DNA of 55,647 bases from positions 1-55,647 of the forward strand of contig PBLA01000012.1 in the NCBI GenBank assembly GCA_002722245.1. The letters run 5' to 3'. The notes beneath the pieces were generated by a model. The model made no database searches and was not told where the DNA came from. It saw nothing but the letters and a program-made list of their open reading frames with translations. The DNA comes from Flavobacteriales bacterium. GTDB lineage: Bacteria > Bacteroidota > Bacteroidia > Flavobacteriales_C > GCA-002722245. Of this stretch, positions 1 to 55,647 are shown piece after piece. The first letter of the stretch is position 1. Each line of letters starts with the position of its first letter. A program made the position numbers and the translations under genes.

Positions 1-1230
1 AATTTTTACAATTTCTTCTTCAATTGGTTTATATGTGGAAAGCATACAATTGCTTTTTCCCCATTCAACGTTTAAACTGTTAATTTTATTAATAAGTTCA
101 ACAGCCATTTCCTCGTGACTGCATTTTGATGGATGCCAAGCATCGCCATATCCCCAGTCGTCTTTAGGTTTTTCTGTCCATTTTTCTGCTGTAAAGGGCA
201 ATTCCAACGTGGTAACATTTTCAGTAAAGCTATCGGCTACTTGATTGGCGATTGTTCTCAACCGAGTTAATTGTTGGGTCCATGTGGGCCATGAATCGGA
301 CTTGGAATTCCCAAAACAAATAATAATTTTTGAGCAGGGATGGTAGGCTCTTAGTTTGGTGATGAAATCAATGTAGGTTTGTTGAAAGGCTTCATCATCC
401 AACTTATACTCCTCTCCTCCCTCCTCCTGGGCCATATCATTTGTTCCCAAATGAATGGATATTACATCGGGATGATATTTGCTGTGATCCCATATTACGG
501 ATGCGTCGTCTTCAAAAAGATGGTCGTAATTTTTTGGAATCGTATGGGTGGTGGTTCCTGTATTGTTGCGATACAAGCCTCTACCCGATGTGGCTGTAAC
601 ATGGTATTGAGCTCCCAGAGCTCTCGCCGTAATGGGTCCCCATGCATAGTAATTATCTTCGTTGGCAGCATAATAATTTGAGTAAGCCATAGAAGCTGGT
701 CCTGAAGCAAACTGACTCACGTTTCCATAGCCACACGTCCAGGAATCTCCGATAAATTCTATTCTTTTTTGAGATGCTGAATCGGGAGTTACTAAATCCT
801 CCGATCCTCCGGTTATTATGAATCCTTTAAAAGAACTTTTTCCCGAGGCGCCTTCAGTGATTTTCATCAGCTCTACGGTATGTTCGGCTGGGGTCAAACC
901 AGATGCCAACAAATAATTAACCTCTCCAGTGGCCACTTTAAGTTGCTCATTTACTATTTGCCCGTCAATTAATATTTTATAAAAATTACCACTTGCATCT
1001 GATCCATCCCCGTAGTCCTCTATAATTGCTGTTATTTCAGCTCCATTGAATTTGGCTTTTATGGATACACCCGGATAAATATAAGTAGGTTGCTCAGGAT
1101 TTGAGAAATCAATTCTCCCCATGTATTGAATTTTATCATTACTTGCAGAGATATTCGTTTGAGCTGAAAGCGATAATGCTTTAATGGCTAAACCTAAAAC
1201 AAATGAGTATTTAAGAAAAGGGATTTTCAT
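1..1230 (-). CDS. Secreted CE2-like SGNH carbohydrate esterase, C-terminus cut by window edge
   Basis: The frame opens at an ATG ending at 1230 and stays open to base 1, giving at least 410 residues. Residues 1-24 form a signal peptide ending in LSLSAQ. Residues about 30-145 look like the N-terminal jelly-roll of carbohydrate esterase family 2. The SGNH hydrolase domain follows: IEFIGDSWTCGYGN with nucleophile Ser163, HLGTND at 260-265 (block III Asn264), and GDAWHPS with Asp363/His366. CE2 enzymes deacetylate plant or algal polysaccharides; this substrate is inferred from the family. The frame runs on past the usual domain end (residues 390-410), so a linker and T9SS sorting domain may lie beyond the edge. 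It is divergent from the methyltransferase at 1480. An endoglucanase-type SGNH esterase of other specificity cannot be excluded. Confidence 0.85.
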   Translation of the reverse strand, partial: MKIPFLKYSFVLGLAIKALSLSAQTNISASNDKIQYMGRIDFSNPEQPTYIYPGVSIKAKFNGAEITAIIEDYGDGSDASGNFYKILIDGQIVNEQLKVATGEVNYLLASGLTPAEHTVELMKITEGASGKSSFKGFIITGGSEDLVTPDSASQKRIEFIGDSWTCGYGNVSQFASGPASMAYSNYYAANEDNYYAWGPITARALGAQYHVTATSGRGLYRNNTGTTTHTIPKNYDHLFEDDASVIWDHSKYHPDVISIHLGTNDMAQEEGGEEYKLDDEAFQQTYIDFITKLRAYHPCSKIIICFGNSKSDSWPTWTQQLTRLRTIANQVADSFTENVTTLELPFTAEKWTEKPKDDWGYGDAWHPSKCSHEEMAVELINKINSLNVEWGKSNCMLSTYKPIEEEIVKI

Positions 1231-1289
1231 GGTGGTAATTTAAAAAGTTAAAGGGTAAACTGATGTAATTCGTCATATTAAAACATGCT

Positions 1290-1319
1290 CAAAATAACAA
1301 ATTTGATTCCGCTTACCAA
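1290..1319 (-). promoter_or_regulatory. Candidate Bacteroidota promoter for the CE2-like esterase
   Basis: On the minus strand a TTG (1317-1319) is followed after 19 nt by TTATTTTG (1290-1297), one mismatch from TAnnTTTG. The implied leader is about 55 nt. Seen by eye only. Confidence 0.4.
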
Positions 1320-1411
1320 ATTAAAAAGTTTGCAAAAAATGGACCATCATTTTTTTTTGATGGCTACTATTTGATAAAACGTGAGATGAATTTCCATTTT
1401 TAACTTTCTCA

Positions 1412-1442
1412 TTCAATTATATTTTGTGGTTTTTTACCTTTG
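1412..1442 (+). promoter_or_regulatory. Candidate promoter for methyltransferase copy 1
   Basis: TACCTTTG at 1435-1442 matches TAnnTTTG exactly. The -33 element is weak (TTC at 1412-1414, 20 nt spacer). It lies 37 nt upstream of the ATG at 1480. Confidence 0.4.
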
Positions 1443-1479
1443 CTTTTAAATATCTTTGAGTTTTTAAAGTCGATTTATT

Positions 1480-2934
1480 ATGCCGAGAAGGGAAAGAAAC
1501 AAGTTTGTGAAAAGGGGTCAGGTTCTTGAAATCCAGATTGAAGACTATGCTTTTGGTGGAAAAGGAATTGGACGCCTGAAGAGTGAGCTTGGAGATTTTG
1601 TGGTATTTGTACCGAATTCTTTACCTGGACAGTTTGTGAAAGCACAGGTTAAAAAATCGAGTAAAACCTATGCTGAGGCGAAATTGCTGGAGGTTATTAA
1701 GCCCTCAAAAGATGAAACAGATATTCCCTACCAAGAAATTTCGGGTGCTCCATACATTAAACTTCCAATAGAAAAACAATGGGCTTATAAAAAAAACAGT
1801 ACGTTGGAACTTTTTAAACGCATTGGTAAAGTCACGGATATTGAAGATAAATTTGATGAGTTTGTGCATTCTCCAAGCACGTTTCACTACCGTAATAAAA
1901 TGGAATATTGTTTCTCGGCTATTGGTTATGACCATGAGGAAAGAACGGATGTGGATGAGTTTACTATGGGGTTCAAAAAACGAGGTACTTGGTGGTGTGC
2001 GGAAGACTTAAACAAGGATTCGGGATTGTTCGATAAAGAACTTGAAGATAAGTTGAAGGAGGTCAAGGAGTATTGCAAGAATACTGGATTATCTCCCTGG
2101 CACGGACCAAAAAAATTAGGATTCTTTCGCTATTTTGTCGTGAGAAAATCGTTTAAAACCACCCAGTTGCTTTTTAATCTGGTGACTACCTCACATGATT
2201 TACCACAATTTGATTTGCAAAAATTTGCTTCCTTTTTGGTAGAACTTCTAGGAGAACATCGTGTAGCGGGCTTACTGCATACTATTAATGATGAGATTGG
2301 AGATCGAACGTTGGCTACCTCGGGAGACATTAATTTGGTTTACGGAGAAGAAAAGATTGTAGAAGAGTTATTGGGACTCAACTTTGAAATCAGTATGAAA
2401 AGTTTCTTTCAAACAAATCCAAAATCAGCTGAAAAATTATATTCAAAAGTAATTGACTATGCATTGGACAAAAAGGAAACCATCGACAACAACGTTGTTC
2501 TGGATTTGTTTTGTGGAACAGGTACAATTGGTCAAATTTTAGCTTCAAAAAGTGAAAATGCTCAAATTATTGGAGTAGATATTGTGGAGTCTGCTATTGA
2601 AAATGCCAGAGAGAATGCGATGCGAAATAATATTGAAGGGATTCAGTTTTATGCAGCCGATGTTGGTAAATTTTTATTTGAACACCCTGAATATACGGGG
2701 AAAATAAGAACAATTATCCTGGATCCTGCTCGTGCTGGCGTTGCGCCTAAAACCATGAAAAAAATCATCAATCTTGGTTCAGAAAGAATGGTTTACGTTT
2801 CTTGTAATCCAGCCACTCAGGCAAGAGATGCAGAGCTTTTAAGTGAGGCAGGCTATTCCATTAAAAAGTTCAGTTTAGTGGATCAGTTTCCTCATACTTC
2901 TCATATTGAAACTGTGGTGCTTTTTGAAAAGTAA
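1480..2934 (+). CDS. rlmD: RlmD/RumA-type 23S rRNA (uracil-C5)-methyltransferase, copy 1
   Basis: SAM-dependent m5U methyltransferase of the TrmA/RlmC/RlmD family, 484 residues. An N-terminal TRAM RNA-binding domain covers about 10-75. The Rossmann methyltransferase domain has FFQTNP (309-314), DLFCGTGTIG (SAM motif I, 342-351), LDPARAG (414-420), the catalytic cysteine in SCNP (Cys442) and the general base in HIE (Glu477). The 4Fe-4S cysteine cluster of classical RumA is absent: the matching stretch (residues 83-103) has no cysteine. The exact target uridine cannot be told from sequence. A near-identical paralogue lies at 10106 and a broken third copy at 14568. I count about 32 substitutions between the two full copies and none in residues 229-325. 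The start is set by conservation of MPRRERNKFV in both copies. Confidence 0.9.
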   Translation: MPRRERNKFVKRGQVLEIQIEDYAFGGKGIGRLKSELGDFVVFVPNSLPGQFVKAQVKKSSKTYAEAKLLEVIKPSKDETDIPYQEISGAPYIKLPIEKQWAYKKNSTLELFKRIGKVTDIEDKFDEFVHSPSTFHYRNKMEYCFSAIGYDHEERTDVDEFTMGFKKRGTWWCAEDLNKDSGLFDKELEDKLKEVKEYCKNTGLSPWHGPKKLGFFRYFVVRKSFKTTQLLFNLVTTSHDLPQFDLQKFASFLVELLGEHRVAGLLHTINDEIGDRTLATSGDINLVYGEEKIVEELLGLNFEISMKSFFQTNPKSAEKLYSKVIDYALDKKETIDNNVVLDLFCGTGTIGQILASKSENAQIIGVDIVESAIENARENAMRNNIEGIQFYAADVGKFLFEHPEYTGKIRTIILDPARAGVAPKTMKKIINLGSERMVYVSCNPATQARDAELLSEAGYSIKKFSLVDQFPHTSHIETVVLFEK

Positions 2935-2982
2935 ATTTGAATAAACACATTTCTTTTTTTCCCTATTGATTTTATCATTTTA

Positions 2983-3051
2983 AAAGGATTCTATAAAAAT
3001 TATCGAGTTCACCAATATCAATCTGTTGGTACTGTTACATTGATTGGATAG
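2983..3051 (+). pseudogene. Relic of a type B T9SS sorting domain (last 22 codons)
   Basis: The 69 bases read KGFYKNYRVHQYQSVGTVT then LIG and a stop. This closely matches the last 22 residues of the complete protein at 11792-14476 (KGYDKNYRVDQYKAVGTVT then LIR, stop). It lies right behind methyltransferase copy 1, as the complete gene lies behind copy 2. The rest of the gene, about 870 codons, is missing, so this is the tail of a deleted duplicate. Confidence 0.85.
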
Positions 3052-3069
3052 TAGTTTTTTAAAAAAATA

Positions 3070-5151
3070 TTATTCGCAAACTTGCAAAGCAGTATTAAAA
3101 TAAAAAGGCTGATGGGTTGGATAACGCCTCCATTTAAAATACTTTTCATTAAATAAAACTAAATCCCACTCTTTTGCTTTGCCTCGATAATCTTTTCTAT
3201 GCTCACCCTGAATACGAACTCTAAGCCCATTTTTATATACTCCGAGTATATCGTATATTAAAAATTTGACCTTTCCGTCTTGCCAGTCAATGGAATCTCT
3301 ATAGGTTACTTTCATAGTTTTTTCCGACAACTTAAATTGAAATCTTCTGCTATTTGAATTACAGCCCTCTTGATCAGATGTCCAATCTTTATTACTAAGA
3401 ACATTTGTAATAGAGTCCAGATATTTCCAAGATGTTGACTTATATACCTCAACAGGTAATTTTGTCCAATTATATTTTTTTCTATCGCTGTAAATACTGT
3501 TTCGTATTTGGTCTATGTACGAATAATTAGGAACGGCTTTAATTAAGCGAAGATATATATCGTTCGCTTTTTCATAGTCTTCAAGATCACGGTAAGTAAA
3601 AAATAGTTCTCGGTAACCATAACCATTATAAGGAAAATACTTTATGGTCATTTTTAACAACTCAATGAGTTCATTTTTATATTTTTCCCTCTCAGAGCAA
3701 TAGGAATACATCAAATTTAGTTCTTTATAAAAATCAAAATTATGTGGATAAAGCTTAATTGCTTTTTTTAAATAATATATTGATTTATTATCATAAGGAA
3801 TTGAGTATTTAGAAAACAAGCCTTCAGAGGCTAACTTATACCCTTTAGCTAATCCAAATGAATAGTTTGCATTTGATGAATCTTGTTTAAATGCTTTTTC
3901 ATAGGCATTTATCATTCTCTTACCTAGTGCTCTTTCCTTTTTCGATTGGTCCATAAGTACTACCATTGCAACATCCCAAGTTTCAATATTGAGGGAATCG
4001 AGCTGCAAAGATTTCTCAATCATTTCAAGTGCCTCATCTTCCCTCTGAAAATTATGAATAACGGTAGCTAAACTGTTGTAATACCTCTGGACGGTAGAAT
4101 CTATAGCAATTGCTTTTTTAAACCACTTCTCCGCTATTAAATTTTCTGGGTTTCTATATAGAATACCTGTCATATTTGATTTAACACTTAAGCCTTTTAG
4201 ATAATATGCGTAGTGGTGTTTATTATCATTTTTAATCAAGAAATCACAAAGTTTAATCGCAGATTGATAGTTTCCCAAATTATAAAAGTTCATAGCAAGA
4301 AGTTTTGCTACATGTTTTTCCTTGTTTTCTTTGAAAAAAGGAATTAAATAATCATTAGATATTTTATATTTCCCAGCATTATGATACAACTCACCAACAC
4401 GTTTTTTAAAATCGTCGCGACGATTTTTTACATCAATCAAGTGTAAACATCTCAAAGCTTGATTAAAAGAATCTTTTTTTTCATAAAACATTGCGGATGT
4501 TCTATAATACAAAGGAGGGTTTACATCTTTTAATTCTTTTAACTCAAAAATTGCATCTTTACAACTTTGAGTAATGTCAAATTGGAGTTTTGATGCTTGA
4601 ACTAGAACTTCTTCACTTATTGGCAAGCATTTTTTTATTTTACTTGCATAGCTGTTAAATTCTTGCAAATTTTTCTGTTTTCTTGCTATATAAAGTAACT
4701 TGTAATAGTTAAATAAAAACATTGAATCAACTCGGGAAACATCTTCAAAATCTTTTTTTGCACTTTTATATTGCCCGTTTTTTAATTTGATATTTCCATT
4801 TTGGTATGATCTTAAGCCGATTATTCCTTGCCTATTAATTTTATCACAAGTTTTTTTTGCTCTTTTTCTAAATGATGGTTTTAAAGATTTATCATCACCT
4901 AGTTGAGAAAGAATAATTACTGGGTTTAATATCTCTCCTTCTAAAAATAAAGAATACCCCAGGTAAAATTTATCTATTGAACTTAAACTGGAATACGCTT
5001 CCGTCTTGGAATAATAACTTTTTCTGATTTCTTTATAGTTCTTCGCTTTAAAAAGTTCTTCCAGTTTTGATATATGGGACTGGGCATTTAAAATTTGAGA
5101 CGAAAAGAAAAGAACAAAAATATACCACTTCATAAAACAATTAAATTTCAC
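3070..5151 (-). CDS. Exported TPR-repeat protein of unknown function
   Basis: 693 residues with a signal peptide ending ILNAQS (about residue 25). Most of the chain is helical tetratricopeptide-like repeats, such as the block around IAIDSTVQRYYNSLATVIHN and the neighbouring unit with SLQLDSLNIETWDVA. The last ~110 residues are different, beta-rich, with charged and aromatic residues and no repeat pattern. A periplasmic or outer-membrane-associated scaffold is inferred; I do not recognise the family. It sits inside duplicated segment A between the sorting-domain relic and the 75-residue gene, where segment B has a methyltransferase relic, so it arrived or was retained independently of the duplication. 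Met7 is an alternative start. Confidence 0.8.
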   Translation of the reverse strand: MKFNCFMKWYIFVLFFSSQILNAQSHISKLEELFKAKNYKEIRKSYYSKTEAYSSLSSIDKFYLGYSLFLEGEILNPVIILSQLGDDKSLKPSFRKRAKKTCDKINRQGIIGLRSYQNGNIKLKNGQYKSAKKDFEDVSRVDSMFLFNYYKLLYIARKQKNLQEFNSYASKIKKCLPISEEVLVQASKLQFDITQSCKDAIFELKELKDVNPPLYYRTSAMFYEKKDSFNQALRCLHLIDVKNRRDDFKKRVGELYHNAGKYKISNDYLIPFFKENKEKHVAKLLAMNFYNLGNYQSAIKLCDFLIKNDNKHHYAYYLKGLSVKSNMTGILYRNPENLIAEKWFKKAIAIDSTVQRYYNSLATVIHNFQREDEALEMIEKSLQLDSLNIETWDVAMVVLMDQSKKERALGKRMINAYEKAFKQDSSNANYSFGLAKGYKLASEGLFSKYSIPYDNKSIYYLKKAIKLYPHNFDFYKELNLMYSYCSEREKYKNELIELLKMTIKYFPYNGYGYRELFFTYRDLEDYEKANDIYLRLIKAVPNYSYIDQIRNSIYSDRKKYNWTKLPVEVYKSTSWKYLDSITNVLSNKDWTSDQEGCNSNSRRFQFKLSEKTMKVTYRDSIDWQDGKVKFLIYDILGVYKNGLRVRIQGEHRKDYRGKAKEWDLVLFNEKYFKWRRYPTHQPFYFNTALQVCE

Positions 5152-5164
5152 TGATTTTAGGAAG

Positions 5165-5172
5165 CAAATTTA
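5165..5172 (-). promoter_or_regulatory. Candidate -7 box for the TPR gene
   Basis: TAAATTTG on the minus strand matches TAnnTTTG exactly and lies 13 nt from the ATG at 5151. No convincing -33 element is seen. Confidence 0.3.
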
Positions 5173-5241
5173 TTAAAAAGCAAAAGAAGTTAATCCATTT
5201 ATTTTATGGGCAATTCTGAATCAGTATCCCTAGATTAATTA

Positions 5242-5469
5242 CTAATTATTCAAATGGTCCTCCCCATAGATGCTAAAGTAGTTTTCAGGATCTTGGTTTA
5301 GGTATTCAACTTCCTGAATAATTACTCTTTTGATGAGTCCTTTGATTTTTGATTTTGTAAAAGCATCCAATTGGCAATCAGTTGAAGCAAAATGTTGTTT
5401 TAACAAATCGGAAACTAAACTTTCGGCATTTTCAAGAAACCTTTCTTCTATTTTTATTTTCTCTTCCAT
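5242..5469 (-). CDS. 75-residue conserved small protein, family copy S1
   Basis: A soluble, charged, probably helical protein with no signal peptide, so likely cytoplasmic. I do not recognise the family. Four copies occur in this window (here, 6054, 14872, 16380). All share KIK.E..F near the start, a central Cys32, then DAFTK.K.KGLIKR.I..EVEYL, and PENYF...G.DHL.N at the end. This copy is closest to the one at 14872 (17 differences in 75 by hand count), which holds the same position left of a Kazal gene in segment B. It is divergent from the Kazal lipoprotein at 5630, 160 bp away. The strict conservation over about 40 residues argues for a real, constrained protein. Confidence 0.8.
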   Translation of the reverse strand: MEEKIKIEERFLENAESLVSDLLKQHFASTDCQLDAFTKSKIKGLIKRVIIQEVEYLNQDPENYFSIYGEDHLNN

Positions 5470-5629
5470 GTCAGCTTTTTTAAATGGGTGTTACAATAGT
5501 TACAAAAAATAGTTTTTTAGGGAAAGGTTTCAAACGATATTGTTTTTTTGAAAGCAACCTTTTTTTAACTCGTATGTCTTAAAATTATTATTTATAATTA
5601 CAAACAAATAACCTTTAACAACAAAATTT

Positions 5630-6007
5630 ATGAATCAATATTCTGATTTTCTAAATCGTACAATGAGATTGGCTTTTAGTTTGTTGTTCACTTCTCTTGT
5701 AGTTTTATCGTGCGACAAAAATGAATGCGAAAGAAAAAATTGTAAGGACGCTATTCCTCTATATTATGATCCAGTTTGTGGTTGTGATGATGCTACGTAT
5801 AGTAACCCTGAAGAGGCAGAATGTCATGGAATTGAAAACTATACAAAAGGAGTGTGCGAAAAAGAATGTGAAGAAAAGACCTGTGAAGGAGGTTATATAG
5901 AAATTTATGATCCAGTTTGTGGTTGTAATGGAGCTACCTACTCCAACTCTGCAGAAGCAGAATGTAAAGGAATTACTTCATACACCCAAGGTGAATGTGA
6001 GGATTAA
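5630..6007 (+). CDS. Lipoprotein with two Kazal-like domains
   Basis: 125 residues. The N-terminus is a lipoprotein signal with lipobox LVVLSC; Cys28 is the predicted lipidated residue, and the homologues at 15246 and 16095 also place it at 28, which supports this start. Two Kazal-type units follow (about 33-76 and 80-123), each with six cysteines around the core YDPVCGC followed by TYSN and .GI..YT.G.C. Kazal domains usually inhibit serine proteases by a reactive loop; bacterial ones are little studied, so inhibition is inferred. Compared with textbook Kazal domains the core reads CGC and the cysteine after TYxN is shifted. It is convergent with the 75-residue gene at 6054. Its end (GECED, GAGGATTAA) resembles the end of the single-Kazal gene at 16095. 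Confidence 0.85.
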   Translation: MNQYSDFLNRTMRLAFSLLFTSLVVLSCDKNECERKNCKDAIPLYYDPVCGCDDATYSNPEEAECHGIENYTKGVCEKECEEKTCEGGYIEIYDPVCGCNGATYSNSAEAECKGITSYTQGECED

Positions 6008-6015
6008 CAAAAAAA

Positions 6016-6031
6016 AGGAGGGCTCCCCCCT
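6016..6031. terminator. Weak hairpin between convergent genes
   Basis: A-tract, then AGGAGGG..CCCCCT, a short imperfect stem (one A-C mismatch). It occupies the position of the clean terminator at 16337 in segment B and may be a decayed version of it. Confidence 0.3.
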
Positions 6032-6053
6032 AATTAAAAGAACCAAACTCTAT

Positions 6054-6281
6054 TTAATTTTGTAAATGATCTTTTCCGTGAACTACAAAATAATTTTCGG
6101 GGTATTCATTTAAATATTCTACTTCCTGAAAAATTGCTCTTTTTATGAGTCCCTTCATTTTAGCTTTTGTGAAAGCATCTATTTTACAGTCGGGACTTGA
6201 ATAATGCTGTTTTAATAAATTCAATACTAAATCTTCGGTAGTTTCTATAAAGCCTTCCTCCATTTTAATTTTATCTTTCAT
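6054..6281 (-). CDS. 75-residue conserved small protein, family copy S2
   Basis: Second member of the unrecognised small-protein family. The frame is open for 11 more codons upstream (to 6314), but all four family members align from MxxKIKxE, so the start at 6281 is chosen; the DNA just upstream (AAAAG..ACAGG-like) also matches that of the copy at 16380. It is closest to the 16380 copy (10 differences in 75), less so to its neighbour at 5242 (26 differences). It therefore shares ancestry by position: S2 and S4 both lie tail-to-tail with a Kazal lipoprotein. No signal peptide or membrane span is visible. Function unknown; co-occurrence with secreted Kazal proteins is the only clue. Confidence 0.8.
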   Translation of the reverse strand: MKDKIKMEEGFIETTEDLVLNLLKQHYSSPDCKIDAFTKAKMKGLIKRAIFQEVEYLNEYPENYFVVHGKDHLQN

Positions 6282-6604
6282 AGTCTCTTGTCTTTTAAAG
6301 TTTAACGTATCCATTTCAAAAATTAGTATTTAATTGCTCTTTTACACTTGTTAAGTCAAAAACCAGACCAAACTTTGCGAATGCTGTTTTATGGTTCAGA
6401 AATACCGATTCGAAATTATCCGAAATATTGATTTTATGATTCCGTTTTTTACAACAGCTTTCTAAATACATAATGCTCGCTTACATAAAAGGTTACACAT
6501 TTAAAAAAAAATAGTGTCTTACGTTGCCGCATAAAAACAAAAAAATCCGACCTAAGTCGGATTTTTTATTCTATTAAATTGAAAACGTATTGTGTTTTCG
6601 CTTT
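6282..6604. other. Gene-free spacer between small gene S2 and hppA
   Basis: AT-rich. Apart from the hairpin at 6541-6566 I see no gene. Short stretches (for example near 6360, 'aaaaacCAGACCAAACTTTGCG') resemble the spacer right of the copy at 16607, consistent with the segmental duplication reaching about 6400. Confidence 0.5.
6541..6566 (-). terminator. Rho-independent terminator of hppA
   Basis: An 11-bp stem, AAAAATCCGAC pairing with GTCGGATTTTT, with loop CTAA. On the minus strand it is followed by a T-rich run, and it lies about 40 nt beyond the hppA stop codon. Confidence 0.85.
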
Positions 6605-8905
6605 TTACTTTTGAGAAGTAAACTCCTCTACTTTTTCAGCAGGAAGTTTTTCCAATTCCACTACCTTTTCTGTTTTTTCAACTGAAGTAGCTTCAATGGT
6701 ATTTACGTTTTCAACTGAAGTTTTATCTAAAGAATGTCCTCCTAAGATTGGAGCAATCACTAAACCAATTAAACATGTTAATTTAATTAAGATGTTCATA
6801 GATGGTCCTGAAGTATCTTTAAATGGATCACCAACTGTATCTCCAGTTACTGCTGCCTTATGGGCATCAGAACCTTTGTACGTCATTTCTCCGTTAATTT
6901 CTACTCCTGCTTCAAATGATTTCTTCGCGTTATCCCATGCACCACCAGCGTTGTTTTGGAAGATTGCCCAAAGCACTCCACTTACAGTTACACCTGCCAT
7001 GTATCCTCCTAACATTTCTGCTACGATTTTGTTGTCTTCTGGATAAGCGATCATTCCAACAATAACAATTAAAATTGGGAAACCAATTGTTAACACACCT
7101 GGTAATAACATTTGCTTCAATGAAGCTTTTGTTGAGATGTCTACACATTTATCGTATTCTGGTTTTCCAGTACCTTCCATGATACCAGCAATTGTTTTAA
7201 ACTGTCGTCTAACTTCTTCAACCATTTCCATTGCTGCTTTTCCTACTGCGTTCATTGCTAAAGCAGAGAAAACTACAGGGATCATACCTCCAATGAATAA
7301 CATAGCTAGTACTGGCGCTCTAAAGATGTTAATTCCATCAATTCCAGTAAATGTTACGTATGCTGCAAAGAGTGCTAATGACGTTAATGCGGCAGAAGCA
7401 ATAGCAAATCCTTTACCTGTTGCAGCAGTGGTGTTTCCTACTGAATCTAAGATATCTGTTCTTTCTCTTACGATTGGATCTTGCTCACTCATTTCAGCAA
7501 TACCTCCTGCGTTATCAGAGATTGGCCCGAATGCATCAATAGCTAACTGCATTGCTGTAGTAGCCATCATTGCGGATGCTGCTAATGCCACTCCGTAGAA
7601 TCCTGCAAATGCATAAGATGCCCAAATCGCTAAAGCGAATAACAAAACAGAAGAGAACGTTGAGATCATCCCTGTTGCTAGTCCTGCAATAATGTTTGTT
7701 CCAGCACCTGTTGAAGATTGTTGAACAATTTTTAAGATTGGTTTTTTTCCTAACCCTGTGTAGTATTCTGTAAATGAAGAAATAGCTGCTCCAACAATTA
7801 AACCTACTAAAGAAGCATAAAATACTCTCATTGATGAGATTTCTTTTGTTCCTTCTCCAAAGAATGACATTTGCATTGTTTCTGGAAGCATCCACTGTAC
7901 TAAACCAAAACAAGCAACAGCAACTAATAAAATTGATGTCCAGTTTCCAATGTTTAATGCTTTTTGAACTTCAGCCTCTTTTGCGTAATTGGACTTGATT
8001 TTTACTAAGAACGTACCAATAATAGAGATGATAATACCAGCTCCTGCAATAGCTACTGGTAATAAAATTGTTCCGATTCCTCCGAATGCGTCCTCAATTT
8101 TACCTCCCATATCTTTAATTACATAGTTTCCTAATACCATGGCCGCTAATACTGTAGCAACATACGATCCGAATAAATCGGCTCCCATTCCTGCCACATC
8201 TCCTACGTTATCTCCTACGTTATCTGCAATTGTTGCAGGGTTACGAGGATCATCTTCTGGTATACCAGCTTCAACTTTCCCTACTAAGTCAGCTCCTACA
8301 TCAGCTGCTTTTGTGTAGATACCTCCACCTACTCTCGCAAATAAAGCAATTGATTCAGCTCCCAAAGAGAAACCTGCAAGTGTTTCTAACACAATAGTCA
8401 TATCATTGGTATTTGTCCACTCGCTTCCCATAAATACTTGGAAGAAAATAATAAAGAATGCTGTTAATCCCAATACAGCCAATCCTGCAACACCTAATCC
8501 CATAACTGTTCCTCCTCCAAATGCAACATTTAATGCGTTTGGTAAGCTTGTTTTTGCGGATTGTGTTGTTCTAACGTTTGATTTTGTAGCGATTTTCATC
8601 CCCATGTTCCCTGCCAATGCTGAGAAAATAGCTCCGATAATAAACGCTACTATAATTAAGTAATGTGTTGTTGGAACGATGTAAGCGATGAATGCAAGAA
8701 GTAAACTTGCTCCGATTACGAAAATAGTCAGTAATCGATACTCTGCTTTTAAGAATGCTAATGCACCTTCGTAAATGTAATCGGAGATTTCTTTCATTTT
8801 TCCGTCTCCTGCATCCTGTTTTAATACTTGGGCTCTCTTTACTACCATGTAAAGAAGACCAACCAAGGATAAAATAATTGGTAAATAAATTGCGATTGAT
8901 TCCAT
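6605..8905 (-). CDS. hppA: Membrane-bound ion-translocating pyrophosphatase
   Basis: 766 residues, the normal length of the family. It hydrolyses pyrophosphate and pumps Na+ and/or H+ across the inner membrane; about 16 membrane segments are visible. The signature pyrophosphate-binding motifs are present: DVGADLVGKVE (202-212) and DNVGDNVGD (228-236). At the site that separates K+-dependent from K+-independent enzymes the sequence is GNTTAATGKG, with Ala494 and Gly497, the K+-dependent pattern; Na+ pumping is common in that subgroup, but the ion is an inference. The C-terminal ~40 residues form a charged Val/Glu/Lys-rich tail after the last span. The gene lies alone between a candidate promoter and a strong terminator, in the gap between the two duplicated segments. 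Confidence 0.97.
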   Translation of the reverse strand: MESIAIYLPIILSLVGLLYMVVKRAQVLKQDAGDGKMKEISDYIYEGALAFLKAEYRLLTIFVIGASLLLAFIAYIVPTTHYLIIVAFIIGAIFSALAGNMGMKIATKSNVRTTQSAKTSLPNALNVAFGGGTVMGLGVAGLAVLGLTAFFIIFFQVFMGSEWTNTNDMTIVLETLAGFSLGAESIALFARVGGGIYTKAADVGADLVGKVEAGIPEDDPRNPATIADNVGDNVGDVAGMGADLFGSYVATVLAAMVLGNYVIKDMGGKIEDAFGGIGTILLPVAIAGAGIIISIIGTFLVKIKSNYAKEAEVQKALNIGNWTSILLVAVACFGLVQWMLPETMQMSFFGEGTKEISSMRVFYASLVGLIVGAAISSFTEYYTGLGKKPILKIVQQSSTGAGTNIIAGLATGMISTFSSVLLFALAIWASYAFAGFYGVALAASAMMATTAMQLAIDAFGPISDNAGGIAEMSEQDPIVRERTDILDSVGNTTAATGKGFAIASAALTSLALFAAYVTFTGIDGINIFRAPVLAMLFIGGMIPVVFSALAMNAVGKAAMEMVEEVRRQFKTIAGIMEGTGKPEYDKCVDISTKASLKQMLLPGVLTIGFPILIVIVGMIAYPEDNKIVAEMLGGYMAGVTVSGVLWAIFQNNAGGAWDNAKKSFEAGVEINGEMTYKGSDAHKAAVTGDTVGDPFKDTSGPSMNILIKLTCLIGLVIAPILGGHSLDKTSVENVNTIEATSVEKTEKVVELEKLPAEKVEEFTSQK

Positions 8906-8933
8906 TTTTAAATTTAAAATTAATTTTAGGGTG

Positions 8934-8963
8934 CGAAATTAGAGTTTTAAATGAGATAAACAA
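8934..8963 (-). promoter_or_regulatory. Candidate promoter of hppA
   Basis: On the minus strand TTG (8961-8963, within CTTTG), a 19-nt spacer, then TAATTTCG (8934-8941), one mismatch from TAnnTTTG. The leader would be about 25 nt. Confidence 0.45.
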
Positions 8964-9144
8964 AGGAAAAGAGGGAACACTTTACTTTGTTCATAACGAG
9001 ATTCGACTTTATTTACAAAATATTCTATGTAAACGCTCATATTGATCCGTTGTTCAGAAATTTGAAAATAGATAAAATTGAGTTTTTTAATGTGGGATTG
9101 TAGATACTTCCGATGGAATTGATTTACTTTGGTGATTCTTAATC

Positions 9145-10014
9145 ATGAGTAAAGAAAAAGGAAGGTCCTATTTACATTACGAAATCATTGGAGCGGAAAA
9201 AGATGCACCCTGGATGGTTTTTGTTCATGGTGCTGGTGGTTCGATTCGAACGTGGAAGTTTCAAACGGAGCATTTTGCTAAAAACTACCGTTTACTTTTA
9301 ATGGATTTAAGGGATCATGGTTTCTCTAAGAACATGGCACCCTCCTATGATGCGTATGACTTTGATATTATCTCTAATGATATTTTAAAGGTGATTGATT
9401 CTTTAAAAATTGAACGGGCACATTTCATGTCATTAAGCGTGGGTTCTGTTATTTTGCAAAAGTTAGATATTCTACGACCTAAGCTGATTGATCGCATGGT
9501 AATGGCTGGAGCTATTTTTGACGGAAGTAAGTTTATGTATGCTTTTGTGCATTGCGGAAAACTACTCACTTATATTTTACCTTTTCGTGCTTTTTACTCT
9601 TTATTCAGTTTTATTGTTCTGCCGCGAAAAAACCACAGACTTAGCCGATTTATTTTTAGACGGCAAAGTAAACGGATGACTACCGAGGAGTATTTAAAAT
9701 GGGTGCGCTTGTATAAACCGTTTTTTCGGCTGATTAAACAATATACGAATCGTGAACTTCCTCGTCCGTGCTTAATTGTTATGGGTGACCAGGATCATAT
9801 TTTCCTTGGATCGGCCAAAAAATTTGCGCACAATCAAGAGAATGCTTCAATCACCATCATTAAAGGGTGCGGTCATGTGGTATCAATTGAAAGTCCACTA
9901 ATATTTAATAAAATATCTCTAGACTTTTTTGAAGGGAAGCCTACACCAGATGAAGTAAACGTGGACAAGCCAATTCCTTATAAATGGAAAGATCTTAAGG
10001 CACTGAGCTCGTAA
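9145..10014 (+). CDS. Alpha/beta-hydrolase fold enzyme
   Basis: 289 residues, cytoplasmic (no signal). The fold's landmarks are in order: VHGAGG near residue 27 (oxyanion region), LMDLRDHGFS (52-61), a nucleophile elbow reading SLSVGS with Ser98 (the usual first Gly is Ser96), the acid in MGDQDH (probably Asp217), and the base in GCGHVV (His244). A lid of basic, aromatic residues lies at about 140-190. The substrate cannot be told; such proteins are esterases, lipases or C-C hydrolases. It stands 91 bp upstream of methyltransferase copy 2 in the same direction and may be cotranscribed with it. Confidence 0.88.
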   Translation: MSKEKGRSYLHYEIIGAEKDAPWMVFVHGAGGSIRTWKFQTEHFAKNYRLLLMDLRDHGFSKNMAPSYDAYDFDIISNDILKVIDSLKIERAHFMSLSVGSVILQKLDILRPKLIDRMVMAGAIFDGSKFMYAFVHCGKLLTYILPFRAFYSLFSFIVLPRKNHRLSRFIFRRQSKRMTTEEYLKWVRLYKPFFRLIKQYTNRELPRPCLIVMGDQDHIFLGSAKKFAHNQENASITIIKGCGHVVSIESPLIFNKISLDFFEGKPTPDEVNVDKPIPYKWKDLKALSS

Positions 10015-10105
10015 AGCGAAAAGATCCGTTTGATAATAAAAGCATACGCATACTTTGCATTGATTCATTCTGCCTTTTAATATCTTTACTTAAAATTCAT
10101 CCATT

Positions 10106-11560
10106 ATGCCAAGAAGGGAAAGAAACAAGTTTGTAAAAAGGGGTCAAATTTTAGAAATCCAGATTGAAGATTATGCTTTTGGTGGTAAAGGTATTGGACG
10201 ACTGAAGAGTGAGTTGGGTGATTTTGTGGTATTTGTCCCGAATTCATTGCCTGGGCAGTTTGTGAAAGCGCAGGTTAAAAAATCGAGCAAAACCTACGCT
10301 GAGGCCAAATTATTGGAGGTTCTTACGCCCTCGGAGGATGAAACAGACATTCCATTTCAAGAAATTTCGGGAGCGCCTTACATTAAACTTCCTGTAGAAA
10401 AACAATGGGCTTATAAAAAAGATAGTACACTGGAACTTTTTAAACGTATTGGGAAAGTTGAGGATATTGAGGAAAAGTTTGATGAGTTTGTGTGTTCGCC
10501 AAATACGTTTCACTATCGCAATAAAATGGAATACTGTTTTTCTGCTATTGGTTATGATCATGAGGAGAAAACGGATGTGGATGAATTTACCATGGGATTT
10601 AAAAAGCGAGGTACATGGTGGTGCGCGGAGGATTTAAATAAGGATTCAGGATTATTTGATAAAGAGTTGGAAGATAAACTGAAACAGATTAAAGAGTACT
10701 GTAAAAATACTGGATTATCTCCCTGGCACGGGCCCAAAAAAGAGGGTTTCTTTCGATATTTTGAGGTTCGCAAATCATTTAAAACCAATCAGTTGCTTTT
10801 TAACTTGGTGACTACCTCACACGATTTACCGCAATTTGATTTGCAAAAATTTGCTTCCTTTTTGGTAGAACTTTTAGGAGAACATCGTGTAGCGGGCTTA
10901 CTGCATACGATTAATGATGAGATTGGGGATCGCACCTTGGCTACCTCGGGAGACATTAATTTGGTTTACGGGGAAGAAAAAATTGTAGAAGAATTGTTGG
11001 GACTCAATTTTGAAATCAGCATGAAAAGCTTTTTTCAAACCAACCCAAAATCGGCAGAAAAACTATATTCTAAAGTAATCAGTTATGCCTTGGATAAAAA
11101 GGAGACCATTGACAACACTGTTGTGTTGGACTTGTTTTGCGGAACGGGTACTATTGGTCAAATTTTAGCTTCTAAGAGTGATAATGCAAAAATTGTAGGT
11201 GTTGATATTGTGGAATCGGCGATTGAAAATGCCAGAGAGAATGCTATGCGAAATCATATTGAAGGGGTTCAATTTTATGCGGCTGATGTGGGTAAATTTT
11301 TGGTTGAGCATCCCGAATATGCGGGTAAAATTAGAACAATTATCCTTGACCCTGCACGTGCAGGTGTGGCTCCAAAAACAATGAAAAAAATTATAAATCT
11401 TGGTGCTGAGCGAATGGTGTATGTTTCATGCAATCCTGCCACTCAAGCCAGAGACACTGAAATACTTAATGAAGCAGGTTATACGATTCAAAAGTTTAGC
11501 CTAGTAGACCAGTTTCCTCATACCTCCCATATTGAAACGGTGGTTTTGTTTGAGAAATGA
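10106..11560 (+). CDS. rlmD: RlmD/RumA-type 23S rRNA (uracil-C5)-methyltransferase, copy 2
   Basis: 484 residues, the same length as copy 1 and roughly 93 percent identical by hand count. All catalytic features are kept: TRAM domain, DLFCGTGTIG, Cys442 in SCNP and Glu477 in HIE; the Fe-S cysteines are again missing. Differences cluster in residues 70-130, 190-228 and 326-465, while residues 229-325 are identical. The synonymous pattern is uneven: parts of the 229-325 region are nearly identical in DNA, suggesting gene conversion. Both copies look functional, so they may modify different uridines (as RlmC/RlmD do) or simply be redundant. Followed at 231 bp by the complete type-B-sorted protein, the arrangement of which only a relic remains behind copy 1. 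Confidence 0.9.
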   Translation: MPRRERNKFVKRGQILEIQIEDYAFGGKGIGRLKSELGDFVVFVPNSLPGQFVKAQVKKSSKTYAEAKLLEVLTPSEDETDIPFQEISGAPYIKLPVEKQWAYKKDSTLELFKRIGKVEDIEEKFDEFVCSPNTFHYRNKMEYCFSAIGYDHEEKTDVDEFTMGFKKRGTWWCAEDLNKDSGLFDKELEDKLKQIKEYCKNTGLSPWHGPKKEGFFRYFEVRKSFKTNQLLFNLVTTSHDLPQFDLQKFASFLVELLGEHRVAGLLHTINDEIGDRTLATSGDINLVYGEEKIVEELLGLNFEISMKSFFQTNPKSAEKLYSKVISYALDKKETIDNTVVLDLFCGTGTIGQILASKSDNAKIVGVDIVESAIENARENAMRNHIEGVQFYAADVGKFLVEHPEYAGKIRTIILDPARAGVAPKTMKKIINLGAERMVYVSCNPATQARDTEILNEAGYTIQKFSLVDQFPHTSHIETVVLFEK

Positions 11561-11791
11561 GTTGCGCATAAAACCATTTTTTCACCCCATTAATTTCGTT
11601 GTTTGTGAAAAGGCAAAATTAAGGTGGTTTTCTGAGCAATTCATTTATTACTGTTGTCTTATCAATTTATTTTAGCAAAAAATAGATAAATTAACCCGCA
11701 AATTAAAAAACACCAATAGTGGTATTTTTTTTTGCTATTGAATAACACTGAATTAGTAACAAACCTAGGCAGATAATTGTTTTTGCATTTA

Positions 11792-14476
11792 ATGAATTTT
11801 GAGGAGCTCTATAATTTGAACTTTAAGTATAGATGGAATAGGTTACGAATTGTATCTCTAATCTTCTTTATTTTTTGTGGTTTGTTAAATATCCACGGCC
11901 AAGTTTCAATTGAAACAAAAGACAACACGAATTGCCGAGGAGAATCAAAGGCTTGTGAATACGACGGCCCCTCTATTTTAATCAATGAAATAAGCATCAG
12001 TCCATCCATGTTTGATGGCTCATTGGTTTCTGGAAGTTTGTTCACCGTTATGGAAGGACAAGGAGAATGGATTGAATTGTATAATCCTAATGAATGTGAA
12101 TCGGTAGACATTTCTGGATATATGCTTGGTTCATACAATAGTAATGGAGGTGGAGGTGGGAGCACATTAGGTATGGGGTATATTTTACCCCAAGGAACTG
12201 TTGTGCCACCAAATGGTTTTGTTGTAATTCGTGGAAAAAACGCACCTGCTCCTGATCCGAATGCAATTGATATTATTGTTACTGAATTTGATAATAACCT
12301 GTGCTGGACAGGTGGGGCTACTAGTAGGTTTTGGTTCCAAAATTACGGCAGCTGGTTTGCTTTCTACGACCGAAACGGTGTTCCTCAAGATGCTATTAAA
12401 TGGGGGAATCCAATAAGTAATGATTTGAACCAGAAGCCATGTATCCCATCACAAAACTTTTTTTCTGAAGATGTTAATTTCGTGTCTTCCTTCAATGAAA
12501 TTCCACAGAGTAATTATTTAGGTTCAACTTCTGAAGGCTATAATTTCGTTCGATTACCAGATGGCGGAGATTGGTCAAATTTTCAAGTACCTGAATTCAC
12601 ATCCTTCGGGAGCTGTAATGAAATTGGAGAATGTAAAAATGCTGAAGGATCAAGTACATGCAATGGTGAGGCAAATGTAATTCCTGAATTTGGAACTGGA
12701 CCTTATTCATTTTTATGGGATGATAATTTAAAGCAGACCTCACAAAAAGCCACCCAATTGTGTCCTGGAATTTACACCGTGAAAATTACAGATGCTCAAG
12801 GTATTCAAAAGGAAGTTGAAGTGGAAATCGAAGAAGATTATTTTGAAATTGAATCTCTTACTTTAAATCAACCTTGTGAAGGAGGAAAGGGTAATGCGGT
12901 TGTACATTTGTTTTTTGATAATCCCTCAACTGAACGCAACATTGCCTATGAGTGGTTGCCCAATGTATCTGTGGATTCTATTGCAAACAATTTACAGGTT
13001 GGAACTTATACTGTGATAGTTAACGACGGAAATTGTTTTGATGATACAACCTTTAAAATTGAACATAATGAGATTAATGTAGATTTTTCTTCATCCAAAA
13101 CAGTGGGTTGTATTGGTGAAGAATTGAGTTTTGAAAACAATTCTACAGGAGTAATAGAAAGTACGTCTTCCTGTTTATGGACGTTACCCGATGGAACTAA
13201 GCATTCCAATTGCAATATGAAATATACCTTTGATGAATCGGGTTCTTTTCCAATTACTTTAGAAGTTACGGATGAAAACGACTGTAAAAAGGAATTGACT
13301 ATTCCCAATATGATTCAAATTAATGAACCCCCAAAGATTGAACTTGGGGAAAAACGATTACTTTGTGACAATGAAACAACGGTGTTAAATGCTCCAATGG
13401 GTTATAGTAAATATCATTGGTCACCAACTAATGAAACAACCTCCAGTATACAGACTTCCGAAATTGGGGATTACACACTAACTGTAACGGATGAAAATGA
13501 ATGTGAATCAGAAAGTAAGATTACTTTAAACTCTGCACCTTCTCCAAATGTTAATTTAGGGGCTGACACTTCTTTTTGCGAAGGAGGTAAAATAACTTTA
13601 TCCATCGCGCCTGAACACGAAATTTTATGGAGTACTGGAGCGACAATTACTTCAATTGAAATAGATGAACCAGGGCTATATCGAGTAGATGTTACCAATG
13701 AACACAATTGTTCAGGATTTGATGAAAAAATAGTAACAGTTGTTTCTTATCCAACGCAGTTAGATATAGACAAATCAGATACCGTAGGATGTGATGGTGA
13801 TAAAATTTTTTTACATGTTGAAAGCGATGCAGAATTTATCCATTGGAGTAATGGACAAGAAGGTTTTGAAAGCTCTTTTGAGGAAAGTGGTATGGTACAA
13901 ATTTTAGCCAGTAATAAAGAGAACGGTGCGCATTGTTCAATACGTGATTCTGTTTATCTTAATTTTCATCCATATCCTAAAATTGAGAAACTAGATTCTT
14001 TTATACATTGTTTTGAATACAGTAAGAGTGCTACTATTCACACAAAGACCAAAGCCTTACATTATATCTGGGAAGGAAACCGATCAAATAGTCCTTACCA
14101 TATGGTGCACTCAGAAGGAGTATATGATGTGGAAGTATATGATTATCACAATTGTAAACTAAAACAGTCCATTTTTTTGGAAGAAAAATGTCCTTTACGC
14201 GTTTTCGTCCCTAATGCTTTTACTCCAGGAAGTGGGATAAACCCCTATTTTTATCCGGTTGTTTCCAACTACACTCACTTTGAATTTTATATATACAACC
14301 GATGGGGCCAACTGATTTTCAAATCTGATGACCCCAATGATGGATGGGATGGAACTTATAATGGAAAGCTTGCTCAGCAAGATGTTTACGTGTGGAAAAT
14401 ATTTGTCAAAGGGTACGACAAAAACTATCGTGTGGACCAATACAAAGCTGTTGGAACGGTTACTCTGATTAGATAG
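11792..14476 (+). CDS. Large secreted protein with lamin-tail domain and type B T9SS sorting domain
   Basis: 894 residues from the ATG at 11792; a longer frame from TTG 11777 is less likely. A hydrophobic signal (IVSLIFFIFCGLLNIHGQ) follows a basic stretch. Residues about 60-230 form a lamin-tail (LTD) beta domain (ILINEIS, GEWIELYNP, DISGYML, PPNGFVVIRG). Next come SprB-like and PKD/Ig-like units (CNGEANV..GTGPYSFLW; LWTLPDG; YTLTVTDENEC), rich in paired cysteines. The last ~95 residues are the gliding-motility-associated C-terminal domain (VFVPNAFTPG, FEFYIYNRWGQLIF, DGWDGTYNG, VYVWKI), the type B signal for export through T9SS. It is probably a cell-surface adhesin or matrix protein. A 22-codon relic of its duplicate lies at 2983. 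Confidence 0.9.
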   Translation: MNFEELYNLNFKYRWNRLRIVSLIFFIFCGLLNIHGQVSIETKDNTNCRGESKACEYDGPSILINEISISPSMFDGSLVSGSLFTVMEGQGEWIELYNPNECESVDISGYMLGSYNSNGGGGGSTLGMGYILPQGTVVPPNGFVVIRGKNAPAPDPNAIDIIVTEFDNNLCWTGGATSRFWFQNYGSWFAFYDRNGVPQDAIKWGNPISNDLNQKPCIPSQNFFSEDVNFVSSFNEIPQSNYLGSTSEGYNFVRLPDGGDWSNFQVPEFTSFGSCNEIGECKNAEGSSTCNGEANVIPEFGTGPYSFLWDDNLKQTSQKATQLCPGIYTVKITDAQGIQKEVEVEIEEDYFEIESLTLNQPCEGGKGNAVVHLFFDNPSTERNIAYEWLPNVSVDSIANNLQVGTYTVIVNDGNCFDDTTFKIEHNEINVDFSSSKTVGCIGEELSFENNSTGVIESTSSCLWTLPDGTKHSNCNMKYTFDESGSFPITLEVTDENDCKKELTIPNMIQINEPPKIELGEKRLLCDNETTVLNAPMGYSKYHWSPTNETTSSIQTSEIGDYTLTVTDENECESESKITLNSAPSPNVNLGADTSFCEGGKITLSIAPEHEILWSTGATITSIEIDEPGLYRVDVTNEHNCSGFDEKIVTVVSYPTQLDIDKSDTVGCDGDKIFLHVESDAEFIHWSNGQEGFESSFEESGMVQILASNKENGAHCSIRDSVYLNFHPYPKIEKLDSFIHCFEYSKSATIHTKTKALHYIWEGNRSNSPYHMVHSEGVYDVEVYDYHNCKLKQSIFLEEKCPLRVFVPNAFTPGSGINPYFYPVVSNYTHFEFYIYNRWGQLIFKSDDPNDGWDGTYNGKLAQQDVYVWKIFVKGYDKNYRVDQYKAVGTVTLIR

Positions 14477-14567
14477 TGTTTTTATACAATACCATACATT
14501 TTGGAATTCTAACATGAGTTATCCCTCAACAAGATTGATTTTTCAAACAACCTTGCCTCGATATATT

Positions 14568-14861
14568 CTGCCGAGAAAGAAAAGAAACAAATGACAATAA
14601 TGTTGTTATAGATTTATTTTGTGGTACTAGAACCTTTGGTCAAATTATAGCTAGAAAAAGTAAAAATGTCCATTTTTTTTGAGTAAACATTCTAGATTCT
14701 GCTATTGAAAATGATACTCAAAATTTAATCTTGCCACTCAAGCCATAGACACTGAGATTCTTAATGAAGCAGGTTATGGGATTCAAAAGTTTAGCCTAGT
14801 AGACCAGTTTCCTCATACCTCCCATATTGAAACGGTGGTTTTGTTTGAACGGAATGTGTAG
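14568..14861 (+). pseudogene. Collapsed third copy of the RlmD/RumA methyltransferase
   Basis: The sequence begins like the functional genes (LPRKKRNK in place of MPRRERNK, start ATG now CTG), then jumps over about 330 codons to DNNVVIDLFCGTRTFGQI, is broken by a stop near 14681, continues as DSAIEND, skips about 60 codons more and ends ATQAIDTEILNEAGYGIQKF through HIETVVLFERNV and a stop at 14859-14861. The final part is identical to copy 2 over 69 bases (14780-14848 against 11485-11553), whereas the middle part is much more diverged. It cannot make an enzyme. It lies between the type-B-sorted gene and the small gene at 14872. Confidence 0.9.
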
Positions 14862-14871
14862 TTTTATGAAC

Positions 14872-15099
14872 TTAATTATTTAAATGGTCTTCACCATAAA
14901 TGCTGAAATAATTTTCAGGATCTTCCTGTAAATACTCTACCTCACCACTAATTACACGCTTAATAAGTCCTTTTATCTTGGCTTTGGTAAAAGCGTCCAA
15001 CTGGCATTTGGGTGTAGCAAAATACGCTCCTAAGAGATCGTTCACTAATGTTTCAGTCTGCTCAAGAAATCTTTCTTCTATTTTAATTTTTCTTCTCAT
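14872..15099 (-). CDS. 75-residue conserved small protein, family copy S3
   Basis: Third member of the unrecognised family, with the conserved core DAFTKAKIKGLIKRVI, EVEYL and PENYFSIYGEDHLNN. It pairs with the copy at 5242: both end identically and both lie left of, and divergent from, a two-Kazal lipoprotein gene. The N-terminus is more basic here (MRRKIKIEERF). The reading frame ends 10 bp from the methyltransferase relic, which runs toward it. No signal peptide, no membrane span. Confidence 0.8.
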   Translation of the reverse strand: MRRKIKIEERFLEQTETLVNDLLGAYFATPKCQLDAFTKAKIKGLIKRVISGEVEYLQEDPENYFSIYGEDHLNN

Positions 15100-15245
15100 G
15101 GCAGTTTACTTTTTACTCTACCTAAGTTTACGCAAAATAGCTTTTAATGGAAAGTTTTTAGGAGTATATTGTATGAACGGTGCAACCTTTTTCTAAAAGC
15201 TGTGTCCTTGATTATGACTGGACACACACTTTAAAAAGATAATCT

Positions 15246-16049
15246 ATGAATCAATCTATTCCCCTTTTAAATTCTATATCCAAGCTTCTTTTTAGCCTGT
15301 TTTTTTGTGCGTTAATGGTGATATCATGTGATACGGATGATTGTAAAGAAACATCATGTAATGGAGCAATACCCGAATATTACGATCCAGTTTGTGGATG
15401 TAACGAAGTAACTTACGGGAATCCTGATGAAGCGATTTGCCATGGAATTGAAAACTATACCAAGGGAGAGTGTAATAAAGAGGATTCTTCGGATTGTGAG
15501 GAGAAATTATGTGATGGATTTTATTTGACAATTTATGATCCTGTTTGTGGATGTAATGGAAAAACGTATTCAAACTCTGGAGAGGCGGAATGTAAAGGGA
15601 TTACAAATTACACAAAAGGAGAGTGTGATCATGAAAAAGACACGCTATGTGACCATTCTGAATTCCTCAATTTTGAAGATCCCGATAGCCTTTTGGCTTT
15701 AAATATTAAAAAATGGCTCAGCTTTGACGTTTGTAATTACTCGTTTACTCGAAGAATATCTTGTTTTTGTACGGATGAGTACACAGCTCCTAAATCAATA
15801 CAAATAGAAAATGGTAAGGTTATTCTAATAGATAATGAGTCCCCTGAAAGCGATGAGCTGGATGATTATCAAACGGTGGATGCGCTTTTCAAATCAATTC
15901 ATGAATTACATCAAAAATCGGTTAATGAGTTAAATGTAACGTATGATGAAACGTATGGTTTTCCTAAAACATTATATATTGATTATGACAGTATGATCGC
16001 AGACGATGAATACTCATATATATTTTCAGATTTCTCCATCATTGAATAA
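15246..16049 (+). CDS. Lipoprotein with two Kazal-like domains fused to a DUF6174-like domain
   Basis: 267 residues. Lipoprotein signal with lipobox VISC (Cys28). Two six-cysteine Kazal-like units follow (about 33-75 and 84-128), each centred on YDPVCGCN. The remaining ~130 residues resemble DUF6174: an N-terminal W/Y-rich helix (NIKKWLSFDVCNYSF), a cysteine pair (SCFCTDEY), a strand ending IENGKVILI, a helix (TVDALFKSIHELH) and the closing pattern VTYDETYGFPKTLYID...DDEYSY. DUF6174 has no known function. The 5630 homologue in segment A lacks this third domain. It is divergent from the small gene at 15099 and 45 bp upstream of the single-Kazal gene, probably one transcript. Protease inhibition at the cell surface is an inference. 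Confidence 0.87.
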   Translation: MNQSIPLLNSISKLLFSLFFCALMVISCDTDDCKETSCNGAIPEYYDPVCGCNEVTYGNPDEAICHGIENYTKGECNKEDSSDCEEKLCDGFYLTIYDPVCGCNGKTYSNSGEAECKGITNYTKGECDHEKDTLCDHSEFLNFEDPDSLLALNIKKWLSFDVCNYSFTRRISCFCTDEYTAPKSIQIENGKVILIDNESPESDELDDYQTVDALFKSIHELHQKSVNELNVTYDETYGFPKTLYIDYDSMIADDEYSYIFSDFSIIE

Positions 16050-16094
16050 TTTTACAGTTAACTGGATTTTTTATCCGTTTTTATTGGTTTGATT

Positions 16095-16331
16095 ATGACG
16101 AGATTATTTCTGTATTTCTATTCAAAAACACAATGGACATTTCTGTTTATCCTTTTTGTGCTTCTTGGGGCTTCTTGCAGCAAAAAATGTACTGAAGTTC
16201 CGTGTGAAAGGGGGTATTTGAAAATTTATGCTCCGGTTTGTGGATGTAACAATTTGACGTATTCGAATTCTTCGGAGGCAGAATGTAAAGGGATACATGA
16301 GTATACAGATGGCCCCTGCAAAGAGGATTAA
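16095..16331 (+). CDS. Lipoprotein with one Kazal-like domain
   Basis: 78 residues from the ATG at 16095 (the frame is open two codons further upstream, to a TTG). The lipobox GASC puts the lipidated cysteine at 28, as in both larger homologues. One Kazal-like unit fills the rest: CTEVPCERGYLKIYAPVCGCNN, with TYSN, ECKGI and GPC. It follows the two-Kazal/DUF6174 gene by 45 bp and converges on the small gene at 16380, with a clean terminator between them. The core here reads YAPVCGC rather than YDPVCGC, so the residue just before the core proline, near where a Kazal reactive loop would be, differs between paralogues. Confidence 0.82.
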   Translation: MTRLFLYFYSKTQWTFLFILFVLLGASCSKKCTEVPCERGYLKIYAPVCGCNNLTYSNSSEAECKGIHEYTDGPCKED

Positions 16332-16336
16332 TGTGA

Positions 16337-16358
16337 AAAAGGGGACTCCTCCCCTTTT
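16337..16358. terminator. Bidirectional terminator between Kazal gene and small gene S4
   Basis: A 9-bp perfect stem AAAAGGGGA / TCCCCTTTT with loop CTCC. T-runs on both strands suit the two convergent genes. Confidence 0.85.
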
Positions 16359-16379
16359 ACTTCTTTCAATACTTACTCA

Positions 16380-16607
16380 TTAATTTTGTAAATGATCTTG
16401 ACCATGCACTCCAAAATAGTTTTCGGGATATTCACTGAGGTACTCTACCTCTTGAAAAATCGCGCGCTTAATTAGTCCTTTCATTTTTTCTTTTGTAAAG
16501 GCGTCTATTTTACAGTGGGGACTGGAATAATGTTTTTTTAATAATTCCAATACTAGATTTTCGGTTGTTTCAATAAAGCCTTTTTCCATTTTGATTTTGT
16601 CTTCCAT
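16380..16607 (-). CDS. 75-residue conserved small protein, family copy S4
   Basis: Fourth member of the family and closest to the copy at 6054 (10 of 75 residues differ). It has the shared core DAFTK.KMKGLIKRAIFQEVEYL and the end PENYFGVHGQDHLQN. It lies tail-to-tail with a Kazal lipoprotein across a shared terminator, as the 6054 copy does. Its start defines the family N-terminus (MEDKIKMEKGF). Function unknown. Confidence 0.8.
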   Translation of the reverse strand: MEDKIKMEKGFIETTENLVLELLKKHYSSPHCKIDAFTKEKMKGLIKRAIFQEVEYLSEYPENYFGVHGQDHLQN

Positions 16608-16831
16608 CGCCTGTAACTTTTAATTATCAACGTCTTCTTGTATGTGTTTGGTATTCCAAGAAGATTACTTAACTAAGAACTTCAAAAACGAGGCCAAACT
16701 TTTTTTGCGCCGATAAACAAAGCTCTTCCAAACGCTATAGGAGGTATAGCTATTACTATAATGCCAATTTCACGAAAAGTTACACAAGCTTATAACGCCT
16801 TACTCTATTTGTCGACGGGTTCATTTATTAA

Positions 16832-18079
16832 TTAGGCTTTAAACGCTACACGATATTTCTTGCGCTTGATGAATAGTTTGGAACCTATTAATATAATGAT
16901 CAAACTTGCCCCAAACAGGGGCAATAGTATCCCAAGAATACTGATTATAATAGTGGGAACGATGGCTATACCTCCCTTTTCGCTTCCCGAAATTTTAAGA
17001 CCACTTGGGGAAGGTCGATAAAGATAGGAATAGATGGCAGCAATGCTTAACAGAGTGAGTGCTACTGCTGTCACCAATATGAGTACAAAATTCCACATTC
17101 CAAACTTTCCTTGATGAAAGGCCATTAACCAAAGTCGTGATTTCATCATTATTCCAATATCATCCCATGTATTTTGAGCGATGACTTCGCCTGTATATTG
17201 ATCAAAATGAATACTTTTCATTTCACTAAAATGGGTAGTTTCATTGCTAACCGTGTATACGCCTTCTGGAGATTTGGGTAAATTCAAACTCACTTCTCCC
17301 TCTAGGTTTAGGGCTGCTGCTTTTTGAAGCATTTTATCAATAGTTACTACTTGCCCTGAGTGAGAAGAGGATAATACACCTCTTCCCTGCCACGTAGTGG
17401 GGAAACCGCTTTGGGTTGTTTTTTGCACCCATTTATATCCACTACCGAAAACATCGGTCCAGGGAAACCCTCCCATAAGAATAACAATAAGAAGCAATGA
17501 AAACCAAAACCCTAATACAGTGTGTAAATCTCTGAAAAAAAGTCGTTTTGAAGCCTTTACACGAATGGTAAACAACCCTTTCAACCCTCTCTCTTTTGGC
17601 CAAAAAAGATAAACACCGGATAGAATAAGTACAAACATCCAACTGGCCACTAGCTCCACTATTTTTGTCCCAAAACTCCCTAAAAGTAATTCACCATGCA
17701 ACTTCCTTACTTTATGCATATCGGTTTCTGATACATTAATTTTCCCTAGTACAGAACCATTGGATGGGTTAATATACATGGATGATTTGTGAGAGAATCT
17801 TCCTGAAGTAAATTGAGTAGTTTGGTTTTTGGCTTGGGGTAAAACGATTGCCTGCGGATGTTTAGACCAATTTTCCTGAGCAATTTTTAATTGCGATTCA
17901 TAGGAAATTGTTTGTCCGGTGGGCTCATAGGTTTTGTAGCTTTCATACACGTCTTTTTCGTAATTGTCTTTAAAAAGATAAACTACCCCTGTTACCGATA
18001 ATAAAAGCACAAATGGAACGATGATGATCCCTGCTATAAAATGACTTTTCCAAAGCCAGCTGTAAAGGCGGTTTTTCAT
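16832..18079 (-). CDS. PepSY-associated transmembrane protein
   Basis: 415 residues from the ATG at 18079; an upstream in-frame ATG at 18112 lies inside the receptor gene. The start is 1 nt from the receptor's stop, so the two are probably translationally coupled. Four or five membrane segments are visible (residues about 15-35, 155-180, 205-225, 330-350, 370-400). The first periplasmic loop holds a PepSY-like region with HKVRKLHGELLLG, typical of the PepSY_TM family of inner-membrane proteins found next to siderophore and metal receptors. Some members act as ferric-chelate reductases or transporters. A role in handling the receptor's substrate is inferred from the neighbourhood. Confidence 0.88.
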   Translation of the reverse strand: MKNRLYSWLWKSHFIAGIIIVPFVLLLSVTGVVYLFKDNYEKDVYESYKTYEPTGQTISYESQLKIAQENWSKHPQAIVLPQAKNQTTQFTSGRFSHKSSMYINPSNGSVLGKINVSETDMHKVRKLHGELLLGSFGTKIVELVASWMFVLILSGVYLFWPKERGLKGLFTIRVKASKRLFFRDLHTVLGFWFSLLLIVILMGGFPWTDVFGSGYKWVQKTTQSGFPTTWQGRGVLSSSHSGQVVTIDKMLQKAAALNLEGEVSLNLPKSPEGVYTVSNETTHFSEMKSIHFDQYTGEVIAQNTWDDIGIMMKSRLWLMAFHQGKFGMWNFVLILVTAVALTLLSIAAIYSYLYRPSPSGLKISGSEKGGIAIVPTIIISILGILLPLFGASLIIILIGSKLFIKRKKYRVAFKA

Positions 18080-18080
18080 G

Positions 18081-20375
18081 TTACTTTTTTTGGAATTTGT
18101 ACGCCAATCCAATATTTACATTTCTTGGTCGCCCTAATGAGTAGCGTTGCCCCCAATTAGTTGCTCGAGCTACTGTTGCATAGAGCTCATCGGTAAGATT
18201 CATTACATTGGTCCAAACTTCAAAGGCTTTATACTCATAGCCCAGTCGTAAATTTAGAATGTCGTATCCATTATAAATTTTAGCATTTTCTTTTTCCATA
18301 TAGTAACGATCAATGTGCTGCCATTCTATGCTTGATCGAAATCCTTTTAAGGCACTTGGCTTATAGGTTAATTGACTATTCATAATCCAATTGGGGGATT
18401 GTGGCATTACTTTCCCTGCGTAATCTGTCCCTTCTATTGTGTAATCGGTAAATTGATGAATGGCGTATGTTCCACTTACTCGTATAAAAAGATCTTTAGC
18501 GAGTTTATCTTTTAATGAATATTCTATTCCTTGATGTAAGGTTTTACCGGCATTTTCCTGTTGGGTAGATCCATCATCTTTTAAAACTGAGATGATCTCA
18601 TTCACTCCTTCCATTCGGTAAATGCTCCATTCAAACCTTGCTCTTTCTCCAAACAAAGTGGACCAACCTCCTACTTCATAACTGTCATAGTAAACGGGTT
18701 TTAATGAAGGTATATCATTTCCTACGTAAAGTGTGGTTACTTGCGGAGGAACATATCCTTGACTGTAGTTCACGTATGCTCCTGTGTGCTTTTTAATTTG
18801 ATAGGTCGCGCCTATTTTAGGGATTACACGTGAGAAAATGTTTTGGCCATCTTCTACAGCGGTAAAGGAGTTACTGCCTAAATTGTTATCAAAAAGGTAC
18901 CTGAAGTTATCATACCGCACACCTAAAAGCACCTTTAAATTTTTGATTGGCTCTGACTTAAATTGTCCATAAATCGCGGTGTTAAAAATGTTGGCTTGAT
19001 AATCTGCGAGTAAACTATCCGATGAGTTGAACGATTCATAAATACCATCATCATTTTTCAAAATAGAAATATAATTTGCATCATAGGTGTTTGGACTATA
19101 ATCGGCACTTGCTCCAGCTACTAAACTGGAATTATATCGTTTAAATTGTTGCTTGTGTTGTACGATTAATCCTGCACTTTGAAAAGCGTTCTCATTTTCC
19201 TCACCATGGGCTAAATTAGGATCACCTGTTCCACTCCATGGTTTATAATCATCTTTTACTCGATAAGATGGATTTTGTGCAATGGAATTGTTTCTGAAAA
19301 ACCCTGTAACATTTGTTTTACTGTTCTTATTCCAGTAATGATTATAAGCTACCTTAGAGCGAAAGGCATTTACTGCTCTATGTGTAAAGGTTTGATTAGA
19401 TCCATATGATTTTTCATAAAACTTTGTGCTGTCCAATGAGCCTCCCATCTCTGAGTAGTAATCAATAAACGAATTAGACCAAATTAACTCACTTTTTTTG
19501 CTCAAATTATACTGCATATTCGCACTTAAGGCTAATTTATTAAAATCGGAGTGCGCCAACAATCCATCGGTTTGATTTGCGTAGTATCCTGCAATTCGGA
19601 AACCGCGCTTCTTTTTCAAGGTACTCGAAGTATAAAAGTCTGTTCGTTTATACCCTAAATTATTACCCTGAACACTTACTCCAGCAGTGGGTTTTAATGT
19701 GGGCTTTTTAGAAATAAAATTTACTGCACCGCCAATGGCTTCACTACCATACATACTGGACGCTGGTCCTCTTACAATTTCGATTCTACTTACATTTGCC
19801 ATATTAATTTCCAATAGGGCGTTATGGTTAAACACACCTGATGTTCTTATGGGAATTCCATCTTCAAGGTATAAATAAGAGGCTCCATAATCTATTGGCC
19901 TACGAATACTCATTGTGTGCTGTTCATTTCCTAAATCCACCATATTTACTCCAGGTGTCTGATTTAGTACCTGATCAATGGATGTGGGTTTATTCGCCTC
20001 AATGGTTTCTGTATTTACAGATGAAATGGCCACTGGGGTTTCTTCTCTTAACTCCTGTTCTCTATTGGTACTAATCACCACTGAATTAAGTCCAATTGGT
20101 AAAAGCGACAATTTCATGATGACATTTTCGGTTGCCAGAATGGTTTTTTGCCCATATCCGTTTGCCATAAACAGTAAGGAGTCTGTTCCCCAAACTGCGT
20201 CTATTGAAAAACTTCCCGAATAATCAGAAAATGTACTTTGATTGTTAGCGGTGTTGATCACCTGTACAAAAGGTAAGGGCTCTCCGCTTGCTTTATTTAT
20301 TGCTGTGCCATTAACATTTTGTCCACGGCTTAGTATTGCCCCGAATATTAGGCAAATAAGAATATTCTTTTTCAT
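18081..20375 (-). CDS. TonB-dependent outer-membrane receptor
   Basis: 764 residues. Signal peptide about 1-20, then a carboxypeptidase-regulatory-like domain (about 21-95, GTAINKASGEPLPFVQVINT), the plug (about 110-220, with PTSIDQVLNQTPGV, LYLEDGIPI, RIEIVRGPASSMYGSEAIGG) and a 22-strand barrel ending in an aromatic-poor YKFQKK. The family imports siderophores, haem, copper chelates or vitamin B12 using TonB energy. The PepSY membrane protein directly downstream favours an iron or other metal chelate. The small CxxxC protein upstream (20483) is a common companion of such receptors in Bacteroidota. A -7-like box (20392-20399) lies 16 nt upstream, so it may also have its own promoter. Confidence 0.93.
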   Translation of the reverse strand: MKKNILICLIFGAILSRGQNVNGTAINKASGEPLPFVQVINTANNQSTFSDYSGSFSIDAVWGTDSLLFMANGYGQKTILATENVIMKLSLLPIGLNSVVISTNREQELREETPVAISSVNTETIEANKPTSIDQVLNQTPGVNMVDLGNEQHTMSIRRPIDYGASYLYLEDGIPIRTSGVFNHNALLEINMANVSRIEIVRGPASSMYGSEAIGGAVNFISKKPTLKPTAGVSVQGNNLGYKRTDFYTSSTLKKKRGFRIAGYYANQTDGLLAHSDFNKLALSANMQYNLSKKSELIWSNSFIDYYSEMGGSLDSTKFYEKSYGSNQTFTHRAVNAFRSKVAYNHYWNKNSKTNVTGFFRNNSIAQNPSYRVKDDYKPWSGTGDPNLAHGEENENAFQSAGLIVQHKQQFKRYNSSLVAGASADYSPNTYDANYISILKNDDGIYESFNSSDSLLADYQANIFNTAIYGQFKSEPIKNLKVLLGVRYDNFRYLFDNNLGSNSFTAVEDGQNIFSRVIPKIGATYQIKKHTGAYVNYSQGYVPPQVTTLYVGNDIPSLKPVYYDSYEVGGWSTLFGERARFEWSIYRMEGVNEIISVLKDDGSTQQENAGKTLHQGIEYSLKDKLAKDLFIRVSGTYAIHQFTDYTIEGTDYAGKVMPQSPNWIMNSQLTYKPSALKGFRSSIEWQHIDRYYMEKENAKIYNGYDILNLRLGYEYKAFEVWTNVMNLTDELYATVARATNWGQRYSLGRPRNVNIGLAYKFQKK

Positions 20376-20391
20376 TTAAATTTCGTTTAAT

Positions 20392-20399
20392 CAAATATA
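20392..20399 (-). promoter_or_regulatory. Possible internal -7 box upstream of the TonB receptor
   Basis: TATATTTG on the minus strand matches TAnnTTTG exactly. The nearest TTG is only 15 nt upstream, shorter than usual. Confidence 0.3.
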
Positions 20400-20482
20400 T
20401 TTTTGCTCGTATAACAATAGGATAGTTACATATTTATTATGCACTTAACTCTACCAATACAAAGCGATTTTTTTATGTATGA

Positions 20483-20866
20483 TTAAGCGAATTGGGGCGG
20501 TTGGAGCGGTTTAGTTAAAAATCCGATGAGTAACTCCGAATTGGTTTTTACAAAACATGTTTTCGGTTCATGTTGGTGTAGAGCAGGAATACTCGAAATA
20601 GATCCTTTTGAATAAAATAAAACATCCAATTTAATACGTTGCTCAAGAGGTGCCTTTTCTTTTTCTTCTTGCTCTTGCTCCTGTAGTTTTTTTGCTAAAT
20701 AACATTTTCCGTTACACTTCATTTTAGGAATTTCACGGTTTTCACACAGTTCTTTAGCGATATAATCCTGATTGATTTTAAAACTGAAGTAGACGATCAT
20801 TTTACTGGATTGGGTGTATGCAATCGCAACGAGTAAAAAAATACAAACCAATCTCCTCCACATCAT
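20483..20866 (-). CDS. Small exported or membrane-anchored CxxxC protein of a metal-uptake operon
   Basis: 127 residues. A hydrophobic N-terminus (VCIFLLVAIAYTQSS) is followed by the motif KMKCNGKCYLAKKL (CxxxC, about residues 50-63) after a third cysteine in LCENREIP. A Gln/Glu/Lys-rich stretch and a HQHEP segment follow. I know this type only as a conserved hypothetical often found next to TonB receptors in Bacteroidota; metal binding by the cysteines and histidines is an inference. It is first in an apparent operon with the receptor (107 bp gap) and PepSY protein. The promoter box ends only 4 nt before the ATG, so the mRNA may be leaderless; there are two adjacent ATG codons. Confidence 0.78.
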   Translation of the reverse strand: MMWRRLVCIFLLVAIAYTQSSKMIVYFSFKINQDYIAKELCENREIPKMKCNGKCYLAKKLQEQEQEEKEKAPLEQRIKLDVLFYSKGSISSIPALHQHEPKTCFVKTNSELLIGFLTKPLQPPQFA

Positions 20867-20870
20867 TTTG

Positions 20871-20900
20871 CAAAGATAATGAGAACTGATTGGTTTTGAA
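20871..20900 (-). promoter_or_regulatory. Candidate promoter of the small-protein/TonB/PepSY operon
   Basis: TATCTTTG on the minus strand (20871-20878) is an exact TAnnTTTG. A TTC (20898-20900) lies 19 nt upstream. Only 4 nt separate the box from the start codon. Confidence 0.45.
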
Positions 20901-20984
20901 AATTATAACAGTAATTCCCTGTTGTTAGATGCACGGGTTATCCTAGTGAAAGAATTGATATTTATCCCACTTAATTGATCTAAT

Positions 20985-23900
20985 TTACTTTTTAATGAGT
21001 TTAAAAACATCCACACCTTCTGTGGCTTTTACCTCAACAAAATATAGCCCAGGAGCACTTTGGATTTCAAATTGATAAATCCCTGTGAGTCCGGTTTGCT
21101 GTTGTATGATTTGACCATTTGAACTGTATATGTTGATTGTAGCGTTTCGTAATTCCCCCAAGTTCACATAAACTAAACCACTGTTTGGATTTGGATAAAC
21201 GGATACATTACTCATTGATACTGATTCATCGGTAGTCGTTAACGATCTGTATTTTATCTTCGGGGATGTTACTGTTATTTTCACGGATGTCATCTTCACA
21301 TAACTGCCATTTTTATAGGCCTTTACCTTTAATCTATATTCACCCGGTAGTGAAGGTACCCACTTATTGTAATACATCAATTTTGATGCCCTTACTGAAT
21401 CCGTTTTATCCAATTGGATTTTTTCACCACTTTTTTGAACAAGAAAGCGAAGCTCGTCTGCTTTAGACAGGTTACCTGAAACTCGAACATGCATTTTTAC
21501 ATCTTCTCCAACAGCATAGGTTTGACCATTTCTCAAAACTTTATATCTCAACATGAGTGGATTTTGCACTTCAATATTGGCTACTGTTTGTTGAACGTAT
21601 GTGTTGTTTAAATAAGCGGATGCCTTTAAAACGTAGCTACCGGGTTGTTTAGGTGTCCACTTGTATTTATACAACGACTTGTTTTCCGAAATACTTAATG
21701 TTTTAACCACATTTTCCGATGCACCAACTTTTTGAACTGTAAATTTAATCTTCGTTGCTTCGGAAAAATTACCGGAACACTCTACATGCATATTCACCTT
21801 CTTGCGCGTATTAAACACATCTCCTTCTTTTAATGTTTTAAAACGCATTTTAAATGTTTCCTGAACAACAATTTGATTGGCTGTAGCTTCAGTAATTAAT
21901 GACCCATTTTTTTGAGCGATTACTTTAAGTGTAAATGTCCCTGGTTCATTCGCAAGGTAGTTATGGGTATAATAGCCGGCATTATTTGTATTGACTGTAT
22001 GTACTACCGAGAATTCACCGTCGTCTTTCTTTACTAAAAACTTCAGTTCATCTGCATCGGTTAGTGTACCCATTAAATCAACGCTCATATTGATATGGTC
22101 TCCTTCTTTAAATGTTGATCCAGAATTTAAGCTGCTAAAGAGCATACTTAATGGTTCGTCATTATCCGAAATAATAATACTTGCTTCAGCAGTTGTAATA
22201 GTATACCCCTCACCGTGTAGCAACTTAAGCTCTACTGTTTCTTCCTCTTCTCCTGAAACCTGGTCATCTATTGGAGTAAGTAAAACATCAATGCTGTTTT
22301 GTCCTGCGGGTATAACTATGGGTGAGCCAGTATTTATACTATAATCCTGCTCCTGGGTAGCTGTACCGCTCAACGAAAAATTCACTTGGAGTGGAGAGGA
22401 TAAGTTTCCAGTTCTTGTAATTCTCCAAAGCCCTGGATCTAATTCTTCTTCAGCTGCTTCCGAATCTATAGCCGTTAGGGTAACGTCCACGATTGGCTCC
22501 TCATCCAACACAGTGACATCTACATATCCTGTGTAAACCACATCATCCACTCTCGTCCAGTACGCAAAACCATCGATGCCTGAAAATCCGTTATCTGGAG
22601 TATATGCTAAGTTTGTTCCATTCCAGGTAACATTCCCGTGGTTCGGTCCTGCAAGCTCTGTATTGTTCTCCTCAGCTCCTTGTATATTCAGTGCAATATC
22701 AGCCTTTAAATTTTTATAGGTTTCTACTGCAATTGTATTGTTATTACTATGGGTAACCGTTGACGAGAAACGATCATTCGTATATCGCCATGAATCCGTT
22801 AATCCATTGTACACTACATCTTCTGAAACAGTTGTGAACTGAACATTTACCTTGGCATTGGCTGTTGACCCAGGCACGCCCTTTACTCTCACGTATTGCG
22901 CTACATTATAATTTTCAGGAGTGAACACTAATTTTTGAGGCCCCACAATCCCTACTGAGGGATTTGTAGTTTGTACCAATACAGTCACATTACTTTTTGG
23001 ACGAAACATAAAACGAATCGATAACTTTTCGGACTCATCTTTATTGATGGTTAGTGCATCAACAGAGGAAGGAAGAACTTTAAATCCAGGTGCTCTTGTG
23101 GTTAAATGAGACATCCTCCATGCGGTTTCATAGGCTACTTTTCGTGCGTACCATTTGTTCCAGGTTGAACTACTTCGTTCAGGCTCATCATTCACTGAAC
23201 ATCTCCCGGTAAGAATTGTAGCCATATAGGTTCCTATTGCATCCAAAAGAACTCCATTCATATGATTGTTGTCTGGCACTACCTTTAATGTAGGGTCTGC
23301 ATCATAAATCCGTGACCACATTAATCGAACTGGAACGGAACGTACATTGAGAGGAAGACCTTTTTCTCGAGTTCCTGGTCGTATCATATTATACGCTATT
23401 CCTAAATCGGTTCCATCGTTGTAATACACACCATTATAAAACCGTTTATCTATTCCATAGAGCATGGTTGTAGGAGCCCAATGTTGTGCGCCGTGATTAT
23501 CCTGCATCGGAAATCCTATGGTGTTTTTATAATAATTAGGATTCACCTCATAGTCTTTATTATCCTCATACCAATCGTTTCCTCTTCCGTAATTCAAATC
23601 AATAGGTCCTTTGGATTTTGCATAGGAACGTCCTAGTGGTTTGTTGCTCATCCGAAGTCTTGAAAAGGCTCCTTGTAATCTTGGCTTTATTCCGTTTTCT
23701 GTGCTGGATCCGGTTTCGCAAAAATCAACATGACGAGCAGTGTGTTCCAACATCTGGAAAGGATTGATACCTTTATAAATACCTGAGTACTGAACAACTC
23801 CTTGGTTATTTTTCATAGTGAGAAAGGCATGATTTGCTATATCAGAAGAAACACTGGTGTTGCGATATACATAGGATGAGGTTTCTGCGCTTTTATTATA

Positions 23901-24620
23901 CAATGTACTGTAAATGGAAGCTGCCGATAAATAAGCTCCGTTTGCTGTTGGATGACTTAACCCAGCATCTTTATTTGATAAACTCTCCCAAGCCTTCCCT
24001 GCAGGTATCACTCTTAAATCCGCACTGTTCCCAATTCGATATACCACCTCATTGAAATCAGCAACGGAAAAGTTGGAAGTATTTTCTGGCCATTGTGCAA
24101 ACAATATAGTTTCCGCTCCACCTTTAGAAATCTCCTCTGTAAGCAGTTGTACTCCTTCTGCAAAAACACCGGGCATATTGGCAAGTAGATATGGATCTGC
24201 CATTAAAACAACATAATCCCAATCTGTACCTCCTTCCCCACGAAGATTGGCTAAACGAGCTTTCCTTCCTTCGGGCCATACAAAATACTGAGCGAGACTG
24301 TACCTACGAAAATTCATCGAGCGTACATTATTACTTCCTGACCCCACTCTAGTATCTTTTGTTTTATTGGCATAAATATCCTCAACAACTACATTCACGT
24401 TTCCAGAAATAGAACCATCATTTGACAGAATGTTTTGTAATTCATTCCCAATACCAACAGGGCTAAAAGCTTTTTCATGGATTGTACCATGCTCTTTACT
24501 CTCAGAATAAGAATGACTGGAGCCGATAATTAAAACATTAATACCTTGTGAATAAACTGTATTTGTTATCAAGGTTACCAGAAAAAGGGTAAACCCAAAA
24601 AAATGGATGGATCGCTTCAT
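20985..24620 (-). CDS. Giant secreted SGNH-like protein with Calx-beta, Ig-like repeats and type A T9SS signal
   Basis: 1211 residues. Signal peptide ends TVYSQG. Residues about 27-245 look like an SGNH hydrolase: GSSHS at 33-37, YVVLMADP, FAQWPEN, and HPTANGAYLSAASIY. The aspartate is five residues before the histidine, not three, so activity is uncertain. About 310-560 is unassigned. A cadherin-like unit (NHGNVTWNG..YTPDNGFSGIDGF) is followed by a Calx-beta domain (about 700-810). Three ~100-residue Ig-like modules (pattern G..F..G..I.M.V...G....AD.LKF.V.K) come next. The last ~80 residues are a type A sorting domain (VYPNPNSG, GLYFVEV, FKLIKK). The modules and tail match those of the divergent GH16 protein at 25245. 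A polysaccharide-processing surface enzyme is inferred. Confidence 0.85.
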   Translation of the reverse strand: MKRSIHFFGFTLFLVTLITNTVYSQGINVLIIGSSHSYSESKEHGTIHEKAFSPVGIGNELQNILSNDGSISGNVNVVVEDIYANKTKDTRVGSGSNNVRSMNFRRYSLAQYFVWPEGRKARLANLRGEGGTDWDYVVLMADPYLLANMPGVFAEGVQLLTEEISKGGAETILFAQWPENTSNFSVADFNEVVYRIGNSADLRVIPAGKAWESLSNKDAGLSHPTANGAYLSAASIYSTLYNKSAETSSYVYRNTSVSSDIANHAFLTMKNNQGVVQYSGIYKGINPFQMLEHTARHVDFCETGSSTENGIKPRLQGAFSRLRMSNKPLGRSYAKSKGPIDLNYGRGNDWYEDNKDYEVNPNYYKNTIGFPMQDNHGAQHWAPTTMLYGIDKRFYNGVYYNDGTDLGIAYNMIRPGTREKGLPLNVRSVPVRLMWSRIYDADPTLKVVPDNNHMNGVLLDAIGTYMATILTGRCSVNDEPERSSSTWNKWYARKVAYETAWRMSHLTTRAPGFKVLPSSVDALTINKDESEKLSIRFMFRPKSNVTVLVQTTNPSVGIVGPQKLVFTPENYNVAQYVRVKGVPGSTANAKVNVQFTTVSEDVVYNGLTDSWRYTNDRFSSTVTHSNNNTIAVETYKNLKADIALNIQGAEENNTELAGPNHGNVTWNGTNLAYTPDNGFSGIDGFAYWTRVDDVVYTGYVDVTVLDEEPIVDVTLTAIDSEAAEEELDPGLWRITRTGNLSSPLQVNFSLSGTATQEQDYSINTGSPIVIPAGQNSIDVLLTPIDDQVSGEEEETVELKLLHGEGYTITTAEASIIISDNDEPLSMLFSSLNSGSTFKEGDHINMSVDLMGTLTDADELKFLVKKDDGEFSVVHTVNTNNAGYYTHNYLANEPGTFTLKVIAQKNGSLITEATANQIVVQETFKMRFKTLKEGDVFNTRKKVNMHVECSGNFSEATKIKFTVQKVGASENVVKTLSISENKSLYKYKWTPKQPGSYVLKASAYLNNTYVQQTVANIEVQNPLMLRYKVLRNGQTYAVGEDVKMHVRVSGNLSKADELRFLVQKSGEKIQLDKTDSVRASKLMYYNKWVPSLPGEYRLKVKAYKNGSYVKMTSVKITVTSPKIKYRSLTTTDESVSMSNVSVYPNPNSGLVYVNLGELRNATINIYSSNGQIIQQQTGLTGIYQFEIQSAPGLYFVEVKATEGVDVFKLIKK

Positions 24621-24722
24621 TTACATTAGGTGTTTAAACATTATTATTTGGTTAACACACAGTTCATGCTGCATGAGGCGATATTAAAAATAAGGGCTGT
24701 AGGGGTATTCAAAAAGTTTGCG

Positions 24723-24730
24723 CAAATATA
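24723..24730 (-). promoter_or_regulatory. Candidate -7 box for the giant SGNH-like protein
   Basis: TATATTTG on the minus strand is an exact TAnnTTTG, about 100 nt from the ATG at 24620. No good -33 TTG at the right distance. Confidence 0.35.
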
Positions 24731-25069
24731 CAACTTCAATTCATATCAGATCGTTTTTTTAACTCCTCTAACAGTGAATAAAATAAGGTGATAGACTTTT
24801 AACGCTTAATAAATGGATTGTAATAATCGTTTATAAAACACTTAATTATTTGATTTTAAGCTGATTAAAAAAGCATACACTTATATAAAAACAATACTTA
24901 ACAAATTAAGTAATTGACGAACCTCCCTCTTTATCACGTAATTGCAACTGGAATTCGCCTGTGGTGTGATTTGTTCTTCCTTATTTGAATACTCACCCAC
25001 CCTAAATTTAAAGATTTAGCAAATCATTATATCATTGGTGTAATTCCTTAACAACTAAACTGATATAAG

Positions 25070-25102
25070 AAAAAGAGAGGTGAATTATCTCTCTTTTTTT
25101 TT
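25070..25102 (+). terminator. Strong orphan terminator upstream of the GH16 gene
   Basis: A 10-bp stem AAAAAGAGAG / CTCTCTTTTT with a 9-nt loop, followed by a T-run to 25102. No coding gene precedes it on this strand. Confidence 0.8.
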
Positions 25103-25122
25103 ATTTATGTTAAAAATAATTG

Positions 25123-25154
25123 TTGACTTGATGCACTTGTTTTCCTTACTTTTG
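25123..25154 (+). promoter_or_regulatory. Promoter of the GH16 gene
   Basis: TTG (25123-25125), a 21-nt spacer, then TACTTTTG (25147-25154), exact to TAnnTTTG. The leader would be about 85 nt. Confidence 0.65.
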
Positions 25155-25244
25155 CGTCGTATTTTATTTGACTCTTTGCAATCTAGGGAAAATTCGCCTA
25201 GTTCCATCCAGATTTCATGAGGAGATTATTTTAAAACTTTTTGT

Positions 25245-28200
25245 ATGAAGAATTTCTGGATTTCTACGTTATTATTATTTCTTACAGGCTTAAATGGTTA
25301 TGGACAAGTCACGAAAAATCTAAAGTTAGTTTGGAACGATGAATTCAATGGAACAACAATTGATGCTACTAAATGGAAAGTTCCGCCAGAGCATTGGCTT
25401 AGACAGGGAGGTAGCTATTGGTCTTCAGCGAATAATAAAATGACTGGTACTGGTCAGTTAAAATTAAGTGTCACAGAGAGAAATGGAAAGGTTTATTGTG
25501 GAGCATTAAGAACACACAATCTTTTTGATAAAAAATATGGATATTTCGAAGTGAGGTGTAAAGTTCCTCAAATGAAAGGGGGATGGGCCGCATTTTGGAT
25601 GATGCCTTATGGAAACAAACCAGGTAATGCCGGTAATGATGGAACTGAAATTGACATTTTTGAGTCGATTAACGGTTGGAAAGGACAAATAAACCATGCG
25701 TTACACTGGGATGGATATGGTGCAGAACACAAGCATGTTTCTGAAAAAATGCACCGTCCGGACTTATACGATGATAATTACCATTTATTTGGTGTGATGT
25801 GGACGCCAAAAGAATATATTTTTTACATCGACAATAAGGAAACATGGAGAACATCTACTGCGGGTGTAAGTGATGTAAAGCAATACCTTAAATTGACGTT
25901 AGAGGTTTCAAAAGATAATTGGCCAGGAAATTGGGATGATCAAAAAATTAAGCCTATCCATTGGTTGATTGATTATGTGCGAGTTTATGACTACCAACCT
26001 GTTTCTGAAGAAAATGTAAGTTTGGCATTCACTTCTCTAAACAATAATGAAACCTTTAATGTAGGAGATCAAATACAAATGCATACGGATGTATCTGGAA
26101 CTTTATCGCAATTAGATGAAATTAAATTCTTTACTAAAAAAGGAAACGAGCCATATGTATTAAGAAAAACGTCTACTATTAATTCTCAGCGGACATATTG
26201 GTATAATTGGTCTTCTAATGCACCTGGAAATTATAAATTTAAAGTGGAAGGATATAAAAATGGTTCTTTCGTTACTAATATAACCTCAAACGCTACAGTA
26301 AAGAGCAATTTGGCTCCACTAAGCTTGGATTTTAAAACCTTGAAATCAGGAAGCGAATACAAAAAGGGAGATTTAATAAATTTGGATGTGCTGTTGTCGG
26401 GCGAACTTTCAGATGCTGACCAAATTCAGTTTTTAACAAAGAAAGATGACGGTGCATTTGTTGTTCAAAAAACACAAAATCTTACAGGTTCTTCGGAATA
26501 TAAATACAGCTATAGTGCTAGTCAAGCCGGTAATTATTCTTTTAGAATTACTGCTTTAAAAAATGGACAATATGTAAATCATGTTGTTGCTGGAGGGATT
26601 ATTGTTGAGGAAATAGTGAACCCATTAAGTATTCATTCTACTTCATTAATTTCAGAAGACAATTATAAAGTTGGAGACCAAATAAATTTAAGTGTTGATT
26701 TGGCCGGAAATCTTTCGGATGCAAACGCAATTCAATTTTTGGTTAAAAAAGATAATGGAGCCTATGAGGTTAAGAAAACACAACACATAATCGGATTATC
26801 AGGGTACAGTTATAACTGGACGCCAGCAGAGGTAGGAAATTACTCTCTCAAAGCATCAGCTATAATAAATGGTCAAAACGTGTCAGATGTTTTAATTGGT
26901 TCGGTTACTGTTGAAGAAGCATTAGCGCCATTAGATTTGCATTTTTCATCCCTTAAATCTGGGAATAATTACAAAATTGGTGATAAAGTAAATATGGGTG
27001 TTGAGTTAACTGGTAATTTAGACGATGCTGATGAAATTCAATACTTAATTAGAAAGGGTAATGGTTTGTTCTCTATTCAAAAAACTGAAACTCTTACGGG
27101 GTTATCTGCTTACGATTATGAATGGATCCCAACTCAAAGTGGAGAATATTCATGCAGAATTACTGCTTTAAAAAATGGTCAATATGTAACCCATGTTGTT
27201 GCAGGTGGAATTATTGTTGAGGAACCAATTATTCCTTTGAGTATGCGTTTTACTTCGATTAAATCTGGTGATACATATAAAGCTTCAACTCAGATACCAG
27301 TAAACATTAAATTATCTGGTGATCTTTCGGATGCGGATGAAGTTCAGTTTTTAGTTCGAGAAGAAAATGACAATTGGTCAGTTAAACATACTGCAACTGT
27401 TAACGGAGCTTCCGATTACAGCTATAATTGGATCCCTAGCGAATCTGGGACCTATTCACTTAGAGTAACAGCTAAGAAAAATGGAAGTTATGTTACGCAT
27501 ACTGTTATTGGGGGTGTTGAAATTGAATCGAATTTAAACTTGGAATATACGCTTCTTGAAGATGGAGCAAAATTCAACGTTGGAAATAAAGTTAAAATGA
27601 ATGTTAAACTGGTTGGTGATTATTCTAAAATAGACCAACTCAAGTTTGTTGTTCAAAAATCTGGAGAAACTGGAACTGTTGTAAAAACAACGAAAATTAA
27701 AGCAAACCAAGCCTCTTATGCGTATAGATGGACTGCAAAAACTGGAAATTACACGTTAAAAGTAGCGGCTTTCTCAAAAGGTGTTATTATTACAAATGTA
27801 AAAGCAAACGTCACTGTTGAAAACCCTCCTAAGTTAACATTTAGATTTCTTAAGAACGGTCAATCATATAACGTAGGTAATAGAGTGAGAATGCATATTC
27901 GTGCATCGGGAAATATGTCTAAGGCAGATCAAATCAAACTTGTTGTTCAAAAAAATGGAGGTACTAATCAGGTTGTTAAATCTTACAATGTTAATCCATC
28001 AAAAAAGGCATATAACAAAACATGGATACCAAAGGAGGCTGGAAATTACAAGTTGAAAGCTGAAGCGTATAAAGATGGTGTTTTTGTCACAATAACAGTA
28101 GCTAATATAAAGGTTACCTCTAAAAAAGCACAGTTTAGGTCAATGGTTGCAGAGGAAAAAGAAGATAAAAGCTTGCAAATTGCAGAGGTTACTACTTATC

Positions 28201-28409
28201 CTAATCCTAGTAATGGAATTGTAACTATTAATCTGGGAAGTTTAGCAGATGTATCAATTAAAGTTTCCAATTTAAATGGTCAATTGGTTTATCAGCAAAC
28301 CGGACTTTCTGGTATGCATCAATTTGAATTAATTGGTGATCCTGGTTTGTATTTTATCGAAGTTAACTCGAAGGATAATCGAAAGGTTTTCAAATTGATC
28401 AAAAAGTAA
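25245..28409 (+). CDS. Secreted GH16 beta-glucanase with seven Ig-like modules and type A T9SS signal
   Basis: 1054 residues. Signal peptide ends NGYGQ. The GH16 domain spans about 25-255 (LVWNDEFNG at the start, WLIDYVRVYDY at the end) and has the catalytic motif EIDIFE with nucleophile Glu135, Asp137 and acid/base Glu140. GH16 enzymes cut laminarin, agar, carrageenan, porphyran or lichenan; the sub-specificity is not clear. Seven repeats of about 97-102 residues follow (about 258-960), each like LKSG..YK.GD.I...V.LSG.LSDADEIQF..KK...., ending YKNGxYVT. The tail is a type A sorting domain (TTYPNPSNG, GLYFIEV, FKLIKK). The repeats may bind carbohydrate or extend the enzyme from the surface. 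Confidence 0.92.
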   Translation: MKNFWISTLLLFLTGLNGYGQVTKNLKLVWNDEFNGTTIDATKWKVPPEHWLRQGGSYWSSANNKMTGTGQLKLSVTERNGKVYCGALRTHNLFDKKYGYFEVRCKVPQMKGGWAAFWMMPYGNKPGNAGNDGTEIDIFESINGWKGQINHALHWDGYGAEHKHVSEKMHRPDLYDDNYHLFGVMWTPKEYIFYIDNKETWRTSTAGVSDVKQYLKLTLEVSKDNWPGNWDDQKIKPIHWLIDYVRVYDYQPVSEENVSLAFTSLNNNETFNVGDQIQMHTDVSGTLSQLDEIKFFTKKGNEPYVLRKTSTINSQRTYWYNWSSNAPGNYKFKVEGYKNGSFVTNITSNATVKSNLAPLSLDFKTLKSGSEYKKGDLINLDVLLSGELSDADQIQFLTKKDDGAFVVQKTQNLTGSSEYKYSYSASQAGNYSFRITALKNGQYVNHVVAGGIIVEEIVNPLSIHSTSLISEDNYKVGDQINLSVDLAGNLSDANAIQFLVKKDNGAYEVKKTQHIIGLSGYSYNWTPAEVGNYSLKASAIINGQNVSDVLIGSVTVEEALAPLDLHFSSLKSGNNYKIGDKVNMGVELTGNLDDADEIQYLIRKGNGLFSIQKTETLTGLSAYDYEWIPTQSGEYSCRITALKNGQYVTHVVAGGIIVEEPIIPLSMRFTSIKSGDTYKASTQIPVNIKLSGDLSDADEVQFLVREENDNWSVKHTATVNGASDYSYNWIPSESGTYSLRVTAKKNGSYVTHTVIGGVEIESNLNLEYTLLEDGAKFNVGNKVKMNVKLVGDYSKIDQLKFVVQKSGETGTVVKTTKIKANQASYAYRWTAKTGNYTLKVAAFSKGVIITNVKANVTVENPPKLTFRFLKNGQSYNVGNRVRMHIRASGNMSKADQIKLVVQKNGGTNQVVKSYNVNPSKKAYNKTWIPKEAGNYKLKAEAYKDGVFVTITVANIKVTSKKAQFRSMVAEEKEDKSLQIAEVTTYPNPSNGIVTINLGSLADVSIKVSNLNGQLVYQQTGLSGMHQFELIGDPGLYFIEVNSKDNRKVFKLIKK

Positions 28410-28494
28410 ATTTTGATTGATTGTTTATCTGATTAAAAAGGTGTTATCATGCTTTTTTAGAGCACTTTAATGAGTTAACTATTGAATCCCCTCA

Positions 28495-28527
28495 GTCCTT
28501 CGGACAGCTCCCCTTTTCAAGGGGAGC
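28495..28527. repeat. Double-hairpin palindromic element (dispersed-repeat type)
   Basis: Two adjacent hairpins: GTCC-ttc-GGAC (28495-28505) and GCTCCCCTT-ttc-AAGGGGAGC (28507-28527). The element is much more GC-rich than its surroundings. From memory this motif resembles intergenic repeats spread through many Bacteroidota genomes. It could also act as terminator of the GH16 gene, though no T-run follows. Confidence 0.6.
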
Positions 28528-28626
28528 CCATCTAATCTTATTATTCTACATTAAAGGATATAGTTTCTGTTTTCTTAATATTAATTTTATTTATTTGTTA
28601 GCTAAACTTTAAATCGATACCTGAAC

Positions 28627-29679
28627 ATGAAAAAAATATTTTTTTCTGCGTTTTTAATTAGTTTAACTTTTATCAGTTTAGCGCAAGACTATCTTGATCT
28701 CGTTAAGTTCACACATACTCATATACCATCAGTTAAATTAAAAGATTATAACTCCAGTAGTCCTAATACTTCAGTTACTCAGACAAAAATTTCAACTAGC
28801 CTTCCTGTTAAATTAAATGAATCATCGGTTTTTCTTACCGGTATTGATTACGAATTGCATCGAGTTCAACTACTTTTCAAACCGAGTTTTTATGGTTTTA
28901 ATTCTGTTTCAGTATTATCTGAAGATTCAACTCAGGAAACATGGGTTGGAGCAGAAGACTATCAGCAGCGAGGCGACCCTTCTTCACCTTCCGATCTACA
29001 TATGACAACTTTAAAACTGGGCTTCAATAAAAAGCACAATAACAAATTATCGGGCACCTACCTGGCTCTTCCTAAAATCGCGTCTCCCTTTGTTTACTTA
29101 AAAAACAGCTTTCAAATTGGCGCTATCGCATTATGGAAATATAAATTCAATGACCAGACCAAATTGATTTTTGGAAATTACATAAACAAGGAGTTTTTTG
29201 GAATTTTAAATGTCCCTATTCTTGGTGTTTATCATAAAAGTAAGAATGAAAAAGCAGAGGTTGATATTAAATTCCCTATTACTGGTTTTGGAGATTATAA
29301 GATTCATAAAAATATTCGAATTGGAGCTGACTTTTTGTTAATTGTAAGAACATTTAATTTAGTCAGTTTTGAAGTAAGTTCTCTAGCAGGTTCTTCATTG
29401 TTTGTTGATGAGGATTATGATTACGAAGGTGAAGCATATGTTCATACTTCATCAAATGAAATTGCCGCATACTTTCAACTGGACTTATTCAAGGAATCGT
29501 TAATTATAAAATTAAAAGGCGTTTATTCAATGTATGATTATAGTGTATTTGCGGATCACGATAAAACACCATTTGGAATGTTAGGTTGGTATCCAGGAGA
29601 CCAAAGAACTCCTTTAAATTACTCCATGTCAAATGCGCTTGGATTTAAAATATCTGCCCTATACCGCTTTCATCTATAG
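28627..29679 (+). CDS. Predicted outer-membrane beta-barrel protein (DUF6268-like)
   Basis: 350 residues with a signal peptide ending ISLAQ. The mature chain alternates polar and hydrophobic residues in strands (TKISTSLPVKL, LIFGNYI, IRIGADFLLIV, LIIKLKGVYS) and ends in a strand closing with aromatic residues (ISALYRFHL), typical of an outer-membrane barrel. It resembles the flavobacterial DUF6268 family, an assignment made from memory. No function is known. It stands alone between the palindromic repeat and the tRNA. Confidence 0.7.
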   Translation: MKKIFFSAFLISLTFISLAQDYLDLVKFTHTHIPSVKLKDYNSSSPNTSVTQTKISTSLPVKLNESSVFLTGIDYELHRVQLLFKPSFYGFNSVSVLSEDSTQETWVGAEDYQQRGDPSSPSDLHMTTLKLGFNKKHNNKLSGTYLALPKIASPFVYLKNSFQIGAIALWKYKFNDQTKLIFGNYINKEFFGILNVPILGVYHKSKNEKAEVDIKFPITGFGDYKIHKNIRIGADFLLIVRTFNLVSFEVSSLAGSSLFVDEDYDYEGEAYVHTSSNEIAAYFQLDLFKESLIIKLKGVYSMYDYSVFADHDKTPFGMLGWYPGDQRTPLNYSMSNALGFKISALYRFHL

Positions 29680-29752
29680 CTTAACCATGGAGGAGTTCTC
29701 TGACTCTAAAACCATTTGAAGGTCTTTATTTCATCAATAATTTGGCTCATAT

Positions 29753-29793
29753 GTTCGTCGTTTCACTCCTCAGAACGAACCTCTTACGGTTCG
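29753..29793. repeat. Overlapping small inverted repeats
   Basis: GTTCGT (29753-29758) pairs with ACGAAC (29775-29780), and CGAACC (29776-29781) pairs with GGTTCG (29788-29793); the two stems are mutually exclusive. The rest of the 29680-29847 spacer shows nothing coding. Confidence 0.35.
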
Positions 29794-29816
29794 AACCCAA
29801 CATCTTAAACCACAAA

Positions 29817-29844
29817 AAAAGGTCACAATTTCTTGTGACCTTTT
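29817..29844 (-). terminator. Terminator of the tRNA-Val gene
   Basis: A 12-bp perfect stem AAAAGGTCACAA / TTGTGACCTTTT with loop TTTC. On the minus strand it is followed by a T-run and lies directly after the tRNA. Confidence 0.9.
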
Positions 29845-29847
29845 ATG

Positions 29848-29922
29848 TGGGCGATGTAGGATTCGAACCTACGACCCCCTGCTTGTAAGGCAGGTGCTCT
29901 GAACCAGCTGAGCTAATCGCCC
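29848..29922 (-). tRNA. tRNA-Val (anticodon TAC)
   Basis: The minus strand folds as a cloverleaf. The acceptor stem is GGGCGAT / ATCGCCC, the D arm GCTC..GAGC has a 10-nt loop containing GG, the anticodon stem-loop is CCTGC-CTTACAA-GCAGG, and the T arm is GTAGG-TTCGAAT-CCTAC. The anticodon TAC reads valine GUA and related codons. The discriminator is A and CCA is not encoded. It has its own promoter and terminator. No other tRNA lies beside it. Confidence 0.97.
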
Positions 29923-29956
29923 GTTTTTGTAAGAAGTCCGTTTTGTAACGGGAGGG

Positions 29957-29986
29957 CAAATATATAATTTGTTTTTTTTCCACCAA
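29957..29986 (-). promoter_or_regulatory. Promoter of tRNA-Val
   Basis: TTG (29984-29986, within CTTTG), 19-nt spacer, then TATATTTG (29957-29964), exact to TAnnTTTG. The box lies 34 nt before the mature tRNA. Confidence 0.7.
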
Positions 29987-30117
29987 AGTAAAACCAGTAA
30001 AAAAACACACTCCAGTCAATAATTTTCTTTCTTATGGTCAAAATAGAGAAAAACATGTCATTGTTAAATAACCTTTAAGAAAATGTTTCGTTAGTATTAA
30101 TGAATGTGAAATGAGTT

Positions 30118-30267
30118 ATGAAAAAGAGAGACTTTATTTTTAGAGCAGACTCTAGCTTCAATAAGAGCATTGAGGTAACTAGTTATAGTATTAGAGCTTT
30201 TATTGCTATTGTTTGTTTAATGGTTATTATTGTTGGTTTGCCTTTAATGATTAGTGCGTTATTTTAA
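30118..30267 (+). CDS. 49-residue single-span membrane micro-protein
   Basis: Sequence MKKRDFIFRADSSFNKSIEV, then a span of about 22 hydrophobic residues (FIAIVCLMVIIVGLPLMISA) that ends two residues before the C-terminus. The basic N-terminus would stay in the cytoplasm. I do not recognise it. A second micro-protein with the same layout and a similar ending follows at 30398, which suggests a duplicated pair. No clear Shine-Dalgarno sequence, as is usual in this phylum. Confidence 0.5.
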   Translation: MKKRDFIFRADSSFNKSIEVTSYSIRAFIAIVCLMVIIVGLPLMISALF

Positions 30268-30397
30268 TGTATTAATTAACATTAGAATTCTTTTAACGCT
30301 ATACATCTCTGTATAGCGATTAAACTCCTCTCCCCCATATTTTTCGCTTTATTCTTTATTTTCTCTGTGTCTTTTTCCCTGTTTTAACATTATGTAA

Positions 30398-30562
30398 ATG
30401 AAATCAGGTAAAGAAAAAGATATGAGCAAGAACGACACCCCTTTATTTCAAAAATCCAATCAAACTCGATTTAACGATGTTGTTATCCAATTTGTACTAG
30501 GCCTAATAGCCGTTGTGGGAATTTCAATTTGTGTACCTCTACTTTTAACGACTTTAGGTTAA
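30398..30562 (+). CDS. 54-residue single-span membrane micro-protein
   Basis: A polar, charged N-terminal half (MKSGKEKDMSKNDTPLFQKS) is followed by one hydrophobic span (FVLGLIAVVGISICVPLLLT) reaching the C-terminus. ATG at 30422 is an alternative start. The layout and the end (PLLLTTLG against PLMISALF) resemble the neighbour at 30118. A good terminator follows 30 nt downstream, supporting a real transcript. Function unknown. Confidence 0.5.
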   Translation: MKSGKEKDMSKNDTPLFQKSNQTRFNDVVIQFVLGLIAVVGISICVPLLLTTLG

Positions 30563-30591
30563 ATGTTTTTGTTTTGTAAAAACAGGTTATA

Positions 30592-30622
30592 AAAAAAGAC
30601 CAAAGTATAATTGGTCTTTTTT
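30592..30622. terminator. Bidirectional terminator between the micro-proteins and clpB
   Basis: A 12-bp perfect stem AAAAAAGACCAA / TTGGTCTTTTTT with a 7-nt loop; T-runs on both strands. It serves the micro-protein at 30398 and clpB. Confidence 0.88.
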
Positions 30623-30653
30623 ATGATTTTCTCTCTTCAGCTTTCGTAAGATC

Positions 30654-33284
30654 CTAAAGCTTAGATATATCATCTGATTTGACATCGCCAGCATTTGGAC
30701 GAAATACAAATTTTCCTTCTTCGAACACATCTAAAGTAATCGTACTTCCTGGATGTACTTCTTGCTTTAGAATTAATTTAGAGAGTTCGTTTAGCACTTT
30801 GTTTTGAAGTACTCTTTTTAAAGGTCGTGCACCAAATTGAGGATCATACCCTAGCTTTGCTAGTTCCTCAAAAGCATACTCCGTGGCTTGTAAAGTAATA
30901 TTTTGTTGAGCCAAACGGTCTTGAATTTCCTTAAATAGAATTTTAACAATTCCTGCAATTTCTTCCCTATTTAAAGGTGTAAACATGATGGTTTCGTCAA
31001 TTCGATTTAAAAACTCTGGACGCATGGTTTGCTTGAGTAAGTTAAAAACCTCTACTTTGGTTTTTTCTGCTACGCGTTCTAGTTCTCTGGGTTTTACGTT
31101 TTCATAATTCCCATGAATAATATGGGACCCAATGTTAGAGGTTAATATCAATATGGTATTTTTAAAATTAACCACACGTCCTTTATTATCGGTTAATCGT
31201 CCATCATCAAGTACCTGAAGAAGTGTATTAAATACATCAGGATGAGCTTTTTCTATTTCATCAAAAAGAACAACAGAGTAAGGTTTTCTTCTTACGGCTT
31301 CGGTAAGTTGCCCACCTTCATCGTAACCCACGTAACCGGGAGGTGATCCTACTAACCTAGAAACTGAGTGCTTCTCCTGATATTCACTCATATCAATTCG
31401 AATCATAGCATTACGATCATTGAAAAGATATTCACTCAATGCTTTTGCTAATTCTGTTTTCCCTACTCCGGTAGTTCCTAGAAAAATAAAAGAGCCTATG
31501 GGTCTTTGGGTATCTTGAAGCCCGGCTCGATTTCTTCTTACAGCATCAGATACAGCTGAAATGGCTTCTTCTTGCCCTACCACTGTTTTGTGTAATTCTT
31601 CTTCTAATTTCAGCAGTTTTTCTACCTCTGCTTCTACGAGTCTGGTTACGGGAATCCCAGTCCATTTACTAATCACATCGGCTATTTCTTCAGAATCCAC
31701 CTCTTCTTTCACTAATTTTTCTGCGCTCTGGATTTTGGCCAATTGATGTTTCAATTTCTCTAATTGCTCATTGGCTTCTTTAATTTTTCCATAACGAAGT
31801 TCTGCGACTTTGCCATAATCACCTGATCGTTCTGCCTGCTCGGCTTCCAACTTATATTTTTCGATGTTTTCTTTTGTTGATTGAATACCATCAATCACTT
31901 CACGTTCCGCTTCCCACTTCGCCTTTAATTCATTTTTTTGATCATTTAGTTCGGCTAATTCAGATTTTATATTATTTAGTTTGGCACTTGCTCCTTCACG
32001 TTTTATAGCTTCTCTTTCAATTTCTAACTGAAGGATTTTACGCTCTATAAGTTCTAACTCTTCTGGTTTGGAATTAATTTCCATTCGAAGTTTGGAAGCC
32101 GCTTCATCAATGAGATCAATTGCTTTATCGGGTAAAAAGCGATCACTAATGTAGCGTTGTGATAATTCTACTGCAGCAATAATCGCTTCGTCTTTTATTT
32201 GAACCTTATGATGGGTTTCATACTTTTCTTTAATCCCCCGTAAGATGGAAATCGCATCTTCTGTTTGAGGTTCATCTACCAAAACTTTTTGAAATCTTCT
32301 TTCTAAGGCTTTATCTTTCTCAAAGTATTTTTGATATTCATTTAAGGTTGTGGCTCCAATGGATCGGAGTTCTCCTCTGGCTAGTGCAGGCTTGAGGATA
32401 TTCGCCGCATCCATAGCTCCTTCTCCTCCACCTGCACCTACAAGCGTGTGAATTTCATCAATAAATAATATAATATCACCGTCACTGGAGGTGACTTCTT
32501 TTACAACTGATTTTAATCGTTCTTCGAATTCACCTTTGTATTTTGCCCCTGCAATTAAAGCCCCCATATCAAGGGAGTAAAAGCGTCTGTTTTTTAAGTT
32601 CTCCGGAATGTCTCCATTAATTATTCTATGGGCTATACCCTCGGCTATTGCCGTTTTACCTACTCCTGGCTCCCCAATTAGAATAGGATTGTTCTTTGTT
32701 CTTCGAGACAATATTTGCAAAACTCTTCGAATTTCATCATCTCGACCAATAACGGGATCCAATTTTCCATCTTTGGCTAACTTATTTAAATTTTTCGCAT
32801 ATTTTTCTAATGCATTATAGGTGTCTTCCTGCGATTTTGAGGTAACCTTCTCTCCTTTTCTTAACTCTTTAATAGCGGCTCTCAATGCTTTTTCATTGAA
32901 ACCCATGTCTTTTAATAATTGTGAAGCATCATCTGAGGTATTCATGAACCCGTAAAGTAGATGCTCGATAGAAACATATTCATCCTTTAATTCTTCCGCA
33001 AAATTAGCGGCTTTATTCAAGGCTTCGTTTGCAAAGCGAGATAGATTTGGACTTGTTCCTGTTGCTTTGGGATAATTTTGAAGAATGCGATCTAATGCTT
33101 TATCTACAGCAGAAAAGTTAGCCCCTATCTTCTTGAAAAGAAATGGAATTACATTAGTATCTACTTCAAAAGAACCTTTTAATAGATAACCCAGATCAAT
33201 TGTGCTTGTTCCATGGCTTACAGCAATTTGCTGTGCTCGTTGAATAGCTTCTTGTGATTTTATGGTAAAGTTGTTAAAGTTCAT
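30654..33284 (-). CDS. clpB: ClpB AAA+ disaggregase chaperone
   Basis: 876 residues, slightly longer than E. coli ClpB (857). It forms hexamers that rescue aggregated proteins together with DnaK. In order: Clp N-domain repeats (1-145), first AAA+ module with Walker A GEPGVGKT (204-211) and Walker B LFIDEIH, the long coiled-coil middle domain (about 405-530) that separates ClpB from ClpA/ClpC, second AAA+ module with GTTGVGKT (near 605) and LFDEIEKAH, and the C-terminal D2 small domain (FGARPLKRV). No IGF/IGL loop for ClpP binding is seen. No CIRCE-like inverted repeat is visible upstream, so the mode of heat-shock control is unclear. Confidence 0.98.
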   Translation of the reverse strand: MNFNNFTIKSQEAIQRAQQIAVSHGTSTIDLGYLLKGSFEVDTNVIPFLFKKIGANFSAVDKALDRILQNYPKATGTSPNLSRFANEALNKAANFAEELKDEYVSIEHLLYGFMNTSDDASQLLKDMGFNEKALRAAIKELRKGEKVTSKSQEDTYNALEKYAKNLNKLAKDGKLDPVIGRDDEIRRVLQILSRRTKNNPILIGEPGVGKTAIAEGIAHRIINGDIPENLKNRRFYSLDMGALIAGAKYKGEFEERLKSVVKEVTSSDGDIILFIDEIHTLVGAGGGEGAMDAANILKPALARGELRSIGATTLNEYQKYFEKDKALERRFQKVLVDEPQTEDAISILRGIKEKYETHHKVQIKDEAIIAAVELSQRYISDRFLPDKAIDLIDEAASKLRMEINSKPEELELIERKILQLEIEREAIKREGASAKLNNIKSELAELNDQKNELKAKWEAEREVIDGIQSTKENIEKYKLEAEQAERSGDYGKVAELRYGKIKEANEQLEKLKHQLAKIQSAEKLVKEEVDSEEIADVISKWTGIPVTRLVEAEVEKLLKLEEELHKTVVGQEEAISAVSDAVRRNRAGLQDTQRPIGSFIFLGTTGVGKTELAKALSEYLFNDRNAMIRIDMSEYQEKHSVSRLVGSPPGYVGYDEGGQLTEAVRRKPYSVVLFDEIEKAHPDVFNTLLQVLDDGRLTDNKGRVVNFKNTILILTSNIGSHIIHGNYENVKPRELERVAEKTKVEVFNLLKQTMRPEFLNRIDETIMFTPLNREEIAGIVKILFKEIQDRLAQQNITLQATEYAFEELAKLGYDPQFGARPLKRVLQNKVLNELSKLILKQEVHPGSTITLDVFEEGKFVFRPNAGDVKSDDISKL

Positions 33285-33622
33285 AGTATATCTACATTTG
33301 GTTTCGGCTGATGCTATGCGGTCAAAGCGTGTTCCATTTTTATTTTTAGCTCAATTAAATGAATTTACGTCAGGATCAAAGAGTTACAAGTGCCTAATTG
33401 TCGGTTCGAACGATCTTTTTACGAAAATTTGACAGCATATTGGAAATTAAATTTATCGTTTCACACAAAAAAAATCGATCTTTTATGATTCCTCTCTTAC
33501 ATTAAACGTGTGTTCATTCTGCATAAATTTTATTTAAAAATCCTCACGTTTACATGTTCAAAACATTCTATGTCTCTATTGGGTTTTTATATTCCTCAAA
33601 AGTAAATTTGCAATTAAGGAAT
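33285..33622. other. Divergent intergenic region between clpB and the GHL10 gene
   Basis: Holds the candidate promoter of the rightward gene (33579-33610). I see no strong TAnnTTTG box for clpB and no gene. Confidence 0.4.
33579..33610 (+). promoter_or_regulatory. Promoter of the GHL10 lipoprotein gene
   Basis: TTG (33579-33581), 21-nt spacer, then TAAATTTG (33603-33610), exact to TAnnTTTG. It lies inside the longest open frame (from 33554), ruling out that start, and only 12 nt from the ATG at 33623. Confidence 0.6.
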
Positions 33623-35221
33623 ATGAGAAAACTTCAGATTTTAGCTAGTGTAATTTTAGCCTTGGGATGTACAAGCTTCTTAACGAGTGGAAAAAAGCAT
33701 GGTGGAAAACCTTCTGCTGTTAAACCCCTCGAAGTTGCAAATACGTCGCTATCTATGGAGGAAATGTTTGCATTAAAACACCCCAAACGTGAATTGAGAT
33801 CGGCGTGGATCACAACCTTTACTAACTTGGATTGGCCAAGTAAACGAGGATTAACCTCTGCTCAGCAAAAAGAGGAGTTCATGCAAATAATTAATGATTT
33901 TGAGGCAAATTCAATTAATGCTGTTATTGGGCAGGTTAGGGCCTCCTCCGATGCTTTTTACAAAAGTGAATTTTCTCCATGGAGTGAATGGTTAACAGGA
34001 ACTCAAGGAAAGGCTCCTGACAATGATTTTGATCCTTTGGCCTTTATGGTTGAAGAATGTCATAAAAGAAATATGGAGTTCCATGCTTGGTTTAATCCAT
34101 TTAGAGCTGTTTCTCACATTCGATTTTCGAGTGTTGCTGATGATCATATTACTAAAAGAAAACCAGAATGGTTTTTTCAATATGGTAATTCGGTTTATTA
34201 TAACCCTGGAATCCCTGAGGTGCGAAAATACATTTGCGACATCGTAAAGGAGGTGGTTCAAAATTATGATATTGATGGCGTACATTTTGACGATTATTTT
34301 TATCCATACTCTATTGAAGGTGAATCTATTCCAGATGAAAAAGAATTTCAAAAATATGCTCGCGGTTGCGATGATATTCACAACTGGCGAAGAGACAACA
34401 TTAATTTGCTTATTCAAGAGGTCAACCAAACAATAAAAAAGGAAAAAGCGTATGTCAAATTCGGCGTGAGTCCACTTGCGATTTGGAGAAATAAAAAGCA
34501 AGATCCAATGGGAAGTTATACAAACAGCGGCCAAACGAGTTTTGACAACTTATATTGCGATACTAAATTGTGGATAGAGCAAAATTGGGTTGACTATATG
34601 GCTCCTCAATTGTATTGGAGTACTTCTAATCAATTTGCGAATTTCAATCACTTGATTAATTGGTGGACGGCTCACGAAATTGAAAGGCATCTTTATGTGG
34701 GGCATGCGATTTATAAGTTAGACACACGGAATAGGCGAAGTTTTGGGACCGATGAGCTTATTAAACAGGTGGGAATCTCACGAAGTAATGATAAGGTTCA
34801 AGGTAGCATTTATTTTAGAGCAAAAGCTTTTGTAAGCAATCATCAAAATTTTCAACAAACCATTAGTGAGTCAATATACAAATATCCTTCACTTATCCCT
34901 GCAATGACTTGGCTGGATAGTGTTGCTCCTAGTGAGCCTTTGCGATTTAAAGCCCGTTTAAAAGATGAACAAATCACATTGAAATGGAGAGCCCCGAAAT
35001 ATGAATCATCGCAAGACTCGGCAGCATATTATGTGGTATATCGTTTTAATGAAGGGGAGTCGATTAATTTAAACTTATCCAATAAAATCATTAGTATTCA
35101 AAAAGAAACTTCTTTTATTGATTCTTCCGCTTCTGTTGAAAAATGCTACCAATATGCTGTAACTGCAGTTGATCGATTGCATAATGAAAGCGAAAAGTTT
35201 GCTTATAGTGAGCTAAAATAA
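33623..35221 (+). CDS. GHL10 (DUF187) family glycoside-hydrolase-like lipoprotein
   Basis: 532 residues from the ATG at 33623, preceded by AAGGA at close range. The lipobox region reads LALGCTS. The catalytic-like barrel starts with KRELRSAWITTFTNLDWPS and continues through NAVIGQVR, EFHAWFNPFRA, NPGIPEVRKYI, YDIDGVHFDDYFYPY, VKFGVSPLAIWRN and DYMAPQLYW, all typical of the GHL10 family. The last ~95 residues form an FN3-like domain (APSEPLRF..ITLKWRAP..YYVVYRFN). Related proteins (for example E. coli DigH) cut denuded peptidoglycan glycan strands; the same role is likely here but not shown. Confidence 0.9.
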   Translation: MRKLQILASVILALGCTSFLTSGKKHGGKPSAVKPLEVANTSLSMEEMFALKHPKRELRSAWITTFTNLDWPSKRGLTSAQQKEEFMQIINDFEANSINAVIGQVRASSDAFYKSEFSPWSEWLTGTQGKAPDNDFDPLAFMVEECHKRNMEFHAWFNPFRAVSHIRFSSVADDHITKRKPEWFFQYGNSVYYNPGIPEVRKYICDIVKEVVQNYDIDGVHFDDYFYPYSIEGESIPDEKEFQKYARGCDDIHNWRRDNINLLIQEVNQTIKKEKAYVKFGVSPLAIWRNKKQDPMGSYTNSGQTSFDNLYCDTKLWIEQNWVDYMAPQLYWSTSNQFANFNHLINWWTAHEIERHLYVGHAIYKLDTRNRRSFGTDELIKQVGISRSNDKVQGSIYFRAKAFVSNHQNFQQTISESIYKYPSLIPAMTWLDSVAPSEPLRFKARLKDEQITLKWRAPKYESSQDSAAYYVVYRFNEGESINLNLSNKIISIQKETSFIDSSASVEKCYQYAVTAVDRLHNESEKFAYSELK

Positions 35222-35283
35222 TTTTCTCTCATCTCTTTTTAATGCGACTTTAACCGCCTTATTTCAAGGAAAAGAAAGTGATA

Positions 35284-36705
35284 TTATTCAATTGATGTTT
35301 CAGATTCTGGATCCATTTGCTCGTCATGCTGAGAAAGATCTAATCCCATATCCTCTGCTTCTTCAGAAACTCTTAATGGTATGATTTTGTCTGTAATTTT
35401 ATATAACAACCAAGCTCCTCCAAAGGTGAATATTGACACGAGCACTAAGGCAGCCATGTGATGACCAAATATCCCCCATCCTAATTCACCATTAGGTCCG
35501 TGTAATAAACTAACGCCATCTGTAATTTCATCTGGACTTGGGTGAGCGAAAATAGCAGTGAGTATCATACCCATTATTCCACCAACACCATGACAAGCGA
35601 ATACATCTAATGTATCATCTAATCTTTTCATTGATTTCCAGTTCACCACAGAGTTTGAGACGATTGCCGTCATAAACCCAAAGAAAATAGCCTCTGGCAC
35701 AGTTACAAAGCCTGCTGCAGGTGTAATGGCTACTAATCCAACTACGGCTCCAATACACGCTCCGAGTGCTGAAACTTTTCTTCCATTAATTCGATCGAAA
35801 AATATCCATGTTAACATCGCAGCAGCTGAAGCTGTATTGGTAGTTATAAAAGCAATTGCAGCATCTCCACTTGATCCAAAGGCAGATCCTGCGTTGAATC
35901 CAAACCACCCAAACCAAAGCATACCTGTTCCAAGAAGAACAAATGGAATATTTGTTGGAGTGTGCCCTGCATTTCTTCGTTTTCCTAAAATAATTGCACC
36001 AGCTAGTGCGGCAAAACCTGCTGACATGTGTACTACTGTTCCTCCAGCAAAATCTTTAACTCCAAAATAATTTCCTAAAAGGCCTTGCGGGTGCCATACC
36101 ATATGACATAATGGACCGTATATAATGATTACAAATAAGGAAATAAAAATCATGTATGAAATAAATCTCATTCGCTCAGCAAAAGATCCTGTTACAATTG
36201 CGGGAGTGATGATTGCAAACTTCATTTGAAAAATTGCAAAAAGAATAAACGGAATTGTAGAGGCCATTTCCTTGTGCGGAAGAGTTCCAACATAATTGAA
36301 AAAATTATATGTAAATGGATTCCCCACAATACCATACTCCGATTCTCCAATTGTTATTGTTATTGATTCTCCAAAGGACAAGCTAAATCCCAAAACTACC
36401 CATATAAGCGAAACAACGCCCATACAGATAAATGATTGCAACATCGTGGATATTACATTCTTTTTCCCAACCATACCTCCGTAAAAAAAGGATAATCCTG
36501 GGGTCATTAAAAATACTAAACAAGAAGATGTGAGCACCCATGCTGTATCGGAGAAGTTAATTGCTCCGTCCGTTAAAAAATTTTGAAGCATCTCTGGGGT
36601 TTGTTTGGCCTCAGGCCAAAAAAGGGCAATAGTTGAAACCAACGCTACTAAGGCGAAGGAGGCAATCCATCTTTTTTCGATTTTCATGGGTCTAGTTTTC
36701 TCCAT
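35284..36705 (-). CDS. amt: Ammonium transporter (Amt/MEP/Rh family)
   Basis: About 473 residues with 11-12 membrane segments. It carries the family signatures: FFYGGMVGKKN after the second span, VVHMSAGFAALAGA with the first pore histidine, WFGFNAGSA, and CHGVGGIMGMI with the second pore histidine. The acidic C-tail (SEEAEDMGLDLSQHDEQMD) has the conserved GLDL.QH.E pattern. The promoter box overlaps the longest frame's ATG (36726), so the start is 36705 or 36687; 36687 has a GGAG upstream. It has an extra hydrophobic N-terminal segment, possibly a signal. No glnK/PII gene is adjacent, which is unusual for amt. Confidence 0.95.
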   Translation of the reverse strand: MEKTRPMKIEKRWIASFALVALVSTIALFWPEAKQTPEMLQNFLTDGAINFSDTAWVLTSSCLVFLMTPGLSFFYGGMVGKKNVISTMLQSFICMGVVSLIWVVLGFSLSFGESITITIGESEYGIVGNPFTYNFFNYVGTLPHKEMASTIPFILFAIFQMKFAIITPAIVTGSFAERMRFISYMIFISLFVIIIYGPLCHMVWHPQGLLGNYFGVKDFAGGTVVHMSAGFAALAGAIILGKRRNAGHTPTNIPFVLLGTGMLWFGWFGFNAGSAFGSSGDAAIAFITTNTASAAAMLTWIFFDRINGRKVSALGACIGAVVGLVAITPAAGFVTVPEAIFFGFMTAIVSNSVVNWKSMKRLDDTLDVFACHGVGGIMGMILTAIFAHPSPDEITDGVSLLHGPNGELGWGIFGHHMAALVLVSIFTFGGAWLLYKITDKIIPLRVSEEAEDMGLDLSQHDEQMDPESETSIE

Positions 36706-36723
36706 TTTATTAAAACAAGGGTG

Positions 36724-36755
36724 CAAAAATACGATGGTTCTAAAAAAAAAGCAAA
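36724..36755 (-). promoter_or_regulatory. Promoter of the ammonium transporter
   Basis: TTTG (36752-36755), 20-nt spacer, then TATTTTTG (36724-36731), exact to TAnnTTTG. Confidence 0.6.
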
Positions 36756-37115
36756 CTACCCCCTAAAAATGAGCCTCAAAATTATTTTTTTACTATAAAA
36801 ACAACATTACACACCCCTTTTTTTAAGGGTATAAAATTTATTTTAATAGTTTTTATATTTATTTATTCAATTTTATAGGGGTAGCGATTCAAAAAAAATG
36901 CATTTTAACTCCTAAAACCCTCATTTACTTTTTTTTGATAAAATAGGATTTTAATTATCTTTTCTTGCTTCTTTGGTTAATACCGAACACGAAAACTATA
37001 ATGAAGTAAAGGAATTCACTCTTAATTTGATGCTGAAAAATCATTTTCAATTTTACCGAATAAACGAATTGTAGTTTACCCACTAGATTGTGTAAGTAGA
37101 TTTTGGATGAAAAAG
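36756..37115. other. Gene-free AT-rich spacer
   Basis: About 360 bp with poly-A/T runs. I see no frame, hairpin or clear regulatory site apart from the neighbouring amt promoter. Confidence 0.5.
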
Positions 37116-38099
37116 TTATACCCTTCTTTTCCCTCTAAGATAAATCTTGTCACCTATTTGAGGGACATGATCAATTGACCAGTTATTCCTACGATATATG
37201 TCTTTTAGTTTTATACCATACTCTTGAGAAATTCGATAAAGATCATCTCCTTTTTGAAATACATGATGTTTTGATGATCCTTTTGATCGTTTGGGTTGTA
37301 AATAAATATTTGTCCCAATTTTTAACACAGTATCAGAATTACACTCATTGTAGCGATATAATCGGTTTATGGGTAATGCATTTTTTTTTGCGATACTGTA
37401 GTAGGTGTCTCCTTTTTTTACTTCAATATATTTAATCCAATTTTTTGAAGTTTTCACTTCTGGCACTGAGGGTCCAATATGGATTTCAAAATCATCATCT
37501 CCTTCCTCTTCGAGCCTTGCATGACTGCGATTATCTATCTCTTCTTTTATTTTTGGTTGTATGTCTTTAAATCTCCTCTTACTTTTTTTTCTTCTTTTTT
37601 TGGATACATACTGATTAAGATCATAACGTTCAATCATTTTAATTAGCAATGACGCATATTTGGGATTTGTAGCATAGCCTGCTTTTTTCAAACCTCTGCA
37701 CCAACCTTTATAGTCAGTCATTTTTAACTCGAAAAGAAAAGCATATCGTTTACTCCTTCTCAAAAAATCAGAATGGTCTCTGTAAGAATGCCAAACCGTT
37801 TTATATTTCCTGAAGCACTCATCTTTTTGATCATCGTCTATACGATAAATAGGACCTTTCCATTTAGAGTGACATTTTATCCCAAAATGATTGTTGGCTT
37901 TTCGAGCTAATTCACTATTCCCATAACCACTTTCCAACATTCCCTGGGCGAGGGTTATGCTTGCAGGTACTCCCGATCGATTCATTTCTTTTACGGCGTC
38001 CTCTTTATATCTGGCAATGTATTCTTCGGGAGTGATTTTTTTCCCAGCGATTGTACAAAGACTAAAGAAAATGAATGGTATGGCAACAAAAATTTTCAT
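37116..38099 (-). CDS. GH73 glucosaminidase with two LysM domains
   Basis: 327 residues from the ATG at 38099, 1 nt from the stop of the upstream barrel gene. Signal peptide ends TIAGK. The GH73-type domain (about 20-165) has ITLAQGMLESGYGNSELA with the likely catalytic Glu in ESG, then NNHFGIKC, and YATNPKYASLLIKMIE. A basic linker (KKRRKKSKRRFKD) leads to two LysM peptidoglycan-binding domains (about 225-270 and 280-325; KKGDTYYSIAK and QKGDDLYRISQ). It probably cuts the glycan strand of peptidoglycan during growth or division. It is the last gene of an apparent operon with the TPR and barrel proteins. Confidence 0.93.
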   Translation of the reverse strand: MKIFVAIPFIFFSLCTIAGKKITPEEYIARYKEDAVKEMNRSGVPASITLAQGMLESGYGNSELARKANNHFGIKCHSKWKGPIYRIDDDQKDECFRKYKTVWHSYRDHSDFLRRSKRYAFLFELKMTDYKGWCRGLKKAGYATNPKYASLLIKMIERYDLNQYVSKKRRKKSKRRFKDIQPKIKEEIDNRSHARLEEEGDDDFEIHIGPSVPEVKTSKNWIKYIEVKKGDTYYSIAKKNALPINRLYRYNECNSDTVLKIGTNIYLQPKRSKGSSKHHVFQKGDDLYRISQEYGIKLKDIYRRNNWSIDHVPQIGDKIYLRGKRRV

Positions 38100-38100
38100 G

Positions 38101-39786
38101 CTAGAAGTTGTAATCCACACCAACTAACATGTTAAACCCAAAATTTGAATATTGATCCCAACGTTGATGTTTGGTATTAAGAATATTATTTGTTTTTAGG
38201 AAAGCTCCCATTTTATCTGAGTAATTGTATCGAAAATCAATGTTGAAATCAAAAATAGGGTCAATTTTAATTGTTTGAGGACGATTATCACTATCGAAAG
38301 ATTTTAGTCCGAGTTGTTCCCCATAATAGAACAGATCTGTTCCCAAAACAAATTTATCCTTCAGCTTATAACTTAATCTCGTTTCCATATATATTTCAGG
38401 GAGTTGATATGCTTCATTTTCATATACATTATATGTATTATACTCCCCTCGGGCCAATAAATTCAATTTCTTTCCTTCATGTAAAAATTCCGCAAAAATT
38501 TGCTGATTTTCTACCCGATCCGTTATTATCTCAAACTGTCTTAATGGATTACTTTCTAAATTGTAATAAAGTGGCATGGACGCAAAATCTCGGTAACGTA
38601 ATCCTAAACTAAAACTAGAGTTTGCACTAAATGCACCTTTGAACCCTCCCATAAAATCAATTGGCGTACTGACATTTAGAATATTTTGATTATTTGCTAC
38701 AAACGGGTTTTCATAGATATAATCAAGGTATGAAAGTCGTTGAAAATCATTTTGAAAACGAGCAAATATATGAAGGACATCTTTCACAAATGAAAAGTCC
38801 GCCTCGGCATAAGCCATTGCGTTAAGCTTTTTATTGTCGGTTTGATAAAATGTTTTAGCACCAACTTTTAAATCCATTTGATCAAGTTTTAAATCGAAAG
38901 AAGGAAAAAGATTGAATAAAACCGATTCATGATCAAGTCCTGGACGACCAGAATTTAAATAACTAGCAGAATAATCCATATGAAATACCCCTTTAAACCA
39001 GGCATATTTTTTCCACTCCATATATTTGTTTGCACTACCGTTAAAATCTACTTTATGTTCTACAGTGGCCATATTGTCTAAGCTAAGTGCCTTGTAGTCA
39101 AGATTCACATGATACCCCCACTTCGTTTCATCTTTTAAGTTACTCTTTACTCCTCCTGTCACATGGTATCTTCCAACTCCTCTCTCCAATTGCTTTTCGC
39201 TAATCTGAAGAAATTGATCATTGTTAAATCCAAAAAAGTTCAGTGTATTGTTCTCATAATTTGCTGCACCATAAAGTAATTTACCTTCAAAGAATTTTTT
39301 CCCATAGAGCGAAACTTCCGAATTCCCGTAAAGGGCATCTGATGCTCCTCCAGTTGCTTGTTGCTGGGAAAAATGACTCATATCAAACCCTGCGCTGTAG
39401 TTTCTGTTTCTGATGGTTGAATAACTTAATTTTGCCATTGGGGCAGTTCTAAAATCATTCACCCCAAATGCTGCGTATCGCTTATTGATCTTTACTAAGG
39501 GTTCAGACATTCTAAGTTTAGGTGCCTTGATTGTTTTTACTTTGAAATTTGAAGGTGCTTTTTTATCCAAAAATTCATATTTCACCTCTGTTTCAATTTT
39601 GGCCGAATCTTTAAAAAGTGGGTCGTCACCAATTTTTTTACCATAATTAACCGTTACGTTCCCTGTTCCTTTAAGCACTATTTTCATTCCTGGTAATTGC
39701 TGGGTAGTATCTGGTGAAACCACTTGAGCTTTTACCATAGTAGTAATGAACAGAAGTACTATGATATTTTTAAATTTCTTTTCCAT
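38101..39786 (-). CDS. Outer-membrane beta-barrel protein, TonB-receptor-like without plug
   Basis: 561 residues, signal peptide ending MVKAQ. After about 90 residues of linker, the chain is a series of amphipathic beta strands (YSAGFDMSHFS, GKLLYGAANYENN, WGYHVNLDYKAL, FVLGTDLFYYG, FDFNIDFRYNYS), ending NMLVGVDYNF with a terminal Phe that the outer-membrane assembly machinery recognises. It resembles the barrel of small TonB-dependent-receptor-like proteins, but no plug is seen. The start ATG abuts the stop of the TPR gene (TAAATG). The tight coupling suggests one outer-membrane complex with the TPR protein. Confidence 0.8.
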   Translation of the reverse strand: MEKKFKNIIVLLFITTMVKAQVVSPDTTQQLPGMKIVLKGTGNVTVNYGKKIGDDPLFKDSAKIETEVKYEFLDKKAPSNFKVKTIKAPKLRMSEPLVKINKRYAAFGVNDFRTAPMAKLSYSTIRNRNYSAGFDMSHFSQQQATGGASDALYGNSEVSLYGKKFFEGKLLYGAANYENNTLNFFGFNNDQFLQISEKQLERGVGRYHVTGGVKSNLKDETKWGYHVNLDYKALSLDNMATVEHKVDFNGSANKYMEWKKYAWFKGVFHMDYSASYLNSGRPGLDHESVLFNLFPSFDLKLDQMDLKVGAKTFYQTDNKKLNAMAYAEADFSFVKDVLHIFARFQNDFQRLSYLDYIYENPFVANNQNILNVSTPIDFMGGFKGAFSANSSFSLGLRYRDFASMPLYYNLESNPLRQFEIITDRVENQQIFAEFLHEGKKLNLLARGEYNTYNVYENEAYQLPEIYMETRLSYKLKDKFVLGTDLFYYGEQLGLKSFDSDNRPQTIKIDPIFDFNIDFRYNYSDKMGAFLKTNNILNTKHQRWDQYSNFGFNMLVGVDYNF

Positions 39787-42700
39787 TTAGTTATTTTTTA
39801 AGGAATCTACTGGCTCCACAATTTTCAAATTAATGGAATCTAATTGCTCCTCTTCCTCTTCTTCAATTTCAAATAATTCTTCTGGTACATTTTCCTCATT
39901 TCCTATGTCTATAAGCACCTCTTCTTGCTCTTTAGGTTGGTGTAATGCTTTTTCAATGGCATCAATTTCATCCAACCGTCGATTTACCTCCTCAATAATT
40001 GATGGATCTTTATCGTGTTCTAAGACATTTTTTAAGGCGTACTTTGCATCAACTAATGCATCATTTTTTATGAGGTTATCGGATAAAAGAATATACCCCT
40101 TTGAATACCAAAAAGGATAGTTGGAAAATTCTTGTAAAAGCTGAATCGTAAGCTCTTGACTAGTTTTATAATCTTCCTTCAAATACTTGATGTATGCCAT
40201 TTGATATATAGCTTCTGCTGCCATCACTTTTTGTGTTTGTCCTGCAATTCTTTGATAGGCCGAATAGGCCGAGTCGTACTTATGTGATTTGAATAAAGCG
40301 TTTCCTAGTAATAGTCTTGCCTGAAATTTATTTGAATTTTCCACCAACTTATTCCCTTCTACTATTTGAGCGTACTTGGCTGTATTTTCAAAATCATCAA
40401 GGGCATTATATGCTGTCATTAGCCCTACAAGAGCGTCTTTTTCATATACATCATATTCTGTTTTTTCTGCAAGTAAGTGAAAACGTCCTATCGCCTTTTG
40501 ATATTCTTCATTTTCCATATAGATTGAAGAGGCTTTGTAGAGTGCTTCTTCTGTCCATTCTCCATACGGTGCATCAATAACATGATCAAAATAAGGAAGT
40601 GATGCTGCTTTATTTCCTTGAGCAAAATAACTTTCGGCAAGCATATAATTGGCATCCGTTTGGAACATTCCATTGGGAAAGTCTTTTAAATACCCCGAGA
40701 ACTTTACTATAGCTTTTGGAAAGTCTTTTTTGATGTAAACTGATTTAGAGCTTTCAAATGTTAATGTATCTTTTTCTCCAGTTGATACATCGGGCAATCC
40801 CGCGTTTGCACGAAAATTTAAATAACGCGCCTCATCATTGAGGTCAAACTGACATACCTGTTTTAATCCTCGAAGAGCGTTTCTGGCATACACAGATTTA
40901 GGGTCTACTGAAATTGATTTTTCAAACATTTCCGCTCCGAGCGAATAATTTTTTTCTCCTTCTCGAGCAATATTAGCCAGTTTATTATAGGACTGTTGAA
41001 CTAAAGGCACATTATTGGTGTAATTTGTCACAATGTCATTGAAGTATTTTTTTGCAATGTCATACTTTCTCAATCGCTCAAAGTACACATCTCCTGCCTT
41101 AAATTTTGCATCGTCTATGTATTTACTCTCTGGGAAATCGAAAATTAAATTTTCAAACGCTTCCGCTTCTAATTCATATTCATTTAATAGTTTGTACGCT
41201 TGCCCCAACTGAAAATATCCGTAATCCGTTTCCCTCTTCCCAAAAGACACCGCTTTTTTATAATATTTAACAGCATGAATCAATTCATTTTGTTGTGCGG
41301 CACCACTTAAACTATTACTTAGTATTAAGTAAGCATCGCCTGTTCTTAATAAAGCGTCTTTCACTTTGTCATCTGCAATATCCTTTTCATGCTTATTGAT
41401 GTAATCTCTAAATGACTTAATCGCAGGCCCATACTCTCTAAGCCTTAAGTTTACATAACCTAATTGATAATCAACTTCTTTATACTCGTTGATTAAAATA
41501 GCACCTGGAGTTCTCTGGAATACTTGATATTGTGATTTAGCAGCTTTAAATTCTTCAAGTCGATAAAGTGCCTCAGCCTTCCAGTAATTCGCTAATGCAG
41601 TGATTTGTCGATCTTCTTTTATTTGAAGAGATTTATTAAAATAGAATATCGCTTTTCGAAAATTCTCCTTACTCATTCGCTGATTATACCCCACAGGTTG
41701 ATGATTGAACTCCTGAATTCCCCTGTAATAGGTTACCTTTTGATAGGCATAATTCAACTCTGGTCCTTTATTTTTAATTTTTTCTAAGGCGGATATTGCT
41801 CTTGGATAATCCTTAGTATTAAGGTAAACGTTTAACAAAATTTTTCTGGCTCGATCGACATTGGCGGAATTTGGAAATTGCGCTATATAGTTCTCCAAGG
41901 CCATAATACTTTCATGGTAGGGATCAATGTCTAATTCAAAAGATAATTTTGCATAACTGAATAATGCATTTTCCGTGATTTCAAAATCATGTTGATTTAT
42001 GTGTGCATTTCTGAATGCTCTTCGCGCTGCTCTTTTATTGCCCAATTGTAAATAGCTATCACCTGCATAATACATAGACATTTGACCAATAGCTGTTTCG
42101 TCATCAGCAGCCTGATTTAGGTTTTCCAATGCTTTATCAAACTGCTTTTGTTTAAAATAGGCATACCCTAACTGAAAGTATCCCATAGTATCCATTACGC
42201 CAACCGCATTTTTATACTTTTCAAAATAAATTATTGTACTATCAAATTTTTCAAGTTTATAATACCCTTCTCCAACCAGCCTAGCTATTTCTGGTCCTCT
42301 CTTTGTATTTGCTTTCTTTGAAAAAGGACCTCCATATTCCACAAGCTCTTTATTTTTATTTTGTAAATACAAAATTTGAGTAATGTAATAAGGAACGATT
42401 GGTCCAAAAACAGAATCTGTTTCTAATGATTTAAATTCTTTATATGCTACTTCATTGTAATTAAACTTGTAAGATAAATGAGCATAATAGAATTGTGCCG
42501 AAGTTTGGTAATCACTCTCAATTTCTTTGGCTTGATGGAAAAGCTTTTGTGCCTCGGGAAATTTGTCTTTTCTAAATAAAGAATACCCATATTTAAACTG
42601 ATACTCAGGAACTTCAACATCTTCTAAATCATTTACATCAACTTGCTCATACCACCTTATTGCTGAACGAAATCTTTTTTTACGATAATTATACTGTCCT

Positions 42701-43032
42701 AATTGATAACGAGCCTTTCTAACTTTTGGACTTTGAGGGTGATGTTCTATAAATCGAATAAACAAATATTCGGCATCTTTATTAAATAATTCCAATGCGC
42801 AAACAGCAATGTAGTATTCTGCATTCATTTTCACCTCGGAATGTGGCTCCTCAATGGCATCAAAGGCTTGTTTAAATTTACGTTGTGCTGCTACATATTT
42901 TTTAGCTTCAAATAATTCTTGAGCTCTCTTGAAGGTAGCGTTTTCGTGCGCGTAAACTAAGCTTTGTTGAGCCTCTACAAAGCTTATGCTTAAGATACAT
43001 ATGAAAAACACTATTTTTTTGAATAAATTCAT
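39787..43032 (-). CDS. Large exported TPR-repeat protein
   Basis: 1081 residues. Signal peptide ends SFVEAQ. The chain is filled from about 30 to 1030 with tetratricopeptide repeats (for example YFQLGYAYFKQKQFDKALENL and YQLGQYNYRKKRFRSAIRWYEQ), about two dozen, some in the YbgF/BamD-like spacing. The last ~50 residues are strongly acidic (IEEEEEEQLDS). It is likely a periplasmic scaffold at the outer membrane. First of three genes with gaps of 0 and 1 nt, coupled to the barrel protein and the LysM glucosaminidase. Confidence 0.9.
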   Translation of the reverse strand: MNLFKKIVFFICILSISFVEAQQSLVYAHENATFKRAQELFEAKKYVAAQRKFKQAFDAIEEPHSEVKMNAEYYIAVCALELFNKDAEYLFIRFIEHHPQSPKVRKARYQLGQYNYRKKRFRSAIRWYEQVDVNDLEDVEVPEYQFKYGYSLFRKDKFPEAQKLFHQAKEIESDYQTSAQFYYAHLSYKFNYNEVAYKEFKSLETDSVFGPIVPYYITQILYLQNKNKELVEYGGPFSKKANTKRGPEIARLVGEGYYKLEKFDSTIIYFEKYKNAVGVMDTMGYFQLGYAYFKQKQFDKALENLNQAADDETAIGQMSMYYAGDSYLQLGNKRAARRAFRNAHINQHDFEITENALFSYAKLSFELDIDPYHESIMALENYIAQFPNSANVDRARKILLNVYLNTKDYPRAISALEKIKNKGPELNYAYQKVTYYRGIQEFNHQPVGYNQRMSKENFRKAIFYFNKSLQIKEDRQITALANYWKAEALYRLEEFKAAKSQYQVFQRTPGAILINEYKEVDYQLGYVNLRLREYGPAIKSFRDYINKHEKDIADDKVKDALLRTGDAYLILSNSLSGAAQQNELIHAVKYYKKAVSFGKRETDYGYFQLGQAYKLLNEYELEAEAFENLIFDFPESKYIDDAKFKAGDVYFERLRKYDIAKKYFNDIVTNYTNNVPLVQQSYNKLANIAREGEKNYSLGAEMFEKSISVDPKSVYARNALRGLKQVCQFDLNDEARYLNFRANAGLPDVSTGEKDTLTFESSKSVYIKKDFPKAIVKFSGYLKDFPNGMFQTDANYMLAESYFAQGNKAASLPYFDHVIDAPYGEWTEEALYKASSIYMENEEYQKAIGRFHLLAEKTEYDVYEKDALVGLMTAYNALDDFENTAKYAQIVEGNKLVENSNKFQARLLLGNALFKSHKYDSAYSAYQRIAGQTQKVMAAEAIYQMAYIKYLKEDYKTSQELTIQLLQEFSNYPFWYSKGYILLSDNLIKNDALVDAKYALKNVLEHDKDPSIIEEVNRRLDEIDAIEKALHQPKEQEEVLIDIGNEENVPEELFEIEEEEEEQLDSINLKIVEPVDSLKNN

Positions 43033-43249
43033 TTCGACAGATTATACCAATATTAAAAATAGTACTGAGAAGGTTTAGCAGACTTTATGCCAGAGTTTTA
43101 TTATCAACGTTTTGTTGTGAAATAAAGTATAGCTCGGATGTATTTCATTGTTAATACACTATTAAATATTTATATGACTGCAGATTTATTGCTTTTTTTT
43201 TACTGTTAATCAATTATTTACTTAACTTGCATCCATAATTTTTAATATA

Positions 43250-43441
43250 ATGGCAAAAGGTACAGTAAAATTTTTCAATGATTCGAAAGGATTCGGATTT
43301 ATTGTTGATGAAGAAACAGGAAAAGAAATTTTTGTTCACGTTTCTGGTTTAGTTGATGAAGTTAAAGAAAATGATGAAGTTACATTCGATGTAGCAGAAG
43401 GTCGTAAAGGTCCTAATGCAGTGGATGTAAAACTTTCTTAA
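43250..43441 (+). CDS. Cold-shock domain protein (CspA family)
   Basis: 63 residues, a single five-strand OB fold. RNP1 is KGFGFI (residues 14-19) and RNP2 is IFVHVS (27-32). It binds single-stranded RNA or DNA; family members act as RNA chaperones in cold or stationary phase. The start MAKGTVKFFN is standard. A 217-bp spacer precedes it; a long structured leader would fit cold-shock control but is not proven. A strong terminator follows at once. Confidence 0.96.
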   Translation: MAKGTVKFFNDSKGFGFIVDEETGKEIFVHVSGLVDEVKENDEVTFDVAEGRKGPNAVDVKLS

Positions 43442-43462
43442 GATATTTTTTTACTTGATTTT

Positions 43463-43486
43463 AAGGCTTCCAATATGGAAGCCTTT
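43463..43486 (+). terminator. Terminator of the cold-shock gene
   Basis: A 10-bp stem AAGGCTTCCA / TGGAAGCCTT with a short loop, followed by T5. It may also stop anmK transcription from the other strand. Confidence 0.88.
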
Positions 43487-43494
43487 TTTATGTG

Positions 43495-44532
43495 CTAAAA
43501 TTCAGGTCGAACAATTACTCCCGATGAAGAATTGCTCGCTGCTCCGGTTACAGAACTTAAAATATTTGTTTGTTTAGTGATTCTTAAATAGCCCATTAAA
43601 CTGAAAATAATGGCTTCTTTAAAATCGATTAAATCACTGGAAGGAATGGTTATATTTGAAACAGCATATTTTTTGATGCACTGCACGAGTAATTTGTTTT
43701 TTGCGCCCCCTCCAGTAATTAAACAAGTGCTATCAGGTTTTATTAATTCACCCCCTATAATTTGGCCTAAATGCTCGTAGTAAGTCATTAACTGATCCTC
43801 TAAGGGTATGGATGACGAGTCAAAAAGGGGTATATAATCGTGTTCTAAATCTTCAATCCCCATGCTTTTACCAGATTTATAATACCTCCAATTATTTAAT
43901 TTTTCAAGGAGGCCCCTATCTACTTTACCTTTCCCTCCTAATTTACCATCTTCATCAAATGCATATCCTAATTTTTTAGCAATTAGATTGGAAATGATAT
44001 TACATGGTGATAAATCTTTGGCTCGTCGAACTCCTTCTTGTGAGTAACTGTAGTTTGAAATACCCCCTAGATTAATACAATAATCATAATTGGAAAATAG
44101 TAGTTCGTCTCCTATAGGTGCAAGCGGTGCACCTTGACCTCCTTTTGACACATCTAAACTTCTAAAATCACCCACAGTAGCGATGCCTGTTCGTTGAGTA
44201 ATTTCATTTAAATCTCCAATTTGAAGAGTATACCCAAGATTTGGTTGATGAAACACTGTATGACCGTGTGACGAAATGATAGCCGGCTTGGGAGCCTGCG
44301 TTAAAAAGGTGTTGACTTGCTCTCCTAAAAACTTCCCGTATGATATGTGTAATTGCGTTAATTCCCTTCCTGTTAATTCCCTCGCTTTCTGTAATGAAGT
44401 TTCCCATTCTAATGAATAGGCTACCGTTTCAGCTTTTAACAGTTCAAAATCAGTTCCTGAATTTTTCAATTTGACCAAAGCGAGATCTAACCCATCCATA
44501 CTCGTCCCTGACATCAAACCTAAAACAATCAT
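43495..44532 (-). CDS. anmK: Anhydro-N-acetylmuramic acid kinase
   Basis: 345 residues. It phosphorylates and opens 1,6-anhydro-MurNAc to MurNAc-6-phosphate during cell-wall recycling. It begins with the family motif LGLMSGTSMDGLDLALV, and carries SSHGHTVFHQP, QIGDL, TVGDFRSLDV.KGGQGAPL, NLGGISNYS and TGGGAKNKLL. It lies 136 bp downstream of the HAD phosphatase gene in the same direction. The glucosaminidase at 37116 fits the same murein turnover theme, but the recycling partners murQ and nagZ are not in the window. Confidence 0.96.
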   Translation of the reverse strand: MIVLGLMSGTSMDGLDLALVKLKNSGTDFELLKAETVAYSLEWETSLQKARELTGRELTQLHISYGKFLGEQVNTFLTQAPKPAIISSHGHTVFHQPNLGYTLQIGDLNEITQRTGIATVGDFRSLDVSKGGQGAPLAPIGDELLFSNYDYCINLGGISNYSYSQEGVRRAKDLSPCNIISNLIAKKLGYAFDEDGKLGGKGKVDRGLLEKLNNWRYYKSGKSMGIEDLEHDYIPLFDSSSIPLEDQLMTYYEHLGQIIGGELIKPDSTCLITGGGAKNKLLVQCIKKYAVSNITIPSSDLIDFKEAIIFSLMGYLRITKQTNILSSVTGAASNSSSGVIVRPEF

Positions 44533-44668
44533 AGTCCTTCAACGGCATAAATTGAATTTAGTTAAACCAATTTCACCAATTCAGATGGAAAGCATCAATA
44601 AAAATCTCATTTTTACAGATTGGGATTCGCTATTTTTTACTAGATGTTTTTTAAGTCTCCAAATAACA

Positions 44669-45247
44669 TCAAAAATATTCTCGAATATCAACAACCATCA
44701 TACCTGCACTTTTTGCGGCTTGAATTCCTGGGTCTCCATCCTCAAAAACCAAACAATCTGTAGCGGAAACTCCCATATCATAAGCCGCCTTCAAGAAGGT
44801 AGCCGGATGAGGCTTATGTTCCACCACATCATCGCACGTCACAACACAATCAAAAAATTGATCAAATCCGATGGCTTTTAATGTAAGATCAACAGAATTC
44901 CGTTGGCCTCCACTTCCAATAGCCATAGGAACTTTTCCTTTATAATTTCTTGCCACATCTGCAACAAGTGATATTGGTTGAACTGTATGTATTAATTCTA
45001 AAAACTTTTCTTCTTTTGCTCTACCAAGTGTATTTCCGTCAAGATTTTTCCCTAACATTTTTACAAGATTTTGAAACACCTCTAGGGTTGGCTTCCCTGC
45101 CTCCTGATAAAAGTAATCTTTTGGAAAATCGAATCCATATTCTTGACAAACTATCTGACAAGCCCTGTAATGTATCGGCATGGTATCAGCCAATGTTCCA
45201 TCGAGATCAAAAATAATGGCTTTGAATTGTTTAGGAAGTGAGATCAT
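44669..45247 (-). CDS. HAD-family sugar-phosphatase-like hydrolase
   Basis: 192 residues from the ATG at 45247, which shares its A with the stop of the upstream gene (TGATG). Catalytic FDLDGTLADT (motif I, nucleophile Asp), a helical cap (about 20-85), GSGGQR (motif II), KPHPATF (motif III Lys) and FEDGDPGIQAAKSAG (motif IV). It is closest in pattern to the beta-phosphoglucomutase/YqaB-like group (fructose-1-phosphatase and similar). The true substrate is unknown. Its coupling to two envelope lipoprotein genes upstream is odd for a cytoplasmic enzyme. Confidence 0.88.
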   Translation of the reverse strand: MISLPKQFKAIIFDLDGTLADTMPIHYRACQIVCQEYGFDFPKDYFYQEAGKPTLEVFQNLVKMLGKNLDGNTLGRAKEEKFLELIHTVQPISLVADVARNYKGKVPMAIGSGGQRNSVDLTLKAIGFDQFFDCVVTCDDVVEHKPHPATFLKAAYDMGVSATDCLVFEDGDPGIQAAKSAGMMVVDIREYF

Positions 45248-46614
45248 CAAAAAGAGAAGTATTGATTAGCTAGTTTCGGAATTACTCTTCGTTTTATATA
45301 CAATTCTGCTTTAGAATATGCGTCTCGAGAAGCATTTATCTTACTTAACTGCAACCCTTTTGTAGGTTTAATTACCTCAGAAAAAACAATATTACCTGTT
45401 TTAATATGAGTAACCTGAACAGTACCATTTAACTCGGCTAAATATGCTTTTTGGTTTCTTCCCATAAATTGAGAATCGGTATCAATAAGCATTATTAAAT
45501 CCGCATCCTCCTTATTATTAACAATAAAAAAGCCTTTACTTATGAGAGCCTGCCTCGCAATTGAAGATAATTTCCCGGTAGTGCTTTGTCCAAATTCTTT
45601 TTCTTTATTGTCGATATATACCTTGGGGGCTCTTACAGAAAGTTTGATTATTTCAGTTTTATGTGGCAAATAATTTAATAATTGAAGAACGATCTTGTCT
45701 TTTGATTTGTCTTCAGCCAATTCGTTAAAATTCAATTCTGCGGTTATTGTTTGTTCAGGTTTACTTTGATTAATTTTCCCCAATGACATCCCTACTTTTC
45801 CTTCTTTATTTGAAATAACTTCAAAGGTTTTATAAAGTATAGCTTTATACTCGCATTTTAAAGGAATTCCCGAAACAGCCTCACCCTTATGATTATGTAC
45901 TGTAAAGTAAATGTTACGGTCATCAATATGATCTCCCAAAACGACTAAATGTCTTTCTTGATTTGCTTTAATATCGACTTCGTTAATCATTTGTTGAACA
46001 TAGGTTAACACCTCTGTTCCAAAATAAACCTCCTCTCCTGCAATTTCGGTTTTCAAGGGCTGATCCAAAAACTCGGTTACACTTTCAAGGGCTTTGATAG
46101 ATAAAATAAAGGCGTCATGGTAATTGTTTCTATTGTGATTGTCAATTGCTCTTGTAAAATAATCCTTTCCTAAATCAATAGCTTTTCTTATTCGTTCTTT
46201 TTTTATTGTTGCATATTTTGCTTTTGATAATCGATAATACACCCAATATTCTTGTGCATTTTCCCAATGCCCAGCCACTTCATACCCCTCCAAATTTTCG
46301 GATGATTTTATGGTCACTTCATTCTGATAATCTTGACTAAATGAATCATTGGTTTCCATGGTTTTTAACACCGAATGGCCCATGACATTCACAGAAATTT
46401 CACTTGCCAAGTTTTCCAAAGCTCCTTTTTTTGCTCGCTCACGATAATCCTCGCCCGTTTTACTTGTACTAAAAACCCCCACATAATAATCAGGATGGCT
46501 TGGAATAGACTCCACCCAATGAGGTTTTGGGTTTCTCTTCATCTCTTTGTATTCTGTTGTTTTACATCCAAAAAGAATACCCAACAATAGTATTTTCAAG
46601 ATGAATCTCTTCAT
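45247..46614 (-). CDS. LPP20-family lipoprotein
   Basis: 455 residues with lipobox GILFGCKTT (lipidated Cys near 17). The N-terminal ~130 residues match the LPP20 domain pattern: PHWVESIPSHPDYYVGVFSTSKTG..RE.AKKGALENLASEISV, and WVYYRLSKAKYA. The middle has beta-sandwich features and a C-terminal part (about 340-455) that resembles a secretin/TolB-like alpha-beta fold (ARQALISKGFFIVNNKEDADLIMLID). The start overlaps the stop of the CsgG-like gene by one base (TAATG). Partnership with CsgG-like proteins is common in Bacteroidota. Confidence 0.82.
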   Translation of the reverse strand: MKRFILKILLLGILFGCKTTEYKEMKRNPKPHWVESIPSHPDYYVGVFSTSKTGEDYRERAKKGALENLASEISVNVMGHSVLKTMETNDSFSQDYQNEVTIKSSENLEGYEVAGHWENAQEYWVYYRLSKAKYATIKKERIRKAIDLGKDYFTRAIDNHNRNNYHDAFILSIKALESVTEFLDQPLKTEIAGEEVYFGTEVLTYVQQMINEVDIKANQERHLVVLGDHIDDRNIYFTVHNHKGEAVSGIPLKCEYKAILYKTFEVISNKEGKVGMSLGKINQSKPEQTITAELNFNELAEDKSKDKIVLQLLNYLPHKTEIIKLSVRAPKVYIDNKEKEFGQSTTGKLSSIARQALISKGFFIVNNKEDADLIMLIDTDSQFMGRNQKAYLAELNGTVQVTHIKTGNIVFSEVIKPTKGLQLSKINASRDAYSKAELYIKRRVIPKLANQYFSF

Positions 46615-48035
46615 TATTGCTCAGGATTAAAGGTGTAAATCTTTTTTGAAACAGCATTCCCAACTTTTTTGTACGCTCCATCGGCGAGTTCAGAGGTATT
46701 GGTTAATGTACGATTCGCCGAAAACTTGTTTTGAAACGTATTCACTCTACTTCTATTGGTGTAAACACGATCCGATGGAGATTTCGATGATCGTGAAATC
46801 CATGTTCCAGGATACAATTTAGTCACATCGCCTTTAAAGGTATTATAATCTACTGTGCTGGTCATTGATTCTTCAGCAATTCCAGAAAGCAAAACCTCTC
46901 CGGTTTCAGAGGAAACTAAAATATATTGAAAGGAAACCGTTACTGAATTTTGTCCATAAAAATTATTGTAATAAATCTTTTCATAACGCACTTTCGTTTC
47001 TGTTCGCTTCGTTTGTAGGTTGTAGTACTTCTCTTGTACTTTTTTATACCCTTTTTTACGCGTTAAACTGGGTTTTCCAGTTATTGTTTTTACCGAAAGT
47101 AATTTTCCACTTAATATTGCCTTGGCTCCTAAAATCTCTCCTGTTCGAACAGCTCCTGAGCCCTCAACCCAACCATTCATAGCTAAATACTGTTCATTCA
47201 ATACTCTATTCATTTGGGTTCGATCCAATATTTTAATGAATGGTCCTTTGTTCTTTAACAGTTCATCAATCGCATTTGCTTGAACTTTCGCAGCTGCAAC
47301 AGTATTGTCCGAGTAATTCTTGAACTTTAAAACTGCTATGGGAAATTGTGCTAAAGAAAGGGATTCATCCTGCTTATCCTTAGCGTCTTTGTAGTTTACA
47401 TTTTTGTTCACAACCTTCTTAAATTCATAAAAAGCTGCTCTGTTTTTTCCGCGATCCAAGAACTCACTGCCTCTTCTGTAAATTGGTTCCAATTGGGCGA
47501 TTTCTTTCAATTTTGCCAAATCACTGCCTTTATATGAAGGTTCAATAAGCTGTATTTCATGAAAAACTGCCTCTGCCTCTTCAAAATTTTCCTGAGCCAA
47601 AAGTGAATTTGCTTTTTCGAATTCAATGGCAAGATATTTCTTTTTTGCAATCTCAAAATCACTACTAATATGGCGAGGTATGGTTACTTCAGCATGATAT
47701 TTATCCAATCGATTTTCAAACTTTTCCATTTCTAAATAAGTATGAACTGCAGATTGGTAATCATCCGCGTTATAGGCTTGAAAAAATTTGGAAGCAGATT
47801 TGGACATCACCTCTCCTCCACTCTTTCTTAATCCAACTTGAGCTTCCACATTAGACCGATCTTTATTCAAGGATTGAATGTAATACTCAATGGCTTGTTT
47901 ATGAATACCTGACTCCCTAAGTTTATCTCCCTTATTTGCCAATGATTTAGACCCATTACATGAAAAGATAACAATTGCAAAAAACAAGAAAAAAGCTGTT
48001 TTAACTATGTGTTGAATATTCATTTTTATGTTCAT
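46614..48035 (-). CDS. CsgG-like lipoprotein with N-terminal TPR region
   Basis: 473 residues; start at 48035 supported by AAGGA about 5 nt upstream. Lipobox IVIFSCNGS. Residues about 30-225 are TPR-like helices (KQAIEYYIQSLNKDRSNVEAQ). About 235-420 is the CsgG fold: FPIAVLKFKNYSDNT, FIKILDRTQMNRVLNEQ, GAVRTGEILGAKAILSGKL, ILVSSETGEVLLSG. E. coli CsgG is a nonameric outer-membrane pore for curli; Bacteroidota proteins of this type have no proven export role. First gene of a run with LPP20 and HAD genes, each joined by a 1-nt stop/start overlap. Confidence 0.87.
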   Translation of the reverse strand: MNIKMNIQHIVKTAFFLFFAIVIFSCNGSKSLANKGDKLRESGIHKQAIEYYIQSLNKDRSNVEAQVGLRKSGGEVMSKSASKFFQAYNADDYQSAVHTYLEMEKFENRLDKYHAEVTIPRHISSDFEIAKKKYLAIEFEKANSLLAQENFEEAEAVFHEIQLIEPSYKGSDLAKLKEIAQLEPIYRRGSEFLDRGKNRAAFYEFKKVVNKNVNYKDAKDKQDESLSLAQFPIAVLKFKNYSDNTVAAAKVQANAIDELLKNKGPFIKILDRTQMNRVLNEQYLAMNGWVEGSGAVRTGEILGAKAILSGKLLSVKTITGKPSLTRKKGYKKVQEKYYNLQTKRTETKVRYEKIYYNNFYGQNSVTVSFQYILVSSETGEVLLSGIAEESMTSTVDYNTFKGDVTKLYPGTWISRSSKSPSDRVYTNRSRVNTFQNKFSANRTLTNTSELADGAYKKVGNAVSKKIYTFNPEQ

Positions 48036-48176
48036 ACGTCCTTAATTTGCTCTGCTATTCGTCAAGATATCAAAAACTATTCCACAACTTTTAATTGATA
48101 TTGTCTTGTACTCAAATATACACAACACAATTAATTTATAAGTAATGTTAATTATTGTTACCGTGCTATTCCAACG

Positions 48177-48207
48177 TTGATTTGCAATTTTTAACTTCTT
48201 ATATTTG
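48177..48207 (+). promoter_or_regulatory. Promoter of the serine hydrolase lipoprotein
   Basis: TTG (48177-48179), 20-nt spacer, TATATTTG (48200-48207), exact to TAnnTTTG. Only 9 nt separate the box from the ATG at 48217. Confidence 0.6.
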
Positions 48208-48216
48208 TTCCGGTTT

Positions 48217-49404
48217 ATGAAGATTTTCGGTGTTCTATTTATTTCCCTTTTTTTCCTATCATGTAACAACACGCCGCTTGTTAGAAATGAACCTAATAAC
48301 GAAAAAATAACGCTAAAAGATACGACTCTAAAGAAAAAAACAACTATTCCCGAATTAGAGATTAAACACATCCATGAATATTTTACTCGTTTTGTAAAAA
48401 AAAGACGATTTAATGGGTCAATTGCAATTGCGAAAAATGGGCAAATCGTATTTGATACCATTTCGGGGTTCTCTAATGTGAGAAGAAGAATTAAACTGAA
48501 AGAAAACTCTGTTCAACAACTAGCAAGTATTACAAAACCAGTAACCGCTACTGTTGTTCTTCAACTGGTTGAAGAAGGAAAACTAAAATTATCCGATACC
48601 ATTACACAATTTCTGAGTGAATTGCCCGAACATTACTCCAGACTGACGATCAAACAATTATTAAGCCATCGATCAGGATTATCTCAATACTATTACTTCT
48701 GTGACCACTTAATGGATGAGAGGGAGAAATTAATTTACAATGACACTGTTCTTTGTGTAATGAATTTTCATAATCCTGACCCTCATTTCAAACCTGGCAA
48801 GCGTTATGATTATTGTAATACAAATTATTTATTACTTGCTTCTATCATTGAGGCAATCGAGAAAAAGAGCTATCCCAACGTCATTAAAGAACGAATTCTT
48901 GATAAATGCGGGATGAAAAACAGTTTCGTTTTCAACTGTAAAGAAGACTCCGTTCCATCAAATTTAGTATATGGACATACGAAATGGAATAAATTGTTTG
49001 AATTTGATTACTTGGATGGAATTGTTGGAGATAAAGGATTGTTTTCCAATGCGAAAGAAATGCTACTCTTTGATAACAAACTCAATAATGGATCCCTTTT
49101 AAACGATTCAACGATCAATCTTGCTTTTACCCCTCACAATAAAATAAAGCATGGAAAAAGCTACGGACTTGGCTGGAGAATACGACATCATAAAAAATTG
49201 GGGAAAATTATTTATCATACAGGTTGGTGGCATGGGAATCGAAATATTTACATTAAAATCCCAAAAAACGATTATACTATTGTTATTTTAAGTAATGCAT
49301 TAAGGGGATCACAATACAACATGAATGATATTTTAGAGCATTTTACATATGATGAATATGATAACAAACGTGAGAATCAAGTAGCGCTCTTTGATCATTT
49401 ATAA
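48217..49404 (+). CDS. Serine beta-lactamase-like / class C PBP-like lipoprotein
   Basis: 395 residues from the ATG at 48217; a TTG at 48205 lies inside the promoter box and is rejected. Lipobox LFFLSC (Cys16). The serine hydrolase motifs are all there: SITK (Ser104, Lys107), YCN (Tyr199) and HTG in IYHTGWWHGN as the KTG equivalent. HRSGLSQY is also typical. The family includes class C beta-lactamases, D-aminopeptidases and esterases acting in the periplasm; resistance activity should not be assumed. It is divergent from the CsgG-like operon and shares a terminator with the convergent chitinase. Confidence 0.9.
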   Translation: MKIFGVLFISLFFLSCNNTPLVRNEPNNEKITLKDTTLKKKTTIPELEIKHIHEYFTRFVKKRRFNGSIAIAKNGQIVFDTISGFSNVRRRIKLKENSVQQLASITKPVTATVVLQLVEEGKLKLSDTITQFLSELPEHYSRLTIKQLLSHRSGLSQYYYFCDHLMDEREKLIYNDTVLCVMNFHNPDPHFKPGKRYDYCNTNYLLLASIIEAIEKKSYPNVIKERILDKCGMKNSFVFNCKEDSVPSNLVYGHTKWNKLFEFDYLDGIVGDKGLFSNAKEMLLFDNKLNNGSLLNDSTINLAFTPHNKIKHGKSYGLGWRIRHHKKLGKIIYHTGWWHGNRNIYIKIPKNDYTIVILSNALRGSQYNMNDILEHFTYDEYDNKRENQVALFDHL

Positions 49405-49505
49405 TCTTTACTGGACATTCTCTTTATTATTCTCCAACTTTTGTACCACTTAAGTCAACGTTATTTTCAACATGATAATTGTTTACCCTTAGAGGTGAAT
49501 AACAA

Positions 49506-49529
49506 AAAAGCCGCTCTAAAGCGGCTTTT
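49506..49529. terminator. Bidirectional terminator between the serine hydrolase and GH19 genes
   Basis: A 10-bp perfect stem AAAAGCCGCT / AGCGGCTTTT with loop CTAA; suits both convergent genes. Confidence 0.92.
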
Positions 49530-49552
49530 ATAATTCGTTTTAATTTTTGATG

Positions 49553-51862
49553 TTATTTTGAAATAATTACTCTTGAATTCAACTCGTTCCCATCTGATTT
49601 CACTTTAACAAAGTAAATACCGTTAGTAAATTCGGATGTTGAAATCTGAGTTAAATTACCTGAAGAAGCATTTAGATTCTTAGACACTAAAAGCTGTCCA
49701 ACTTGATTGTATACTTCAATTGTTGATCCGTCAACTTTTATTCCATCTAAAGCAATATTCATTACATCATTTACAGGATTAGGAAACACATTGAATGATC
49801 CCTGTACAACCTCTTTTTTTCCAACTGTACAATCGTGTGAAATTACTACAGGCGTTCTACCACATTGTGAACCAGAACCTCCACCAGTTGAAAACTTCCA
49901 GTCGTAAGCTCCAAACATGTAGTTTTGAAATAATCCCCAATCATTTGGAATATTGGATGCGTTATCAATAGAAGCCACACCAGTCTCTTCCCAAGAATCA
50001 TAGTCAAAAGTCGTGCCTGAAGAACTACTATATTGACCTACTTGAACAAGCACATTACTTCCAACAAGGTTCAATCGGTACTGACCCGCATCCAATTCAA
50101 AATTTAACGCAGCAGTATACCCACCAATATTATCCCAAACATCATAATCAATAGCTTCCAAGTCAATATTTTTTGACGCAACAGGAGTTGAACTGTTTAA
50201 GGGAAGAATTTCAACTGATAAGTTCGCATCTCCATCTCCCTTTGCAATATCAAATTTAATAGACTGGAGGGTAATATCTGCTAATGCTGTGAAATTCATC
50301 GTGTTTTGCAACCATCCAGCTGGTGAATTCATATTAACCCAACCATTTAAATCACTAGGAGTATCTGTCCATCTTCCTGTGGCTCCGATAGTATACACTT
50401 CACCAGCAGGCTCCTCAACATAATATGTAACTGACTCTCCCTGAGCCACGTCTAATTCATTTATAGTAAATTCCGAACCCGTTTTAATTGGTAAACCATC
50501 CGTTTCAACATCGTACAGGTTATACACTCCTTCTCCACCGGACACAGATATCGTTACTTCGGATGGTGAACCGCTCACACAAAACATTCCTTCATTACTT
50601 GCAGTAACTTCTAAACTGTTTGATAAGGAAAGAACAACTTCATCGGTTCGAGTACAACTACCAGTCACTTCTGCTTTATACGTTCCTGCAGAAGATGCCG
50701 TGTAAGTCGTTTCTGTAGCACCATTGATTAACACATCATCCTTATACCAAGCGATCGTTTCGCCATCTTTTAATGTAACATTGGAGTTTAATAAAATAGG
50801 CTCAGAACAAAAAGCTAAATCCACACCTAAACTAGGCTGTGAACAGGATACTGTTACTTCTCTGAATGCACAGGTAGAATAATCTTGCATTACTTGCCCT
50901 CCTTCCACACACAAAGAAGAATAATCTCCCGTATTTTCATTTGTTCTTTCTTGAACGCTAAACCCAAGAATATCCATAAAGTAACTATATAAATCAGATC
51001 TTAACTGAACCTTATCAAGGTTCGCAGTATTTCTACATTCAATGGCACCATTAATAATATTTACAGTATGCAAAAATCCTTTTTTTCCCATTTTAACTTG
51101 GGAATAAGATCCAGCAGTTTCATCATGAATTTCATGCATTACTTGATGACAAGAAGGCTTAGGACATTGAGGTGTCATCCAGAACCAAATCGCAGATTTA
51201 AAAGAGGTCACTCCATTAGTATGGACTTCATCAGGATTGGTTAATAATCGATCATCCCCATACAAAAAGTCACTAAACCGTCCATAATTATAGTTCCAAG
51301 ACAATTGAATTGGACCTCTACCGTAATAACATGCACCTGTAGCAGGTGGATAATCTGCGTTGGAAAAAGATTTATAGTTAGTACAAGACTGACCCCATTC
51401 TTCAGTAAAATAAAGTCCCCACTGAGAGTGGCTGTTTGATAATCCACTGAACACCTCTGTGGTACCACCCGTAGTTTCTTTCGTAATATTTGAGAAAAAC
51501 GCTGCTAATTCACGTTTATCATTAAAGTTATCACCTGTATTACAAAAATTCTCAAAATCAACTACTGTTGTTGGAGCAACCCAATTGGCAGTTGTAATAG
51601 TATATGAATGTTTATTACCTGTAGACTTACGTTCTACAGTTACTCTAAGACCCCATGAACCAGGATTTTCATAGGTTACGATATAATCCGATAAGTCATC
51701 CACCGCTGTGGTGAAATTGCTGTAGGAATAAAGGACATTCCGATTTGGAAATAGCGTACTCCAATCGGAAGATGAAATTAAATTGGCGATGTTTTGATTG
51801 CCAGCTAAAGCACTAGACACTCCAAAACAAACCACAAATAAGGTAGATAATAATTTTTTCAT
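49553..51862 (-). CDS. Secreted GH19 chitinase with type A T9SS signal
   Basis: 769 residues, signal peptide ending SSALAG. The GH19 domain (about 100-320) has the catalytic Glu129 in NITKETTGG, the second acidic site in LYFTEEWGQ (Glu154/155), the hallmark ACYYGRGPIQLSWNYNYG and VNIINGAIEC. GH19 enzymes cut chitin with inversion. About 340-410 is an Ig-like unit (ETIAWYKDDVLINGATETTYTASSAGTYKAEV), and about 490-660 is a beta-sandwich that could bind carbohydrate. The last ~80 residues are a type A sorting domain (FPNPVNDVM, GIYFVKV, VIISK). A chitin-degradation role is well supported; no other chitin genes are adjacent. Confidence 0.94.
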   Translation of the reverse strand: MKKLLSTLFVVCFGVSSALAGNQNIANLISSSDWSTLFPNRNVLYSYSNFTTAVDDLSDYIVTYENPGSWGLRVTVERKSTGNKHSYTITTANWVAPTTVVDFENFCNTGDNFNDKRELAAFFSNITKETTGGTTEVFSGLSNSHSQWGLYFTEEWGQSCTNYKSFSNADYPPATGACYYGRGPIQLSWNYNYGRFSDFLYGDDRLLTNPDEVHTNGVTSFKSAIWFWMTPQCPKPSCHQVMHEIHDETAGSYSQVKMGKKGFLHTVNIINGAIECRNTANLDKVQLRSDLYSYFMDILGFSVQERTNENTGDYSSLCVEGGQVMQDYSTCAFREVTVSCSQPSLGVDLAFCSEPILLNSNVTLKDGETIAWYKDDVLINGATETTYTASSAGTYKAEVTGSCTRTDEVVLSLSNSLEVTASNEGMFCVSGSPSEVTISVSGGEGVYNLYDVETDGLPIKTGSEFTINELDVAQGESVTYYVEEPAGEVYTIGATGRWTDTPSDLNGWVNMNSPAGWLQNTMNFTALADITLQSIKFDIAKGDGDANLSVEILPLNSSTPVASKNIDLEAIDYDVWDNIGGYTAALNFELDAGQYRLNLVGSNVLVQVGQYSSSSGTTFDYDSWEETGVASIDNASNIPNDWGLFQNYMFGAYDWKFSTGGGSGSQCGRTPVVISHDCTVGKKEVVQGSFNVFPNPVNDVMNIALDGIKVDGSTIEVYNQVGQLLVSKNLNASSGNLTQISTSEFTNGIYFVKVKSDGNELNSRVIISK

Positions 51863-51894
51863 TGATTAAAGGTTGTAGTTTATAAAATAGTTTT

Positions 51895-51902
51895 CAAAAG
51901 TA
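51895..51902 (-). promoter_or_regulatory. Candidate -7 box of the GH19 gene
   Basis: TACTTTTG on the minus strand, exact to TAnnTTTG, 32 nt from the ATG. No TTG at the right spacing (TTA instead). Confidence 0.4.
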
Positions 51903-52175
51903 ATTCGCGCCTTAAGATAATCATTTTTAACATACAATATGACACCTGAAACAACATATACATGCGCTAAAACAGCGATTATCCGGCATGAAGTGTAATA
52001 AATTACTTTCTCTAAAGGCTATAACAACCTGTAATACTTAGATGTTACAATCTAATTCGAGTAAACTTAAAACATAAAAAATGATAATAAAAACTACAAA
52101 AATTGTTTTTACAGATTACAAAAACAAACAATTACTCAAACAGATCATATTATGCGTATCGACCAAAAAACAAAA

Positions 52176-52199
52176 AAAGCCACTCAAATGAGTGGCTTT
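52176..52199 (-). terminator. Terminator of the LamG/beta-helix gene
   Basis: A 10-bp stem AAAGCCACTC / GAGTGGCTTT with loop AAAT, followed on the minus strand by a T-rich run; 20 nt beyond the stop codon. Confidence 0.88.
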
Positions 52200-52220
52200 A
52201 AATATTGTTTTATTTTAAAA

Positions 52221-55200
52221 TTATTTTTTGATAAACTTTTGAGATTTTACTATTTGGTTATCAGAACAAAGTTTCACGAAATACATTCCAGGAGATAACT
52301 CATTTATATCTAAAGTTACTTTACCCAATGAAGTTATATTATAAAAAGTTTCAATTAAGTTACCATTTACTCCTCTAATTTCAATTGACAAATCATTATA
52401 ATTAGTTGAAATATCAATAAATAAATTATTATGAGCTGGGTTTGGATATGATTTGAATAGCTCGTCTTCTTTCTCAACTTTTTCGAAAGTCATATTACTC
52501 GCCACCCTAATGTCATCTTCGTCACTTTCACTATCGTAATCATATGCTCTAGCATCAAACATATCTCTATTTTGAGTTAATACATCGCATAATTCATCTT
52601 GATTAATTTGATTTGAAACTCCACCAATTTGAAGTCCACAGGAAGCTGATGATGAATATAAATTATTACCCATAGTAGTTACACCTGAACTAAGTGAAGA
52701 AACACCATAGTTTCCGAAAATAGTAACTGGATTGTTTGATGCAACATCAATTGCCATCCCTGTTACATTATTACTTGTAAATGAATTTTTGCCTGCTGCA
52801 TTAGATGTAAGACCTGAACCAATCTGATTCGTCATATCTCTATTTATATTAGTCAGACCAAAAGCCGTATAATTGTAAATAAAATTATTCACTATTCTTG
52901 GTGTCACATGATCCCCCAAACTTCCTTCCAAGTGAATTGCTGTTGTATTTTCTGTAATACAGTTTCCTTTTATCACATTGGATACATTTTGGACTCCTCC
53001 ATTAGTAATAAAGTCAGCAATTCCGACAGTTTGAGTTTCCGCTACCAACTTTCCATTTAAATTATTACAACTTACGTTCAGGTTATCAAGACAATCCTCC
53101 ATATAAATTCCATATTTTGAATATTCGTGAATTTCATTATTACTCACATTAGAATTAACTACCGATCTAAGAAGAATACCCATTTGATATCCATGAAACT
53201 CATTATTCCTTATATTAATAATATCTGAATTATTAGTCCATATCGCAGGCATTCCATTGCCAGAGTTAGCATTATCGTCCTTAAAACCTGAGTAAGTCAA
53301 AATATTGTTTTGAATTTTTACATCACTTGAGGTTTCAATATTTATTGGAGTAACAATATCACCAACGGAAACTGGTCCATTAAATTCCGAATTGGAGATA
53401 TTATTCCCATCAAATATAACTTCTTTACCTCTTAGATAGAGTGCATCTTGTACATTAGTAAATTGATTATTTACAATAATCGCTTTAAAAATATCATTAT
53501 CAAAAACAGTTGCACATTCATCACTTACCCAATTGGAATTATCACCATTAAGGGCAAAACCATTAAGTGGTAAATCAAAATTGTTGGATGTAGCATCCCT
53601 TAATACATTTTCAGTAGGATTACTTTGATTCGGACTACCTTGATTACAATCATAATATGCTACCAATCCTAACTCTTCACCTGTTAAGTTACCATCTGCA
53701 TCCGATTGGATCTGAGCAGCAGTTCTTGAGGTATTCCATATTGCAATATCCCACATATTTCCTTTGAAATGCTGAGAAGTTCTATTCCTAGTATCGTATT
53801 CTTGTCCAAAACTTACTACATGATTTGCGGTAATATTGTATCGGATCACATGAGTCCCCTCAGAAATCCCATTAATAAAAATCTCGCCAATATTACCATT
53901 TCTAACATATGCAATATGTGTACATGTTCCAGTAATATCATTAGCTGAAACTATAGCGTTTCTTGAGGCTCTGTTTCTGTGATCAAATACAATTAATTGC
54001 TCACGAGTACCACGACCTGGATCTCCAAGCATTAACATAAATTCATTATCTGCACCTACACTATTTTGAGCAGGATTTACAGAAAAAAGTGCAACTCGTC
54101 CGACATCTTGATTCAGAACATCTGTATTTATCCAAAACTCTACAGTAAAATTATTCCCTGTCAAATTATTTACAACTTCATCTGCATTAATAAAATCATT
54201 GACTCCATCAAAATTTAATACAGACGTTTTATTTAAACTACTATTGTTACTTTGTGAACGTAAAGAAATACCGAAAAAACTTTCTAAATCAGTAGTGTAA
54301 TTACCCCAATTTGATTGCCCGTCATTTGTTCTTGTAAAAGTATTATTCGAAATCTCACCATTAAACTGGGTAGAAAATGCATTTATACCTCCTGCAAAAT
54401 CTTCTGATGTGTTAAACAGTAAATTATCACATCTAAACACTGACTCATCATAAAATACTGGAAATAAATCATTCTTATTAAACGTGTTCCCTGTTATTGA
54501 TGTTAAAAAGTTAATTCTATTCAAATCAATTGAGTGAAAACAGTTAATAAAAGTATTATTAGTTATTCTTAGATTAAAATCCTGATTATTTGAACCGTTA
54601 GCCTGGATTCCATAAGCCGCATTTTTAATAGTTGATGTATTCAAATAACCTAAAAAAGGTGAGTTTTCGTTAACATCAAATCTTAGACCTTTCCAAACAC
54701 CATCAATTGCACAAGGTCGGAAGACAGAATTCGTTGAACGAAATGTAGCATTATTTATAAAATCAATTCCAGCACATTCACCAAAAATAACGTCAACATT
54801 GGTTACATCTAACAATACTCCATCAACTGTTACTGTTACACCTTCTTTAACAAATACTTTATCACTCCAATTCGTCGTTTCAGTAAGTGTTATGTCTTCA
54901 GAATAAACAATTAAATTCTCCAAATCAAAATTCTCTAAACTTTCACAGCACTTGGATGGATCAAAAGGAACAGTTTTTAAATAATTGTCTCTGTTATATT
55001 GAACACTACCATTTAGTATAACGTTCTCCACCTCTAATTTAGGGCCGTTAGATGCACTTTCGGAAAATAAATCATATGAATCATTAGGACCAACACAGAT
55101 CGTTGCAGTTGCTCTACAATCAACTAATTGTATAGGAATTGACTCACCATTTAAATGACCATCTTTATAAAGAGTGTATTTTTTATCTTCACATTCACAA

Positions 55201-55647
55201 TTTTCAGAATTATCAATTGTTAATTCAATATTTTTATAATTATCCTCTCCTTGATCAGTGAAATCAAAATAATCCTTTCCATTTGGATACTGAACCTCAC
55301 CATTAACAAAAATATTGTCGTAATTAACACCATTCTGAAGATCAGGATTACTTATGGAAACAATATCATTTGGGTTTAAACAAAGTGTTACTTCATAATC
55401 ACAACCTGTAACAGGGTAATAATAATCCGTCGGAATTCTCTGATCTTTAGATAAAACAGATACTCTTAATTGAAAATCCTCGCAATTATTACACATTTTA
55501 CGCTGTACCTTAAAAGTAACATCAGTACAACATGTACCTTCTATCCAGTTGGAATTATCACCATTAAGGGCAAAACCATTAAGTGGTAAATCAAAATTGT
55601 TGGATGTAGCATCCCTTAATACATTTTCAGTAGGATTACTTTGATTC
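52221..55647 (-). CDS. Giant secreted beta-helix/LamG protein, N-terminus beyond the window
   Basis: The frame is open to base 55647, at least 1141 residues; the ATG at 55496 is internal, not the start. Domains from the visible N-side: the end of a LamG-like module, two related Cys-containing beta units (each with VTLCLNPND / ATICVGPND and NGEVQYPN / NGSVQYNR), a right-handed beta-helix region (NNATF, ITNNTFINC), a LamG/concanavalin-like module (VLNFDGVNDFINADEV, FTVEFWINT, GNMWDIAIWNTSRTAAQI), more beta-helix repeats (NNIS, NNEIHEYSKYGIYMEDC), and a type A sorting domain (SYPNPAHN, GMYFVKL, KFIKK). It is probably a surface adhesin or polysaccharide-binding protein. A 99-bp stretch coding NPTENVLRDATSNNFDLPL onward occurs twice, exactly, 2016 bp apart. 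Confidence 0.88.
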   Translation of the reverse strand, partial: NQSNPTENVLRDATSNNFDLPLNGFALNGDNSNWIEGTCCTDVTFKVQRKMCNNCEDFQLRVSVLSKDQRIPTDYYYPVTGCDYEVTLCLNPNDIVSISNPDLQNGVNYDNIFVNGEVQYPNGKDYFDFTDQGEDNYKNIELTIDNSENCECEDKKYTLYKDGHLNGESIPIQLVDCRATATICVGPNDSYDLFSESASNGPKLEVENVILNGSVQYNRDNYLKTVPFDPSKCCESLENFDLENLIVYSEDITLTETTNWSDKVFVKEGVTVTVDGVLLDVTNVDVIFGECAGIDFINNATFRSTNSVFRPCAIDGVWKGLRFDVNENSPFLGYLNTSTIKNAAYGIQANGSNNQDFNLRITNNTFINCFHSIDLNRINFLTSITGNTFNKNDLFPVFYDESVFRCDNLLFNTSEDFAGGINAFSTQFNGEISNNTFTRTNDGQSNWGNYTTDLESFFGISLRSQSNNSSLNKTSVLNFDGVNDFINADEVVNNLTGNNFTVEFWINTDVLNQDVGRVALFSVNPAQNSVGADNEFMLMLGDPGRGTREQLIVFDHRNRASRNAIVSANDITGTCTHIAYVRNGNIGEIFINGISEGTHVIRYNITANHVVSFGQEYDTRNRTSQHFKGNMWDIAIWNTSRTAAQIQSDADGNLTGEELGLVAYYDCNQGSPNQSNPTENVLRDATSNNFDLPLNGFALNGDNSNWVSDECATVFDNDIFKAIIVNNQFTNVQDALYLRGKEVIFDGNNISNSEFNGPVSVGDIVTPINIETSSDVKIQNNILTYSGFKDDNANSGNGMPAIWTNNSDIINIRNNEFHGYQMGILLRSVVNSNVSNNEIHEYSKYGIYMEDCLDNLNVSCNNLNGKLVAETQTVGIADFITNGGVQNVSNVIKGNCITENTTAIHLEGSLGDHVTPRIVNNFIYNYTAFGLTNINRDMTNQIGSGLTSNAAGKNSFTSNNVTGMAIDVASNNPVTIFGNYGVSSLSSGVTTMGNNLYSSSASCGLQIGGVSNQINQDELCDVLTQNRDMFDARAYDYDSESDEDDIRVASNMTFEKVEKEDELFKSYPNPAHNNLFIDISTNYNDLSIEIRGVNGNLIETFYNITSLGKVTLDINELSPGMYFVKLCSDNQIVKSQKFIKK
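53533..53631 (-). repeat. 99-bp direct repeat, copy 1
   Basis: Identical base for base to 55549-55647 and in the same reading frame (offset 2016 = 672 codons). It codes for the end of a LamG module. Confidence 0.95.
55549..55647 (-). repeat. 99-bp direct repeat, copy 2 (may continue past the edge)
   Basis: Identical to 53533-53631. The window ends inside the match, so its full length is unknown; the first mismatch on the left is at 55548. Confidence 0.95.

Follow-up and report, generated by a model that had tools for sequence, protein, structure and literature searches.

How does a decaying gene come to carry a nearly intact end? The window, which is the entire contig G000:C13 (55,647 bases), holds at 14558-14852 what remains of a 23S rRNA uracil methyltransferase gene of the RlmD type, namely the gene start, nt 993-1126, and nt ~1320-1452. 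This relic consists of three colinear pieces with two deletions between them, measured at about 323 and 62 codons (~385 in total), close to the 330 and 60 codons given in the initial annotation. Its parts, from left to right, are as follows.

14558 to 14579, plus strand: relic start segment, with ~10 bp of upstream sequence and the first rlmD codons (the start match runs 14558-14590)
14580 to 14713, plus strand: old decayed middle of the relic, gene nt 993-1126, carrying an in-frame TGA
14714 to 14726, plus strand: second deletion junction, with gene nt 1127-1326 shrunk to 13 bp
14727 to 14848, plus strand: putatively homogenized tail, gene nt 1327-1448 (candidate tract 14732-14843)

The start codon has changed from ATG to CTG at 14568, and the TGA in the middle bears out the earlier report of stops. 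With its start lost, an in-frame stop, and ~385 codons gone, the relic is a pseudogene, a nonfunctional fragment. The first deletion joins AAAGAAACAA, close to the start, to the similar stretch AAAGGAAACC, close to nt 993, which fits an origin by slippage. The genes against which the relic was read, and its immediate neighbors, are listed here.

1480 to 2934, plus strand: copy 1, an intact rlmD of 484 codons, on a contig end resembling G001, the metagenome-assembled genome (MAG) of another species; a comparison sequence outside the proposed conversion
10106 to 11560, plus strand: copy 2, an intact rlmD of 484 codons and the favored tail donor (donor stretch 11432-11553)
11777 to 14476, plus strand: gene separating copy 2 from the relic; its 899-aa product is a secreted protein that has PKD and type IX sorting (CHU_C) domains
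14872 to 15099, minus strand: 75-aa gene adjoining the relic and convergent with it

Copies 1 and 2 are 85% identical in nucleotide sequence and 93% identical in amino acid sequence. They score 263.9 and 265 bits, respectively, against TIGR00479, above its curated equivalog cutoff of 183.55, and both are predicted by this model to be RlmD/RumA-family 23S rRNA (uracil-1939-C5)-methyltransferases. Across gene nt 721-900 (2200-2380 and 10826-11005), the two copies are ~95% identical, as opposed to 85% gene-wide, while their identity to relatives is ordinary there; an older exchange between the copy 1 and copy 2 lineages is possible in this stretch.

The initial annotation had pointed to a 69-base identity with copy 2 beside a strongly diverged middle, had argued that uniform decay would not look like this, and had proposed aligning the relic with both full copies. 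When identity was plotted along that alignment, the middle (14580-14713) was 77.6% identical to copy 1 and 68.7% identical to copy 2, while the tail (14727-14848) was 95.1% identical to copy 2 (6 of 122 bases differ) and 76.2% identical to copy 1. The longest run shared exactly with copy 2 does cover 69 bases, 14780-14848. Informative sites up to 14703, taking start and middle together, favored copy 1 over copy 2 by 18:2; all four sites in the start segment were copy 1-like, and the middle alone gave 14:2 (p = 0.004). Between 14732 and 14843 the ratio was 2:25 (about 2:24-26), and this reversal of affinity from middle to tail had a Fisher p of 2e-7. MaxChi placed the breakpoint between 14703 and 14723, which was matched in 0 of 5,000 permutations, and the best copy 2-like tract, 14732-14843, was matched in 0 of 1,000. 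The relic is a true mosaic and not a product of chance, with its affinity switching at 14703-14723. Even decay was ruled out by the identity profile and the site counts, as the annotation had supposed.

We then have to ask when the tail came to resemble copy 2, and in which direction sequence moved. Private substitutions, those found in neither copy, number 28 in the 134 bases of the middle and 4 in the 122 bases of the tail (p = 1.6e-5). Because they are so much rarer in the tail, the exchange would have followed most of the decay. The four private tail changes include nt 1331 and 1346, codon positions that are invariant in 79 relatives, and for this reason the relic tail is not a functional strain variant. 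The tail thus appears to have been homogenized with copy 2 late, to have decayed slightly since, and to have resumed neutral decay. In trees of the middle and of the tail, built from the relic, the copies, and 40 relatives from other genera, the relic grouped with copy 2 in the tail tree (support, 100/96) on an end branch of 0.06. Copy 2 is accordingly the tail's nearest relative, and that part of the earlier proposal of a recent conversion or join stands; the word “recent” holds only in a relative sense, with the tail ~5% away from copy 2 and carrying damaging changes of its own.

The opposite direction, in which copy 2 received its 3′ end from the still-intact ancestor of the relic, would account for the even identity of the relic to copy 1 (77.6% in the middle versus 76% in the tail) and for the low identity of copy 2 to copy 1 in the tail (77% versus 85% gene-wide). 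This stretch of copy 2 is among the less copy 1-like parts of the gene, yet it lies within the range of the other windows, 7% of which are as low or lower. Had such an exchange preceded the decay, the tail should have as many private changes as the middle, about 25 where we counted 4; had it come afterward, copy 2 would have imported damage. The copy 2 tail is undamaged, and of the 28 positions at which it differs from copy 1, 20 are third codon positions, which argues that a decayed relic was not the donor. We regard this direction as very improbable and favor movement from copy 2 to the relic, on the basis of the intact coding state of the copy 2 tail and the low private count.

Our preferred explanation, which we consider likely, is that the relic tail was overwritten by the 3′ end of copy 2 through gene conversion late in its decay. 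An old rlmD gene would have decayed, losing its start codon and stretches of ~323 and ~62 codons, and late in this process its last ~110-125 bp would have been replaced by the matching 3′ end of copy 2, which lies in the same orientation 3 kb upstream. From the register of the block, its limits, and the intact donor, all of which conversion explains, we infer nonreciprocal homologous recombination (gene conversion), presumably of the RecA type, in preference to other kinds of join. The limits of the tract are the limits of homology, a deletion at the left and the gene end at the right. A converted block should lie far nearer its donor than the homologous sequence flanking it, and this is what we found (95% versus 69% identity to copy 2; 0 of 5,000 permutations).

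The main rival is a rearrangement in which an old relic without a tail had a fresh fragment of the copy 2 3′ end attached to it by illegitimate recombination. The near-identical part does start at, or a few bases from, the second deletion junction, as such a join would have it. However, the fragment is in the correct order, strand, and register, and it stops at the gene end without any of the DNA downstream of copy 2. Site 14726 and the bases past 14848 are also weakly copy 1-like, which speaks against the join. The left flank is the deletion junction, the right one is the gene end with 2-3 copy 1-like sites, and the copy 1-like positions outside the tract (14726, 14849, and 14852) are few and set among mismatches, so that conversion can hardly be told apart from the capture or joining of a fresh tail. 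We judge the rearrangement unlikely. Under gene conversion the tract is patchy, with two copy 1-like sites inside it, at 14756 and 14759. The relic tail differs from that of copy 2 only within its left ~53 bases; this clustering, noticed post hoc, could reflect a second, shorter event.

One could also suppose that selection maintains the 69-base identity. Read-through of the 75-aa gene would yield an RNA with a stretch perfectly complementary to the 3′ end of the copy 2 mRNA, a pseudogene-derived antisense regulator, and we find this scarcely credible. Leftward terminators that could stop such a transcript before the relic tail were looked for, and only one weak site was found, inside the 75-aa gene itself.

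Whether the mosaic could be a product of assembly depends on how far this contig can be trusted, and its left end calls for caution.

1 to 6856, no strand: contig end near-identical to contig 22 (PBEC01000022) of G001 (MAG SP330, presumably a member of the Tara Oceans MAG set)

The first 6,061 bases are 99.8% identical to that contig, and near-identity extends to 6856, apart from ~4.7 kb of G001 that is absent here. From 6857, identity falls at once to ~94% and then to ~85%, with the break inside a membrane pyrophosphatase gene (6605-8905); elsewhere, G000 and G001 mostly share 64-84%. The only rlmD of G001 lies near a 75-aa gene. Since its contig end is 99.8% identical to the MAG of another species, copy 1 is probably in effect the rlmD of G001 and not a long-standing paralog. 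The two full copies need not come from one genome, and at the native locus copy 2 is probably the only working rlmD, accompanied by the relic. The segment 1-6856 probably arose either through chimeric assembly of one of the two genomes or through recent introgression; its GC and tetranucleotide composition does not favor either genome as the owner. For the Tara Oceans MAGs, contigs overlapping by 100 bp at 95% identity were merged with Minimus2 (PMC5769542), and this merging could be the source of such a join. A near-identical interspecies segment at a contig end is a warning when paralogs are counted in this MAG. Toward its other end, the contig carries at 53526-53631 and 55542-55647 the two copies, 98% identical, of a 106-bp direct repeat; the second copy lies exactly at the contig end and is the likely reason for the assembly break.

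The abrupt break at 6856/6857 makes mixing at the contig level possible, and with it a relic that is a chimera of two strains joined at ~14730, the finding that the initial annotation had named as fatal to its reading. The relic itself gave no support for such a join. Its tail is a third sequence, 6 of 122 bases away from copy 2, with nonfunctional changes of its own that include otherwise invariant codon positions, and the DNA after it is unlike the sequence downstream of copy 2, with no 899-aa gene there. An assembly artifact is, in our estimate, highly improbable.

The ancestry of the old part is less firm than that of the tail. In the middle tree the relic joined copy 1 (support, 99/84) on an end branch of 1.63, and the AU test kept the alternative of relic plus copy 2 (p = 0.43). 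By 14:2 sites the old part would be nearer to the copy 1 lineage than to copy 2; with that p value for the alternative, this is not certain. Should the grouping of the middle with copy 1 be correct, the relic would stem from the lineage retained in G001, and copy 2 would be either a diverged paralog or a later arrival. No relic was found in G001 or other members of the genus. Just downstream of copy 1, at 2983-3059, is a 77-bp remnant of the 3′ end of the 899-aa gene (its last ~25 codons), which suggests that rlmD and the 899-aa gene may have adjoined before the two species split.

The 75-aa gene beside the relic, which is followed downstream by genes for small cysteine-rich proteins, has its best relative outside its own genome near rlmD in G001 (77% amino acid identity). 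Clusters of the 75-aa family with small cysteine-rich protein genes are repeated at 5242-6314 and 14872-16607, and among five genomes of the genus the family occurs only in G000 and G001. The rlmD gene is likewise confined to these two at E ≤ 1e-60 among 10 genomes of the family, and the nearest relatives of copy 2 elsewhere are in Flavobacteriaceae (Aquimarina and Winogradskyella). Because of this distribution, rlmD may have been acquired by transfer.

Conversion of a pseudogene by an intact gene nearby is a known and ordinary phenomenon, and the relic would be a case of it. It offers a clean, polarized example of a bacterial pseudogene partly overwritten in this way, and it implies that relics will be misdated if percent identity is used alone. 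Within the RlmD/RumA family (TIGR00479), copies 1 and 2 pass the cutoff and the relic is a nonfunctional fragment. In bacterial antigenic variation (PMC4534519; Borrelia miyamotoi vmp, PMC9955969), silent copies likewise recombine with an intact gene. In those systems an expression site receives sequence from the silent copies, whereas here the intact gene would have overwritten the dead one, in a housekeeping RNA modification family and with no sign of a programmed system. Another likeness is to interlocus gene conversion of duplicated genes (PMC3924818), a short nonreciprocal block between paralogs that leaves a mosaic with a sharp jump in identity. The relic differs from it in that the recipient is a dead bacterial gene and the tract, at ~112 bp, is below the averages of 200-300 bp in yeast (PMC3924818).
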